The position numbers were made by a program, and so were the translations under genes. The notes beneath the pieces are model-generated. The model was not told where the DNA came from, did no database searches, and saw nothing but the letters and a program-made list of their open reading frames with translations. DNA of 64,000 nt. It comes from Myxococcus stipitatus. Its GTDB lineage: Bacteria; Myxococcota; Myxococcia; Myxococcales; Myxococcaceae. Shown piece by piece: positions 1-64,000 of this stretch. The DNA lies in contig NZ_CP102770.1 in NCBI RefSeq assembly GCF_038561935.1, positions 1,984,001 through 2,048,000 on the forward strand. The letters are read 5' to 3'. How positions within the stretch are numbered: the first letter of the stretch is position 1; each line of letters opens with the position of its first letter.

Positions 1-1142
1 ACGCTGACCTGGAACGTCAGCGTGCACGGGTACACCTCTGTCACCTGGCGCAGGACGAGGTTCTTCAGCGCGGGAGTCGGCATCGCACCGGGCGCCTGCG
101 ACTGCGGGATGACGTAGAGGATGCCGGTGTTCTCGGCGATCGTCGGGTCCTCGTTCGAGGTGAGCATCAGCGCGCGTGCGACACCGGAGAGCCGCCGCGC
201 GTTGATCTCGAAGTCCTCGCGGGCGACGGTGCGCGTGAGCGCGCGCAGGCTCTCCGGCGCGAGCAGCCTCGCCGACGCCACCGTCTGCCGGTCGGCCCCG
301 CCCGAGGCGGGCGCGGGGTTCTTCACGGAGACCTGCACCGCGTTGCCGTAGGCGTCCTTGAAGGCGCCCTCCATCACGGCGATGCGCTCGGCATCGACGT
401 TGCCAACGCTGCCGCCGCCCGTCTTGTAGGTGACGGAGACGGTGCCGCTCGGGGGCATGCCGCTCACGCCGTTGCCGAAGCGAAGCGTCGCGCGATCGTT
501 CTGGTCGACGGCGACGACGAAGTGGCGGTCGTTCGGGCGCGAGTCGAGGAAGCTGTCGACCTCGGTGAACGCCCCCTGCGGCGTCGCCACGATGGCCGAG
601 CCGTCGAGGTACGGCGCGAAGTCGAGGTGCAGCTCGAGGTCGGCGAGCCCGCGGGCGTCGAAGAGCTGCGTGTGCGTCTTCGAGTTTTCCACGACGGCGA
701 GGACGCGCGGCGGATCGGCGCCCGGCGCGATGACCGCTGGCGCAAGGAGCTGGAACCGAACGGGTTCGGTCACCTCCTGCGTGCGCAGCACCGTGCCGGC
801 AGGAATGGTGACGCTGGCCACGGGGACGCGCGCGAGCTGAAGCCAGACCTCGGCGGTCGCGGCCTGTGCGCCGTGGAGGCGGTAGCCGAGCATCTTCGCG
901 AGGGCCATCACGCTCTTGCGCTGGGTGGCGGTGACGAGCCGGGACTCGTGGGCGAGGTTGTCCTGGTAGAAGGTCAGGACGTCGCCGACGTAGGCGTAGA
1001 GCTCGACGAGCAGGTTCCCGAAGCTCGCGACGTCGAAGTCGGTCCAGTCCGGGAACACGCTCTTGATGAGCGCGATCAGCCGCGCCCGAAGGGCGTCGAA
1101 ATCCTTGTCAGTGTAGTCGACGGACTCCGGCAGCGTGGCCAC
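1..1142 (-). CDS. Baseplate J-like protein (partial, C-terminus beyond window)
   Basis: This is the baseplate wedge/ring subunit of a contractile tail, related to P2 gpJ and T4 gp6. The start is a GTG at 1142 with GGAGG about 8 nt upstream. The protein begins [20 protein letters not shown], and the next 60 residues contain [20 protein letters not shown] and a stretch on a Lys-Met-Leu-Gly-Tyr helix. This is the usual N-terminal pattern of J proteins, in which the subunit defines its layers and its length of helix. About 380 residues are visible and the frame stays open to base 1, so the rest lies to the left. It follows the gp25-like gene and has its own GTCCC-N21-TTTGCC element just upstream. 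The family assignment is firm; the exact wedge role is inferred. Confidence 0.85.
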
Positions 1143-1161
1143 GGCAAGATGCCTCCGGGGA

Positions 1162-1193
1162 GGCAAAGCCCTGGAGAGCCAGCGCTCGGGGAC
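1162..1193 (-). promoter_or_regulatory. Phage-type promoter element, copy A (baseplate J)
   Basis: On the minus strand GTCCC and TTTGCC are separated by exactly 21 nt. The element lies in the 54-nt gap between the gp25-like stop and the J start. An SD sequence and the GTG start follow about 20 nt after the second box. Confidence 0.7.
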
Positions 1194-1196
1194 GGC

Positions 1197-1577
1197 TCAG
1201 CGGTCGAAGGACACGTCCACCGACGCCGTGGTTTCGCGCTCGCGAACGCGCACGCGCAGAGTGAGCGCGGGGCCGTCCTGCTCGACGGCGAGGCTCACGA
1301 GTTGGGCACCGGGGACCCAGCGCTTGAGGGCGTCCCGCACGTAGACGCGCGCCAGCTCCTTGCGCGCCGCGTCGTTGCGCTGGTGGCGCAGGAGCGCGAG
1401 CCCGGCGCCGAAGTTCGTGCGCCAGGGCAGCTCCCCTGACGAGCGCGGCGTTGCCCCTTCGGTGAGCAGGGCCTGGCGCACCTTCGAGGCGAGCAGCGCC
1501 TCGCCGCTGCCCACGGCGAAGTCGCGCTTCTTGTCGCGCCGGAACGGGATGAGGAGGTTCTGGGCTTCGCGGCTCAC
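1197..1577 (-). CDS. Baseplate wedge protein, gp25/W family
   Basis: This 126-residue protein has the size and layout of the gp25-like (GPW/gp25) family, a lysozyme-fold-derived component of the baseplate wedge in contractile tails and type VI machines. It starts [20 protein letters not shown]. It then has the family pattern of a short helix, a segment [19 protein letters not shown], a helix ending [12 protein letters not shown], and a final beta strand with an alternating RVRVRERE run. Its position next to J and the spike gene supports the call. The stop is followed at once by the promoter element for J. Confidence 0.85.
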
Positions 1578-1587
1578 GGTGTTCTCC

Positions 1588-2262
1588 TCATGGGACCGGG
1601 ACTGCGCCTCGGACGGTCTGGAGCGCCTCGACGATGGCGTCGAGCGGGGCGATCACGTCGTCGAGGGGGCGCCCCGCGATGTTGGAGAGGTCCGGCACCT
1701 CGGGCGCGCCGATCATGCCGAGGAAGATGTTGAGGATGCCGATCAGCTTGCCGAGGCTCGCGAGCGCCTTGCCGACGTTCGCGGCCTCCGTCGCGACGTT
1801 GGCCTGCGCGCAGCTCGTGATGGCCATCAGCCCCGCGTCCTCGAGCTCCGTCGCGCGGTCGATGGCGCCGAGGATTTGCACCATCTGCTGCTGCAGGTGC
1901 ATGAGCTGGCTGCGCGCCTGCCGGAGCGCGTCGATGACGAGGTCGATTATGCCGATGATGGTGTATGGCAGCGAGAGCTGCGGGATGAGCCGCAGGAGCT
2001 TCGCCACCTTCTCGGCGAGCTCCGGGATGCACGCCGCGAGCGCGGTCGGGTCCGGCGGCGGCCCCAGCGAGTCAGGGATGGCCTTCACGCAATTGAAAAC
2101 CGCGACGACGGTGTCGATGATGTCGAAGAGCGGCATCAGCGGCGTCAGCGCGGGCTGAATCGCCTCCATCAGGTTGTACTGCTGGATGCTCACGCCTCCG
2201 GGCAGCGTGATGAGCGGCGGATCGCCGAGCTCGGGGATCTCGAGGCAGATGGGCAGCGCCAC
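1588..2262 (-). CDS. Hydrophobic tail-cluster protein, unknown
   Basis: I chose a GTG start at 2262 because GAGGAG lies 6 nt upstream and the preceding spike gene ends at 2274. The 224-residue product begins [20 protein letters not shown]. It is rich in hydrophobic helical stretches, for example the run [16 protein letters not shown] and [16 protein letters not shown], separated by short Pro-containing turns. I do not recognise a family. It occupies the slot between spike V and gp25/W where many tails encode a PAAR spike tip, but it shows no PAAR pattern. A membrane-active or spike-associated role is only a guess. Confidence 0.75.
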
Positions 2263-2273
2263 GGCGGTTCTCC

Positions 2274-2852
2274 TCAGATGGGGTCTGCGATGGGGCGGAC
2301 CACCCGCCCTGCGATGGTGACCTGCGTGGCCTCGAGCGCGATGGCGCCGACCGCGCGCAACGTGAGCGCCGTCGTCGCTTCGAGCGTCACGGTGTTCTCC
2401 TCCGCGTCGAAGACGAGGTGATCGCCGGTCTTCTTGTTGGTGAGCTTCAGCTTCCGGCAGTCCTTCGACTCGTCGAGCTCGATGCGGAACGTCTTGGTCG
2501 AGAACACGCGGTTGTCGGGCGGGGTCTTCCGCGCCTCCTCGGGGACCTCGCTCTCGCCGTTCGGCTTCCCCCAGTGCGCAGAGAGGTAGTACGGAGCGTC
2601 GACGTTGCCCTGGTTGAAGAAGACCGCGACCTCGGCGCCCTCCTCGGGCACCGCGAAGAAGCCTCGATCCTTCGAGCCGCCGCCGCTCGTCCCGAGCGGC
2701 CAGGCCCAAGCGCTCTCGGGCTCGAGCACGCCGGGGATGCAGACGCGTACGCGCCCGAGCTGCTCCTCGTCGTCGCGCTTGGTGACGTAGCCCACGTACA
2801 TGCCGAGGAGCCGGCTGTCGTGCGTGTGGATGTCGTCGTCGAAGGTGCTCAT
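2274..2852 (-). CDS. Tail spike / baseplate assembly protein V (gp5 OB-fold type)
   Basis: The 192-residue protein has the layout of phage baseplate protein V and the gp5/VgrG OB domain. An N-terminal OB-fold carries [20 protein letters not shown] near residue 35 and the strongly conserved [20 protein letters not shown] near residue 73. A repetitive beta-helix-like tail follows ([20 protein letters not shown]), ending at residue 192. Such proteins form the trimeric puncturing spike under the tail tube. It lies directly after the hub gene D and before the unknown hydrophobic protein, which fits spike assembly. Confidence 0.88.
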
Positions 2853-2863
2853 CGTGGGCCTCC

Positions 2864-4144
2864 TCAGCGCATGACGCTCACGCCGGCCTCAGGGTCCTCA
2901 ACGCCGATGACCTGGCCGTCGCGCCGGTACTCCACGACCGAACTTCCGGTCTCGGGGTCAATGCGCTCGAGCTCGGTCAGTGCGCCGCCCGAGGCCGGGG
3001 TGGTTCGATTCGGTTCGCCCCCCTGCGCCTGCCCACGGGCGCCCGGGCCAGCACCGCGACGTGCGCCGGTGCCGTCGCGCGTGAGCTTCAGGTCGACGAC
3101 GTACCCGGACGACGAGATGACGTGCTTCGCCTCGGTGACGTAGTACTTGCCGGAGAGCAGGCTCGAGATACCGCGCACCTCGACGACTTGCTTCGCGCGC
3201 AGGGTCGGGTCGCCCACGACCTGCAACGCGAGCTTCACCGTCTCGCGCTCCGCGCGGCGGTAGCGCGCGGCCGATTCGCGCTTGGCAGCGGCAGGCGTCG
3301 GCGCCGAGGTCGGATGCACGCTGGCCGTGGCGTTGCGTTCCTGGAGCGAGGTTGCGCCGGTCTCACGGTCGACGACCTCGAGGACGTCGCTCAGCGTCGC
3401 GCGCTCGACAGTGGCGCTCGACGCCCGCGACTCGATGGTCGTCTTCGCGAGCGGATCGCGCCCGCGCACCTCGACACGGCCGGTGCGCCGCGAGAGGTCG
3501 CTCTCGACGTTGACGGAGATGATGCCGCCGCGCCCCGGGTCCGAGAACCAGGTGAGCACATGCGTCGGCGCGCTCGCCTGGTCGCGCGAGCGCCAGTGCA
3601 GCCCCGCGTCGTCGACGAAGTACTCGAACTCCTCGCGGGCGGCGAGGCGCCGGAGGAGGCGAGCGTCGGTCTCGGCGCTCTGGTTGATGGTGTCGAGCAC
3701 CTGGCCCGAGTCCTCGACGTCGAGGAACTCGCCCCCGTAGCCGTACTCCGCGGCGACCTCCTTCACGACGTCGCTGCGCGACTTGTTCGCCCACGAGCGC
3801 GTCTTCGCCTCGCGGTTCATGAGCACGCTGGTGGCCTGGCCCTCGATGGTCAGCGTCTGGAAGCCCTTGAGCTTCTTCACGACCACCCGGCGCGGCGGCG
3901 CCATGTTGCCCGGGTATCCCCAGGACACCTCGAGCGTCGCGCCGCCCACCAGCTCTGCGCGCTCGAACAGCGCGAGGTCGAAGTTGTCGAGCTGGAGCGA
4001 GACCTGGTCGGCCTTCTTCTCGGCGTCCTCGTACGTGAAGCCGAGGATTCGCCCGGCGAGGTCGAGAGGCTCGCCGCTCGGCGCGCGCTCGTTCTCGAGC
4101 AGTGTGATGCGCACGCCGGGGCCGCTGCGGTCCACCACGGTCAC
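2864..4144 (-). CDS. Baseplate hub protein, gpD / gp27-like
   Basis: This 426-residue protein matches the phage late control protein D family (gp27-like hub), which connects the spike to the tail tube. It starts [20 protein letters not shown]. Visible features include a first beta-barrel with [12 protein letters not shown] and LEVSWGYPG, a helix block containing [16 protein letters not shown], the aromatic segment [16 protein letters not shown], and a late beta domain with [20 protein letters not shown]. The C-terminal 60 residues are Gly/Arg-rich and look disordered. The start overlaps the LysM gene stop by 4 nt, so the two are translationally coupled. Confidence 0.87.
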
Positions 4145-4479
4145 TCGAACCTCCGACGCTGCTCACTCAGGATGACGTCGGTCAGCACGCGCATGCTCGG
4201 CACGAAGAGGCGTCGGCCGGCCTCGAGCTCGAGCGTGGGGTCGACGATCGGGTCGGGCTGGAAATCGGCGAGCACCCACCAGAAGCCGCATGCGCGCGGG
4301 AGCGGCGCGTAGTACCGGCCGGCGAGGCCTTCGAGGGTGTCGCCCTGCGCGACGACGTGGACACGGGTGTCGGTGTGGTCCTTGAAGCGGTACGGCTCGC
4401 GCTCGGTGAGCAAGCGCCTCCCGAGCTCGTCGGGGACGCCGAGCGCGAAGGAGTGCCGGGAGCCGGTGCGCGGAGCCAT
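4141..4479 (-). CDS. LysM-domain tail protein (gpX-like)
   Basis: This 112-residue protein contains a LysM-type module. The part VHVVAQGDTLEGLAGRYY (about residues 40-57) is the classic first half, followed by a Trp-rich segment CGFWWVLADFQPD and ELEAGRRLFVPS. In contractile tails such small proteins (P2 gpX and relatives) bridge the tube and baseplate. The ATG lies 5 nt after the TTTGCC box of its promoter element, with GGAG directly before it, so the message may be nearly leaderless. The stop overlaps the hub gene start by 4 nt. Confidence 0.85.
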   Translation of the reverse strand: MAPRTGSRHSFALGVPDELGRRLLTEREPYRFKDHTDTRVHVVAQGDTLEGLAGRYYAPLPRACGFWWVLADFQPDPIVDPTLELEAGRRLFVPSMRVLTDVILSEQRRRFE

Positions 4480-4484
4480 GCTCC

Positions 4485-4516
4485 GGCAAAGCTCCTCGAG
4501 ACGGTCCCTCGGGGAC
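4485..4516 (-). promoter_or_regulatory. Phage-type promoter element, copy B (LysM-hub-spike operon)
   Basis: On the minus strand GTCCC, 21 nt, TTTGCC, then GGAGC and the ATG at 4479. It fills the gap between the CIS tube gene and the LysM gene. Confidence 0.7.
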
Positions 4517-4521
4517 GTGGC

Positions 4522-5034
4522 CTACAGCTCGGCCTCGCGCAGCTCCTCGCTCGTGATGCGCGTGTCGAGGATCTCCTCGAACGTGACGTTCGCCGCGTAG
4601 ACGAGCACCGTGCCGTCGACGGCGAGCTGCTTGTAGGTGAACTCGACGCTCGCCACGACGCACTCGACGGTCACGACCTTCGGCCAGATGAAGAGCACGC
4701 GCGGTGGCGCGGTCGCGGCCACGTCCTCGGTGCCCTCGGGCGGCACGGTGAGCGCGCGGAGGAAGGATCGGAACTCGAGGACGTTGACGTCGCCAGGTTG
4801 CTCGGCGGCGAAGAAGCGGTCGAGGTAGAACTCGACGCCCGAGAGCTGGCGGTTCGCGGTGCTCTGGAACTGCAGCACTTGGTGCGAGAGCCCGGGCACC
4901 GCGAGGCGGTTCCAGTTCACCTGCAGCTTCTCGGAGAGCTGCGTCGGATTGAACAGGCACTCGATGGACTCGCCGCTCGCGACGTTCACGAGGATGCACC
5001 GGGGCGGTCGAGCGAGGGCTCCGTCGAACGACAC
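4522..5034 (-). CDS. Contractile injection system tube-type protein
   Basis: This 170-residue protein shows the N-terminal signature of the CIS tube protein family, in which a beta strand is followed by the conserved [14 protein letters not shown] (about residues 27-40). A later segment ends [20 protein letters not shown] and VTFEEI. These proteins sit between the inner tube and hub in extracellular contractile systems and in some phage tails. It follows the tape measure gene with an 11-nt gap and precedes the LysM gene, the usual order. The family match is good; the exact ring it forms is inferred. Confidence 0.82.
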
Positions 5035-5044
5035 GTGGGCCTCC

Positions 5045-7726
5045 TCAGTACGCCGGGACCGGCGAGAACGAGCGGGTGGCCGTGTCGCGGTCCGCTCGAT
5101 GGACCGCGGTGGCGAGCGTGGTGCCGTCCACCTGGAGGTTGACCGTGATGGGCGGCGACGCGGGCGGCGCGGCGGGCGTCATCGGGAACGACGCGGGCAC
5201 TGCAGGCGTCATCGCGGCGACGGCGGGCATGGTCGAGGTGGCCGCGTCGAGGGCGGCGAGCGTCTGGCCCTGAGGCGCGAGCTGCACGCCTGCCGTGACC
5301 TCGTCGACGCCCTCGAGCAGCCCGCGCTCGATGTCCTGGCGCAGGCTGCGGATCGCGTCTGCCCCTCCGAGGTCGGCGCCGAAGATGCCCGCGATGGTGT
5401 CGATGACGCCGGCGATCGTCTCGACGAAGCCGAGCAGGAGCTGCGCCAGGAAGTTGATGGCGTTGAGGACCACCTTCTTGAAGCCGACCCATACCTGCGC
5501 CCAGTTGCCTGTCACGAGCCCGCCGAAGATGTCGATGACGCCGCCGATGAAGCCGACGACCGAACGGAAGGCCGCGATGATGACGGCAAGGCGGTTGACG
5601 ACGAACTGGACCATCACGCCGATCGCACCCGCGATACCGGCGGCGACGTAGCCGATGACCGTCCCGAGGAACTCGGCGATCGAGCGGAGGGCGTCGAGCG
5701 CGCCACCCGTCTGCCCGCTGGCGCTGGACGTGAACCCGAACATCGCGCCGAGCTTGCCGAGCTCCTGAAGCACGAGCCCCACGGCATTGCGGACCGCGTC
5801 GAAGATGGGCGTCAGCGGCGCTATCGCCGAGCGGAATGCGTTGATGGCGCTCGAGACGACATCGATGACGAAGGTGAGCGCCCCGACGAAGACCTCGACG
5901 AGGACGCCCGCGATCTGCCCGATGATGCGCCCGAACGCGGCGAAGTCGTCGGAGGGAATACCGGCGGCCGCGTTGGCGCCCTCGCTGGACACGAGCCCGA
6001 GCGCCTCGCCGAGCCTGCGCAGCGCGCCGACGAAGGCCTCGAACACGGGCGCGGCGGCCTCGATCGCCGCGCTGAACCCTTCACCGATGCCCTGGAAGAA
6101 GCGCTGGATGCGGAAGGCGATCTGGTAGACGCGGATGAGGAACGTCTTGAGGCCCGCGTTCTCCGCGCAATTGAGCTCCTCCCGGACAGCGCCGGAGAAG
6201 CCCCCCTGCTCGAAGAGCTGCACGAGCCCCTGGAAGGCGAGCTTGATGCGCTCCCAGACGCGCGCGGCGAAGTCGGCGATGCCGCCGACGTTGTTTCGGA
6301 AGGCGATGACGAAGCCGGCGACCACGGCCGCGAGCACGCCGAAGATGAGCACCGCCGGCAGGATGGTCGCGAGCAGCCCGCCGAGCGTGATGCCCGCCGC
6401 CTTGAGCCCGATGACGAGCAGCGCGACCCCGGCCTTGGCGGCGATGACCGCGCCGACCAGCGCCACGACGGCGCCTGCGCCCACCACGAAGGCCGCGAAA
6501 GCCCGCTTCACCGGTGCCGGGAGCTGCCGGAACGCGTTGAGGACGGCGTTCACGAGGTCGACGACGATCGTCACGATCGGCTTGAAGACCTGCGCGAAGG
6601 GCTCGCCCGTGACGATGGCGAGGGTCTCGAGCGAGCCCGCGAGGAGCTGCTTCTGGCCCTCGAAGGTATTGAGCATCTGCTCGCGGAAGCGCGCTGCCGT
6701 GCCCCCGGCGTTCTGGAACTGGTCGCGGAGGTAGGCGATCGCCGCGGCGCCGCGCAGCGTCTCGCCGGTGTTCGTGCGCACGCCGTTGGTGACCTGCGTG
6801 AGGATGGCGTTCACGCCTCCGAGCGCCTCGCGGCCGAAGGTCGAGAGCAGGAACGCCGACCGCTGCGCCTCGCTCATGCGATCGAGCTGGGGGGCGAGGT
6901 CGCCGAGGATGTCGAGGAAGCTGCGGAAGCGGTTCTGCGAGTCCGTCACCGATACGCCCACGCCGCGCAGCGCCTGCTGCACCCGGGGATCAGCCATCCG
7001 CTCCATCGCGACCGCGACGGCGGTGGAGGCGCGCTCGACGCCGGGCACGACGTTCTTCACGAGACCCAGCGAGATGAGCGTCTCGGAGAGCGACTGATGG
7101 AGCGCCTGCGCGCCGCGCGAGGCGGTGCCGAGGGCGAGCGGGAGCTCGCTCGCATCGAGTGCGAACACGTTGACCGCCTGCAGCATCCGGTCGACCGAGA
7201 TGGATGCCTCGTCGATGGAGAGGCCAAACGCCTTCATAGCCTGCGAGGCGAGCCCCGCAGCCTGCGACGGGGTGAGCTGGCCGAGCGAGCCCGCCGCGAG
7301 GTCGAGCACGGGGTTCAGGAGGCGGACCGACTCGGTGACGTTGAAGCCGGCGGCGGCCAGGTCCTGCAGCGCCTGCGTCGCCTGCGTCGGCGAGAACTGC
7401 GTGGCGAGGCCCGCTTCGATGGCGGCGTCGTGGAGCCGGGTCAGCTCCTCGGCCGTCGCGCCCGCGATGGCGCCTGCCGAGGCGACGGCCTGCTCGAAGC
7501 GGCCCGCCGCGTTGGCGAGCGAGAACGCGGTCCCCACGGTCGCGGCGCCGGCCGTGAAGACGGCGAGCCCCACGCCGAGCTCTTGGAACGCGCTCTGGAT
7601 GTTCTCGGTGCCGAGCCCGACGCGGCGGTCGAGGCTCATGAAGTTGCGCTCGAGGTTGCCGATGGCCCCCGAGGCGAGGTCGCGCGCGGTGAAGACGAAG
7701 CCGAGGCCAAGGTTGTTGAGCGCCAT
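5045..7726 (-). CDS. Tail tape measure protein
   Basis: This 893-residue protein sets tail length and passes through the tube during infection. The N-terminal 330 residues match the TP901-type tape measure core: helices with [40 protein letters not shown] and [10 protein letters not shown]. The centre is a long series of hydrophobic, Ala/Val/Gly-rich segments (about residues 390-480 and 590-760) that resemble membrane-spanning stretches, as is typical for proteins that enter the cell envelope. The C-terminal 80 residues are Ala/Pro-rich. It follows the chaperone-like pair with a 3-nt gap. Confidence 0.93.
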
Positions 7727-7729
7727 CGG

Positions 7730-7921
7730 TCACCTCCGCTTCGCAGCCTTCTCGAGCTCCTTCGCCTCCCGCGCGCGCTGCCTCCCGATGCGCTCGATGA
7801 GCCAGTCGCGGTCGGTCGTCGGTAGCTCGAGGGCATCGTGCAGCGTCACCGCAAGGCCCGCGCCTCCGTGTTGCTGCCAGCAGACTTGGAAGAGTCCCTC
7901 GCGCCAGCTCTCCATGTTCAC
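7730..7921 (-). CDS. Small tail assembly chaperone-like protein (second frame)
   Basis: A 63-residue frame starts at GTG 7921, which overlaps the TGA of the preceding gene as GTGA. It begins [20 protein letters not shown] and ends in a highly charged helix. Its place directly before the tape measure gene is where phages encode the T part of G/GT chaperones, often made by ribosomal frameshifting. This frame is -1 relative to the upstream gene and stays open far upstream (to about 8677), so a fused product is possible. No perfect slippery heptamer was found. Confidence 0.65.
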
Positions 7922-8694
7922 GTCGGGGAAGAGCTGCTCCGGGCCTTCCTCCTCGCCGTCCTGTCCGGCCCCGGCAGGAAGAACCCCCTGTCGAAAGGGA
8001 GGTCCACCTCCTGCGTCGAGAAACACTCGGGGCACTCGATCTCGATGGTCGTGTCGACGCCGCAGTCGACGCGGTCGAACTCGTCGACGAGGAAGTCGGC
8101 GTCGCGCATCGTCAGGTCCTCGAGGAACTGGCGCTTCGTCTTCGGCTCGACGCCGTCGATCTCGAGCACGCGGTAGGCGAGGACGGCCGAGAGCAGCTTG
8201 TCCGGCGAGGAGCGCTGGACCGCGGGCAGCTTCCGCTCGTCTTCGCCGGTCAGCAGCTTGAACGCGACGCGCTTGCCCGCGTCGGGCAGTGTGGTCTCGA
8301 AGCGGTTCTCGGCGACGAACGCGGCGCGGCTCTCCTCGGAGAGCTTGCGCACGGGCAGCTTCGTTAGGTCGATCTCCCACTCGATGCGCGCGCGGCACGA
8401 GTCGTTCCGGCAGCTCACGCCGAACGCGTACTCGGGGCCGTAGGTCAGCGCGCGCACCATGAGCAGCGCGAAGAAGCGGTCGCCCTGGAGCACCTTGCCG
8501 AGCTCGAGCTTGCCGCCCTCGCCGAGCGCGTAGGGCCCGGCATCGATGGTTTCCTCCCAACAGGCCGCGAGCAGCTCGTCGACCTGCCCGCCGCTCTTGG
8601 CCAGCTTGCGGTCGGCGAGGACGCGCTCCTCGCGCACCTTCATGCCGCGAACGCGGCCCGTGAGCCCCGAAGGGCACGTGATGACGTCTGCCAT
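7918..8694 (-). CDS. T4-type baseplate / tail assembly chaperone-like protein with Cys clusters
   Basis: I chose the ATG at 8694 because GAGGAGG lies 7 nt upstream; an earlier ATG at 8715 would overlap the promoter box. The 258-residue protein starts [20 protein letters not shown], the N-terminal pattern of the T4-type base plate protein family seen upstream of tape measure genes. It has two Cys pairs, SCRNDSCRA and IECPECFS, spaced like a zinc-binding site. The gene is the first of the tape measure transcript. The last residues overlap the small following frame. Assignment to a chaperone role is from position. Confidence 0.75.
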
Positions 8695-8710
8695 GCGCTG
8701 CCTCCTCGGG

Positions 8711-8742
8711 GGCAAAGCCGCCCGGGGAGGCGTGAGGGGGAC
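8711..8742 (-). promoter_or_regulatory. Phage-type promoter element, copy C (chaperone-tape measure operon)
   Basis: On the minus strand GTCCC, 21 nt, TTTGCC, followed by a GAGGAGG SD and the ATG at 8694. It lies just after the stop of the DUF4238 gene, so it restarts transcription downstream of that insertion. Confidence 0.7.
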
Positions 8743-8749
8743 AGCGACG

Positions 8750-9862
8750 TCAGTCGGGAACGCCCTTCCAGACTCGGCCGATTGCCGTCTCAGGGGCCGC
8801 GTATCGCTGCTCCCGTGGTCCGCGCATCATCTCATCTACTGCGAGCGCCAACTGCCGATACTGGCGAGCGCGCTGTTTGAGCGGAACACTGCTGGCCTTC
8901 TTCTTCACGCGGAGAAAGGAGAGCGGCAGTCGCGCGACGACCTTCTGATACAGGTGGACGAGCTGCGAACCAGCGTCGTCATCGATTGCGCGCTGGACGG
9001 CGACTGACGTCCCCGCAGGTTGGTACCAGGATCTGGGGAGCTGATTGATGCTCGAGGCGGTCCTCGCATCCCCGGAGTAGTAAATGTTCCCCTGGGTCGT
9101 CGTCATCTGCATCGCGTTGATGGCCTCGACGTCAGCAGCGTTCCTGATGTCGACGGTAACGGGCGCCTGCTTACATCCGACGGCGTAGACATCGCGATCG
9201 AACATGAGGAGAGCCCGCCTCGGGCTCAGCGGCAGCAGTACCTGCAGGCCGGACGAAGCGAAGCCTGTCGTGCCCTGCCAAGTCACTCCTTCGCACCAAG
9301 CGTTGTGCATGATGACCGGGGCATCGCTGGTGATGAACTCGAGCTCGGTCTCGTTGACCAGGATCACCTTGTGCAGGTCAAGGAGCATCGGCCCCAGAGA
9401 CCCGGCGAGCGTGAGGCTGAAGAGGACTGGGTCCGCATGGCGAACGTCAACCTCGTCGATGTGCTGCCGCAGGTCATCGGGCACCACACCGGGAGCCTTG
9501 AGGATCGCTCGCGACATCTTTGTCACCATCGCGTTCGCGATCTCGCCTGCTGCGGGTGTGCGCCCCCACTGGTACGAGATGAAGTGCAGAAGGGCGGCAT
9601 CCTCCTTCGATGGTTCTGCCGGGAGCTGGTGACGTTCGACGATGTCCGCGGTGATGCGCGCGGCCGCACCCTCGAGTTCGCACAGCGCCTTCTCGATGAC
9701 CTGATCCTTGCCGTACAAGTACGGCCTCTGGCACTGCCCTGCGATAGACGCCCTTGGCACATGTTGGCCGCGGGCGATGTTGTAGAGCGCGACGAAACGA
9801 TCCGCGCCGAAGCGGCGCAGGTAGAACTGGGGGACGAAATGGTGGTTCTTGTTCTGCGCCAC
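8750..9862 (-). CDS. DUF4238 protein, accessory gene in the tail operon
   Basis: This 370-residue protein carries the DUF4238 hallmark [14 protein letters not shown] at residues 5-18, followed by [16 protein letters not shown] and later the conserved TSDAPV segment. The molecular activity of the family is not established; members are common in phages and mobile islands. The gene sits between the tail tube gene and the tape measure operon, where no tail function is missing. It starts at GTG with no visible SD and its codon use looks less GC-biased than its neighbours. I read it as cargo, possibly a superinfection or defence gene. Confidence 0.8.
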
Positions 9863-9914
9863 GTGGCAGCACCCGGCAGCGAGTTTACCGCCGGGTACCC
9901 ACCTATGCCGAGTG

Positions 9915-10372
<458 letters not shown>

Positions 10373-10376
<4 letters not shown>

Positions 10377-11023
10377 GCTGCACGCTCCTTCGGTTGGGGC
10401 CGCTGCGCGCGGCGACGATCGCGGTAGTCGAGGGCGACGCCCGACTTCCACCAGTGGCAGTTGGCGCAGAGGAGTTGCCCGTTGTCGGGCTCGCCGGTGC
10501 CGCCCTCGGCGACCGGAACGATGTGGTCGAACTGGAGCGCGTCGTTACAACGACACCACGCGAAGCGCCCGCCGTGCGTGTCGAAGATGATGCGCTTGGT
10601 CTCCGGGCTGAACGTCGCGGCCGCGCGAGGCTTCATCGTCGAGCGATCCTTCACGTAGCGTGGATGCTCAGGGCCAGCCGGGTTCTTCGGTGCCGGTTGG
10701 TGCCCTTGCAGGTACTGCGGGATGCCCGTCGCGTGGTGCCTCTTCAGGATGACGGTCGGGCCGTCGCAGCCGCAGTGGCACCGGTGCCGCCCCTGCTGCT
10801 CCGCGACCCACGCGGCGACATCCTTGAAGTTCCAGTGCTCGACACGAGCATGGTGGCCATGCACGAAGCGCGGGACGCCCTTCGACCGGTGCCACGGCTG
10901 CGGGATGACGAATTTCCCGCAGCCGCAGTCACACGGCTTCGGCTTCTGCTGCGCGCCCCACGACGCGACGCTCTCCTGGCCGCGCCACAGCCCGTTCTTC
11001 GGAACACCGCGCGGCATGGTCAT
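10373..11023 (-). CDS. HNH endonuclease with Cys-cluster repeats, between tube and sheath
   Basis: This 216-residue protein has an HNH nuclease core near the C-terminus: [19 protein letters not shown] followed by [12 protein letters not shown]. The N-terminal half has two copies of a Cys-rich module, CDCGCGKFV...[10 protein letters not shown] and CHCGCDG...[10 protein letters not shown], likely zinc-binding DNA-recognition repeats. It separates the sheath and tube genes, which are usually adjacent. It overlaps both by 4 nt (ATGA), so it is fitted into the operon without breaking coupling. A free-standing homing endonuclease is the most likely role. Confidence 0.87.
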
Positions 11024-13242
11024 CCCTCTGCGGCCGCGAGCTCGGCCTCGAGCGCGCGCGTGTCCTGGCTGATGCGGAGGACGATGAACTCCGCGGGCTT
11101 GTTGGTGGCGAGACCCACGCGGGCGATGAGCTTGCCGGCGAAGATCTGGGTGGGCGTGTTGAGCTGCTCGCTCACGTCGACGAAGAACGCGGTGCTCGGC
11201 GTCTTGCTGCGGAACGCGCCGTTGTTCATCTGCGCGAGCAGGAACGCGGTGATGGTGCGCCGCACCTGCGCGCGCAGCCCCTCCGTGTTGTTCTTGTGGC
11301 GCGCGAACTGGAGCCCCTGCTTCAGCGAGCGCTCGATGAAGATGACGCCGCGCCGCTCGGCGACGTACGGGAAGTTGCCGTCGCCCTTGAGCGTGCGCGA
11401 GCCGTCGATGTAGCGCGGCAGCCCCGGGCCCGTGGTCAGCGGGTTGATGCGGTGCGGGTAGACGAGGTCGCGCTTGTTCTCCTCGAGGACCTCGTCGGTC
11501 TCGAAGCCCAGCACGCCGAACATGCGGCCCGCCTCAATGCCTGCAGGCGGGTCGTACACGCGGCCCGGGTGCGCAGAGTCGGTGCGCGCGAAGACGCCGG
11601 CCACGATGCCCGAGGGCGGCACCACGATCTGGTCCGCCGAGCCGAGCACGCTCTTGGCCGGGTTCAGCACCTTCACGCGGGGCCAGTAGATGGCCCCGAA
11701 CTCCGAGAGCTGCTCGAGGGCGGCGGTCGTCGCGACGTAGGTGACGATGTCCGTCGCGCTCTGGCTCGCGGGCGGATCGAGCACCGCGAACACCTCGCCG
11801 TCGCGCTCCACCTCGCAGTAGCGCACCATCGCGTTGTGGACGGCGGGCGTGGCGCGGCCGGGCACGAGGAGCAGCGACAGATCCTGCACCTGGTCGAGCG
11901 CGCGCAGGCCCGTCTTTGCGGGCTCGCTGCCGATGAAGTCGGCGTCGTCGAGGCCCGCGAGGCCGTCGCCACCGCCCGCGAGCGCCACGGTCTGCGGCGG
12001 CGGGACCGGCGCGCCCGCGAGGAGTTGGTCGATTACTCGCACGTAGACGGAGCCGGTGCGCGCGTCGTTGACGATGGTCTCGACGTAGCGGGCGTCGCCC
12101 GGGTTCATCGAGAGGTTCGGGAAGGTCTCGCGGTAGGCGCCGTCCTCCACAACGAGCAGGTCGAACGCGCTCGCCGAGCCGTTGGTCGCGGCGCGCACCT
12201 CGGCTTCGACGCGGTTGGCGTAGGCGCCGGGGTCCTTGCCCTCGACGCGCACCGCGTTGGCGGTGCCCGAGGCTGCGCCCGTGTGCAGCGCGTTGTTGAG
12301 CCCGAAGGCGGCGGCCGTCGCGGGGTTGGCCTGCACGCTGGCGCCAGGGCCGGTTGCGACGGTGCGCACGTCGAGCACGCCGCCCACGCCCGCGTCGACG
12401 GTGACGCTCGGGATGGCAGCCTCGACGACGGCCTTGACCTCCGCGACCTCGACGGCGCGAAGGTTGGCGACGTTGCCGCCGCCGACCGAGGCCACCCCGG
12501 GGAACGCGAGCACCGCATTGGCGCTGCCGCCAGTGACCTGCACGCGGCTCGCCGTGCCCTCGGTGTCGCTCGCGAGCCGGACGATACCGCCCGGCGTCGT
12601 CGCGCGCCCGCCCACGATGACGGCGTTGATGGCGGCCGCGACCTCGGTGGCCGTCGCGTTGGCGATGTCGGCGAAGTCGGCCGCCGAGAACAGGACGGTC
12701 TGCTCGAGCCCGTTGTCGACGCGCAGGAGCAGCTCCATGCCGTCCGCGAGCGCGTACGGGCCAGCGCCCCCAGCGGCCATCGCGGCCGCCGAGCCGTTGA
12801 ACACGGCGTTAGCCTCGGGCGCGCCGTCCACCGCGAGCCGGATCAGGTCGCCGTCGTGGAGCACGAACGGACGAGCCGCGCCACCGAGCAAGATGCCTGG
12901 GGTCGGGCCGCCGCCCGCCACGAGGAAGCCTGCAGCGCGCACTGCCGTTGCCGTCGCCGGGCTCGCCACGTCGGTGTAGTGCGCGGTGCGGACGACCCAG
13001 AGCTGGCTCCCGCCGTTCTCAAAGAAGCCCATCGCGGCGAGCGCGAGGTCGGAGTCGGCGGTAAAGCCGCCGAACTTGTCCTGGAACTCGTCGAGCGACG
13101 AGCACAGCACGGCCTCGCCGATCGGTCCGCGCTCGGTGATGCCGACCGCGCCAGCAACGGAGGTGGGAGCCGAGGGGATGCCGCGAACCTTCGGCTCCTC
13201 CTCGACGACGACGACCTTGGACGACAGGAGCTGTCCGCTCAC
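11020..13242 (-). CDS. Contractile tail sheath protein
   Basis: This 740-residue protein forms the outer contractile sheath. The N-terminus [20 protein letters not shown] leads into the sheath hallmark [20 protein letters not shown] (about residues 26-45) and [21 protein letters not shown] large Ala/Val/Gly-rich region (about residues 110-400) is an inserted surface domain that makes this sheath longer than many. The C-terminal part has the sheath-type [20 protein letters not shown] and [18 protein letters not shown], ending in the conserved [10 protein letters not shown] strand used for inter-subunit linkage. It overlaps its neighbours by 4 nt on both sides. Confidence 0.94.
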
Positions 13243-13595
13243 GATGCACCTCGCTTCTTCTTCGCCTTCACGTCAGGGCGGATGACCTCGGGCGAGGTCT
13301 TGGGAGTCGGGTTGGGAACCGCGGCCACGGCGGGCTTCTGCAGCTCCGGTACGTGCCGCTTCACCGAGAGGTCGCCGCGCTTCACCGCGCGCACGATGTC
13401 AGGGATGGCGAGTACGGCGTCGTCGAGCGCGGGGCTCGTCACGCCGCTCGCGAGCGTCAGCGACCTCGCCGTGCGCCGCGCGCGGCGGCTCTGCTCGACG
13501 TTGCAGCGGCACTCGCCGAGCGCCTTGCAGTAGGTCTCGTGCGCGAGCACGAAGACGAGGCAGCGCCCGCTCGTGTTGGTCAGCGAAACGGTCAT
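13239..13595 (-). CDS. Small virion-operon protein, unknown
   Basis: The 118-residue product starts [20 protein letters not shown]. It has Cys residues at [10 protein letters not shown], then a basic segment, and ends in a Lys/Pro-rich tail KKKRGAS. It lies between the IPT/TIG protein and the sheath and overlaps both genes by 4 nt. I do not recognise a family. The place and size fit a sheath- or terminator-associated factor, but nothing in the sequence proves this. Confidence 0.75.
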
Positions 13596-14500
13596 GGAGC
13601 AACTCCGGGAGCGATGGGCTGCGTCGCGATCAGCTCGGGCTCGGTGACGCGCTTGCCGAGGTCGAGGGGCAGCCCCTCGTCGACGTCGAAGCCGCGCACG
13701 ATGAAGCCACAGGTGAACGCGCGCACGTCGTCCTTGCCCGCGAGCTGGGTGCGGAACTCGCCGTCGGCGTCGAGCTCCCAGCGCACGGTGCCGCGCGAGG
13801 CGTCGGCGGGGTCGCGCGCCAGCTCGAGCCAGCGGTTGCGGTTGAGGAACGTCGCGACAGCAGCCATCAGGTTGAACAGCTCGGCGGTCCGCTCCGATGC
13901 TGCGGTCAGCGTGAAGACGAGGTCGACGGTGTACGGGGGCTTGCGCCGAACGAGCTCGGGGCCCGAGACGCCGCCCACCACGTCCTCGTGCGCGACGTTC
14001 GCGGAGTAGAAGCGGTTCGGGCGCAGCGTCGGGCCCGAGAGCACCAGCGACGGCACCTTCGCCATCGCGATGACGTTGAGGCCGTCGAGCGTCGTGTCGT
14101 CGTAGTCGACGCTGACCGTGGCGCTCACGTTGGCGAGCACCTGGCGCTTCAGCTCGCGCAGGAGCTGGCGGATGATGCGCGTGAGGTCCGCCTCGCGAGC
14201 GACGGTGGGGCGCGCGAAGCGGTACGCGCCCGCGACGACGACGGACTCGCCGGGGACCGGGTCGCCCGCCGCGTCGAGGTTCTGCAGCTCGACGTCAGCG
14301 ACCCCCACCGCGTGGATCGGCGTGCGCACATCGACGATGCGGAGTCCCGCCTCGTCACGGACGGACAGCACCTCGGCGGGCGTGCCGCCGAACAGCACGC
14401 GGACCCGGTCGGCGATGCCAATCCCGACGAGCCGCACGAGATCGCCGCCGCTCGAAGGACCGGCTGCGGGCTGCACGGAGCTGAGGGTCGGGAGGGCCAC
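13592..14500 (-). CDS. IPT/TIG-domain tail protein
   Basis: The 302-residue protein starts at GTG 14500, 5 nt after the TTTGCC box. Residues 4-95 form an IPT/TIG (immunoglobulin-like) domain: LSSVQPAAGPSSGGDLVRLV, VLFGGTPAEVLSV and a strand VGVADVELQN. The rest has a helix RIIRQLLRELKRQVLAN, a beta-rich part and an end [16 protein letters not shown]. Similar N-terminal TIG domains occur in tail proteins near the sheath in some contractile particles. It could be a tail terminator or a decoration of the upper tail. It is the first gene of the sheath-tube transcript. Confidence 0.78.
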   Translation of the reverse strand: MALPTLSSVQPAAGPSSGGDLVRLVGIGIADRVRVLFGGTPAEVLSVRDEAGLRIVDVRTPIHAVGVADVELQNLDAAGDPVPGESVVVAGAYRFARPTVAREADLTRIIRQLLRELKRQVLANVSATVSVDYDDTTLDGLNVIAMAKVPSLVLSGPTLRPNRFYSANVAHEDVVGGVSGPELVRRKPPYTVDLVFTLTAASERTAELFNLMAAVATFLNRNRWLELARDPADASRGTVRWELDADGEFRTQLAGKDDVRAFTCGFIVRGFDVDEGLPLDLGKRVTEPELIATQPIAPGVAP

Positions 14501-14505
14501 GCGGA

Positions 14506-14537
14506 GGCAAAGCCACCGGGCCTGGTGCTCAGGGGAC
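14506..14537 (-). promoter_or_regulatory. Phage-type promoter element, copy D (IPT/TIG-sheath-tube operon)
   Basis: On the minus strand GTCCC, 21 nt, TTTGCC, then TCCGC and the GTG start at 14500. No SD fits between box and start, which points to a leaderless message. Confidence 0.72.
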
Positions 14538-14550
14538 GCGCCCCTTCACC

Positions 14551-15141
14551 TCAGGGCGCGAGGCCCAGCTCCTTGGCGACGCGCTCGAGGAACCGCTTGC
14601 TGGCGCCCTTGCGGAACTTGTCGAACGCGGGCCGGAGGAAGGGCCGCGCTGGGACCTGCACGACGATGACGCCGCGCCCGCTGCCGCCGGTCGGCTCCTT
14701 GCCAGCCTGCCGGAGCAGCGCAAACAGGAAGCGGCGCATCTTGGGCGTCATCGGGATGATGACGGGCGGGCCGCCGAACTCGTGGAGCTTGGCGAGGTCC
14801 ACCATCGAGGCGCCGTCCTTCGAGCGCGCCGAGCGCGACACGCCGATGAAGGCCTCGTCGCCGTGGACGAACACCGTGATGGAGTTGCGCAGGTCGCCGC
14901 GCACGATGAGCGCCTTGGTCCCGCCGAAGCCCTCGAGCTGGCGCGCGGCGATCGTGAGCGGCGACGGCGGCTTCAGCGGCTCGCCGCCCGGCGCCTGGCT
15001 CGTGAGTCCCTGGACGATCTCGTTGCGCAGGGCGTGGGCCTCCTGGCGCACGGCGGTGCCGATCGCCGCTTGCAGGCGCTGCGGCGCGGCGGTGAGGAGC
15101 CGCCGCGCCCGTGCCCAGTCGCCGGTGCGCGAGACCGCCAT
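14551..15141 (-). CDS. Tail completion / virion morphogenesis protein
   Basis: The 196-residue protein resembles the phage virion morphogenesis family (P2 gpS, Mu gpG-like). It has an N-terminal helix pair, then the family-typical [20 protein letters not shown], a strand [20 protein letters not shown], a His-rich segment LAKLHEFGG and a C-terminal [12 protein letters not shown]. These proteins shape the end of the tail that meets the head. It is the last gene of the head-connector series. Confidence 0.85.
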
Positions 15142-15145
15142 CGGC

Positions 15146-15784
15146 TCACCCCTGCTTGAAGCGCAGACGCGGCACGTGCTCGTTAAGCCAGCCGAGCGCC
15201 ACGTGTGTCGCCTCGTTGATGACCGCGCCCTGCTTCACGCTGATGGCTGAGAGCGCGAGCGACTTGGCCGTGACCTCGATGTCCTCGTCCCGGCAGCCGT
15301 AGTCCGCGAGCACCGAGGCCGTGCGCTGCGCCGAGGGCGTGGTGCCCGTGCGCCAGTATGCCATCTCGAGGTTCGAGCGGTAGGCCTCGGCCTCCCAGCG
15401 GGCGCGCGCGGCGCGGTCGGCGAGGTAGCTCACCTCGTAGGAGAGCCCCTCGCGATCGTGCTGCACGACGTGCTGGTGCTCGTGGACGCAGATGACGATC
15501 TGGTGCCACAGGTCCCAGCCGCCCTTGGGCGAGCCGACCTCGAACGGCATGTAGATGCGCCGGCCGATGGTGGTCGTGAAGTTCTTGAGGAAGCGGTCCT
15601 TGCTCTGGATGCCGAGCGCCTCGAGCCCCCGCGCGACGAGCTGCATCTCGAGCGCGCTGTTCTTGTTGATGACGCTCGTGCGGAAGTGGTCCTGCATGAA
15701 GCGCCAGAACGCCCAGACCTCCTCGGGCTGCACGTCGAGGAAGATCTTGCCGACCACCGGCAGCGACTGGAGGTAGCCCTTCAT
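15146..15784 (-). CDS. Predicted zincin metallopeptidase-like protein
   Basis: The ATG at 15784 has GGAGG upstream and overlaps the preceding stop by 4 nt. The 212-residue product carries HEHQH at residues 101-105 (HExxH with flanking hydrophobics), followed about 26 residues later by the Glu-containing WEAEAYRSN, which can supply the third zinc ligand. The layout resembles small gluzincin-like domains found in phage and injection-system clusters. It sits between a tail completion gene and a secreted Cys-rich protein. It could process virion proteins or act in host entry. The motif is clear but the substrate is unknown. Confidence 0.75.
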
Positions 15785-16071
15785 CGCCCACCTCCCGCCG
15801 CCGCGTCGGCGTCGCTGGCGGGCACGCAGGTGTGCCCGGTGATGTGGCCGTCCTCGGTCGTCTCGTCGACGTACGCGCAGACGAAGGGCGCGCCGCTTCG
15901 CTCGCTCACGTCGTCGCAGTCGGCGAGCTCGTGATAGCTGCCGTCCGCGTCGCAGATCTCGGCGGCGTTGCCGGTGCAGCGCGTGGCGCCGAGGACGCAG
16001 CCGTCGATGGGGCGGCAGCGCGCGCCGAGGCAGACCACGGCGAGCGTGGTGAGTGCGAGAGCCTTCATCAT
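15781..16071 (-). CDS. Secreted Cys-rich protein
   Basis: The 96-residue product starts [20 protein letters not shown], a typical signal peptide with a hydrophobic core and no standard lipobox. The mature part has eight or so Cys residues, including [20 protein letters not shown], a pattern common in exported proteins of myxobacteria. It is coupled by 4-nt overlaps to the zincin gene and to the upstream connector gene. Export suggests a function at the cell surface, in lysis or in immunity. No enzyme motif is visible. Confidence 0.75.
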
Positions 16072-16571
16072 GTTCCACTCCGTGCGGCCGCCCGGTCCTG
16101 GAAGGAGACGAGCAGCAGGTTGCGGCTGGGCCGACGCCGGTGGAGCCCGAAGCCGATGGGACGCGCCTCGGTCACGTAGAGACCAGGAGGCGCGCGCACG
16201 GCCTGCACGAGCTGGCCGTCGCGCGCGTAGAGCGCGCCCAGCCTGTCGCTCGGGCGAATCAGGGCGTCGCCCGTAGCGGCGTCGACGAGGCCGAGCCGCT
16301 CGAGATCCCTGAAGTGGAAGACCAGATCAAAGCTCGACCTGGGCGTGTTCCCGGACGTCGCCATGCGCAAGGCTTCAAAAGCCTCCGGCTCCACCTGGCA
16401 GGGGACGCGCACGGGCGGGTGCTCGCGACGAAAGGGCTCGGCGACGCCGTCGTTGTCGCCGTCGACGAGCACCGGTTCCTTGAAGTCCTCGTCGTAGTCA
16501 GCCGCCATCGCCACGGTGTCGAGGCGATGCAGCTCCGCGAGGAACGGGAAGATGAGCCGGCCACGCATCAC
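16068..16571 (-). CDS. Head-tail connector-region protein, unknown
   Basis: The 167-residue protein starts [20 protein letters not shown]. It contains an alternating strand region ([20 protein letters not shown]) and a basic C-terminus. It lies in the connector block between the gp6-like adaptor and the zincin gene and overlaps both by 4 nt. I do not recognise the family with certainty. The small size and position fit a head closure or stopper protein such as SPP1 gp16. Confidence 0.7.
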
Positions 16572-17209
16572 GCAGCTCCGAGCGGAGAAAGGCGCACGTA
16601 GAGCGCGAGCAGCGCGTCGATCTCCGGATCGCCCGTGAGGGAGGCCGAGGTCGAGGCCTTCGCGGGATCGAGCCGGTAGCTCTGGTCGCGCGTCCGCTCC
16701 TCGATGATGCGCCAGCGGCTCCGTGCCTCGAACGAGGCGTCGTCGGCGAGCGGCGCGAGCGAGCGCAGGACGAGGAGCATCGTCGCGCGGTGGATCGCGG
16801 GCGGCGTGCGCCCCGTGGGCGTGCCGTCGTCCTCGGTGAAGCCCCAGAGCCCCTCGGCGACGACGTTGCCGTGGCCGCGCGGGAAGGTGCGCCCGTGACG
16901 GCGGGTGAGGCGCGGGCCGTCGAAGCCAGGCTGGATGGGCGCGCCGACGACGAGGAGTTGGCTCGGATCAAGCGGCAGCTCCGTGGTGCCGAGCACCAAG
17001 CGATCGAGGCGGATCGGCGGCACCGGCAGCTCGATGCTCGGCGCGCCACGCCCCGAGAGGCGCAGCGTGAGCAGGCGTGGCTCGAAGAACCAGCCGGTAA
17101 CGCGGTCGATGAGTCGCGAGGCCTCGTCGAGCAGCAGCTCGAGGCGGGCGTCGCTCGCCTCGGCCGCCGTCACGCCTTCGGCGCGCAGGTCGGCGACCGA
17201 GGCGTACAC
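16568..17209 (-). CDS. Head-tail connector adaptor (gp6/gp15-like)
   Basis: The 213-residue protein starts [20 protein letters not shown], the typical opening of head-tail adaptors that dock under the portal. Helices [20 protein letters not shown] and [19 protein letters not shown] frame a beta insertion. The C-terminal [10 protein letters not shown] resembles the conserved hook of this family. It sits between a capsid-associated small protein and the next connector gene, with a 4-nt overlap to the latter. Confidence 0.8.
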
Positions 17210-17210
17210 G

Positions 17211-17612
17211 TCACTCTCGCTCGCGCTTGCCGCGCTTGGGTGCGTCGTCGTCCTTCGCGGGCGGCGGCGTGGAGGCCGGAGGCGTGGCCTTCGGCAGGTC
17301 GTCGGTCGTGACGGTGCCGCGCGCGGGGACGACCTTGAGATCGTCGGTGGCGCTGCGCTTGACCTTCGCGGCCTCGCTCTCGCCGGCGTCGAGCGCCTTG
17401 GCCTCGGCCTCGGTGCAGACGTCGAACGCGAGCGGAGCGTAGCGGTCGGTGGGCACGGTGCGCACGGCGCGCAGGTGCTCGCCGACCTTGCGCTCGACGC
17501 GGTACCAGCCCCGCTCGTCCTGGAAGCGGATGCCGGCGTAGGTGAAGCGACGCAGCACGAAGCCGCGTCGCGGATCGTAGGGCTTGAGGCGAACCAGCAG
17601 GGTGTCGGTCAT
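17211..17612 (-). CDS. Small head-region protein with charged tail
   Basis: The 133-residue product starts [20 protein letters not shown] and has a compact N-terminal part of about 75 residues with strands [13 protein letters not shown] and [12 protein letters not shown]. The rest is Pro/Ala-rich and ends in KRGKRERE. It is located between the major capsid and adaptor genes. It may be a head decoration or stabiliser, but no family is recognised. Confidence 0.72.
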
Positions 17613-17629
17613 GTCTCGTTCTCCTCAGC

Positions 17630-18568
<939 letters not shown>

Positions 18569-18591
18569 GAGGGTCTCCTTCCGGCGGGGTG

Positions 18592-19380
18592 TCAGAGGTC
18601 GTGGAAGGAGATCGCCTTGTCGACGCTCTCCCGGTCCTTGGGCTTGTTGAGATCGAGCGGCCATCCCACGTCCTCGACGGAGACCTTCGACACGCGCTCG
18701 GCGGGCGCCGCGCTGTTCGGGAGCCCGAACTGCTTCTCGACGCGCCCGAGGCGCTGCTGCTGCTCCTTCACGGTCTCCGACAGCGACCGGAACGACTCGG
18801 CGAGCTTCGCCAGCGACTCGTTCACACCGGGCGCGGGCTTGGTGGCGGCGGGCGCCGGCGCGGGCGTCTCGGTCTTCGCGGCGGGCACCTTGCTCGCCGC
18901 CTCGCGGATGCGGGCGAGCGCCTGCTTCGCGGCGGTGAGGCTGCTCGCGAACGTCGCAGCCTCGACGGCCGTCGGCGACTGCTTCGCGCGGGCCTCGATG
19001 TCCTCCTCGCTCTCGTCGTCGGTGGTGCGCTCGAGGAGCTGCATCGCGACGCTGCGCAGCTCCTCGGCGAGCCCCGCGAGGCGCGCGTCGGCCTGGTCGG
19101 CGCCGAGGTCGCCGAGCAGCTCGACGAGCCCGGTCAGGCTCTCGAGCGCCGCGAGCGCGGCGTTCAGCGCCGAGTTGTCGTCGAGCTTCGCCGTGGGCGC
19201 AGCGGGCGGCGACGGCTCGGCCGGGGTGGTGTTCTGGGGCTTGTCGTCGTCCATTGCTTCGTCCCTCTTCACGATGAGAAAGCGGTGCTTGTTTGCGGCG
19301 CGGTCGACGAGCGAGACCTCCTCGACGACCATGTCGACGAGGCGGTGCACGCCGTCGCCCTTGCGAACCTCGGTCGTCAT
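18592..19380 (-). CDS. Scaffold-like capsid assembly protein
   Basis: The 262-residue product starts with a segment [20 protein letters not shown] (about residues 14-33). This EVSLVD-type motif is found in prohead protease/scaffold precursors. The centre is Ala/Leu/Glu-rich and predicted helical, and [20 protein letters not shown] (about residues 190-210) suggests a coiled coil. The last 30 residues contain [12 protein letters not shown], a motif shared with the 61-residue protein at 21.6-21.8 kb. It sits between protease polyprotein and capsid, the usual scaffold position. Confidence 0.78.
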
Positions 19381-21596
19381 GCGGCGGCCTCCGTCTCGGG
19401 GGTGGCGTCTTCGGTGGGCTCAGGAGCCGAGGGCTCCGGCTCGGTGGGCGACTGTTCCGACGTCGGAATAGGTGCGGGCTCGGGCACGCGACGCGCCGAG
19501 CCGCCGATGGAGAAGCCCGTGAGGTCGCCCGACTTCACGCGCTCCCACAGCTCGTCGGAGAGCACGCGCACGGCGAGGAGCCACGTGCCCTTGCGGACCG
19601 CGAGCTCGCCGACGGTGAAGTCGGTGGGCGCGAGGTAGCTCTCGAGCACCTTCACCTGGCCGTTCACGCGGAGGCGGTGCATCAGGCCGAGGCCGCCGAA
19701 GTCCTCCATGAACCGGTGGGCGGCGGCCCGGATCTCGTCGGCCGAGTAGATGTCGCCCTGCGCGTCGACCACCTCGGGCTCGAGCACGATGCCGAGTACG
19801 AAGCGCTCGTCGTTCGGATCGAGGCCCTTCACGAGCTGCGTGGTCTTGTCGAAGACGAGCGCATCGACGCTGGGGTGGAGCGGCAGGTGCTCGCACTTGG
19901 CCACGAGCTCGAACTCCTCGGCCTTGCGCACGGGGAAGTTGGCGACGAAGAGGCGCATGGCTTGCTTCGCGCCGCCGCGCCCTGAGGCCTCGCGGACCTT
20001 GAGCCGGAACACATGCCCGACCTTCTTGAACGCCGCGACGTTCTCCGGCGTCGGGTTCAGGACCGCGATGAACTTGCCCTTCACCTTGGCGAGCGCGTCG
20101 ATGAACTCGCCGAGGTCGATGACGTTGTCCTTGTCGAACCACTCGCCGGGGTACGGCGGGTCGATGAAGAAGAACGTGTCGGGCGAGTCGTAGGACTGCA
20201 GCGTCTTCCTGTAGTCCTGCCGGAGGATGGTCACGTCCTTCAGGCGCTCGGCGGCCTTGAGGTACTTCTCGGGGTTGGTCGTCGAGCCGAGGTGCTGCTG
20301 CGCCGGGTGCGTGCCGTCGGGGCGGCAGTCGCGCGCGTGCGTGCGCACGAAGACGAGCTTGTAGAAGCGCGCGACGTCGTCCTTCGGCGTCATGTCGCGC
20401 GCCTTGGCGAAGCTCTCCTGCGTGACGGTCCACTCGAAGCGGCGCCGCAGCTCCGCGACGCGCTCGGGCGTCATCGCCTTGATGCTCCGGTGCAGGAAGA
20501 CGACGTCGTCGTCGAGGTCGGCGATGACCTCCCTCTCGCTCGGGTTCTTTGCGTGCAGGACCGCGGCCGCGCCGACGAAGGGCTCGACGTACGTCTTGTG
20601 CGCCGGGATGAGCGGGACGATCCGCTTGGCGTAGTGGAACGAGCCTCCGAACGTGCCGAACGGCTGGGCCTTCTCGACATCGTCGCCGCCCGTGTCGAGC
20701 GTGCCGTCCCAGTCCTCGACGGCGATGGAGTCGTCGAGCCCCTTGATGGCGGGCTCGTAGTTCGCGACCAGGAGCTGCGTCAGGACGGACGGGCCGCCGA
20801 CGCCGCGCATCGCCGCGATGGTTCGCGGCGTGCGGATGCGCTTCACCCAGAAGTCCGAACCCTTCACCAACTCGGGGAACTTCCCTCGGATGCCGTAGGT
20901 GATGAGGAAGCGGCCCTTGAGCGACTTGATCAGCTTGAAGAAGCGCTCTTCGTCGAACACCGACTCGCCGACGTCGACGTTGTAGCCGGGGTACGGCGGG
21001 TCGAGGAAGAAGACCGTGTCCTTGCTGTCGTACTTGCGGACGACCTTCTCGTAGTCCCCGCCGTACACCTTCACCTTCTTCAGCCGCGGCGCGAACTTCT
21101 CGATGCGCTTGATGGTCGTCGCCTCGACGCCGACCACCGTCGGGCTGAAGCTGCGCCCGCGCATCTTCCCGTAGGAGAAGTGCGTCAGGTACAGGAAGCG
21201 GTGAAGCCGCTCGACGTCGTCCTCGGGCTCCTCATCGAGCAGCCGCTTGAACGTCTTCTCGTCGCCCACCCACGGCAGCTTCTTGAGGCGCGCGAGCCCC
21301 TCGGGCGTCAGTTTCTTCAGCAGGCGGTACGCGTCGGCGATCTCCGGGTCGGCGTCGTTGATGACCTCGACCTCCGAGGGCTCCTTGGCGAACAGCACCG
21401 CCGCGCTGCCGGCGAACGGCTCGACGTAGGTCTTGTGCGCCGGGAGCATCGCCACGAGGCGATCTGCCAGGCGCTTCTTGCCCGCTGGCGAGCCCCAGAT
21501 GGTCTTCTCGACCTCCGTGCTCTCCGACCGGGCGCCCTGGCTGGCTGCGAGGACGCGGCGCGCGTAGGCGATGGCGGCTTCGCGGCGGTCACGCAT
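19377..21596 (-). CDS. Tandem D12-class DNA adenine methylase fused to XkdF-like prohead protease
   Basis: This 739-residue polyprotein has two Dam-like (D12 class) N6-adenine methylase units and a C-terminal XkdF-type serine protease. Unit 1 has [12 protein letters not shown] (residues 57-68) and DPPYPG (199-204). Unit 2 has [12 protein letters not shown] (335-346) and DPPYPG (478-483). Residues 590-700 match XkdF, with GLMHR (His 639) and FSIGG (Ser 695) as likely catalytic residues. The tail after 700 is Pro/Glu/Thr-rich. It lies upstream of scaffold and capsid, the normal protease slot. Release of active methylases by self-cleavage would let them protect phage DNA or be packaged; that is inference. 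Confidence 0.9.
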
Positions 21597-21774
21597 CGCG
21601 GAGCGCCTCCGGGTCAGAGCCCCACGTGGGCTGGTCGGTGGAGGGCGCGTTCAGATCGCGCGGCCAGACGACGGGCGCGTCCTGCTTCTCTGTCTTGTCG
21701 CCGGGCCGCCTAGGCGCAGACGGACGCGTCCCGACTCCGGTGCTCTCAGACTCGCGCGGCTTCGTGTCGGACAT
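21589..21774 (-). CDS. 61-residue head-operon leader protein
   Basis: The ATG at 21774 has GGAGG upstream and follows the promoter element. The protein is polar and Pro-rich, and its C-terminal third VVWPRDLNAPSTDQPTWGSD repeats the WPxDLNxP motif seen near the end of the scaffold-like protein. It overlaps the methylase-protease gene by 8 nt. It could be a scaffold-associated peptide that docks to the same partner. No family is recognised. Confidence 0.65.
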   Translation of the reverse strand: MSDTKPRESESTGVGTRPSAPRRPGDKTEKQDAPVVWPRDLNAPSTDQPTWGSDPEALRDA

Positions 21775-21791
21775 GCGTCGGCCTCCGCAGA

Positions 21792-21822
21792 GGCAAAGCA
21801 GCCGACTTCGCGCGGAGGGGAC
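21792..21822 (-). promoter_or_regulatory. Phage-type promoter element, copy E (head operon)
   Basis: On the minus strand GTCCC, 20 nt, TTTGCC. This is the only copy with a 20-nt spacer. It precedes the 61-residue gene and the methylase-protease-scaffold-capsid operon, and lies just upstream of the oppositely directed gene at 21,871. Confidence 0.65.
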
Positions 21823-21870
21823 ACGTCACGTCGCCTGTGGTAACGTGGCGACTCACGGAGGTCCGGTCCT

Positions 21871-22836
21871 GTGCAGTTCGACGAGGCGCTGAAGCTGGTC
21901 GTGGACAAGGTCCCGACGGAGTACCCGAAGCATATGCTCTGCTACTTCGCTGCGAATGCGGCGCGCGGCGTGGTGCTGCCGTTCACCGTAGGCCTCTGCA
22001 GAACGCTCGCCGAGATCGACTCAGCGACTCCGGGATACGCCGCCGAGATGGTCGACCGACTCGCAGAGATCGCGGGAACTGGGGAAGAGCAGTACGAGGC
22101 GGTCCTCCAGATCCTCGCCGAGATCTACGTCACGCAGGGCGTCGTTGCTGCCGCCTCACGAGAGGGGGCGGCGCCGCAAGTTGTCCATGAACCTGGCCCG
22201 GCCGGGAAGAAGAACCCGGAATGCGAAGCCCTCATCGCGGGCAGGTGGTGCGCGATCGAGGTGAAGACGCCCAAGCTCATCGCGCATGCGCGGCAGCGCT
22301 CGTCGAACCCCTGGCAGGTCACGGCACGCGTTCCTCGAGAGACGACGAAGGACTTCCAACTCACGCCCCCTCGGGACAACCCGGTGAAGGACTTCCTGGT
22401 GTCAGCGGAGGCGAAGTTCACGGTTTACGAGGCGCATCGTGCGGACGCGCTTCGGCTGCTCTTCATCGTCTGGGACGACTTCTGCAACGAACCCATCTCG
22501 GCCTTGCTGAGCCCAGTGTCGGGCCTCCTCACGAACCAGTCGTTCCATCGCAGCGCAGACGGCACGGCTGTTGCGTATCCCCATGTCGATGGGATCGCGG
22601 TGGTTCGCCACCAGCACCAGCTCCTGCGGGCCACGCGGGAGAAGCCGTTGGCCGATGGGGTGGTGGACGCGATGCGCTTCCACCACGACGGGTTCCCCCC
22701 AAAAGCGTTCATCCAGATGCCTGGTGGTCGCCCCGTGCCTCGCGACGTGCTCGACGCTCTCAACCTGGCACCGCTCCACGCGTGTCTCGGCGCCGAGTAC
22801 ATCCCCGGCGAGATCATCATGTGGTCCGGTGGGTAG
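21871..22836 (+). CDS. Accessory protein with PD-(D/E)XK-like motif
   Basis: This plus-strand gene sits among minus-strand head genes. It starts at GTG 21871 with GGAGG about 10 nt upstream. The 321-residue product has NPECEALIAGRWCAIEVKTP at about residues 114-133; the E...(hydrophobic)xEVK arrangement resembles the catalytic core of PD-(D/E)XK nucleases. The rest (for example LRLLFIVWDDFCNEPISALL) is alpha/beta. Its opposite orientation and its less GC-biased codons mark it as an accessory (moron) gene. A DNA-cleaving defence or exclusion function is plausible but unproven. Confidence 0.72.
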   Translation: MQFDEALKLVVDKVPTEYPKHMLCYFAANAARGVVLPFTVGLCRTLAEIDSATPGYAAEMVDRLAEIAGTGEEQYEAVLQILAEIYVTQGVVAAASREGAAPQVVHEPGPAGKKNPECEALIAGRWCAIEVKTPKLIAHARQRSSNPWQVTARVPRETTKDFQLTPPRDNPVKDFLVSAEAKFTVYEAHRADALRLLFIVWDDFCNEPISALLSPVSGLLTNQSFHRSADGTAVAYPHVDGIAVVRHQHQLLRATREKPLADGVVDAMRFHHDGFPPKAFIQMPGGRPVPRDVLDALNLAPLHACLGAEYIPGEIIMWSGG

Positions 22837-22837
22837 T

Positions 22838-23923
22838 TCAAAGAACTGCGATCGTCGTTGTTCGACAGAGCCCGTGGTACGGCGGGAAGCCGATGCCGAC
22901 CTCGTTCAGCGCGGAGTCGCTGGCGAGCGCGCGGAAGTCGCCGCGGTCATCACGAATGCCCAGTGCCGAGCGCGCCACCTCGGCGAGGTCGGTCCGGCCG
23001 GCGCCGCCGTCCACGTAGAGCCGGGTCCGGCCCGTGTCGGGGTCGCGGGCCTCCCGGACCCAGGGCATCGCCTGCTTGATGGCCTCCGGGTCCTCGAGTT
23101 GCTCGATCCGGTCGAAGCGACGGAGGGCATCGGCCACCGAGAACGTCTTGCCGTGCAGGTAGCGGCAGATGTTCGTGGTCTGCTCATCGAGCACCGCCTC
23201 GATGCGGTACTGCCGAATGGCCGCCTCGGCGTAGCTGCTCATCTGCGCGTAGGAGCGCCCCTGCGCGATGAACGCGCTGGCGACCGTCTCCCAGTAGAAC
23301 GGCGCGCGATCGACGAGGGCCGCGCGGGCGGCCCGTTCGAGACCCGCGGCGATGTCGTCACGTCCGAGGCCTTCCTCGAGCCCGGCCGCGACGATGCGGC
23401 GGGCCTCCTCGCCGAAGCCCTCGATGCGGCGGCCGTACTCGTCGCGGACGAAGTTGCCTTGGGAGCGGGTCATGTGGGCGACGACGCGCTGGTCGAGGGC
23501 GTTGAACTCGGCGCCGATCGCGAGCCGCTGCCCGCGTCGGGCCTCGGCGCGGGTGGCGGCGACCACCTCCTGCGCGGCATTGTTGAACGGCGCCGCGATG
23601 CGCGCCGGGACGATCGCCGTCGCGCGGCCCGCTGCGCTCATTGCCTCGGCGACCATGCGGCGCCGCTCGGCGGCAGTGGTGCGGGACCAGTCGACGTCGA
23701 GGACGGCGATCACCTCGCGCACGGCGTTGGCATCGGCCCGGCCGGTGGCGCGCCGGAGCCGCGCGGCCAGGAGCGCCACGGCGCGGTCGAACCCGGCGCG
23801 GGTGGCGAGGTTCATGGCCTTGGCCACGGGGAGACCGAGGCAGCACTCGACGAGCTCGTCGGCGGCGACGCGGGCCTCGTGGACGACGAGGAGCCGATCA
23901 GCGGAAGCTGATGTGCCGCACAT
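22838..23923 (-). CDS. Minor head protein, Mu gpF-like
   Basis: The 361-residue protein matches the head morphogenesis family (Mu gpF, SPP1 gp7). It begins MCGTSASADRLLVVHEARVA, is mainly helical, and ends with the family signature: IEAVLDEQTTNICRYLHGKT about residue 240 and FPPYHGLCRTTTIAVL at the C-terminus. These minor proteins associate with portal and genome ejection. It lies downstream of portal and the two small zinc proteins and is the last gene of that operon. Confidence 0.88.
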   Translation of the reverse strand: MCGTSASADRLLVVHEARVAADELVECCLGLPVAKAMNLATRAGFDRAVALLAARLRRATGRADANAVREVIAVLDVDWSRTTAAERRRMVAEAMSAAGRATAIVPARIAAPFNNAAQEVVAATRAEARRGQRLAIGAEFNALDQRVVAHMTRSQGNFVRDEYGRRIEGFGEEARRIVAAGLEEGLGRDDIAAGLERAARAALVDRAPFYWETVASAFIAQGRSYAQMSSYAEAAIRQYRIEAVLDEQTTNICRYLHGKTFSVADALRRFDRIEQLEDPEAIKQAMPWVREARDPDTGRTRLYVDGGAGRTDLAEVARSALGIRDDRGDFRALASDSALNEVGIGFPPYHGLCRTTTIAVL

Positions 23924-24197
23924 CAGCGTCCTCCTCGAGCCGCAGCTCGCCGTGGCGCACGTGCATCAGCACGCCGCAAAAGGTGCATCGAAGCGCCTTC
24001 GAGAACGTGAGGTCGTCGGGCTCGTCGCCCTCGGCGATGTTCACGTCGTCGTGGCCGGCGAGCGCGGGCGTGTTGAACCCGCAGCGCGGGCAGCAGACGT
24101 GGTAGCCGACGAGGAGGTTCGTGCGGTCCTGCGGTACTCGGCGGACTTCTCCGCGCTCCAGGCGGCACGGCCGCTTCGATGAGGGCACGAGCTTCAC
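23898..24197 (-). CDS. Small zinc-ribbon protein
   Basis: The 99-residue protein has two Cys pairs, CCPRCGF near residue 35 and CTFCGVL near residue 71, forming a zinc ribbon. The end DADVRHISFR overlaps the start of the Mu gpF-like gene by 26 nt. It may assist head assembly or packaging, as it lies between portal and gpF. Confidence 0.7.
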   Translation of the reverse strand: MKLVPSSKRPCRLERGEVRRVPQDRTNLLVGYHVCCPRCGFNTPALAGHDDVNIAEGDEPDDLTFSKALRCTFCGVLMHVRHGELRLEEDADVRHISFR

Positions 24198-24437
24198 TGC
24201 CCGCCTCCGACGACGAGTGGATCTCGGCGCTTCGCGCGCACCTCGACGCCCGCCACCGTGGGCGAGAACATGACGTCGTGCGAGGCCGCGCAGCGGTCGC
24301 AGAGCGCGAAGACGAGCAGCCCGTTGCGCCAGAGCGTGGTCGTCTCATCGAGGCCCGCGTGACGCTTGCACATTCGGCAGGCGATGACGCCGCGCTCGGC
24401 GTCGAGCTGGGCCTGCTGTACCCACGCGCGCTGATGC

Positions 24438-24448
<11 letters not shown>
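24194..24448 (-). CDS. Small Cys-pair protein
   Basis: The 84-residue product has the pairs CRMCKRH (about residue 24) and CDRCAASH (about residue 50), a likely zinc site. It overlaps the portal end by 11 nt and the next gene by 4 nt. No known family is recognised. Confidence 0.68.
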
Positions 24449-26245
<1,797 letters not shown>

Positions 26246-26249
<4 letters not shown>

Positions 26250-26452
26250 CGCGCGGCCTCCGCGTACGCCACGAGTCCGGTCGGCGTGAACGACACCGCG
26301 CGCGCCCGGAGCCCGCGCTTGGCGATCGCTTCGTGGGCGGCGGCCAGGAGCCCGTCGTCGCTGGCGGCCTCGAGCTCGACGTCAGGCCCGGGCTCGGGCG
26401 GGGTGCCGGGCTTGCCGGCCGGGACGACGAAGGTCTTGAGGGTGCGCCGCAT
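26246..26452 (-). CDS. Small protein before portal, unknown
   Basis: The 68-residue product starts MRRTLKTFVVPAGKPGTPPE; GGAG is 5 nt upstream of the ATG. The C-terminal half DGLLAAAHEAIAKRGLRARA is a helix followed by AVSFTPTGLVAYAEAAR. It is the first gene of the portal operon and overlaps the portal start by 4 nt. No family is recognised. Confidence 0.62.
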
Positions 26453-26487
26453 GGTGGACTCCGCGAATCAGCGGAGGCGAGGCGCTT

Positions 26488-26511
26488 GGCCAGCCTGCGA
26501 GGAGGCTGGCC
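26488..26511 (-). repeat. Perfect 9-bp inverted repeat in the portal-operon leader
   Basis: GGCCAGCCT and AGGCTGGCC are separated by 6 nt. The hairpin lies between promoter copy F and the first gene of the portal operon, so it would form in the 5' leader. No U-run follows on either strand, so it is not a standard terminator. Confidence 0.6.
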
Positions 26512-26556
26512 ACCTGGGCACCGAGCATCTGGACCGCGCGCCTCGCCTCCGGGGGG

Positions 26557-26588
26557 AGCAAAGCGGCGCGGTGGCCTGGTTCGGGGAC
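26557..26588 (-). promoter_or_regulatory. Phage-type promoter element, copy F (portal operon)
   Basis: On the minus strand GTCCC, 21 nt, TTTGCT. The third box base differs from the other virion copies. The first supported start is at 26452, which implies a leader of about 100 nt with the hairpin at 26488-26511. Confidence 0.65.
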
Positions 26589-26711
26589 GGCGCCTTTTCT
26601 CGCTACGAGGGGGTTGCCTTCAGGCGGGCGACGGAGCCGTAGTGCGTAAGTGGGCCCGCGACGCGCGAACGTCCGGGCCCGTGGGTAAACCTTGAACCGA
26701 AAGGCTCACCG

Positions 26712-27197
26712 ATGAAGAAGCTATCGAAGCAAGACCCGCCGCACAATCCCCAGCCCCTCTCCCCGAGGCCCAGCTACTACTGCCAGATGAAGCCCCCGGG
26801 GGAGGACAGCCACCCTGTCGATATCGCTGTTCGGCAGCGCCTCCCTCAGGATGCTGAGCGCAAGCGCCTCTTGGAACTTCAGGAGCAGGTGGGGGCCCAA
26901 CTCGGGAAGGATCTGGCGGGTTTCCTGGAGTTGGAGTCGCTGCGCAGCGACATCTCCCTTGACCGGGAGGAGGCGTTCTTCGACGTGGGGTACGAGTACG
27001 GGCTCGCGGAGGCTCAGGCGCGCGCCCGCAGGGGCACGGTGGTGTACTCTGAGGCGGGGGAGGCGCTCGCGAGGGACGTGCGCGAGCGGATGGTGCAGGC
27101 GCAACTGTCGTTCGAGGACACGCTGGTGGCCCTCCTCGAGTGCCTCTGGGTGGCGGCGCTGAGGGAGCGTGGCGCATTCTCGGAGGACTCCGCGTAG
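26712..27197 (+). CDS. Helical accessory protein, unknown
   Basis: This 161-residue plus-strand gene lies between the portal and terminase operons. It starts MKKLSKQDPPHNPQPLSPRP with GAAAGG about 9 nt upstream. After a Pro-rich start it is mainly helical and acidic (QEQVGAQLGKDLAGFLELES and RERMVQAQLSFEDTLVALLE). The opposite orientation and codon use differ from the head genes. Function is unknown. Confidence 0.6.
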   Translation: MKKLSKQDPPHNPQPLSPRPSYYCQMKPPGEDSHPVDIAVRQRLPQDAERKRLLELQEQVGAQLGKDLAGFLELESLRSDISLDREEAFFDVGYEYGLAEAQARARRGTVVYSEAGEALARDVRERMVQAQLSFEDTLVALLECLWVAALRERGAFSEDSA

Positions 27198-27210
27198 GCG
27201 CACGCCCGCT

Positions 27211-28644
27211 TCACCCCAGCACGCGAACCCCAATGTTGCCAGCCAGCGGGCGCTCTGGCGCCCGCTCTTTCTGGCAGGCGAGCGCCACAGCCCAGAACTT
27301 GTCGGCGTGGCCTCGCGCATTGCGCTCGGCATCGAAGCTGACCTTCCCGGAGGGTAGCACCCGCCGCTTGATTGCGTGGACCTGTGCGACGAGTTCGCGG
27401 TCGCGTGGCATCGTCACGTCACGCCGCTGGAGGAGGATTTTGAAGTCAGTCGCCCAGCGCTCCTTCGCCTCGTTGGTGAAGTTCTCGCCGACGACCTGCG
27501 GGAAGTCGCGCGACAGGTTCTCGGCGAGGTTCATGCCGATGCCGCTGCGGTCGATGGAGAGCCGAGCGACGGGCAGCGTGCCGAGCAGGCGCCGCAGCTC
27601 GGCCTCCTGCTCGGCGAAGGGCGTCCCCTCGAAGCTGCGCAACATGCGGCATGTGAAGCGGCCCTCGATTTCCTCGAACACCGCCAGCTCCGAGCGGTCA
27701 CGTGTGCGGCCGACGTCGAAGCCCGCGACGATTCGGCCTTCGGGCGCGCGCACGCTCGTCGGCTCGTCGTAGAGGATGAGGTCGTCGCTCGTGCACGGGA
27801 GGATCAGCTCGTAGGGGAAGAAGCTGTACGTCTCGTCGACGAACTTCCCCTCGAACTCCTGCTGGAAGTCTTCGAGCGGCAGCGAGTCGAACTGCTCGAT
27901 GAGCGTCGGCCGCCCGAAGCGCGCGACGCGCTCCTCCGTCGGCAGGTCGAGCGCGACAGCGGACGCCGCGCGCACGTCGGTGGAGAAGAACCGACACAGC
28001 CACCAGGGAACGAGCTGCCGCGTGTGGTGCGGGTACTTGCGCAACTCCTCGTTGGCGATCTCCCAGAAGATGCCGCGCCGGCCGAGCGGGGTGCTGCAGC
28101 CGGTGAGCTGCCCGTTGCTTCGCAGGATGAGCGCCGTCGAGCCCCGATACACCTCGCGGTCGTTCACGTAGTGCGCGAGCTCGTCGAGGTAGACGTCGCC
28201 CTTCTTTCCGCGCGGCGCCTTCGACGGATGCGAGAGGATGCGCGAGAGCTTCTTCGTCGCGCCGTTCGACTCGAAGGCGAGCTCGGTCTTCGAGTCGACG
28301 ACGAGCCGCTTCTGGTACGCGAGCGGCAGTTCCTCGTGGACCTGGCGCGCGATGAGGATCTTCTCCTTCGCGTCGTCGAGGTTGTAGGAGACGAAGACGG
28401 CGGTGTGCTTCTCGCGCAGGTGGCAGCGCGCGAGCGCCTCCAGCGCGAAGAGGAACGAGAAGCCGACCTGGCGGCTCTTCGTGACCCACCGGAAGCGAGA
28501 GCGGTTGTTGAGGAACTCGCGCTGGTACGCCTCGAGCACGATAGGCTCGTCGTCGTAGGCCATGAGCCCCGTGACGAAGCCGGGCTCCGTCACGAGCCAC
28601 TCGGCGAACTCCTCCTCGGTGCGCTTGACGATCCCGAGCGTCAT
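27211..28644 (-). CDS. Terminase large subunit (Mu gp28-like)
   Basis: I chose the ATG at 28644 because GGAGGG lies just upstream; a longer frame to 28701 would run close to the divergent integrase. The 477-residue protein has a terminase ATPase ([18 protein letters not shown] near residue 55 as the Walker A variant, [11 protein letters not shown] as Walker B) and a RNase H-like nuclease starting [20 protein letters not shown]. It resembles the Mu-type large subunit. Packaging motor and nuclease act at the portal. The small subunit gene is separated from it by the recombinase and a 700-bp gene-poor region. Confidence 0.9.
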
Positions 28645-28721
28645 GCAGCCCTCCGCGACGTCGCGAGCGACCTTGCCTTCCTGCGGAAAGGAAGCCTGCA
28701 TGGACGACGAGGAGAGCGACC

Positions 28722-29339
<618 letters not shown>

Positions 29340-29359
29340 GGCCTCGGCGGAACGGCGGG

Positions 29360-29374
29360 CGGGGCTCGGCCCCG
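29360..29374 (+). terminator. GC hairpin after the tyrosine recombinase
   Basis: CGGGGC and GCCCCG with a 3-nt loop begin 20 nt after the stop. A U-run is absent, so termination is only possible. Confidence 0.35.
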
Positions 29375-29437
29375 TCCACGCCCGCGTCGGCGACGCCTCG
29401 CGACCTACTTTCTGAGCAGAACCGAACGCGCCCGCGT

Positions 29438-29489
29438 GCTCGGTTTCCCGCGCGGCGCTCGGTTTCGAATCCCGGGGCTGCTCAGTTTC
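29438..29489 (+). repeat. Three direct GCTC(G/A)GTTTC repeats
   Basis: Ten-base words at 29438, 29457 and 29480 are spaced 19 and 23 nt. A fourth direct copy is at 30325-30334 and an inverted one at 30289-30298, inside the terminase small subunit gene. This fits a pac or recombinase binding array. Confidence 0.55.
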
Positions 29490-29660
29490 CCAAAACTGGA
29501 CCTCTCGAAAACGGCCCCAGGCACCCTGGGGTGGGCGCGCGGCCTCACGAAAATCCGACCCCTCCCCCCTTTCGGTAGGTTGTAGGCATACGTAGGCCGA
29601 TGCCGACCCGCCGACGCCAGGGGCCGGCATGGTAGGCGCGCGCAGCGGGGGCGCGTCGGC

Positions 29661-29688
29661 ACCGCCGCTAAGAGAGAAAAGCGGCGGT
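29661..29688. terminator. 9-bp hairpin in the convergent region
   Basis: ACCGCCGCT and AGCGGCGGT are separated by a 10-nt loop rich in A/G. It lies between convergent genes and may act as a bidirectional stop, though no U-run follows. Confidence 0.4.
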
Positions 29689-30040
29689 TCGCACCCGGCG
29701 CGCTGCGCGTTCTTGGGGAGTTGCGGCGCCTCGTCGGCGCCTCGGACGCGGAGGCCAATGGCCGCTTTCCGTGGATCCGCGCCGTCGACGCGGGCGAGGC
29801 CGGTCTCGGCGGCGGCGACTGCGATCTCGTGGGCGCCCGCGTGTTCCGGCTCGCCCGGAGGTGAACTCGTCGTGCTCGAGCGCTCGTCGCTGGTCGGCGG
29901 CGTAAGGCCGCGGAATCCCGCGAGCAGCGCGATGCGCGCGTGTTCTTCCTGCCCGCTGCGAGCTTGGTGGGCGGGCCTCTGCGCGGCTCCGCTGGTCGCG
30001 TCGTCCTGGCCGCGTGGGCGCGCGGCGGCGCCGGGGGCGA

Positions 30041-31252
30041 TCATCCCTCGTCCTCCTCGGCTTCGGCGCCACGTGGGCCAACGTCGGCGGCGTCGTGCGG
30101 GGCCAGCGCGGCCTCGACGCGCTCGACGGCGCGCAGCACGCGGTTCTCGATCAGCTCGTCGTCGTCGGGGGCGGCGCCCATCGTCTCGGCGAGCTCGCGC
30201 GCGAGGTTCACCAGGTCGCGCAAGGCGGGGCGGAGGTCGCGGGAGAGGTTCGGTTCCTGGTCGGCTCCTTCGAGCGAGGGGCCGGGGGGAAACCGAGCGC
30301 TCAGTTGCTTGCCCGCGCGCGCTTGCTCGGTTTCATTGCTCACTTCCTCCGCGCGCACGTCGATGACGACGCCGGCCATCGCCGGCGTGGCGCTCTCGGT
30401 CTCGCGCATCATCCGCGCGTAGCGCTCTTGCAGCGCCTCGAGCGAGAGGATGTTCCGCACCTCCTGCCGCGAGTCGGCGCCGCCCATGATGAAATGCTTG
30501 AGGCGCACGAGCGTGTTCACGTCGGCGGGGCTGTCGGTGCGGACGCGCCCGTCCTTGAGCGCCTCCTCGAACTTCACGAGGAAGTCGTCGATCATCGCGA
30601 CGAGGCGAGCCTCGCCGACGGCGAGCGCATCCGAGCGCAGCTCGACGAGCTTCTCGTCCTTGCGCGCTTCGATCCGCATCGCGGCGAGCTTGCGGCGCTT
30701 CATCGTGTTGTGGCTGCGTGCGTACTCGGCGATGACGCTGGGCACGACACCGTACTTCTCGGCGAGCGCGCGGTACGATGGGTACACCGTGGTGGTCTTG
30801 CCGTCGTCGAGGATCTGCACCTCGCCGAAGACGAGCAGCCGGTCCAGCTCCTCGAAGGGGATGAGCGGCGCGTCCTGATGGCGAGGACGACCGGGCCTGC
30901 GCTTCTCCTTCGGCGCCTCGGGCTGGCCTGCGGTGGGCTCGGGCGCCGCTTCGGCGTTCTCGGTCGACTCCTCGACCTTCGGAGGTGGCGGCTTCGGCGT
31001 GTCGAGCTTCGCCCGCAACTCGGCGCGGCGCTCCGTGGTGCGATGCTTCTTCGCGAACTCGGCGATCAGGCTTGGCGAGACGTTGAAACGCGCGGCGACG
31101 TCTCGCTGGGTGAGCCACACGCGCTTCGCCTCGTCATCGGGCCCGGGGACCACCTCGCCCTCGACGAGCAGGCGCTCGACCTCCTCCGGCTGCGAGAGCT
31201 TCGGCCCTTCGTCCTTCGTGGGCCTTCCGCCGTTGGCCTTCTTCTTCGCCAT
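30041..31252 (-). CDS. Terminase small subunit-like protein with duplicated AT-hook/HTH
   Basis: The 403-residue protein has an internal duplication. Copy 1 (residues 7-70) has an AT-hook-like GGRPTK, an acidic [13 protein letters not shown] and the helix-turn-helix [20 protein letters not shown]. Copy 2 (118-181) has [20 protein letters not shown] and [20 protein letters not shown]. The centre [20 protein letters not shown] and the helical C-terminus resemble oligomerisation regions of small subunits. It would select the phage DNA for packaging. The GCTCGGTTTC repeats within and after this gene could be its sites. Confidence 0.75.
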
Positions 31253-31260
31253 CGTGTTCC

Positions 31261-32052
31261 TCAGAAGCCGCTCGCGAGCAGCAGCGGGGACGAGGCCCCG
31301 AACAGCGTCTTCAGGCGTCGCAGCGCCCGCGACCGCTGGCGCTTCAGCCGCTGGTACATGCGCTCGCGCTCGAGGTCGTCATCGGGGCCCAGGCGCTCGA
31401 CGTAGCTACGCAGCAGCTCGCGCCGGAGCACCGTCGCCTCGACGACGTCGAGCCCGCTCGGCGAGATGCCCTCCTCGACGGCGCGCTGAAGGAGCAGCAC
31501 GAGGTCGTAGAGCTTCTCGTCGGTCGAGGCCCGGCGCGGGGCGAGTGCCTCGGGATCGGCCTCGGCCACCGCCTCGACGTCGAGGCTCGGGTGCCGGTGA
31601 TCGCGCTCCTTGCGAAGGAACGCGAACACCTGGCGCTCGGTCCGCTGACGCAGTCGCATCGCCACGCGATCCGTGCGCTCGGAGAGCGGCAGCTCCGTCA
31701 GCGCCGCGAGGAACGACGTGACCACGAGCTGGTCGAGCTCGTCGCCCGGGACCGTATCGCTGACGAGGCGGTTCCGCAGACGCACCAGCATCGGCGAGAA
31801 CGCGACGAGCAGCATCGACGCCCAGAGCGCGGCACTGCTCGCACGGTGCTCGCCGATGAGCGCCCGCGTTATCGCCTCCCGTGCCGGGTAGGTGCTCTCC
31901 GCGTCGTCGTCGAGCGCGAGGAGCACCGAGGCCACGTCGGGGTGCGCCTCGAGCGCGGCCTGCCTCATGCGGCCCGCCTCGAAGACGCGCCGAGGAGCGA
32001 CGAGCGCCTCTCGGCGCAGCCGCTCGATGACCGTGCGGAGGGCGCTCTTCAC
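31261..32052 (-). CDS. Sigma-70-like protein (second)
   Basis: The GTG at 32052 overlaps the preceding stop (GTGA) and has GGAGGG 5 nt upstream. The 263-residue product has a sigma region-2-like part ([40 protein letters not shown], then [18 protein letters not shown]) and a region-4-like helix-turn-helix end ([20 protein letters not shown]). This mirrors the layout of the protein at 39.4 kb. It may direct late transcription. The match is by pattern and weaker than for the other one. Confidence 0.6.
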
Positions 32053-32387
32053 TTGTCCCTCCGGGCCCACCACTCGGCGACGAACTCGAGGAAGTCGTCG
32101 AGGCTCAGCGCGACGAACGGCTCGGCGCGGTCGTCGCGGATGATGGCGATCGGGATGCGTCCGGGCGGGGCCGCGTCCGTGGCCTGGCGAAGCGCGGCCC
32201 GGACGTTGGGCTGCTTGCCCCGCTTGGCCTCGGGCCAGAACACCGGGCAGTCGACGTCGGGCGTCTCCTCGCCCGTGCGGAACTGAAGGCCGCGGCGGAC
32301 CTGCGCGTCCGGCATGGCCTCGCGGAAGCGCTGGACGAGCTCGCGCTCGAAGCCGGCGCCCTTCCTCCGAGAGTGCGCGCCGCTCAT
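32049..32387 (-). CDS. PD-(D/E)XK resolvase-like nuclease (Hjc-like)
   Basis: The 112-residue protein starts [20 protein letters not shown], with the RKGxxFER opening of Holliday junction resolvase-like proteins. It continues [20 protein letters not shown] and PEAKRGK, giving the E...PDV...ExK catalytic set. The end [20 protein letters not shown] is the typical last strand pair. It would resolve replication intermediates before packaging. Confidence 0.82.
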
Positions 32388-33520
32388 GCCCGCACCTCCC
32401 GAACGAAGCGCGCGGGGATGCCGAGCCGCTTCGCCTCACGCAGCTCGCGCTCCATCCCTTCGGTGACGAGCTCGCCGAAGATGCGAACCTCGTCGCAAGT
32501 GGCGAGCAGCTCGAGGCAGAGCGCGAGCGCCTGCTCTCGACCCGTGGCCTCGTCAACGAGCTGCGACAGGTAGAGGTTCGGCGCGATGGGGAGCACGCCG
32601 TCGTCGAGGAGGAATTGACTGATCGCGCGGACCCGCTCGATGTTGCCGGCAGGGTCGGAGGCGAACGGGTGGCAGACGTAGACGCGTCGCCGGCGACCGG
32701 CCTCAAGCCGACGATGGCGCACCAGCTCTGCGGTCGTGTAGTGCAGCCCGTCGAGCACCTCGGCGTAGGCCTCGCTCGGGTAGTCGCGCCCGTCGTCGAG
32801 GCGCCACGGACCGTACTGACGTCGGCCTTGCGCGAGACGACCGAGGAGCGCGTCGCAGATCTGCCGCTCATCCGCCGGGAGCCCGGTGATGAGTCCGCCC
32901 GCGCGCATGCGCTCCACCAGCCGTCGGGCGACCTCGAGCGCGCAGCGCGCATCGGCGAGCGCGCGGTGCGGGTGCGGACGCTCGAGGCCCAGCAGCTTCG
33001 CCAGCGGGTCGAGCGACGTCGACGGCAGCTCGCCCGTGACGACGAGCGGCCACGCGAGGCTCGCCGTGTCGAGCCGGTGGTAGTCGACGTTCGGCAGGGC
33101 GAGACCGGCGCGTCGGAAGCCAGCATCGAGGAAGGCCCAGTCGAAGCCGACGTTGTGGCCGGCGATGAGGGCTCCGTCGAGGAGCGGCGCCACTTCGAGC
33201 AGCGCCTCGCAGAGAGGGAGCGCGTGCTCCCACGCGGCCGTCGAGAAGCCGTTGATGGCCAGCGCCTCGAGTTCGGCGTCTCCGAGGCGCTCGGGCGCGA
33301 CGAGCGTCTCGTACTCGTCGAGCACCTCCAGGGTGCGCGCGTCGACGCGGACGACGCCGATCTCGACGATGTCGTGGCGCGACGGATCGAGCCCCGTCGT
33401 CTCAAGGTCGACGAAGGCGACGGTCGTCTTCGGCGCCCGGCGCTCCAGGCGCGGAACGTAGCGAGGGATGATGGGCGCGGCGTCTGCCGACGCCGGGTCG
33501 AGGGGCGGCGGGAGCAGCAT
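32384..33520 (-). CDS. DnaQ-type exonuclease fused to a deoxyribosyltransferase-like domain
   Basis: The start at ATG 33520 forms TGATG with the upstream stop. Residues 34-205 are a DEDDh 3'-5' exonuclease: D38-E40 in [15 protein letters not shown] (D127), and HPHRALAD with H185 and D190. A linker domain of about 40 residues has the dense [20 protein letters not shown]. Residues 279-378 ([20 protein letters not shown], later [20 protein letters not shown]) resemble the nucleoside 2-deoxyribosyltransferase-like/DUF4406 fold. It would link proofreading or DNA decay to nucleotide metabolism. Confidence 0.82.
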
Positions 33521-34701
33521 CACGCCACCTCCTTCGCCCAGAAGCGCGGCGAGACCTTCTTGTCGGCGTGCGCGTCGAGCTCGGCCTTGAGCAGCGAGAC
33601 GCGGGGCTTGTCGAGCTTCTTGCCCAGCGACTTGAGGAGCGCGTCGAGCGCCTTCTTGTCGATGGTCCCGAGCTTGCCGAGCACCTCGTCGCGCGAGAGC
33701 CCCGTGGCCTCGGAAAGCAGCGAGAGCGTCGGATCGAGCGGGTAGTCGAGGCTCGTCGTGGTGAACATCCGGTAGCGGACGCCGCCGAGGACGAGCTCGT
33801 CCTGCTCCGTCAGGTGCGCCTTGAGGATGTCCTCCAGCTCCTCCTTCCGCGCGTAGAGCACCTTGGCGAGGCGGGCGACCTCCTCGCGCTCGCGCGCGAC
33901 GGCCTCGAGGTCCGCGAGGTCCTCGCAGAGGAACTCGCGCTTGCCCTTGAGCGCGTCGGCGTACGCCGGGCACTGCTTGCGATGGTCGCAGTAGGAGCAG
34001 TTGGCGTTGAGGCGCGCCGGGTACTCCGTCGCGGTCTCGGTCTGCCGTCCGAGCGTCTCGACGTAGGCGAGCGCGTCGGCGAGTTGCTCCTCGGTGCGCG
34101 TCGTCTCCTGCCGGACGCCGTGGCGCAGCATCCAGAACGTCAACTTCACCTTCTTCGCCCAGGGCCAGAGGCGCTGCGCGGCCACGTGGTAGAGCGAGAG
34201 CTGCAGCGAGGTGTCGACCTCGTCGCGCGTGAAGAGCTGGTGGTTGGTCTTGTAGTCGATGACCTCGACGGTCTCGTCATCGACCCAGTCGACGCGGTCG
34301 ATGAAGCCGAGGACCGTGAACGGCCCCACCGGCAGCCGGAACTCCTTCTCGATGGCGAGGACGTCGCGGTGGTCGACGACGCCCTGGTCGCGGATGAAGT
34401 CGCGCAGGATGCGCAGCCCCTCGGCGAACACGTCCATGCCGGTGAGCTGCTCGGCGCTCCACGCCTCGCGATAGAGCTCGATGGCGCGCTCCTCGGAGAG
34501 CGGGCCCGAGCGCTCGTCGTCGAGCACCTCCTTCATCAGCCGCTCGAGGACGGCGTGGATGGTCTTGCCGAAGCGGAGCGCCAGCCCGGGCTCGGCCTGC
34601 TTCTTCTCGATGTAGTGCAGGCGGTAGCTGAGGGGGCACTGCTCGAATCGCGTAAGCCGCGAGTACGAGAGGTGCTGGTTCTTGAACGGTGCGTTGGTCA
34701 T
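33520..34701 (-). CDS. RecB/Cas4-family PD-(D/E)XK nuclease
   Basis: The 393-residue protein begins [20 protein letters not shown] and [13 protein letters not shown], a signature of the PDDEXK_1 (RecB-like) family. The catalytic part is [20 protein letters not shown] then IDYKTN (D...ExxK-like). The Cys set [13 protein letters not shown] with the Cys in CPLSYR can hold a 4Fe-4S cluster as in Cas4/AddB. It overlaps its upstream neighbour by 4 nt. It likely acts in phage recombination or DNA end processing. Confidence 0.88.
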
Positions 34702-35354
34702 GAGCGCCTCGAAGGGCGCTCTGGGCGCTCAGGGTTGTTGGGGTTGGTCTTCTCGATCTTCTCGAACGAGACGATGTGCGAGCCCGGGAACACGCTCATG
34801 ACGCGCGCGAGCGTCGCGGCGTGTTCGGGTGTGATCTCCTTGCGGTCCCGGCCCGTGTAAGCGGGCACCAGCCAGACGTCGCCGTACGTCTCCGAGCGCA
34901 GGAGCACCTCGACCCCGAGCGCCTTGAACGACTCGATGTTGTCGGTGGTGAAGCCGCGGAGCTGGTCGACGTCGACGGCGGGCGTCGCGTCGGCGTCGGA
35001 CCTCGGAGCAACCGTCATCGGTGCGGGCGGCGACGCCTTCGGCGCCGGTGCGGGCGTGGCGACCTCGGGCAACGGGTTGCCGAACAGGTCGCGCGCCACC
35101 GGCTTCGGGGCGGGGGGCTCCTCGAGGACGGGCGCGGGCGCGACGACTGGGAGCGTGCGCTTGTTGGGCCCGTTGTGCTTCTGCCACTCGGTGCAGACGA
35201 ACTCGTCCGGCAGGAGGCACGTGCCGCCCTGTTGGAAGTGGAGGCAGCGCTTGCCCTCGCCCCGCGTGTACTTCTCGCAGGTGATGCCGGGCGGACGTTC
35301 GGCGGCCGGCGTGGGCGGCGGCGGTGCTGGTCTGATGAGGTCCCTGAGAGCCAT
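34698..35354 (-). CDS. Early phage protein with Cys-rich N-terminus
   Basis: The 218-residue product starts [20 protein letters not shown]. It has a Cys cluster ([24 protein letters not shown]) at about residues 26-54, then a long Pro/Ala-rich linker, then a compact C-terminal domain with [20 protein letters not shown]. It is the first gene of the nuclease operon, with a 40-nt leader after promoter copy G. No family is recognised. Confidence 0.72.
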
Positions 35355-35393
35355 CGCGTTCCTGGCCGGCGCCTTCGAGCGGCTTCGGTGGGT

Positions 35394-35426
35394 GGGGAAA
35401 CGCGGACTCGCTCAGCGATATGGGAC
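35394..35426 (-). promoter_or_regulatory. Phage-type promoter element, copy G (nuclease operon)
   Basis: On the minus strand CTGTCCC, 21 nt, TTTCCCC. It lies between the gene ending at 35412 and the one starting at 35354, and partly overlaps the former's end. Confidence 0.68.
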
Positions 35427-35948
35427 AGGATTCGGACGGGCGCCGACGAATTCGTACGCAGAGGGGACATGGAGGACGACGACGCGGCGGCGGTCCTCCT
35501 CGGGGCCGAAGCGCGCGCGCTCGGAGCGGGCAACGACGACGTTGCGGAAGTGCAGCCACCCGAAGTGAAAGAGGCTCCGGGCTTCAGCCTGCGTGAGCCG
35601 TCCGCGTCCGGCCTTGAACAGCGCGGGTCCCGCCGACGCGAGGTGGACTGCGATGTGCTCGTCCTTCAGCCGCATGAAGTGCTCGCGCTCCTTCAGCGTG
35701 CCCTCCTCGATGCCGAGCAGGATGTTGAGCACCAGCTCGGGGAGCGCGTGCCGCTTGTCCTCGGCGTACCGGCGCTCGCGGTTCATCGAGCGCATCAGGC
35801 GGTCCGAGGAGACGCGCGAGATGAGCCCGGCCTGCGTGAGCCGCGCCGCGAGGCGCTGGAACTCGAGGATGAGCGCGTCGCGCTCCTCCTTCGTCGGGAA
35901 CGGGAGCGGGGCGTTCGAGGCGTCGTGGTCGGTGGCGGTGTCGTTCAT
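35412..35948 (-). CDS. Helical early protein, unknown
   Basis: The ATG at 35948 comes 5 nt after the TTTCCC box with no SD, so it is probably read from a leaderless message. The 178-residue product starts MNDTATDHDASNAPLPFPTK and is helical (RLAARLTQAGLISRVSSDRL and LPELVLNILLGIEEGTLKER), ending with strands RRVVVLHVPSAYEFVGARP. The next gene's promoter overlaps its end. No family is recognised. Confidence 0.68.
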   Translation of the reverse strand: MNDTATDHDASNAPLPFPTKEERDALILEFQRLAARLTQAGLISRVSSDRLMRSMNRERRYAEDKRHALPELVLNILLGIEEGTLKEREHFMRLKDEHIAVHLASAGPALFKAGRGRLTQAEARSLFHFGWLHFRNVVVARSERARFGPEEDRRRVVVLHVPSAYEFVGARPNPVPYR

Positions 35949-36428
35949 GGGTGGGGAAAAGCGACCCTGAACGATGGAACGGGACAGCGACCTCGCAGGC
36001 TGTGACCGGGACGGCGTTCGCGCCCGGGACCCCAGGACAGGGCCTCGGCTGACCAACGCCGTACCTGTCCGCCGCTTTCTCCAGCAATGACAGGTGCTTG
36101 GCGCGACTTGGACAGCGGACGCCGTCCGGTGGGTAGCAGCACATGCGCTGCGCGGGACCTTCTTCGAAGCGCCGAAGGCTCGAAGGCGCCCCCCGAGAAA
36201 TCGCGAAGTCGTTCTGAGTAGAGCTACTCGAACGAAGCTGTCCACAGGGAGAAGAGATACGTAACCACTGAAGAAGAGAAGAGAAACGGCTGGACAGCGA
36301 CGTGTCCGGGCCTGTCCACCTGCTGTCCACCAGTCCCAGGCGCGAAGTCCGTCCCGACGCCTTCAGCTTCGAGCAGCGCGCTGTGACGTGTGACGATCTT
36401 CGGGGAGGCGCGGAGGGGCCGGCGACGC
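35949..36428. other. 480-bp gene-free region, candidate replication origin or control region
   Basis: No gene is supported. GGACAG or CTGTCC occurs eight times: 35982, 36035, 36065, 36110, 36238, 36292, 36312 and 36323 (starts). Three copies continue as GACAGCG. CTGTCCACA at 36238 differs from a DnaA box at one base. An A/G-rich stretch lies at 36248-36287. This suggests iteron-like binding sites near an origin. Confidence 0.5.
35953..35985 (-). promoter_or_regulatory. Phage-type promoter element, copy H
   Basis: On the minus strand CTGTCCC, 21 nt, TTTCCCC, followed by ACCC and the ATG at 35948. The arrangement from box to start is the same as in copy I at 51.2 kb. Confidence 0.72.
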
Positions 36429-37154
36429 TCAGCGCCAGAGCTCCATCCGCAGCCCACGCGTGTCGACCGGCGGCGACGCAGGGATGACAGCGGCCACGCC
36501 CGATGCGATGCGGGCGGCGGACCAGCACGCGATGCACGCGTCAAGCAGGTCGTCGGCCTTCACGCCCACCGGGAGACGCGGCCCCAGGAGCTTCAGGGGG
36601 GTGGCGAGCCCAAGGCGCGCCAGCAGGCGTTCACGTTCAATCCGCCCGGCCTTGCGCTTCTTGGAGTGAACCATCGGCTTGCCGCCGTTCGCTTCGGCGA
36701 AGGACAGCTCGGGATGGACTTCGCGTACTACCTGCTGGTGCTTCGGGGTGAGCGCGGCGTCGACCTGGTCGATCTTGGGCACGATGGCGAAGGCCTGCTG
36801 GGACAGGCCGGGCGCGCCTGGGTTGCTCCCTCTGTTGGCGCTCGACACCGTCGCGTAGTCGCCGCCGGCGCGACACGCCGCGACGGCGCTGCGGGTCGGA
36901 GCCGAGAAGACGCTCGATGCTCGCGATCCGAGGAGCTGCCGCGCGTCGACTTCGCATGCTCGTCCGCCGGCCACCGCGATGTCGAGGAGGCCGATGGGGA
37001 TGTCGACGGCGATCACCGACGGCGCTTCCGGCAGCGCGAGCACCGCCGCGAAGTCGGGCACGACGCGCGCGACGCGGGTGTTGAGCGCCAGGTCGTTCAG
37101 CACGACGACCCAGCCCGTCTTACACCCATCGACGCCCGCGACCCACGCCATCAC
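36429..37154 (-). CDS. DUF429 predicted RNase H-like nuclease
   Basis: The 241-residue protein starts MMAWVAGVDGCKTGWVVVLN, the hallmark of DUF429, a family predicted to have an RNase H-like nuclease fold. The second conserved region is VIAVDIPIGLLD at about residues 47-58, followed by RQLLGSRASSVFSAPTRSAV and VHPELSFAEANGGKPM. The gene starts by a 4-nt overlap with the GmrSD-like gene, so the two are coupled. This pairing suggests that it acts in the same process, possibly on modified DNA or its products. Confidence 0.85.
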   Translation of the reverse strand: MMAWVAGVDGCKTGWVVVLNDLALNTRVARVVPDFAAVLALPEAPSVIAVDIPIGLLDIAVAGGRACEVDARQLLGSRASSVFSAPTRSAVAACRAGGDYATVSSANRGSNPGAPGLSQQAFAIVPKIDQVDAALTPKHQQVVREVHPELSFAEANGGKPMVHSKKRKAGRIERERLLARLGLATPLKLLGPRLPVGVKADDLLDACIACWSAARIASGVAAVIPASPPVDTRGLRMELWR

Positions 37155-38803
37155 TCAGGGCGCGGCCAGATAGCCTTCGCCTTCATGAAGACCAGATCCG
37201 TCCGCTCGCGCAACTCTGTCTCGGTCCACCGCTCGCGCGCCGCGATCCACTTGTTCATCTCGAAGTGGCTGTCGCTGAGGAGCGCCTTCTTCTTCGGGAA
37301 CGGGTCGTTCGAGAGCTCGCTGTTGTAGCCCGTGAGCGTGAGGTTCCCGAGGAGGTCGAGCCACTTCTCGTGGATGTCGTCGGCGCCAGCGCCGAGCATC
37401 GTCCGCCACTCGGCGTTCAGCGTCTGCGGCATCACGTGCTCGATCGTCGCGCTCTCGAAGGTCGCGGGCTCCTTGTGGCCGTGGTGCTCCTCGAGCGTCT
37501 CGAGCAGAAACTTGCAGCGGTCGATCGGCTGCGCATACGCGCGGTAGCGGAGGAGCGACTCCTTGAACTCCTCGTCCTTCGGCCAGCGCCGCCCGCTCGT
37601 TCCCGCCGCGAGCGTCTTGCTGAGCCAGGCGGGGATGTCGGCGTTGGGCATCTCCTTCGCGATTGAGAGGAAGATGCGCTTGAGTTGGTTCGTCGGGACG
37701 CCGCAGACCGTGCGGCGCACCGCGAAGGACTCGATCGTCGCGAGACACTTCGCGACGTCCACCGCCGAGACGATGCCCTTCGACTTCGCCTCGAGGAGCT
37801 TCAGGATGAAGGGGTTGGCGGTCGCGATCTCCCAGCGCCGCAGCCGACCGAGCCCCGTGGCAATGTTCTCGTCGATCGGCTTCTTGAGTCCAACGATCTC
37901 GGCGTAGAGCAGCGAGGCCTGCTGCATGCGCTGCAACTCGGCGGCGATGGAGGCGTCCGAGACCGAGAGCAGCCGCTTCTTGAGGACGCTGTAGATCGCC
38001 GACTTCGCGACCTCCTCGCCGGTCATCATGAGGAACTGCCTCATGAACTCGGTGAGGTGCTCGCCGGGCAGCAGCGCCTGCATCGGGAGCCACGCCTCCT
38101 CGTAGGACTTCTGCTGCGCGTTCGAGTGCAGGCGCAGGAGCAGGTAGTTCCGAATGAGGTCGGCTTGGGTGAGCGGAGCGCCCTTGGCGTTCAGGCTCTC
38201 GAAGATGAGGTACGGGTCGTCCGTGTCGCCGAGGTGGATCGCGACGACGGTGAGCCGGTTCTGGATGGCGTTAGTGAGCCGGTCGAGGTCGAGCTTCTCG
38301 CCGTCGGAGTCCGTGCCCGCGATCTTCTTCTTGAAGAACTCCAACGCCTCCGTGAAGCGCGTGCCGGGCTGGGGCTTCGCGCTGACGAGCGACTGGAAGG
38401 CAGGGCGGTCCGGCTGCGTCGGCAGGAGCTTGAAGTAGTCGAGCTCGTCGTAGTCCTCGTTGATGAGGAGCTTCGTCAGTCGCCGGTACTCCTTCGACTC
38501 CGGGTCGAGGAACGCTCGAATGGCGCAGATGAGCACCGCGATCGTCGTGAGGCGCTGCTGGCCGTCGATGACCAGGAACTTCGACACGCCGACGGGCACC
38601 GAGCGCGCGGGAGCGGTCACGATCGCGCCGGTGAAGTGCGTGGCGACCGTGTCCTCCTCGCTCCGCTCGTACTGCTCGAGGAGGTCGGCCCAGAGCGTCT
38701 CCCAGTCCTTGGTGGTCCACTCGTAGGAGCGCTGGAACAGCGGCACCATCATCTGCTTCGTGCCGTCGAAAAACTCTGTGATCTTGCTAGGACGCGCTTC
38801 CAT
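37151..38803 (-). CDS. Single-chain GmrSD-like type IV restriction protein (DUF262-DUF1524)
   Basis: The start is ATG 38803 (MEARPSKITEFFDGTKQMMV) with a weak TGAGG. The 550-residue protein has a DUF262/GmrS part with PLFQRSYEW (21-29) and DGQQRLTT (80-87). It ends with a DUF1524/GmrD nuclease part with ATIEHVMPQTLNAEW and a following NLGNLTL-like stretch (LLGNLTLTGYNSELSND). Such enzymes cleave modified (for example glucosylated hydroxymethylcytosine) DNA. In a phage it would guard against other phages. Both halves are intact. Confidence 0.88.
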   Translation of the reverse strand: MEARPSKITEFFDGTKQMMVPLFQRSYEWTTKDWETLWADLLEQYERSEEDTVATHFTGAIVTAPARSVPVGVSKFLVIDGQQRLTTIAVLICAIRAFLDPESKEYRRLTKLLINEDYDELDYFKLLPTQPDRPAFQSLVSAKPQPGTRFTEALEFFKKKIAGTDSDGEKLDLDRLTNAIQNRLTVVAIHLGDTDDPYLIFESLNAKGAPLTQADLIRNYLLLRLHSNAQQKSYEEAWLPMQALLPGEHLTEFMRQFLMMTGEEVAKSAIYSVLKKRLLSVSDASIAAELQRMQQASLLYAEIVGLKKPIDENIATGLGRLRRWEIATANPFILKLLEAKSKGIVSAVDVAKCLATIESFAVRRTVCGVPTNQLKRIFLSIAKEMPNADIPAWLSKTLAAGTSGRRWPKDEEFKESLLRYRAYAQPIDRCKFLLETLEEHHGHKEPATFESATIEHVMPQTLNAEWRTMLGAGADDIHEKWLDLLGNLTLTGYNSELSNDPFPKKKALLSDSHFEMNKWIAARERWTETELRERTDLVFMKAKAIWPRPE

Positions 38804-39041
38804 CCGGGGCCTCAGGCGGTGGTGACGACGTAGGATCACAGACTGACCCGGGACGCGTCCAGCGTCGCGAACGCCGTCCCGGCGGCGCCCATCCCGACCG
38901 GGCCAAGGAGCCGCGCCAGGAGGGGAGGGGGGAACCCATCCCGGAGTCGCGGCGCATTCCCACCCTCGATCCCCCCATGGGCTCGCCACCGAGGCTGCTC
39001 CCGTACCCGCCGATGCCCGGTGGGCCGCGAGGAGACAGCCC

Positions 39042-39281
39042 ATGAAGACCCAGTCCACCACCACCGACTGCCGCTGCAAGGCCTGCGGCGCCCTGCTGGC
39101 CAAGCTCGATCGTGACAGCCTCACCATCCGTCGCGGCGACATGCAGATCGTCGTCACCGGCGACAGCACCGTGTCGGTCACCTGCTACCGCGACCGCTGC
39201 CGCACGTTGAACGTGCTCGCGTCGCGCAGGCCGACCACGCCGTCGCCCGCGTCCGCGCTCCCGAGGGCGACCGCCGCGTAG
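39042..39281 (+). CDS. Com-like zinc-binding regulatory protein
   Basis: The 79-residue protein starts MKTQSTTTDCRCKACGALLA with GAGGAGA upstream. It has C-x-C-x2-C and a later CYRDRCRTLNV pair, like the Mu Com family (RCKxCxxLL... then CxxC). Mu Com promotes translation of the mom DNA-modification gene by remodelling its mRNA. No mom-like gene is seen next to it. Here it could regulate the sigma-like gene that follows, or the methylase polyprotein. Confidence 0.65.
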   Translation: MKTQSTTTDCRCKACGALLAKLDRDSLTIRRGDMQIVVTGDSTVSVTCYRDRCRTLNVLASRRPTTPSPASALPRATAA

Positions 39282-39313
39282 CTCGCGGCCTCCTCCCTCA
39301 CCTCCAGTCCACC

Positions 39314-39384
39314 GAGCGCATGACGCCCTAAACACGGCACCAAGGAGCGCCTGACGCCCGCCGGAAAGGCGGCGCGTCATGCGC
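39314..39384 (+). promoter_or_regulatory. Three operator-like words around the sigma-like gene start
   Basis: GAGCGCATGACGCCC (39314-39328) and GAGCGCCTGACGCCC (39345-39359) are direct. GCGCGTCATGCGC (39372-39384) is inverted and covers the ATG. The second and third can pair to form a hairpin that includes the start. They suggest control of transcription or translation of this gene. Confidence 0.6.
39327..39334 (+). promoter_or_regulatory. Possible XRE operator half-site upstream of the sigma-like gene
   Basis: CCTAAACA matches the core of the two operators flanking the repressor operon (50056-50070 and 51179-51192). It lies about 45 nt before the start codon. It is a half-site only. Confidence 0.35.
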
Positions 39385-40218
39385 GCAAGCTGGGAGGCTC
39401 TGCACGCGGGCCTCGAACGTTCCCTTCGTACTCTTCAGGCAGACCACGCGTTCCAAAAGGCGAAGCAGCAACACCCCGCGCTCGCGGGGTTCGACGAGCC
39501 CAAGAAGCTCGTCGCGCACCTCACGAGCAAGCTCGGCGACCTTGACGAGAAGGACCGCATCCTCGGCACTCTCGTCACGCTGGTGCAGCGGCGCGAGCAC
39601 CACGAGCTCGCGAGCGCGCTCCTCTGGCTCGGGCTCTGGCCGGGGCTCGACGCCATCTACCGGCGCCGGCTCCGGCACTTCTCCGGCGAGCTCGACGAGC
39701 TCGTCGCCGACCTGGCCGGTGCGTTCACCGAGCTGGTCGAGCGCCTCGACCTCGATGCCGTTCACCGGGTGGCAGCGACGCTGGTGCGCAGCACCGAGCG
39801 CGACGTGATGGATCATCGCAAGCGCGCGTGGGCCGACGACGCGCACGAGCTCAACGGCGAGCCGAACGAGCCGCTGCGCGATCTCGAGGGTGACATCTTC
39901 AGCGCGAGCTGGTTCGACAAGGCGTCGCTCCAGCGGTGGGCGGCGTCGGGCAACGTCGTCCCCGGCCTCTCGTTCGACGAGGACCTCGCGGTCCTTCGCG
40001 CCTGGCTTCAGCCGATCGTCCGCGAGGACGCCGAGCTGCTGCTCGCGGTGCTCGTGCTGGACGAGACGCAGCGCGAGGCCGGCGAGCGCCTCGGGCTCTC
40101 GCACGACGCGGCCCGCAAGCGCTTCCAGCGCGCGCTGGGTCGCCTCCGCGAGCACCTCGCGAAATCGATGTCCCACTCCGGTCTCGAGGTCCGCGTTTGC
40201 CCCCCACGAAACCGCTGA
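39379..40218 (+). CDS. Sigma-70-like transcription factor
   Basis: The 279-residue protein has a sigma layout. A region-2-like part runs from LLWLGLWPGLDAIYRRRLRH through SGELDELVADLAGAFTELVE to VRSTERDVMDHRKRAW. A region-4-like part is ELLLAVLVLDETQREAGERL then GLSHDAARKRFQRALGRLRE, an ECF-type helix-turn-helix. The N-terminal 75 residues have an extra helical extension. I infer that it drives the phage's GTCCC-N21-TTT(G/C)CC promoters. The gene opens the plus-strand replication block and has operator-like repeats at its start. Confidence 0.75.
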   Translation: MRASWEALHAGLERSLRTLQADHAFQKAKQQHPALAGFDEPKKLVAHLTSKLGDLDEKDRILGTLVTLVQRREHHELASALLWLGLWPGLDAIYRRRLRHFSGELDELVADLAGAFTELVERLDLDAVHRVAATLVRSTERDVMDHRKRAWADDAHELNGEPNEPLRDLEGDIFSASWFDKASLQRWAASGNVVPGLSFDEDLAVLRAWLQPIVREDAELLLAVLVLDETQREAGERLGLSHDAARKRFQRALGRLREHLAKSMSHSGLEVRVCPPRNR

Positions 40219-40241
40219 ACCACCTGGAGGAGCCCGCCGAC

Positions 40242-40460
40242 ATGAACCACGCGAAGCCCATCCCCAGCCCGACCGACGACGACTTCGTGCGCCTGCCGGG
40301 CCTCTTCCGCCGCTGGGAGATCGAGCAGGTCGTCGACCCCGGCGTGGACTTCCACCTCGAGGAGGCCGGCGAGGCCTCCGACGGAACCCCGCTCTTCGCC
40401 GTGTACCGGCGCGAGCGGACGACGAGCAGCGGCAACCCTAACCCGAAGAAGGAGCAGTGA
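40242..40460 (+). CDS. Small replication-block protein, unknown
   Basis: The ATG at 40242 follows GGAGGAG at good spacing. The 72-residue product starts MNHAKPIPSPTDDDFVRLPG and has a single compact segment LFRRWEIEQVVDPGVDFHLE. It lies between the sigma-like gene and the ssDNA-binding candidate. No family is recognised. Confidence 0.68.
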   Translation: MNHAKPIPSPTDDDFVRLPGLFRRWEIEQVVDPGVDFHLEEAGEASDGTPLFAVYRRERTTSSGNPNPKKEQ

Positions 40461-40463
40461 CCA

Positions 40464-41207
40464 ATGGCACCGAGCATGTGGCAGCAGACCGAAGAGCTGG
40501 CGAAGATGCACGACCAGGGCGGGAGCCTCTGGCTCAAGCTCGCAGGCGACGGCGACAAGGCGGTCGTCGTCTTCCTGGGTGAGCCGCACCCCCGCGAGGT
40601 TTGCTTCGTCGACGGCAAGTACGTCGAGTTCGACGACAAGCTGAAGGCGCAGGGACTCAAGCCCTCGCTGCGCGTCGCGCTCAACGTCGCGCTCTTCGAC
40701 TCGAAGGAGGTGAAGGTCCTCGAGCAGGGCGTGATGTTCTTCAAGGACCTCGTCCGCGTGCGCGAGAAGTACGGGCTCGAGAAGTGGGCCTTCGAGATTC
40801 AGCGCCACGGCGCCGCGAAGGACCCGAAGACGACCTACAGCATCCTGCCCGAGCACCAGCTCTCGGCCGAGCAGCAGAAGGCCTTCCAGGCGCTGCCGCA
40901 GCACGACCTCGCGAAGCTCTACTCGGGCGAGGGCGACGACAAGGGCAGCTCGCTCGACAGCTTCGACAAGAAGGCCGACGCCAAGGGTGACGGCACCATC
41001 TCGCCGAACGTCGCGCAGGGCATCGTCACCGCGCTCAAGGCTCTCCCGCGCGAGGCCACCGACCGCTTCCTCCAGAAGTTCGGCATCCAGCGCATCAAGG
41101 AGCTGCCGACGTCGCAGGTGGAGAAGGCGCGCGCGTTCGTCGAGCAGCTCCAGACGGAGTCCGCCGCGCCTGCCGCTGACGAGACCGAGGTCGACCCGTT
41201 CGCCTGA
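40464..41207 (+). CDS. Putative ssDNA-binding protein
   Basis: The 247-residue protein has a beta-rich first half (GGSLWLKLAGDGDKAVVVFL and KPSLRVALNVALFDSKEVKV) followed by a helical stretch. Its end is acidic with an aromatic residue, DETEVDPFA, like the partner-binding tails of ssDNA-binding proteins. It directly precedes two helicases and the primase, the usual place for such a factor. The assignment rests on this layout, not on a clear family match. Confidence 0.6.
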   Translation: MAPSMWQQTEELAKMHDQGGSLWLKLAGDGDKAVVVFLGEPHPREVCFVDGKYVEFDDKLKAQGLKPSLRVALNVALFDSKEVKVLEQGVMFFKDLVRVREKYGLEKWAFEIQRHGAAKDPKTTYSILPEHQLSAEQQKAFQALPQHDLAKLYSGEGDDKGSSLDSFDKKADAKGDGTISPNVAQGIVTALKALPREATDRFLQKFGIQRIKELPTSQVEKARAFVEQLQTESAAPAADETEVDPFA

Positions 41208-41231
41208 GCGCCGCGGCGCGAGGAGCCACCC

Positions 41232-43166
41232 ATGAATGACTACCTCTCCGAGGTCTTCGGGGACGGCGGGCTCTTCGCCTCGCGGTTCCCCGGCTACGAG
41301 ATGCGCGAGGGCCAGGTGGCGCTCGCCCGCATGGTCGACGAGGCCATGCGCGGCGGGCGCCACGCCCTCGGCGAAGGTCCCTGCGGCACCGGCAAGAGCG
41401 TCGCGTACTCGGTGCCGGCCGTCTGGCACGCGCACCACGACAAGAAGCGCGTCGTCATCGCGACAGCGAACATCGCGCTGCAGGAGCAGCTCGTCCGCAA
41501 GGACCTGCCGATGCTCGCGAGCGTGCTGCCCTGGCCGTTCACGTTCGCGCTGCTGAAGGGGCGGAACAACTACCTCTGCCTCGACCGCATGGCCGAGAGC
41601 GAGGCGCGCGGCGAGCTGCGTGGCCTCTACTACGACGAACAGCAGCGGCAGGTCGACGGCGTGCTCGCCTGGGCCGAGGCGACGAAGACGGGCGACGTCT
41701 CGGAGCTGGCCTTCATCCCGCAGGCGCAAGTCTGGTCGCGTTTCTCGGTCGGCTCTGAGGAGTGCAAGGGCGACGGCTGCCCGTTCCGCGACGACTGCTT
41801 CGCCGAGCGCGCAAAGGGCATCGCGCAGGGCGCGGACATCGTCGTCACGAACTACCACATGCTGTTCGCGCACCTCGCCGTGCGTGAAGCGACGGGCCAG
41901 GACCTCGTGCTGCCCGCCTTCGACCTGCTCGTGCTCGACGAGGCGCACGAGGCCGCGGAGATCGCCCGCGAGTTCTTCGGCTTCACCCTCTCCGAGCACA
42001 CGCTCGGGCGGCTCGCGTCGGCCGCCGCCGACCTCGGGGACAAGCAGCTCGCCGGGGAGCTTCGCCAGGAGGCGCAGCGGCTCTTCACGACTCTCGCCGA
42101 CTATGCCCGCTCGTCCCGGTACAAGAAGCGGCTCAAGGCGCCTGGCTTTGCCTCGGACGCGGGCGTCCAGCGCGCCCTCGGCAAGCTCGTGGCGCTCGCC
42201 ACGGCGCGCGCCGAGGACGAGCTCGCGGACCGGAAGGAGCGCGCCACCGCCCGCAACGTGGCGAAGAACGCCGCGGTCGCGAGCGCGCGGCTCACCGAGG
42301 GACTCCTCCAGACCGACGCCGGCAAGGTCTACTGGCTCGACGTCGACAACAAGGGGCGCGCGAAGCTCCGCAGCAAGCCCATCGATGTGAGCGCGCTGCT
42401 CCGCGAGGAGCTGTTCGCGCGCTGCCCCTCGGTGTCGCTGGTGTCGGCGACGCTCACCACCTCAGGCACCTTCGACTTCGTTCGGCGCGAGGTCGGCGTG
42501 CCCGAAGGCGCGCTCGAGGTCATCGCCGAGACGCCGTTCGACTTCCAGTCGCAGGCGCTGCTCGTCGTGCCGGAGAGGCTACCGGACCCGCGCGATGCCG
42601 ACTTCGTCGACGCGGCCGCGCGCGTCTTCCAGCAGGTGGTCGACGCCTGCGACGGGCGCACGCTCGGCCTCTTCACGTCGTACCGGAACCTCAACGCCGT
42701 CCACGAGCGCATCGACGGAGGCCGCCACCGCGTGCTGCGCCAGGGCGACCTCCCGCGCGCCGAGCTCACGCGCCTCTTCAAGGAGGACACGGGCTCCATC
42801 CTGCTCGGCACCGAGAGCTTCTGGACGGGCATCGACGTCGCGGGCGAGGCGCTCACGGGGCTCGTCATCGACAAGCTGCCGTTTCCGCCGCCCGACGACC
42901 CGGTCATCGACGCCATCTGCGAGCGCGACCCGCGCGCCTTCGACAACTACCTCGTCCCGCTCGCCATCATCGCGCTGCGCCAGGGCGTCGGTCGCCTCAT
43001 CCGCTGCAAGACGGACGTCGGCGTCGCCGTCATCCTCGACAAGCGCATCGCCGAGAAGGGCTACGGCCGGAAGTTCCTCAAGAGCCTGCCGCCGATGCTC
43101 TCCACCCGGCGCGTCGAGAACATCTCCCGCTTCCTCAAGGAGGCCGCCTATGCGCGCGCGAGTTGA
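41232..43166 (+). CDS. DinG/XPD-family helicase
   Basis: The 644-residue protein has the DinG-like SF2 arrangement. Walker A is CGTGKSVAYS (residues 51-60), DEAH is in VLDEAHEAAE (about residue 235), and four Cys (YLCLDRM, then ECKGDGCPFRDDC at about 176-188) can hold a 4Fe-4S cluster. Motif VI is ALRQGVGRLIRCKTDVGVAV. The C-terminus overlaps the next helicase gene by 17 nt. It unwinds DNA 5'-3'. Confidence 0.88.
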   Translation: MNDYLSEVFGDGGLFASRFPGYEMREGQVALARMVDEAMRGGRHALGEGPCGTGKSVAYSVPAVWHAHHDKKRVVIATANIALQEQLVRKDLPMLASVLPWPFTFALLKGRNNYLCLDRMAESEARGELRGLYYDEQQRQVDGVLAWAEATKTGDVSELAFIPQAQVWSRFSVGSEECKGDGCPFRDDCFAERAKGIAQGADIVVTNYHMLFAHLAVREATGQDLVLPAFDLLVLDEAHEAAEIAREFFGFTLSEHTLGRLASAAADLGDKQLAGELRQEAQRLFTTLADYARSSRYKKRLKAPGFASDAGVQRALGKLVALATARAEDELADRKERATARNVAKNAAVASARLTEGLLQTDAGKVYWLDVDNKGRAKLRSKPIDVSALLREELFARCPSVSLVSATLTTSGTFDFVRREVGVPEGALEVIAETPFDFQSQALLVVPERLPDPRDADFVDAAARVFQQVVDACDGRTLGLFTSYRNLNAVHERIDGGRHRVLRQGDLPRAELTRLFKEDTGSILLGTESFWTGIDVAGEALTGLVIDKLPFPPPDDPVIDAICERDPRAFDNYLVPLAIIALRQGVGRLIRCKTDVGVAVILDKRIAEKGYGRKFLKSLPPMLSTRRVENISRFLKEAAYARAS

Positions 43167-44553
43167 TGCGGCGCTGACGTTGGACGTCCGAGAGGTGCCG
43201 CCGAAGGTCGTCGAGCGCCTTTGCCGGATGCTGTCCTTCCCGAACCCCGCCTACCTCGATCGCCTGCGACTCGGCCTCAACCCCGGCGCCGAGCTCGAGA
43301 CGGTGTGCTTCGTGGAGCAGCGAGCTGGCGAGCTGCGCCTCCCGCGCGGCGCCATCCATGTGCTCCGACGCGCGGCCGCGCAGGACGGGCTCATCGTCGC
43401 CTGCGACGACGCGCGCGTGCTGCCCGAGGCAAAGCTCGAACTGGCGCGAGACCTCCCGTTGCGCGACTACCAGTCGAGCGCCGTCGACAAGCTCGCCAAG
43501 GTCACGCAGGGGACGGTCGTCATCCCGTGCGGCGGCGGCAAGACACGCGTTGGCATGGGCGCGATCGCTCGCCTGCGAACCCCGACGCTCATCCTCGTCC
43601 ACACCCTCGATCTCGCCGAGCAGTGGCTTGGGGAGCTGAAGGACAAGCTCGGCCTCGACGCGGGCCTCATCGGCGACGGCGAGGAGCGCCCTGCGCCCGT
43701 GACCGTGGCGGTCATCCAGGCACTCGTGCGCTGGGATCCGGCGAAGCTCGACGCCTTCCTCTCAGGCTTCGGCCTGCTCATCCTCGACGAGGCCCACCAC
43801 GTCGCTGCGAGCACGTTTCACTCTGTCGTCGACCGCTGCCCGGCGCGCTACCGGCTCGGGCTCACCGCGACGCCGAAGCGCGAGGACGGCCTCACCGCGC
43901 TCCTCGAGCTGTTCCTTGGCGCTCCGCTCGTCACGGTCACCCACGACGAACTCGTCGCGGCGGGCGTCCTCACCGTGCCGGAGATCCACAACATCGAAAC
44001 GGACTTCACGTACCTCTACACGGCTGCGGAGGACTACGCGCCGATGCTCGCCGCCGTCGCGAGCGACGGGGCGCGCAACGCGCTCATCGTGAGGACGGTC
44101 GTCGAGGAGGCCCGCGCTGGCCACGTCTGCCTCGTGCTCTCCGGTCGCATCGACCACTGCCACGCGCTCGCCGACGCCATCGCCGCCCAGGGCGTCGCGG
44201 CTGCCGTCCTCACCGGCGAGGTGAAGCGCGCGGTCCGCAAGGAGCTGCTCGATGAGGCCCGCGCCGGGAAGCTGCCCGTCATCGTCGCCACCAGCCTCGC
44301 CGACGAGGGGCTCGACCTGCCGCGCCTCTCGCGGGTGTTCCTCGCGTACCCGGGCCGGGCACGCGGGCGCACCGTACAGCGCCTCGGTCGCCTCATGCGC
44401 CCGCACGCCGACAAGACGGACGCCGCGCTCTTCGACTTCGTCGACCGCAAGGTGCCTCTGCTACGTCGCCACCACCTCGAACGGCGGAAGCTCTACGCCG
44501 AGGTCCTGGGCGTGCCCGCGTCGAAGCTCGGCACGCGCAAGGGAGCCGCATGA
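43150..44553 (+). CDS. XPB/RAD25-like SF2 helicase
   Basis: The 467-residue protein starts at ATG 43150 inside the end of the DinG-like gene. Residues 90-130 have LRDYQSSAVDKLA and Walker A IPCGGGKTRVGM. DEAH is in LLILDEAHHVAAST, motif III in RLGLTATPKRED, and motif VI in GRTVQRLGRLMRP. It resembles archaeal/bacterial XPB. Pairing with an XPD-like helicase in one phage operon suggests a joint role in fork or transcription-bubble opening. Confidence 0.87.
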   Translation: MRARVDAALTLDVREVPPKVVERLCRMLSFPNPAYLDRLRLGLNPGAELETVCFVEQRAGELRLPRGAIHVLRRAAAQDGLIVACDDARVLPEAKLELARDLPLRDYQSSAVDKLAKVTQGTVVIPCGGGKTRVGMGAIARLRTPTLILVHTLDLAEQWLGELKDKLGLDAGLIGDGEERPAPVTVAVIQALVRWDPAKLDAFLSGFGLLILDEAHHVAASTFHSVVDRCPARYRLGLTATPKREDGLTALLELFLGAPLVTVTHDELVAAGVLTVPEIHNIETDFTYLYTAAEDYAPMLAAVASDGARNALIVRTVVEEARAGHVCLVLSGRIDHCHALADAIAAQGVAAAVLTGEVKRAVRKELLDEARAGKLPVIVATSLADEGLDLPRLSRVFLAYPGRARGRTVQRLGRLMRPHADKTDAALFDFVDRKVPLLRRHHLERRKLYAEVLGVPASKLGTRKGAA

Positions 44554-47500
44554 GCGCGCTCGCTCCCGACGAGAGCAGCATCAGGTCGACCTGGCGCTGG
44601 CTCGCACACGGCGTACACGGCGTGTCCGAGGTGCGGGTCATCCGGCCTGCGGGCGGCATCATCGGCATCGGCTTCTTCGACGACGAGGACGCCTTCGTCC
44701 GCGAGTGCGTGCGCACCAACGCGGCCGGCAACGTCTACGTCGGCATCCAGCCACGCCCGAGGCGCCTCTTCGACGCGGCGCCGAACGTCGTGCGCCCGCT
44801 CAAGACCGGCGCCGGCCGCAAGGACATCGAGGTCATCACCGCGACGGTCATCGACCTCGATCCGGTGCGCCCGAAGGACACCGCCAGCACCGACGCCGAG
44901 CTCGCGCTGGCGATGGCGGCCGCCGAGCAGGCCTCGACGTGGTGCGAGGGCGAGGGGCTCGTGCGGGCCCCGCCTGATGATGAGCGGCAACGGCGCACAG
45001 CTCTGGTTCGCGCTGCCGGCCACCGCGCTCGAGGGCGACCGCCGCGACCGGCTCCAGGCGGGGCTCAAGGCGTTCGAGGCGACGGTTCGCGAGCGCGTGC
45101 AGAGCGACGCCGTCCACGTCGACTCCATCCACGACGTCGCCCGCATCATCAAGGTCATCGGCACCGTGAGCCACAAGGGCGACGGTCTGGGCGATCGTCC
45201 CCACCGCGTCAGCGCAGGCCTCTCCGGTTTCGAGCGCGTCGCAGACGCCGCCCTCCTCGCCCGCCTCGACGTCGACCCCGCGCCCGAGCTGCCGGTCGCC
45301 GCAGCCCGCCTGACGCTCCCGGTGTTTGGGAACGCGCCGGCACCGGGCTCCGCGAAGGCAAAGCGCACGCCGGAGGGCGAGTACGACTGGGAGCACCCGG
45401 TCGAGATGTGCGGCCCGGTCCAGCGCCTCTGGGAGCAGGGCGCCGAGGACCGGAGCGTCGCCATCTTCAACATGGTGCGCTTCTTCGCGCACAAGGGGCT
45501 GGGCCTCGACGAGATCACCGAGCTGGTCCTCGAGTACGACCGGCGAGGCCTGGGCAAGCTGCGCGGCCGCGACGGTGTCGCGTACATCAAGAAGGCGCAC
45601 GAGAAGGTGCTTGCGACCGCTCGCGAGGACGGCTCGATCGCCCCGCCGTGCCATTCGCTCCAGAACCTCGGCTACTGCCGCGTGAACCGCGAGCCGACCT
45701 CGCGGTGCGAGCTCTACGACGTCGTCTTCGACATCGAGAAGGCCATCGAGGCTGTCCCGAGCGACACGCCCGCGCGCGAGCTCGAGTACCGCCTGAAGCC
45801 CATCCTCGACGCCATCGCGCACCGCGATCCATCCGTGCAGAGCAAGTACCTCGGCGTCGTCGAGAAGCGCTTCGGGCTCAAGGCCAAGGACCTGCGCAAG
45901 GCTGTCGCCCGCGTGGCTACCGCGCCGGCGCGCGACGACGATGAGCGCGCCGAGCCCGAGAGCAGCGACGAGGAGATGGAGGGCGCGATCTTCGAGGACG
46001 CGTCCTGCTACTACTGCATGACCGCGCGCGGCGAGACCAAGGTCATCTCGTCGTTCACCATCGAGCCGACGATGCGTGTCGTCACCGAGGACGGCGAGCT
46101 CATTCTCGGCGACGCGCTCACAGACAAGGGCGGCAAGGTGCAGGACCTGCGGCTGCCGCTCACGGCCTTTCACAGCAAGCGGGACCTGATTCGTCAGCTC
46201 CCGTCCGCCGACCTGCAGTGGACCGGCAGCGACAACAACGTCCAGGGGCTCCTGCGCATCCTCGCGCGCCGGCCGGTGCCGCGTCGCCCGGGGTCGAACA
46301 TGCTGGGCGAGTACAAGAAGGGCGAGCACCACGTCTGGCTCGGCCCCGGCTGCGCTATCGGCAAGGACGGCTTCCTCGAGCCGTCGCCGGTCATCTACGT
46401 CCCGAGCGGCGCGTCGCTCGACAAGCGCGTCTCCTACGTGAAGACCGACGATGACACGTTCCTCGAGGTCGCCGCCGTCGTCTTTCGCTGCCTGCCGCAG
46501 GTGAACAAACCCGAGGTCATCCTCCCGGTGCTCGGCTGGTTCTTCGCGACGCCGATGAAGGCGAGCTTCATGAAGGCGGTGGGCGCGTTCCCGACGCTCT
46601 TCGTGTGGGGCACGCAGGGCTCGGGCAAGTCGAGCCTCTGCATCGACATCATGTGGCCGCTGTTCGGCATCCGCGACGCCGAGCCCTACAGCGCAACGGA
46701 GACCGAGTTCGCGCTGCTGAAGCTGCTGACGTCGACGCGCTCGGTGCCGGTCTTCATCGATGAGTACAAGCCCTACGACATGCAGCGGCAGCGGCTCAAC
46801 ACGCTGCACCGCTACCTGCGCCGCCTCTACCGAGGCGAGACCGAGGAGCGCGGGCGCCCCGATCTCAAGGTGAATAGCTACCACCTGCAGGCGCCCGTCT
46901 GCGTCGCTGGCGAGACGCGCCCCACGGAGGCCGCGCTGCTCGAGCGCATCATCACGGCGAACCCGGAGAAGACCACGCTCGACGAGCAGACCGGGTACAA
47001 GCAGGCCTATCGCGAGCTGCGCTCGGTGGACCTCGTGCTCTTCGCGCCGAGGTACATCCAGTTCTGCCTAGGGCGCGACTTCGACGCTGACCTGGCGGTC
47101 GCGCGCGGCGTCGCCAAGGCGCTGCTCGACGGACGCAAGGTGCCCGTGCGTATCGTGGAGAACCTCACCGCTATGCTGCTCGGCGTGCATCTCTTTGAGG
47201 AGTTCGCCAAACACTGCGGCTGCGAGCTGCCCGACGACCTCGGCGTCGAGGCCGCCGTGAACGCGGTGCTCGACGACGTCCTCGAGACCGATCACGGCGT
47301 GAAGAACGCGCTCGACCACTTCCTCGAGATGCTGGGCGTGATGGCCGTCCAGGGGCACCTCAAGCACCGCGTCCACTACGTGTTCGACGCGGGGAACCTC
47401 GCCATCCACCTCGAGAGCGCGTACGACGCGTTCCGCGCCCACTGCAAGCGCATCGACTACGAGGGCGAGGTCGTCGACCTGAAGGCGCTGCGACGCCTCA

Positions 47501-47709
47501 TCCTCGAGAACAAGAAGCAAGATGGCTTCGTCCTGGCCGAGAGCGAGCGCGTGCTGTTCGACGGCCACGAGGGGCGCCGTCGGGCGGTGCTCGTCGACCT
47601 CGCGAAGACCAAGGTCGTCACGGCCGACGACTTCCCGACGCCCGACGAAGGGGGCGGTGGCCTCCGCGAGGCCTTCAAGTCCCGCCACGGCTGGCGCGAC
47701 GACTCGTAG
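44550..47709 (+). pseudogene. Primase-helicase with a frame break near 44,965
   Basis: The N-terminal part (44550-44964) has AEP-primase features, including VITATVIDLDPVRPKD (metal-binding DxD). The rest reads in another frame from about 44,972 with LMMSGNGAQLWFALPATALE, which continues the same domain. Removing one base in the GGGCCCC run (44965-44971) would join them. The C-terminal half has a helicase-type ATPase, WGTQGSGKSSLCIDIMW and VPVFIDEYKPYDM. The whole would be about 1,053 residues. It is either a sequencing error, a true mutation or a +1 shift. Confidence 0.85.
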
Positions 47710-48901
47710 CCGGGGTCTTCACGGCCTCGGCCTCCCCGGGCGCACCGAGGCGGCGGCAGTCGCGGAGGAGGGTGGCGGCGTTCTGCAGGCCCTCCTCCTG
47801 CTTCTTCGTCGCCTTGCCCTTCGTGCCGTCCTTCTTCGTCGTCGTGGTCGTGGCCACGAACTCGAGCTGCGCGAGCGACTCGTCGAGCTCGATGTTCTCG
47901 GGCGGGATGCCGAGGCGGACGAGGCCTTCGCCGCGCTGCACGCGGAGCAGGGCCTTGCGCTCCTCCTCGCCGAGCCCGGGGACGTCGAACTTCCCGAGGT
48001 CCGCGCGCAGGTCGTGGAGCGCCGGGTCCTTGTCGCTGCCGTCACGCAGGCGCGACTTGTCGATCCACCCGTCGTCCTTGCCGTTCCTGCGGGCCGCCGC
48101 GAGCAGCAGCAGGCGTAGGAACTTCAGGTCGCTCTTGCGGAAACCGCCGAAGTCGTGGCCGTTGATCTCCACGACGTGGCGATCGCCCGGACGCGTCGCG
48201 AGCCGGAGCCGCACGTAGTCGAGGTCGAGCATCGGGTCTTCGATGACCCGCGTGCGGTACTCAGGCGTCAGTTCCTCGAGCGCGCGGGCCAGGTCCATGC
48301 CTCCGCGCGCGTCGAGGGCGAGCTCGAAGGGGACGATCCTATCGACGGCGGTGAGCGCCGTCGGGGGCTTCTTCGCCACCAGGACGATCATCCCGTCGAC
48401 GCCCAACTCGGCGCGCGTGCCCCGGCAGAGCTGCTCGAAGCCGAGCTTCGGCGCGCGCAGCCAGACGACGGCCACGTTGAGCCCTCGCCGGCGAACGAGA
48501 CCGACGCCGAGGAACGGCTTGGGCACCTTGCCCGTGAGCAGGGTGAGGCCGTTCCGGGCCGCGAGCTTCGCAAAGACGTCCTTCGCGCGGCACCGCAGCC
48601 CCTCGACCTCGGTGCGCTCGACCCACTTCCAGCCCGGCCAGCAGGGCGGTTCCTCGGGGCACGCCACCCCGACGAGCTTCTCCGAGGCGCGGAGGTTGTA
48701 GTTCAGGTTCGGCAGGCAGCCGCGCTCGCAGTCGGGCGGCTCGTAGTCGTCGTCCTTGCCGTACTCGAGGACGCGCTCGCGGACGCAGAGCACCGGCTCC
48801 GCGCCTGCGGCCATGACCTCGGCGTACGAGACGCGCGCGTCGTCACTGCGCCGCAGCTTCGAAAGCAGCAGCGTCCAGGGGAGAACGTCGTCCGCTGGCA
48901 T
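47675..48901 (-). CDS. Unknown protein of the repressor operon (408 aa)
   Basis: The start is ATG 48901, inside the end of the upstream gene, with AAGGAG 10 nt before it. The product starts MPADDVLPWTLLLSKLRRSD. It has a Cys pattern CVRERVL...CERGCLPN...CPEEPPCWPG in the first 90 residues, then LLTGKVPKPFLGVGLVRRRG. The end is Lys/Thr-rich. It converges with the primase-helicase gene, overlapping it by 35 nt. No family is recognised. It may be an effector controlled by the XRE/ImmA pair. Confidence 0.72.
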   Translation of the reverse strand: MPADDVLPWTLLLSKLRRSDDARVSYAEVMAAGAEPVLCVRERVLEYGKDDDYEPPDCERGCLPNLNYNLRASEKLVGVACPEEPPCWPGWKWVERTEVEGLRCRAKDVFAKLAARNGLTLLTGKVPKPFLGVGLVRRRGLNVAVVWLRAPKLGFEQLCRGTRAELGVDGMIVLVAKKPPTALTAVDRIVPFELALDARGGMDLARALEELTPEYRTRVIEDPMLDLDYVRLRLATRPGDRHVVEINGHDFGGFRKSDLKFLRLLLLAAARRNGKDDGWIDKSRLRDGSDKDPALHDLRADLGKFDVPGLGEEERKALLRVQRGEGLVRLGIPPENIELDESLAQLEFVATTTTTKKDGTKGKATKKQEEGLQNAATLLRDCRRLGAPGEAEAVKTPATSRRASRGGT

Positions 48902-50036
48902 CGATGCCCCACTCCTTCAGGTAGCGACGGATGACGCGGTCGCGCTCCGTGTCGTTCAGGTTCGAGCTGTTCGGGTTGAAGAGGCTGACCGTGCGGTACT
49001 TCTGACGGCCCTTGCCCTCGAAGCGGAACTGCAGCCGGACGCCGTGGATCTCGTCGCTCGCGAGGCTCACGCCGTGCTCCTCGAGGAGCGAGCGCACGTC
49101 CGGCACGCTGAAGCCCGCCTTCATCTCCACTGTTACGCGCTTGACGTCGCGACTCGCCGGCTTCGCGACCACGCGCACGATTGAGACTTCCTCGATCTTG
49201 TCGAAGCCGCGCACCGGGAAGTCGAAGTCGTCGTCGCGCAGCGGGTCGAACGAGAACTTCGGGCTATTGGTCGTGTCCTCGAAATAGCCTGCGTCGCCGA
49301 TGAAGAGCTGGGCGAACAGGTCGCGCAGCTTCTCGCGCTCGGCCACGCGCGGCGCCTTCACAAGGAGCGTCGACGTCTCGAACTGGAAGACAGCCGCGAG
49401 CCGCACAACAGGCCGCTGCCAGTCCGGCTCCACCACGCCCTTGTTGGTGAAGCGATCGAACGGGGCGACCTCGTCCTCGTGGTAGATGAAGAGCGCGAAC
49501 TTCTCGTCGTTGGCGAAGTCCTCGACCTGGCAGCGTGCGCCGAACGCGGTCTCGCGGAAGTGGCTCGCCATCGCCGCCTTCATGGCGGCCTTGGCCTGGG
49601 CGGTGGGCTTTAGCGACACCGGGTAGCCCCCGTGGAACTCGGTGAGGTGCTCCATCATGTCGAGGACGTGGGCCTGGTGCGCCTCGAGGAACCGCTGCTC
49701 GTCAGCCACGAACAGGCGAACCGCGAGGTCCTGCGCCGACCACGCGCGGCTGTCCTCGACGAGGTGGGCGTGCCCGTTGGTCCAGACCTGCACCGCGAGC
49801 CGCTCGAGGTAGGGGCGCGCGTGTGGCCCGCACAGGTCGTTGACCGGCAGGAGCTTCGTCTCGAGCGCCACCCGCTCGGCCTCGGGGAGCGCCTTCCACG
49901 CCCGATAGACCTGCTCGCCCACCGCCCCCTCGCCATCGAGCACGAGCTCGACAGCGGCCCATTCGAGCAGCACCTCGAGGGCGTCGGGGGTGAGGTGGCG
50001 GAAGAAGGACTTCGGGTTCCATTCGCGGTTGGCCAT
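48843..50036 (-). CDS. Unknown protein of the repressor operon (397 aa)
   Basis: I chose ATG 50036 since TGGAG precedes it and an operator lies just upstream. The product starts MANREWNPKSFFRHLTPDAL and is helical over its first 140 residues (LEVLLEWAAVELVLDGEGAV). The middle has beta strands with EDFANDEKFALFIYHEDEVA, and the C-terminal part has VKRVTVEMKAGFSVPDVRSL and SVSLFNPNSSNLN-like features. No family is recognised. It forms a pair with the next gene through a 59-nt overlap. Confidence 0.72.
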   Translation of the reverse strand: MANREWNPKSFFRHLTPDALEVLLEWAAVELVLDGEGAVGEQVYRAWKALPEAERVALETKLLPVNDLCGPHARPYLERLAVQVWTNGHAHLVEDSRAWSAQDLAVRLFVADEQRFLEAHQAHVLDMMEHLTEFHGGYPVSLKPTAQAKAAMKAAMASHFRETAFGARCQVEDFANDEKFALFIYHEDEVAPFDRFTNKGVVEPDWQRPVVRLAAVFQFETSTLLVKAPRVAEREKLRDLFAQLFIGDAGYFEDTTNSPKFSFDPLRDDDFDFPVRGFDKIEEVSIVRVVAKPASRDVKRVTVEMKAGFSVPDVRSLLEEHGVSLASDEIHGVRLQFRFEGKGRQKYRTVSLFNPNSSNLNDTERDRVIRRYLKEWGIDASGRRSPLDAAAFEAAAQ

Positions 50037-50055
50037 GCGTTCTCCAGATGGGTGG

Positions 50056-50070
50056 CTGTTGCCTAAACAG
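50056..50070 (-). promoter_or_regulatory. Operator palindrome of the XRE regulator (copy 1)
   Basis: CTGTTGCCTAAACAG is a palindrome with CTGTT/AACAG arms and a 5-nt centre. It lies between ImmA/IrrE and the 397-residue gene. The same core recurs at 51179. Confidence 0.65.
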
Positions 50071-50108
50071 GGGACATCGAGAGCGAACGAAACCGCTCCC
50101 CCCACACT

Positions 50109-50792
50109 TCAGAAGAGCCGTCCTTGCGCGCCGTCGACGACGAGCTTCAGGGTCTCCAGGCGGATCTGCATCGCCTGGTTCGACACGTTGGTGAAGCCGC
50201 CGTTTGCGATGACCTCGGACGCGAAGTCTCGCAGCTCGGAGATGCGCTCGCCGGCCTGCTTGCGGGCGAGGAGGTTGCCGATGGCGAGCGGCCCGCCGCT
50301 CACGTGCTTCACCGCCGCGCGTACGTCGCTCGCGGGCATGAGCAGGAACGCCGAGAACTTGTCGGCCTGGATCTCAGCCGGGTCGCGCTGGCCGTCGCGG
50401 CAGACGATGGCGGCCGTCGCCTTGGCGCCCGGCTCGCGCGAGAACAGCGGGAACGTGACCGTGTCCATCTCGCGGAGCGGGCGGTGGAGCTGCCAGTGGC
50501 CGAGCTCGTGACTGAGGGTGAAGCAGTAGCGGCCCTCCTTGCCCTCAAGCGACGAGTCGATGACCACCAGCGCGTCGTCGAGCCACGTCGCGCCGAGCAC
50601 GTCGGGCTTGCCGAGCTTCGTGCGGAGGTCGCCCATCTCGAGGGTGAGCCCGAGGACACCCTCGGCGAGCGCGTCGACCGGGATTGGCGGGCGAGGCGCC
50701 TCGCCTTTCCACTTGGCGTACCGGCGCAGCAACTCCTGAGCGGCGCTCTCGATCTGCACGTCCGAGAGGAACGGGACGTTGGTCGACATCAC
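50109..50792 (-). CDS. ImmA/IrrE-family metallopeptidase
   Basis: The 227-residue protein has HELGH at residues 95-99 in FTLSHELGHWQLHRP and a later DPAEIQADKFSAFLLMPASD with the third ligand region, the ImmA/IrrE signature. These peptidases cleave a partner XRE repressor upon a signal such as DNA damage. It overlaps the XRE gene by 4 nt. It likely triggers induction of this phage. Confidence 0.9.
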   Translation of the reverse strand: MMSTNVPFLSDVQIESAAQELLRRYAKWKGEAPRPPIPVDALAEGVLGLTLEMGDLRTKLGKPDVLGATWLDDALVVIDSSLEGKEGRYCFTLSHELGHWQLHRPLREMDTVTFPLFSREPGAKATAAIVCRDGQRDPAEIQADKFSAFLLMPASDVRAAVKHVSGGPLAIGNLLARKQAGERISELRDFASEVIANGGFTNVSNQAMQIRLETLKLVVDGAQGRLF

Positions 50793-51139
50793 CGTTTCCC
50801 CTTCTTCTGCTGTGCGTCGAGGAGCTTCATCAGGTCCGCGCCGGAGAGGTTCTTCTCGCCGACGGTGCGCAGGAACTCCGGCATCGTGGGGTCAGCCTTG
50901 ATGACCTTCTCGACGTCCTCGGACACGCGGCCCGCGAGCGTCATCAGCTCGTCGAAGTCGTCGTTCAGCAGCGTCGCCAGCTTGCGGATGACGTCCTCGG
51001 CTGGCTGGCTCTTCTCCTCCATCGTCTCGATGCGCGACAGGTACGTGGGCGAGATGCCGACCTTTGTGGCTGTCTCGCGGAGACCAAGCTTCAGCTCAGT
51101 CCTCTTGCGGCGGAGGCGTTCTCCAAAGCGTTCCTTCAC
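50789..51139 (-). CDS. XRE-family repressor
   Basis: The 116-residue protein starts MKERFGERLRRKRTELKLGL, followed by RETATKVGISPTYLSRIETM as helix-turn-helix (about residues 20-40). The C-terminal part KNLSGADLMKLLDAQQKKGK may be the cleavage or dimer segment. It heads the ImmA operon. Operators at 50056 and 51179 flank the operon, fitting autoregulation. Confidence 0.88.
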   Translation of the reverse strand: MKERFGERLRRKRTELKLGLRETATKVGISPTYLSRIETMEEKSQPAEDVIRKLATLLNDDFDELMTLAGRVSEDVEKVIKADPTMPEFLRTVGEKNLSGADLMKLLDAQQKKGKR

Positions 51140-51178
51140 GTGTCCTCGCTCAGCACCTCAGCAGTAGGGCCTGATGTA

Positions 51179-51192
51179 CTGTTGCCTAAATA
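51179..51192. promoter_or_regulatory. Operator of the XRE regulator (copy 2)
   Basis: CTGTTGCCTAAATA shares 12 of 14 bases with the operator at 50056. It lies 40 nt upstream of the XRE start, within the divergent control region. Confidence 0.6.
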
Positions 51193-51244
51193 CTAGACGG
51201 GTAGGGGCAGTCAAGGGGGCAAGCGTTCGCTGGACGATCTTTCT

Positions 51245-51276
51245 GTCCCACCGCACGCGCCGGGCCCGCGTTTCCC
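51245..51276 (+). promoter_or_regulatory. Phage-type promoter element, copy I (recombinase cassette)
   Basis: On the plus strand GTCCC, 21 nt, TTTCCC, then ACCC and a GTG at 51281. It is the only plus-strand copy and leads to the serine recombinase cassette. Confidence 0.7.
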
Positions 51277-51280
51277 ACCC

Positions 51281-51469
51281 GTGAACGCGACCACCCCGAC
51301 GCCGCCGCCGCGCGCGGCTCTAGCCGTCACGGAGAGCGCCGACGAGCGCCGCGCCGACGTCGAGCGCCGGCTCGATGAGGCCGCCGACGTCATCGCCGAG
51401 ACGCTCCTCGACATGTGGCGCAAGGAGCAGCGCGCCCGGCGCGCGGCCGCGCGCGGAGGTGCGTCGTGA
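51281..51469 (+). CDS. Small helical protein at the cassette start
   Basis: The GTG start at 51281 is 4 nt after the TTTCCC box, so it may be read from a leaderless message. The 62-residue product has a helix ADERRADVERRLDEAADVIA and a basic end. It overlaps a possible GTG start of the next gene (GTGA at 51466). No family is recognised. Confidence 0.6.
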   Translation: MNATTPTPPPRAALAVTESADERRADVERRLDEAADVIAETLLDMWRKEQRARRAAARGGAS

Positions 51470-51570
51470 CGTCCGCGCTCTCTCCGGCTCTCGCCTTGTC
51501 TTCTACCGGGGAAGAAGCCGTCATGCCGACGACGCGCGAGCACGGTGCGCGCGCGAACGACGGAGGCACG

Positions 51571-52143
51571 ATGACCAACAAGACGACCGCCAGAGCCCGC
51601 GCCGCGATGCGCGAGCTCGATGACGTCCCCACCCAGCTCGCGGCGCTCGAGACGATGAGCGTCGGCCAGCTCGCCGAGAAGTGGCGCGAGCTCTATGGCG
51701 AGCCGACGCGCACGCGGAACAAGGACTACCTGAAGAAGCGCCTCGCCTGGCGCATCCAGGAGCTGGCCGAGGGCGGGCTCTCGCAGGGCGCGCTCGCGCG
51801 CATCCACCAGCTCGGCGACCAGATGCCGGAGCGTTGGCGCATGCGTTGGAGCCAGGGCCACGCCGCGAGCGACGCGCCCGCGCCGACGGAGGCGCTGCAG
51901 GTGGTGCAGGCGACCGAGCCGCGGGACCCGCGCGTGCCGCCCGTAGGCACCGTCCTGCACCGCGTCTTCGACGGCAAGGCCCACGAGGTGACAGTCTGCG
52001 CGGAGGGCTTCGAGTACGCGGGGCAGCGGTACAAGTCGCTGTCTGCCATCGCCACGGAGATCGCCGGCACGCGCTGGAACGGGTTCCTCTTCTTCGGGCT
52101 CAAGAAGCGCGGCGAGTCGGCGCGCGAGGAGTCCGCGGCATGA
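51571..52143 (+). CDS. DUF2924 protein, recombinase cassette
   Basis: The ATG at 51571 has GGAGG 4 nt upstream; a GTG at 51466 (GTGA overlap, also with GGAGG) would add 35 residues. The 190-residue product has the DUF2924 core: LAALETMSVGQLAEKWRELY, RNKDYLKKRLAWRIQELAEG and RVPPVGTVLHRVFDGKAHEV. DUF2924 genes are frequently next to recombinases. A role as a directionality or accessory factor is plausible. Confidence 0.82.
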   Translation: MTNKTTARARAAMRELDDVPTQLAALETMSVGQLAEKWRELYGEPTRTRNKDYLKKRLAWRIQELAEGGLSQGALARIHQLGDQMPERWRMRWSQGHAASDAPAPTEALQVVQATEPRDPRVPPVGTVLHRVFDGKAHEVTVCAEGFEYAGQRYKSLSAIATEIAGTRWNGFLFFGLKKRGESAREESAA

Positions 52144-52322
52144 GCGACTTCTTCCGCACGCAGATGGGCCACCGCTTCTACGAGTCGACGATGCCGTCGC
52201 TCGTGCGGGAGCTCGCGCGGCTCAACACGAACCTCGAGCGGCTCCTGGCCGTCGTCGAGCGCGAGGCCGCGAAGCCCGACGAGGGTGAGCCCACGCCCGC
52301 CCCGTCGAAGGAGCCGCGATGA
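52140..52322 (+). CDS. 60-residue cassette protein
   Basis: It overlaps both neighbours by 4 nt (ATGA) and has GAGGAG upstream. The protein MSDFFRTQMGHRFYESTMPS... is helical in its middle (LVRELARLNTNLERLLAVVE). It is probably a partner or regulator of the recombinase. Confidence 0.68.
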   Translation: MSDFFRTQMGHRFYESTMPSLVRELARLNTNLERLLAVVEREAAKPDEGEPTPAPSKEPR

Positions 52323-53869
52323 CCAAGCAGCGCCAGCGAGCGAGCGCGCCCGCGCCAGAGACGAAGCGCTGCGCCATCTACACGCGCAAGTCGACGACGA
52401 TGGGCCTCGAGCAGGAGTTCAACTCCCTCGACGCCCAGCGCGAGGCGTGCCTCGCGTACATCGAGCGGCAGCAGGGCTGGACGCTCGTCGACGAGCGCTA
52501 TGACGACGGAGGCTTCACGGGCGCGAACATCGATCGCCCCGCGTTCCAGCGGCTGATGGCCGACGTCGACGCCGGAAAGGTCGACGTCATCGTCGTCTAC
52601 AAGGTCGACCGCCTCTCGCGCTCGCTGCTCGACTTCGTGAAGGTGATGGAGCGCCTCAGCGCCGCGGGCGCGTCCTTCGTCTCCATCACCCAGAACTTCT
52701 CGACCGCCGACGCCATGGGTCGGCTGACGATGAACATGTTGATGAGTTTCGCGGAGTTCGAACGCGAAATGATCAGCGAGCGGACGCGCGACAAAATCGC
52801 TGGCGCCCGCCGCAAGGGGAAGTGGACGGGCGGCCCGGTGCCCTTCGGCTACTCGGCGAAGGACAAGAAGCTCGTCGTGAACGAGGCCGAGGCCCACGTC
52901 GTGCGCGAGGCCTTCACGATCTTCCTCGCCCACCGGCAGATGGCCGTCGTCGCGCGCGAGCTGAACAAGCGTGGGCTGTTGCCGCGTGCCTCGAAGCATG
53001 GGCGCAAGGGCGGCCCGCTCTGGAGCAAGGACAGCATCGCGCGTGTGCTGCGGAGCCCGCTCTACGCGGGGCGCATGATGTACGGCGACGAGCTGTACGA
53101 GGGCGAGCATCCTCGGCTCATCGACGACGTCACCTACCGCCAGGCTCAGAAGCTCCTCAGCATGGCGGGCCGCGAGCTCCGCGTGACCGGCACAAACCCC
53201 GAGTACGTGCTGCGCGGGCTCCTGCGCTGCGGGCTCTGCGGCGAGGCAATGTGCCCGGGCTCGACCACGAAGAAGAGCGGGAAGACGTACCGATTCTATA
53301 GATGCTCAACCCGCGACAAGTACGGCACGGACAAGTGCTCCGCGAAGCCGCTGCCCGCGCGCGCCATCGAGGACTTCGTCGTCGCGCGCATCACGGAGGC
53401 GACCGCCGACGGCACGTTGGCCGAGCGCATCCAGGCCAAGCTGGCCGCGCGCGTCGCGAAGGAGTGCACGACCTTCGTCGAGGTGCGCAGGGCCCTGTCG
53501 GCGCACATCGCCGATGCATCCGCCGCCGCGTCGAAGCTGACCGAGGAGGTGATGCGGCTCGACGGTCGCGCGCGCGAGCTCGTCGAGGCGAAGCTGCGCC
53601 TCGAGGCCGCGCGGCTCGATGATGCCGAGCGCAGGCTTCGCGCGCTCGAGGACGACGCCGTGAACCTCGAGCTGCTGGAGAGCCAGCGGGATTGGTTCGT
53701 CGGCGCGCTCCGCAACTTCGGCAAGGTGTGGAGCGACATGACGCCCGAGAACCAGGGACGCCTGCTGCGCGCGCTGGTCGCCGAGGTCAACGTCGACGAG
53801 GAGACCGGGCTGTGCCGCGTCGAACTGGTGAACTTCGACGCCGCCGCGAGCGCGAAGGAGGCCGCGTGA
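52319..53869 (+). CDS. Large serine recombinase
   Basis: The 516-residue protein has the resolvase catalytic domain, with Ser 25 in YTRKSTTMG and YKVDRLSRS, then FAEFEREMISERTRDKIAGA. The recombinase domain follows (VPFGYSAKDKKLVVNEAEAH, RVLRSPLYAGRMMYG). A zinc ribbon has CGLCGEAMCPGS and a later Cys pair, and a coiled coil ends the protein. It would catalyse integration at att sites. It lies at the right end of the phage region. Confidence 0.92.
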   Translation: MTKQRQRASAPAPETKRCAIYTRKSTTMGLEQEFNSLDAQREACLAYIERQQGWTLVDERYDDGGFTGANIDRPAFQRLMADVDAGKVDVIVVYKVDRLSRSLLDFVKVMERLSAAGASFVSITQNFSTADAMGRLTMNMLMSFAEFEREMISERTRDKIAGARRKGKWTGGPVPFGYSAKDKKLVVNEAEAHVVREAFTIFLAHRQMAVVARELNKRGLLPRASKHGRKGGPLWSKDSIARVLRSPLYAGRMMYGDELYEGEHPRLIDDVTYRQAQKLLSMAGRELRVTGTNPEYVLRGLLRCGLCGEAMCPGSTTKKSGKTYRFYRCSTRDKYGTDKCSAKPLPARAIEDFVVARITEATADGTLAERIQAKLAARVAKECTTFVEVRRALSAHIADASAAASKLTEEVMRLDGRARELVEAKLRLEAARLDDAERRLRALEDDAVNLELLESQRDWFVGALRNFGKVWSDMTPENQGRLLRALVAEVNVDEETGLCRVELVNFDAAASAKEAA

Positions 53870-54336
53870 GAGGCGCCGAGAGCAGAGAGGAGAGCGCGAG
53901 GAACAACACGGACGCCGAGGGCGACGAGTTCCGCGTCATTGAGAAGCCGCTCTTCCGCCGGAGGAGCCGGAGCGTCACGCTCGCCGAGGCGCCGCCGCCC
54001 GCGAAGCCCGAGCCCGTGCGCCGGCCCGCGAAGGTCGCCCAGCAGCTCGCCCTCGCGCACCACCTGCAGGCGGCCATCGACCGGGGCGCGGTCGCAGACC
54101 GGGCCGCCGTGGCGCGGAAGCTGGGCCTCACGCGGGCGAGGGTCACCCAGCTCCTCGACCTCTTGCTGCTGGCACCCGATCTCCAAGCTGCCGTCCTGGC
54201 CCTCGAGGCCGTCGACGGCGCTGAGCCGATGGCCGAGCGGACCCTCCGGGCGGTGGCGCACGCGGGGACGTGGGCCGAGCAGCGGGTGGTGTGGACGGAA
54301 GTCTGCCGAGTACGTGCGGACTCACATTCGCGTTGA
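53866..54336 (+). CDS. HTH protein at the end of the recombinase cassette
   Basis: The GTG start overlaps the recombinase stop (GTGA). The 156-residue product has a Pro-rich middle and a helix-turn-helix VADRAAVARKLGLTRARVTQ at about residues 85-104, like ParB/KorB-type helix-turn-helix. It could control the cassette or bind att sites. Confidence 0.72.
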   Translation: MRGAESREESARNNTDAEGDEFRVIEKPLFRRRSRSVTLAEAPPPAKPEPVRRPAKVAQQLALAHHLQAAIDRGAVADRAAVARKLGLTRARVTQLLDLLLLAPDLQAAVLALEAVDGAEPMAERTLRAVAHAGTWAEQRVVWTEVCRVRADSHSR

Positions 54337-54362
54337 CAGATGCCGACATGGATGGCTATTCT
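54333..54362 (+). promoter_or_regulatory. Sigma-70-type promoter of the defence-like operon
   Basis: TTGACA (54333-54338), an 18-nt spacer and TATTCT (54357-54362). It overlaps the end of the HTH gene and precedes a GTG at 54370. It is a different type from the phage elements. Confidence 0.7.
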
Positions 54363-54369
54363 TTTGGTT

Positions 54370-55755
54370 GTGAGGCCGCACGTACCAGCCAATTTCATTG
54401 CGCCGTCCCTTCTGGGAGCCGCTCCCGGCTGGCTGCCGGCGTACTTTGCCGGCGAGACCGCAATCGCGCTGCGAGCGGGAGTCGCCGGCCAGACGATCGA
54501 TGACTTGGGGGGGCAAGTCCTCGAGGGCTGGCGGGTGAGCGAGACGCCGACGGCGCTCGACTACGATCCCCGCGCGGCCTCCACCCCGGTCTATCGCCAG
54601 GCCAACATCAAGCCGCTGCGGCTGCAACTCGGCGCCCAGGACTGGGCCTCGCCCCAGATCGAGGGGCGCTGGTGCGTGCGGCCCGGCGATGTGGTGCTGA
54701 ACAAGCTCGCGCCGGTGCGCGCAGCCTTCGTCTCGCCGGCAGCCAAGCGCCACCCGGTCGATGGCAACACGCTCATCGTCCGCGACCTGTCGCGCGCGGA
54801 GGCGGCGTGGGTCGCGCTGTGCCTCAACCATGCGGGCTACGAGCGGCTTCTGTTCCTCGACTCGGGGGTGCTCGATCGCGTGGGGCTCAAGGCGCTCGCC
54901 GCGCTGCGCGTGCCGCCGGTCCCGCCGGAGATGGACGGCCTCTCGGCCCGCCTGCGCGACGCGCTGGACGAGCAGACGCTGACGAGCGAGGCGATGCACC
55001 ATGTCCGCACCGAGGCCAACGAGCTAACGAGCGCTGCCCCGACGACGACACGCCCGCTGCGCAGCGGCGCGTTCTTCGCGCGCGACGCCGTGACCCACGA
55101 GAGCTGGCTGCCCTCGGCCACCGCGCTGCGCGCCGAGCAGACCAGCCTCGCCGAGGAGCTGGGGTGGGTCGCGATCGCTGAGCTGGCATCCTGGGACGAC
55201 CGCGCCCGCCTCACGCACGCTTCCGAGGGCGCGCGGGCGCTGCGTCTCCGCGACGTCGGCGAGGACCTCTTCGTCGCCCCGATCGACGACGCGAAGGAGG
55301 AGCTCGTCCCCAGCCGCACGCTGGCGAGGCCCCTCGTCCCCGGCGAGGTGCTGCTCTCGACGCTCGGTAGCAGCTTCCGCACCGCATACGTCGACGACGA
55401 CGTCCCGCAGAACACCTTCCCGACCGACGGCTGGGTGCGCGTGCGCTTCCGCGAGACGCCGGCCGCGTGGGCGCTCTTGCTCTCGACCGACGAGCTCCGC
55501 TCGCAGGCCGCGCGGCTCGTGGTGGGATCGGTGCAGCAGTTCGTGCCGCCCGAGGCGCTCCGCTCGTTGCGGGTGCCGGTGCCGCCGCGCGAGGTGCGTG
55601 ACCGCTGGCAGCGCGCCGTCGAGCGCCATCACGCACAGCGCCGCACGCAGGACCGCCAGTGGGCCGCGCTCGTGAGCGAGATGACCGCCCTGTTCGAGGC
55701 CGCTCACCGGCCTTTCGCCGAGACGCGCCCGCGTGACAAGGAGTCGGTCCAATGA
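54370..55755 (+). CDS. Type I specificity subunit-like protein (HsdS)
   Basis: I chose the GTG at 54370, 8 nt after the -10 box; an upstream ATG at 54340 would lie within the promoter. The 461-residue product has two recognition-type halves: VYRQANIKPLRLQLGAQDW and GRWCVRPGDVVLNKLAPVRA, then a mirrored second half with RTLARPLVPGEVLLSTLGSS. Each ends in a helical spacer. HsdS dictates the methylase target. It is first in an operon with HsdM- and ATPase-like genes. Confidence 0.82.
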   Translation: MRPHVPANFIAPSLLGAAPGWLPAYFAGETAIALRAGVAGQTIDDLGGQVLEGWRVSETPTALDYDPRAASTPVYRQANIKPLRLQLGAQDWASPQIEGRWCVRPGDVVLNKLAPVRAAFVSPAAKRHPVDGNTLIVRDLSRAEAAWVALCLNHAGYERLLFLDSGVLDRVGLKALAALRVPPVPPEMDGLSARLRDALDEQTLTSEAMHHVRTEANELTSAAPTTTRPLRSGAFFARDAVTHESWLPSATALRAEQTSLAEELGWVAIAELASWDDRARLTHASEGARALRLRDVGEDLFVAPIDDAKEELVPSRTLARPLVPGEVLLSTLGSSFRTAYVDDDVPQNTFPTDGWVRVRFRETPAAWALLLSTDELRSQAARLVVGSVQQFVPPEALRSLRVPVPPREVRDRWQRAVERHHAQRRTQDRQWAALVSEMTALFEAAHRPFAETRPRDKESVQ

Positions 55756-56132
55756 CGCCGCGCCAGGCCGAAGAGCTGCTCTCTCACCTGAAGCTGAAGG
55801 CGCTCGGCCTCGACGAGCTGCACGAGCGCGTGCGCCTCTCGGGCAGCGCGTGGACGCGCGACCAGCTCGAGCTCTTCCTGCTCTGTGCGCGCGGCGTCAC
55901 GCGCGACGGCACGGGCGGGTTCCACGCCATCGCTGCCAGCGCTGAGGACGACCTCGGAGCGGCCATCGTCGCGGCCGTGCGCTCGTTCGCGGGCAAGCCC
56001 GTGCCGGCCGCGCAGGTGCGCGCGCGCCTGCCTCAACACTTCGTGACGACCGACGAGCAGGTGCTCGCCGTTGCCCGACGCACCGCTGGGCTCGAGGTGT
56101 TCGGCCCGAAGCTCATCCGCATCGCCCCGTAA
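55752..56132 (+). CDS. Small protein between HsdS- and HsdM-like genes
   Basis: The 126-residue protein starts MTPRQAEELLSHLKLKALGL (4-nt overlap). It has a likely winged-helix-type end (PVPAAQVRARLPQHFVTTDE, LEVFGPKLIRIAP). No family is recognised. It may be a DNA-binding part of the complex. Confidence 0.72.
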   Translation: MTPRQAEELLSHLKLKALGLDELHERVRLSGSAWTRDQLELFLLCARGVTRDGTGGFHAIAASAEDDLGAAIVAAVRSFAGKPVPAAQVRARLPQHFVTTDEQVLAVARRTAGLEVFGPKLIRIAP

Positions 56133-56149
56133 GCGCTCAGGAGACCCGC

Positions 56150-58207
56150 ATGGCGGCCAAGAAGAAGCAGCAGCAGAACGCAGAGCACGCGACGACGGTT
56201 GCCTCCGAGGAGAGCAACCTCCTCAAGTCGATGGTCCACCGCCTCTCGGGCGCGGGCTACGATCATTCGCTCGACCTCAAGGCCAGCGAGCCCGGCATGT
56301 CGGCCGCCGTCGTCTGGGGCCGCCATGAGGGCGTCGAGACGCCGCGCATCCTGGCGCTCGTGCTGCCCACCGGCGCGTGGGGCCGCGCCAATGCCGATGA
56401 GGTGCAGGTGCTCTCGTACTCGCTGCCGCCGCCCGAGACGCCGGCCGACCAGTACCCGCAGTTCGCCATCGTGAAAGACGCCGAGGGCAAGCTCGAGGCC
56501 CTCTTCGACCTCGCGTACCCGCCGCACCAGATCGACAAGCTGCCGAGCCTCTCGGAGATCAACGACTACAAGCGGATCAAGGCCGACCCGACCTACCGGT
56601 GGTCGATGCACATGTACGACCGGCTGATGAAGGGCTTCAACGCCCTGCACGAGCGCATCTACCAGACGCACAAGGACCGGGTGAACGGCAAGAACGACAT
56701 CATCGAGGAGGTGGCGAAGCTCCTCTTCCTCGAGTCGTTCCGCCTGCACCATGATGACGGAGGGGGCGCGCTCACCTTCGAGCACGAGGGCAAGAAGCTG
56801 AGCCTGAAGGACGTCTTCACCGCGGCGCACGTGAAGGCGAACGGCGCCAAGGCGGTCGCGGAGATCCAGTCGGCGTTCGAGCACTTCAAGATGCACCCCG
56901 ACTACGTCGTCACCGACGACGCCGGGGAGAAGCACGCCATATTCGACAAGAACGCCCACCTGCGCCTGGCGCAGCCGGGCAACTACGAGGCGGTGCTCTC
57001 GCTCATTCAGGACCTCGGCCCGGTCACCGACAACCGGGGCAGCGTGGTGAAGAAGCAGGGCACGCTCGCCGACATCGCCGCCGACGTGCTCGGCCGCGCC
57101 TTCGATGTCTTCCTTCGCGCGAACTTCGAGTCAAAGGGCGGCCTCGGCATCTACCTCACGCCGGCGCCCGTGAAGCAGGCGATGCTGGCGCTTGCCTTCC
57201 ACGACATCAAGGAGAGCACCGAGGACGCCGCGCGCCTCGTGGCTCGCGACGGCAAGGGCCGCCCCGCCTTCCGTTTCTGCGACCCGGCGTGCGGCAGCGG
57301 CGGGTTCCTCTCGGTGGCACTGAGCCACCTCCGGCGCACGCTCGACGAGCTCGGTGGCAAGGCCACGGCCACCGACGAGGCGAAGAAGAAGCTCTTCGCC
57401 GAGATGTGCGAGCACAGCTTCGTGGGCGCCGATTCGGCGCCCCAGATGGTGATGCTCGCGCGCGTCAACATGGCACTACTCGGTGCTCCCAAAGCGCGCA
57501 TCTTCTGGGGCGACTCGCGGACGAGCCCCCAGTTGGTGCCCGGGACGTACGACTTGATCTGCACCAACCCTCCGTTCGGCACGCCGAAGCTCCAGGGCGA
57601 CGCGAAGAGGGCGCACGAGGCGGAGATGGCGAAGATCCTCGAGACCTTCCGATCCGACCTGACGCCGCGAGCCGGGCGCGGCGGCGGCTTCGACTACTCG
57701 CCCACGGTCACGGGCCTGGCGATGGGCGGCTCGCCCAACAGCAAGGGCGTCTGGAAGGAGGCCTCAACCAACACCGATCCGGCGGTCCTCTTCATCGACC
57801 GCTGCCTGCAGCTGCTCAAGCCGGGCGGGCGCCTGCTGATCGTGTTGCCCGACGGCGTGCTCTGCAACTCCGGCGACCGCTACGTGCGCGAGTACATCAT
57901 GGGCACGAAGGACGAGGTCACCGGCGAGTTCCACGGCGGCAAGGCCATCGTGAAGGGAGTTATCAGCCTACCGGCCGACGCCTTCAAGCTCTCGGGCACG
58001 GGCGCGAAGACGAGCGTGCTTTACGTGCAGAAGCGCCACGCGCGCAAGGACGACCCCGAGAAGTTCCAGGACGAGCCGCAGACCGACGTGTTCATGGCCG
58101 TCGCCGAGACCCTCGGCTACGTCGTGAAGAACAACGTCGAGGACTACAGCGCGGGCGTCCCCAACGACCTGGCCGCCATCGTTGGCGCGTACGTTCGGGG
58201 GGAGTGA
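56150..58207 (+). CDS. Type I N6-adenine DNA methyltransferase (HsdM-like)
   Basis: The 685-residue protein has the methylase motif I FCDPACGSGGFLSVAL (about 377-392) and motif IV ICTNPPFG (about 470-477). The first 330 residues are an N-terminal domain that is larger than in common HsdM, with strands RILALVLPTGAW and helices NDIIEEVAKLLFLESF. It has no visible E-x-K nuclease core. It would methylate host DNA at the HsdS-defined site. Confidence 0.9.
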   Translation: MAAKKKQQQNAEHATTVASEESNLLKSMVHRLSGAGYDHSLDLKASEPGMSAAVVWGRHEGVETPRILALVLPTGAWGRANADEVQVLSYSLPPPETPADQYPQFAIVKDAEGKLEALFDLAYPPHQIDKLPSLSEINDYKRIKADPTYRWSMHMYDRLMKGFNALHERIYQTHKDRVNGKNDIIEEVAKLLFLESFRLHHDDGGGALTFEHEGKKLSLKDVFTAAHVKANGAKAVAEIQSAFEHFKMHPDYVVTDDAGEKHAIFDKNAHLRLAQPGNYEAVLSLIQDLGPVTDNRGSVVKKQGTLADIAADVLGRAFDVFLRANFESKGGLGIYLTPAPVKQAMLALAFHDIKESTEDAARLVARDGKGRPAFRFCDPACGSGGFLSVALSHLRRTLDELGGKATATDEAKKKLFAEMCEHSFVGADSAPQMVMLARVNMALLGAPKARIFWGDSRTSPQLVPGTYDLICTNPPFGTPKLQGDAKRAHEAEMAKILETFRSDLTPRAGRGGGFDYSPTVTGLAMGGSPNSKGVWKEASTNTDPAVLFIDRCLQLLKPGGRLLIVLPDGVLCNSGDRYVREYIMGTKDEVTGEFHGGKAIVKGVISLPADAFKLSGTGAKTSVLYVQKRHARKDDPEKFQDEPQTDVFMAVAETLGYVVKNNVEDYSAGVPNDLAAIVGAYVRGE

Positions 58208-59724
58208 TGGTGCGCCCTGAACGACATGTCCGCGTTCGTGCGGTCGAGTTCAGCCCCGAGCGACTCGACACTGGCTTCTACGCTCGTGCCTACTTCGACA
58301 CCCGCGAGGCCATTCGCCAAAGTGGACTGAAGACCGAGTCGCTCGGCAGCGTGTGTGAACCGTGGCAGTTCGGCGCGTACGCCTTGTGCAACCACATCGA
58401 ATGGAGCGACGCCGCGAGCGGTGTTCCGTACGTCAAGGCTGAGGCGCTCGGCAGCCCGCTCTTGAACGAGTCGGGTCTTGCGTATGTGACGCCAGCCACT
58501 CATCGACTGCTCGAGAAGTCTCAGCTCAAGCCGGGCGACATCGTTGTCTCGACGTCTGGAACCATTGGCCTGTGCGCCGTGCTCCCCGAACGCCTGGGTG
58601 ATGCGAATTCGAACCAAGACACGATCAAGTTCAATCCTTCGTCTGCGGGATACGATTGCCATTTCGTCGCCGCGTGGGTGGCGAGCGCGCCCGGACAGGT
58701 CTTTCTTAATCGCGAGGCTGGTGGCGCAGTCCAGCAGCACGTCTACCTTTACAACTTCAAGCGCTTGCCCCTGTTGAAGGTCGCGGCCGAGGCCCAGCGC
58801 TACATCGGCGACAAGGTTCGGCAGGCCGAGCGGCTGCGCGAGCGCGCGCGCCGACTCGAAGCCGAGTTCCGCAGCGCCGTGACCGTCGCCATCCCGTCGT
58901 CGTCTTTGATGGCAGGCAAGACGAGCCGCGTGGCTACCGGCGAACTGGGACGCAACCTGAATCCCGGCGCGTACACCCCGGACCGTCGCGCCGTCCGCGC
59001 AGCAATTCGAGGTGCAGGCGGCCGGTCGCTCGACACGCTGGCCGATGTCGAGAGCCCCACGACCGATAGCTATCCCGCCACCGCGCCGTACCTGGGGCTC
59101 GACGCCATCGACTCGGCAACCTGCGGATTGAAGCCCTCGACGGCTGGAGCCGAAGCGGTCGCAGGAGCCGCGCGCCTCCTGCGTGAAGGTCCGGCACTCT
59201 CGCGCCTGCGCCCGTACCTCAACAAGGTCACATATATCCCGCCCACGCTCGCAGGTGGCATCGGTTCGACCGAGTTGCTCCTCGTTCGCCCGAAGGCTGG
59301 CGTCGATGGCTGGTTCCTCTACGGTGTGTTGAAGCTCGAATCGAGCGTCCGCCAGCTCAACCCCGTGGCGACGGGCTCGACGCATCCGCGCGTTGATCGC
59401 GAGGACGTTCTCGATCTCCTCGTGCCCTGGCGCGATGAGCACGAAGCTCTCGGCGCAAAGCTGCGGACCGCGCAGGCCTGCTACCGCGCGAGCGCCGCGC
59501 TAACTGTGACCGCGACGACCCTGGTCGAGCACCTGATCGACGGTCGCATGACCGAGGCAGAGCTGGTCGCCGCGCAGAAGGCGCTCGAGGCCGGCGACCG
59601 CAGCGCGGACCGCGAGATCCTGAAGGCGCTCGTGCAGGGCGACGCGCCGGACGCCAAGCCGGTAATCGCCGACGTCGACGCGCTCTACGCGCTCCTTGAT
59701 GGGTCGGAGGGGCCGGACGCATGA
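58207..59724 (+). CDS. Second HsdS-like specificity protein
   Basis: It begins at ATG 58207 within TGATG and has 505 residues. The start VRAVEFSPERLDTGFYARAY and the two halves, with LKPGDIVVSTSGTIGLCAVL and, later, the RPYLNKVTYIPPTLAGGIGS-type segment, are HsdS-like. Two HsdS genes around one HsdM is unusual and may give two targets. The coding looks less GC-biased than its flanks, a sign of exchange. Confidence 0.82.
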   Translation: MVRPERHVRVRAVEFSPERLDTGFYARAYFDTREAIRQSGLKTESLGSVCEPWQFGAYALCNHIEWSDAASGVPYVKAEALGSPLLNESGLAYVTPATHRLLEKSQLKPGDIVVSTSGTIGLCAVLPERLGDANSNQDTIKFNPSSAGYDCHFVAAWVASAPGQVFLNREAGGAVQQHVYLYNFKRLPLLKVAAEAQRYIGDKVRQAERLRERARRLEAEFRSAVTVAIPSSSLMAGKTSRVATGELGRNLNPGAYTPDRRAVRAAIRGAGGRSLDTLADVESPTTDSYPATAPYLGLDAIDSATCGLKPSTAGAEAVAGAARLLREGPALSRLRPYLNKVTYIPPTLAGGIGSTELLLVRPKAGVDGWFLYGVLKLESSVRQLNPVATGSTHPRVDREDVLDLLVPWRDEHEALGAKLRTAQACYRASAALTVTATTLVEHLIDGRMTEAELVAAQKALEAGDRSADREILKALVQGDAPDAKPVIADVDALYALLDGSEGPDA

Positions 59725-60902
59725 CGCTCTCGGCGCTCCAGGGGCGGACGCTCACGCGCCTTGTCGAAGACGTGCGCACGCTGCTCGCGCAGGGCGAGGC
59801 GCCGTCTTCGTCCTTGCGCGCCCTGGATGCCGTGCGAACGACCGGGCTCTGGAGCGAGCGTGGTGAGGTCGCCGTTGCGAGCCCCGCCATCGTCGCCCTC
59901 ATCGACCGGCTGCCGAATCCGGGCGAGGCGCTGCCCGCCGTGCTGTCGCTCGTACCCGAGGTGCGCGAGGCGTGGCTGCGTGTCGTGCGCGCGCGCCTCG
60001 CCGAGATGGGCGAGCGCGGCGACGTCGCGGCGCTGACCGAGGCCATTACCAATGCTGGCGCGCTGGCGAGCGAGCTTGTGAGCGTGCAGGGGGCGTCGCT
60101 GGCGGCGACCGCGTTCGGCGAGCTGGAACGCGCGGTGCTGGCGACGCCCGCGCACGAGGCCGCCGCGTTCCCGGTGCTGCTCCGCGCGTTGGCCGCCACC
60201 GCCGCGCTCCCGACCGACCCGACCACGGCGACGCTGCCGACTGCGCTGCCCGAGGTGGCGTTCGACGATCCGCAGGCGACGTGGCGACCCGGTCGCCTGT
60301 TGCGTCTGCCCGCGCCGACCGAAGCCGCGACCACGACGGTGGTCCTGAGCGGCGCGCTCGACGGCAAGAGCGGCGACGCCGACCCGATGCGCTGGGCGCT
60401 GCACCACCCGTGGGTGTTCTTGTTGGCGCAGATGACCTTCACCAAGGAGGCGTGGGAGGCCGAGCGCGTGTCAGGCGGTATCGCTTTCGAGCTGGAGCCC
60501 GCGCACGCCTCGCTGTTTCAGATCCCGCCGCGCATCGAGGTGGTGGTGACCTTGCCGAGCGGCGAGGAGATCCGTTGCGGCTCGCTCGGCGAGCTCTGCC
60601 AGCGCACCCTCGCCCAGCTCGGCGTGACGGTGCTCGGCCACCGCGTCACCGCGAGCACCCTCGACGACAAGCTCGCCCTCGTCATCGAGGCCGTGCAGCG
60701 CCGTGATGTGTGGCGCTTCGAGCATGGCTCGGGCGCGCGACGTCCGGCCTACACCATTCACCCGTCATTCTCCGACGCCTGCTACCGGGCGCTCGGCAGC
60801 CGCGCGTTCTACCGGCTCGGCTCGCCGGTGACGGCCGCCATCCGCCGCGCCTCCGAGGGCTGGGCCAGGGAGCGCATCGCGCGCGCCGGAAGCAACGCAT
60901 GA
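59721..60902 (+). CDS. Unknown protein of the methylase-ATPase operon (393 aa)
   Basis: It overlaps the previous gene by 4 nt. The protein is Ala/Leu-rich and helical for 200 residues (LIDRLPNPGEALPAVLSLVP). The second half is beta-containing: HPWVFLLAQMTFTKEAWEAE and IPPRIEVVVTLPSGEEIRCG. The end is helical. No known family is recognised. Confidence 0.72.
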   Translation: MTLSALQGRTLTRLVEDVRTLLAQGEAPSSSLRALDAVRTTGLWSERGEVAVASPAIVALIDRLPNPGEALPAVLSLVPEVREAWLRVVRARLAEMGERGDVAALTEAITNAGALASELVSVQGASLAATAFGELERAVLATPAHEAAAFPVLLRALAATAALPTDPTTATLPTALPEVAFDDPQATWRPGRLLRLPAPTEAATTTVVLSGALDGKSGDADPMRWALHHPWVFLLAQMTFTKEAWEAERVSGGIAFELEPAHASLFQIPPRIEVVVTLPSGEEIRCGSLGELCQRTLAQLGVTVLGHRVTASTLDDKLALVIEAVQRRDVWRFEHGSGARRPAYTIHPSFSDACYRALGSRAFYRLGSPVTAAIRRASEGWARERIARAGSNA

Positions 60903-61939
60903 CGCGCACACTCCACCTCGAGCGCCCGGCGTTCTGGACCGAGACCAGCGATCCGGAGGCGTGGTTCCGCGCGCTCGACGTGCTCGCATCGAAACCGCCC
61001 CAGGTGGGTTCGCCCCGCGCCGTGGCCGACCGCGCGCTCGTGGGCGTCATCTCGCGGCGGGCCGCCATGGGACTCTTCGGCCTCGTCGAGGATCTTCTGC
61101 CCGGCGTCGGGCTCGTCACGCGAGACACCGAGGGGCGGTGGACCGTAAGCGATGAAGCGCAGGTGCTGCTGCGCCGCTGGAAGCAAGCCCCGGCACGCGG
61201 GACCGAGCTGCTCGCCGCGTACCTCGTGCGCGAGAGCGTGTGGCTGCGCCTCTTGCTCCTGCGCCTCGAGCGTCGCGACTGGGAGCTTCACGGCTGGTCT
61301 GAGGTGCGCAGCAGCCGCGCGGGCCTCAAGGCGGGCAGGTCGCTCCTGCTCCACGTGCACGCCGAGCCCGCGCGGTGGTTCGAGAGGCTCGAACGGCAGG
61401 CGGCGGCGCGTTGGCTCGCGCGCGGGCACTGCGACGCGCTCGCCTATGCGCCCGACGTGCTTTCGCGCAAGCCGAGCAAGGACAACCTCTCGCTCACACC
61501 GCTCACGGCACCGCTGTTGTTGCTCGAGTCGGTGGGCTGGCTGTCGCGCACCGGCGCGCTGACGCTGCCCAACGAGATCCTGGCCGATCTCACCGGCACC
61601 GCGACTCCAGCGCAGGCGCTCACCGACCTCACCAGCGGCCACGCCGACGTCCGCGGCTTCGTCGCCGCCGAGCCGGTGCTGCGCGAGCTGCTCGCTACGT
61701 TTGGCGTGAGCCCCAGCGACGAGGCCTTCGCGCGCTGGATGGACGCGCTCGTCGACGAGGCCTCCAGGCGCGGGGCGCTCGAGCTGCTCGCCGTCGAGCC
61801 TGGGCAGGCCCGACACGGGCGCGGCCTCTTCGCCGACCCGACGAAGAAGCTCGTGCGGTGGGTGGTGCACAGCGAGTTCAACGAAGCCTTCCAGAACGCC
61901 TGGCGCGCGCTCAAGACACGACGGGAGCTGACACGATGA
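60899..61939 (+). CDS. Unknown protein of the methylase-ATPase operon (346 aa)
   Basis: It starts by a 4-nt overlap. The product has likely winged-helix modules (RRAAMGLFGLVEDLLPGVGL; TLPNEILADLTGTATPAQAL) and an end KLVRWVVHSEFNEAFQNAWR. It directly precedes the ATPase and overlaps it by 4 nt, so it may be an adaptor. No family is recognised. Confidence 0.72.
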   Translation: MTRTLHLERPAFWTETSDPEAWFRALDVLASKPPQVGSPRAVADRALVGVISRRAAMGLFGLVEDLLPGVGLVTRDTEGRWTVSDEAQVLLRRWKQAPARGTELLAAYLVRESVWLRLLLLRLERRDWELHGWSEVRSSRAGLKAGRSLLLHVHAEPARWFERLERQAAARWLARGHCDALAYAPDVLSRKPSKDNLSLTPLTAPLLLLESVGWLSRTGALTLPNEILADLTGTATPAQALTDLTSGHADVRGFVAAEPVLRELLATFGVSPSDEAFARWMDALVDEASRRGALELLAVEPGQARHGRGLFADPTKKLVRWVVHSEFNEAFQNAWRALKTRRELTR

Positions 61940-64000
61940 CGACGACCAACAAAGCGAAGCACCAGTGGGCGGCGACCGGCGTCTCTTCGTACCCGCTCAC
62001 GCACCCCATCGTGGGCCAGGGCCGCTTCTTCGAGGCGTTCAAGCACTTCATCCACCTCGTCGACGACGAGGCCGAGAAGTTCGCGCACGTGTTCGCGGTG
62101 ATCGCGCAGTGGGGCGTCGGTAAGTCGCGCCTCGGCTACGAGCTGGTGGCGCAGATCAACGACACCTCGCGCGGCTGGTGGGTGCGCGGCGACGACGGCA
62201 GCCTCGGCAAGGCGAGGCTCTTTCACGACGACAAGGACCGCGACCAGTACCTTGGTCTCTATATCCGCTACAGCCAGGTCGCGAACGACTACAACAACGT
62301 CGACAACTGGTTCGCCTACGGCCTCTACAAGGCGCTCCTGCCGCTGGCGCGCGGCACCTTCGACGGCTCGATCCAGGGGCAGGTCGCCAAGGAGGCGAGC
62401 GACCGGCTGACGGTCGCGGGCTTCGACCCGAAGAAGCTCGCCGAGGCGCTGGAGGCATCGAAGAACCACTCCGACGAAACGCTCTACGAAGACCCCGAGC
62501 TGGCGACGCGCCTGTGCCAGGCGGCCTACGCGTACCTCCAGTCGTTCGGCATCAAGTACGTGCTGGTGGTGCTCGACGAGCTCGAGACCGCCGCCGAGGC
62601 GGCGACCTACGGCCTCGACGCGACGGACATCAAGCACCTCGACGGCCGCGCCATCAAGCTGATGGGCAAGGCCATCAAGGAGGAAGACCCGCGCCGCAAG
62701 CTCCCGTGGCTGCGCTACGTCGCGCTCTGCTCGCCGGCCATCGGCGACGAGCTACGCGAGATCCAGTCGACCGCGCGCCGTTTCGAGCTGGCCGAGCTCT
62801 CGTCGAACGCGTTCTCCGACGTGAGCGACTTCGTGCAGACGCTGTCGACCGACGGGCGGCTCGCGGAGTCCTACCCCCAGGGTCTGGTCGAGGCGGCGTA
62901 CGCCATGAGCGCGGGCAACTTCGGCTGGTTCAACGTCGTCATGGCCAGCATCGACGAGCGGCTGCGCGACAAGCGCGCACGCGGCGAGAAGGACGCGCCG
63001 ACAGTGGGCGCGCTCTTCGACGAGCTGGTGCGCGTGTCGGGCCGCGTGCAGCAGCACGTGCTCGACCATCACGCGCTCGAGATGCTTAAGGTCGACAAGG
63101 CGCACCTCCCGGTGGCGCGAGACCTGCTTTACGGCCAGCTCCCGGTCGCGCTCGACAGCGACGCGCCCGAGACGCGCGCCGCGGTGCTCTCGGCGAAGAA
63201 CGAGTACGACGAGCCCATCGCCACGCTGTTCCGCCGCGTCGAGTGGGACGAGCTGGAGGCGGCCGAGGCGCTGCGCGCGTCGAAGTTCACGCGCGACAAG
63301 GGCGTGTGGAGGCTGGGCGGCGTCGATCAGCCGCTCGATCTGCGCCAGCTCCTGTCGAACCTCGGCACCTACGCCATCCACGAGACCAAGGGGCAGCGCC
63401 GCACCGACGGCAAGCACACGCTCGTGGTGCCGCTGCGCCAGAGCGACTTCGTCCACCTCGTGTCGCTCCTCTATCCGCACGCCGCCGCCGAGGACGCCGC
63501 CCGCGCGCTGTGGCGTCGCTTCCTGGGCGCCGACGACCTGACGGCCGACACCGCGACCCACGTGGGCCCCAGCGTCGAGATGATCGCGCGCCTCGACCTG
63601 CGCCACAGAAAGCAAGGCCAGACCTCGCTTATCTTCCGCGACCCGGACCAGAACAGCGCGCACGAGAAGGCGCTCTCGGCCCTGCGCACGCAGGCCGAGC
63701 GGCAGCGTGCCGAGCAGGTGCTGGTCGGCGCGATGCGCGTCATCGACCAACACTGGGCCTACGACGCGGCCCCCTCGGGCATCCGCGACGACTCGCTGAC
63801 CGTCATCGCCACCTCGCCGGTTGCCAAGGGCAAGCAGCCAGGGGGGCTCGTGACCTTCGACGGCCTCAAGCTGCACCCCAAGGGTCGCGTGCTCTTCGCG
63901 TGGGTGAAGAACGACGAGGAGCTGGAGGGCCTGTGCAAGGCGGCGAGCGCGCAGTTCGGCGAGGAGGGCCGCACGCCCGTCATCGCGTTCACGTCGTCGC
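61936..64000 (+). CDS. P-loop ATPase (partial, BrxC-like layout)
   Basis: At least 688 residues are visible; the frame is open at the edge. Walker A is AQWGVGKS (57-64) in FAVIAQWGVGKSRLGYELVA, and Walker B is YVLVVLDELETAAEA (about 208-222). The layout, with an early P-loop and a long C-terminal part, resembles large ATPases of BREX-like systems, but I cannot confirm a family. It is the last visible gene of the operon. Confidence 0.8.
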   Translation, partial: MTTTNKAKHQWAATGVSSYPLTHPIVGQGRFFEAFKHFIHLVDDEAEKFAHVFAVIAQWGVGKSRLGYELVAQINDTSRGWWVRGDDGSLGKARLFHDDKDRDQYLGLYIRYSQVANDYNNVDNWFAYGLYKALLPLARGTFDGSIQGQVAKEASDRLTVAGFDPKKLAEALEASKNHSDETLYEDPELATRLCQAAYAYLQSFGIKYVLVVLDELETAAEAATYGLDATDIKHLDGRAIKLMGKAIKEEDPRRKLPWLRYVALCSPAIGDELREIQSTARRFELAELSSNAFSDVSDFVQTLSTDGRLAESYPQGLVEAAYAMSAGNFGWFNVVMASIDERLRDKRARGEKDAPTVGALFDELVRVSGRVQQHVLDHHALEMLKVDKAHLPVARDLLYGQLPVALDSDAPETRAAVLSAKNEYDEPIATLFRRVEWDELEAAEALRASKFTRDKGVWRLGGVDQPLDLRQLLSNLGTYAIHETKGQRRTDGKHTLVVPLRQSDFVHLVSLLYPHAAAEDAARALWRRFLGADDLTADTATHVGPSVEMIARLDLRHRKQGQTSLIFRDPDQNSAHEKALSALRTQAERQRAEQVLVGAMRVIDQHWAYDAAPSGIRDDSLTVIATSPVAKGKQPGGLVTFDGLKLHPKGRVLFAWVKNDEELEGLCKAASAQFGEEGRTPVIAFTSS

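Follow-up and report, generated by a model that had tools for sequence, protein, structure and literature searches.

The operon and its gene order

The window analysed here is a stretch of 64,000 nucleotides from the 10.17-Mb genome of Myxococcus stipitatus (contig NZ_CP102770.1; G000:C1:1984001-2048000). Positions are given in window numbering, which we continue past the right edge; adding 1984000 converts them to G000:C1 coordinates. A 12-gene operon on the + strand begins near the right edge of the window, which cuts it in half: seven genes run from 54.3 kb onward and the remainder lies past 64 kb. These seven are S1, an HsdS-like gene (54370..55755, within an open reading frame that starts at ATG 54340), the gene for a 126-aa protein (55752..56132), M, an HsdM-like N6-adenine methyltransferase gene (56150..58207), S2, the gene of an HsdS specificity subunit (58204..59724), the genes for a 393-aa protein (59721..60902) and a 346-aa protein (60899..61939), and that of a 1414-aa P-loop ATPase (61936..66180), which the window cuts at 64000. 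Neighbouring genes overlap by 4 nt at five of the six junctions, the exception being a 17-nt gap between the 126-aa gene and M. All seven reading frames, their order, and the near-universal overlaps are as the first-pass annotation of this DNA had described them.

Over the 28 kb that we examined beyond the window, the operon continues unbroken. After the rest of the ATPase gene come, all on the + strand, the genes for a 272-aa protein (66177-66995), a 381-aa protein with a predicted NurA fold (66992-68137), HerA (561 aa; 68151-69836), a 192-aa protein that resembles restriction endonucleases (REases) in its predicted fold (69829-70407), and a Ser/Thr kinase with TPR repeats (70404-71864), the last gene of the 12-gene operon. 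Three CBASS genes follow (71861-74975), which brings the co-directional genes to 15 in all. The seven genes first proposed as the operon therefore stand, but its true extent is about twice as long, with the 272-aa, NurA-fold, HerA, REase-fold, and kinase genes added.

Searches of family and profile libraries with the 15 proteins gave no match to HsdR or PglZ. The region right of 64 kb, where an HsdR or a complete BREX set would have spoken against a new system, holds neither; the reported lack of a nuclease gene, however, is true within the window only, since genes of predicted REase and NurA fold lie beyond it.

Promoter, start codon, and putative operator

The single sigma-70-type promoter that had been proposed for the operon, TTGACA (54333)-18 nt-TATTCT (54362) on the + strand, is the sole such site in 13 kb, against an expectation of 0.3 in shuffled sequence. 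The upstream TTGAC is kept in relatives, and the -10 hexamer is less conserved. This -10 element falls downstream of ATG 54340, which makes GTG 54370 the likelier start of S1; its close homologues begin at the matching codon.

The 10.17-Mb genome has exactly two copies of the sequence GTACGTGNNNNNTCACA, which are inverted with respect to each other and flank the operon promoter. Copy 1, GTACGTGCGGACTCACA, lies at 54310..54326 on the + strand, and copy 2 at 54369..54385 on the - strand, where it overlies the S1 start codon. The pair recurs with at most one mismatch in four relatives (L013, L015, L017, and L020) and in degenerate form in a fifth locus. Since its only genomic copies flank the promoter and it is conserved in relatives, the pair points to a putative operator, through whose two inverted copies a regulator, perhaps the 126-aa protein or S1, would repress the promoter.

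The methylation genes

M matches Pfam N6_Mtase (E 1e-21) and PADLOC MTase_I (E 9e-249), in keeping with an HsdM methylase of type I restriction-modification, and its DPACGSG and NPPF motifs are intact. Two HsdS-like genes had been called in the operon. S2 is a clear case (PADLOC Specificity_I, E 4e-94) and has two exchangeable target recognition domains (TRDs), as HsdS does, but S1 is weak on its own (best PADLOC E 6e-5), although it is clearly related to S2 in profile comparison (E 1e-18). No swapping of recognition halves was seen in S1.

Comparing S2 of the window with its relatives makes the exchange visible. Against L017, TRD1 is alike and TRD2 different; against L014 and L020, TRD2 is alike and TRD1 different; and the other core proteins are 67-95% identical in these same pairs. 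Two E. coli strains have S2 proteins that are 59% identical, whereas identity is 99% or more for each of the other seven proteins compared. At the gene level, 218 of 230 E. coli genomes agree in the ATPase to 99% or more, but a match covering most of the S gene is confined to 17 of 210. Pairwise identities of the eight core proteins other than S2 correlate with one another at 0.79-0.98, versus 0.42-0.47 for S2 against these.

Judged by the TRD swapping, S2 is a genuine specificity subunit, and the pattern is that of a target sequence selected to change while the machinery is held in common. That M and S2 mark host DNA by adenine methylation is strongly supported by homology together with this swapping. 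Because the HsdS recognition halves are exchanged while the other core proteins co-evolve, the operon reads as a modification-based system for telling self from non-self.

HerA, the predicted nuclease-fold proteins, and the kinase

HerA is recognised as a DUF87/HerA ATPase with close solved relatives, and its nearest solved structure is the HerA of a HerA-NurA complex. Its neighbour, the 381-aa protein, had no match by sequence. Its structural model (pLDDT 81), however, has the fold of NurA, with Z 20.5 to NurA 2ygk, far over the unrelated entries, 18.6 to a HerA-NurA complex, and 14.5 to TdpAB. The Asp of NurA motif I (DGS) is absent from all 30 aligned members, which have Ser, Ala, Gly, or Val at that position as placed by sequence and strand order rather than by structural superposition; a canonical NurA (L081) shows DGS. 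E103, D105/D106, and H290 are retained, as is D143 in nearly all members. With the motif I Asp lost in every aligned member, the NurA-like protein may be a non-cutting partner or may use altered ligands.

For the 192-aa protein (model pLDDT 93), nearly all of the best structural matches are restriction-endonuclease folds, with Z up to 7.6 and BamHI at 7.3 over 149 residues, each below Z 8, a range in which matches can arise by chance. E57, D76, E92, and E94 are invariant, and their spacing resembles that of the residues which we take to form the BamHI centre (E77, D94, E111, and E113). This consensus of folds and the invariant acidic residues suggest a likely nuclease of the PD-(D/E)XK type, with a BamHI-like D..ExE centre.

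The kinase should be catalytically active, as it carries HGDIKPQN and DFG. By analogy with PglW and MAD6, it would have a role in control.

The ATPase and the smaller proteins

The 1414-aa ATPase has GVGKS at residues 60-64 and LDELET at 213. It found no match in PADLOC or NCBIfam, and one in the PDB to influenza HA2 chains (E about 1e-4) was judged to be a coiled-coil artefact. Profile searches of the PDB with the uncharacterised proteins of the operon returned nothing useful, and the 393-aa protein matched no family or PDB entry. The 126-aa protein is possibly a winged-HTH protein, to go by its sequence. Position and co-conservation are what suggest roles for the ATPase and the 393-aa and 272-aa proteins.

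Relatives and distribution

Using the ATPase alone, we found 31 related loci in a collection of 84,980 species (one genome each), and their gene order was mapped with all 15 proteins of the window locus. A core of ten genes emerges, encoding the 126-aa protein, M, S2, the 393-aa protein, the ATPase, the 272-aa protein, the NurA-like 381-aa protein, HerA, the 192-aa protein, and the kinase. Its order and strand are kept in 26 of the 31 loci, and contig ends truncate the remaining five. The first-pass annotation had suggested looking for the 393-aa, 346-aa, and ATPase genes as a set in other genomes. The 393-aa and ATPase genes do travel together, in all 31 loci, but a recognisable 346-aa homologue is present in only six, besides a weak match in L053, and that protein is accessory, outside the core, as judged by homology.

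Many of the hosts are alpha-, beta-, or gammaproteobacteria; others are Planctomycetota, Blastocatellia, a cyanobacterium, a Fibrobacter, and a deltaproteobacterial MAG. L053, in a second genome from the family of the window's host, is a more divergent version (HerA 62%, M 41%, and ATPase 24%). S1 is found in about half of the 31 loci; it is not a core gene, as the Enterobacterales (Ewingella, Pantoea, Erwinia, and E. coli) have McrB-McrC in its place. In E. coli, McrC and the 126-aa gene share 4 nt, and the version in strain C41 (NZ_CP127252) counts 12 genes, McrBC included.

Of 5426 complete E. coli genomes, 252 (about 5%) have a HerA of this operon type. The two E. coli loci that we examined adjoin tRNA-Leu and lie in chromosomal islands, with no transfer genes within the operon, and most of their other genes are labelled 'hypothetical protein'. 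Loci of this kind have integrases and defence genes as neighbours, among them McrBC and AAA_21/HNH-like genes. The plasmid collection held no relatives of the ATPase, and the viral_contigs collection held three; one of these loci, L076, is probably an integrated island, because its matches are the same as those of the Nitrosomonas locus L041.

Comparison with named systems

The operon as a whole matched no named system in the libraries searched, and no name or description of it was found in the open-access literature, which was the scope of that search. This bears out the earlier proposal of an undescribed methylase-ATPase operon of defence type, the defence role itself being something that we infer. 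The poor fit to BREX and to a plain type I system also holds. HsdM and an HsdS with two swapping TRDs are shared with type I restriction-modification; the operon differs in having eight other co-conserved genes, and plain type I was rejected, since HsdR is missing both from the operon and from the gene order that its relatives share.

With BREX the operon shares a methylase and a large P-loop ATPase, plus a kinase in the case of type 2 (Pgl), but it carries HsdS, HerA, and a NurA-like protein, and has no PglZ. The ATPase is not BrxC by profile: 28 members of the ATPase family gave no PADLOC match, and hhalign aligns it to BrxC over no more than 48 columns, at the P-loop (E 0.018). Against the PglX models of BREX, M scores poorly (best E 1.7e-4, 19 of 900 bits). 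BREX and BREX-related systems (PMC12839542) were rejected on the missing PglZ and on the BrxC comparison; the BREX-related capture systems carry PglZ, without HsdMS (PMC12839542).

An adjoining HerA and NurA-fold protein recall HerA-NurA and TdpAB, but here the pair is joined to adenine methylation rather than to repair or phosphorothioation, and the motif I Asp is lost. HerA-type motors also accompany other defence proteins in the HerA/FtsK capture systems, whose parts are ORC/Cdc6 ATPases, D5 helicases, or DndFGH components, with HsdMS not mentioned (PMC10853773). The McrB-McrC pair of McrBC type IV restriction belongs to the E. coli version as an alternative first module only, S1 being what the window has. 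The DUF499 systems were set aside, PF04465 having no match in this genome. MADS, whose subunits resemble M, S, the kinase, and HerA, was absent from the comparisons of the first-pass annotation.

Proposed function and alternative explanations

The operon would function like a modification-based system of the BREX, MADS, or Tdp kind and, by the tests run, is a member of none of them. The reading that we consider probable is that it represents an unnamed, widespread family of modification-based defence, similar to restriction-modification, that combines marking by a methylase with an HsdR-free restriction arm, and to which CBASS does not belong. M and S2 would methylate host adenines, with the swappable recognition domains setting the target, and DNA without the mark would be handled by a restriction arm that does without HsdR. 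In that arm, the 1414-aa ATPase, the 393-aa protein, and the 272-aa protein may together make up a platform for sensing and loading, HerA would pump DNA, and the NurA-like protein would sit on HerA as a partner whose catalysis is possibly lost. The most likely cutter would be the 192-aa protein, and phosphorylation by the kinase may set the on or off state.

Could the operon instead be a divergent subtype of MADS, with the same working parts and the large MADS proteins split or exchanged? The two share type I-like M and S proteins, a Ser/Thr kinase, a HerA-type domain, and a modification-based logic, and the profiles do match: M to MAD2 (E 1.8e-38; profile comparison E 3.5e-40), S2 to MAD5 (profile comparison E 3.7e-33), the kinase to the MAD6 kinase domain (profile E 1.6e-36), and HerA to the C-terminus of MAD8 (profile E 8e-6), where for the last two the domain is common and the whole protein is not. 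However, the scores fall far under the NCBIfam cut-offs (132 bits vs 720 for M, 110 vs 400 for S2, and 124 vs 460 for the kinase). MAD1, MAD3, MAD4, and MAD7 lack a counterpart, none of the operon proteins matching them in NCBIfam or PADLOC, and the MAD3/4/6/7/8 profiles matched none of the ATPase and the NurA-like, 393-aa, 272-aa, 192-aa, and 126-aa proteins. By these tests the operon falls outside MADS. The canonical locus used as reference (L055), in which all eight MAD families were verified, has other genes in another order, whereas in the operon HerA, the NurA-like protein, the REase-like protein, and the 1414-aa ATPase each have a gene of their own. We regard a MADS subtype as unlikely.

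Two further readings draw the limits of the system, or its purpose, differently. The kinase gene is followed by a SAVED protein, a CBASS-type cyclase, and a DUF4365-like protein (AGS_C 1e-23, PADLOC cyclase 1e-63, SAVED 6e-39); a CD-NTase cyclase and an effector, the standard parts that define CBASS, are thus both there, and each of the three genes overlaps the one before it by 4 nt. All 15 genes might on this evidence be one system, in which ATPase, HerA, and kinase sense a missing methyl mark and pass the signal to the cyclase and SAVED effector; a restriction-type sensor would then drive a second-messenger response. Yet none of the 31 relatives has the CBASS genes, their slot 3' of the kinase being taken by an AAA_21 ATPase with a putative HNH protein, by McrBC, by a sacsin-like protein, or by others, and the 189 other genomes of the phylum that were searched hold no close relative of the SAVED protein. 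We therefore hold the single 15-gene system to be highly improbable; the best explanation of the CBASS genes is an independent back-up system that arrived locally in this slot. The operon may, alternatively, have a purely epigenetic or plasmid-partition role instead of defence, or maintain a mobile element, for example through HerA-driven DNA segregation or transfer. HerA-type pumps do also serve DNA transfer, and the islands where such loci lie also carry integrases, primases, and a serine recombinase, but restriction of unmarked DNA accounts better for the exchange of TRDs in S2 and for a subunit of predicted REase fold, and the E. coli islands lack transfer genes in the operon. A maintenance module is, to our mind, very unlikely.

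The ten-gene core should be a real defence system, because its genes remain linked in several phyla, its recognition subunit alone is swapped, and about one in twenty complete E. coli genomes carries it. Most of its genes bear the annotation 'hypothetical protein' despite this spread, and the operon is readily testable in E. coli. Such a system would couple type I-style methylation with a motor of the HerA-NurA type and a protein kinase.

Variable Modules at the Ends of the Operon

If the coordinates of the window are carried on beyond its end at 64,000, a CBASS unit is found at 71861-74975 (L010:3861-6975 in the fetched locus), connected to the end of the operon by 4-nt overlaps. It comprises a SAVED effector, the first 170 aa of which are similar to ABC-three component proteins, a cyclase in which AGS_C is present, and a DUF4365-like protein. 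None of the 31 relatives of the operon has this unit. Directly 3' of the kinase gene, other loci carry a slot of variable content (L025:19955-22476, L026:19933-23459, L034:20065-24210, and L042:20146-24252), holding, depending on the genome, an AAA_21 ATPase with a putative HNH protein, McrBC, a sacsin-like protein, or a NO VEIN C-terminal domain; in this M. stipitatus genome, CBASS comparably fills this slot.

The first module also varies. In Enterobacterales (L079:3941-7735, L080:3722-7516, L027, L033, and L038), McrB-McrC stands in place of the HsdS-like S1 and overlaps the 126-aa gene.

Distant Subtype and MADS-Like Loci

A second genome of the same family carries a remote subtype of the system (L053, G091:C6:348001-368000), with identities of 62% for HerA, 41% for M, and 24% for the ATPase, and with S placed between the NurA-like and HerA genes. 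In MADS-like loci from other genomes of the phylum (L050-L052 and L054), M and S are accompanied by a double-kinase protein of 1400 aa, and most of these loci also encode a protein of 540-560 aa; within the stretch read at each, none has the full eight-gene MADS set.

Promoter and Left Flank

Two inverted copies of GTACGTGNNNNNTCACA (window 54310-54385) lie on either side of the operon promoter. The pair is kept in relatives, and the genome holds no further copies.

To the left, a GmrSD-type restriction endonuclease (37154-39043, minus strand) is a further defence gene. The region 41232-54336 contains a DinG-like helicase, a 910-aa protein without a Pfam match that looks primase-like by eye, a serine recombinase (52319-53869) and, immediately upstream of S1, a small HTH-like ORF; together, these are possibly an integrative element carrying the operon.
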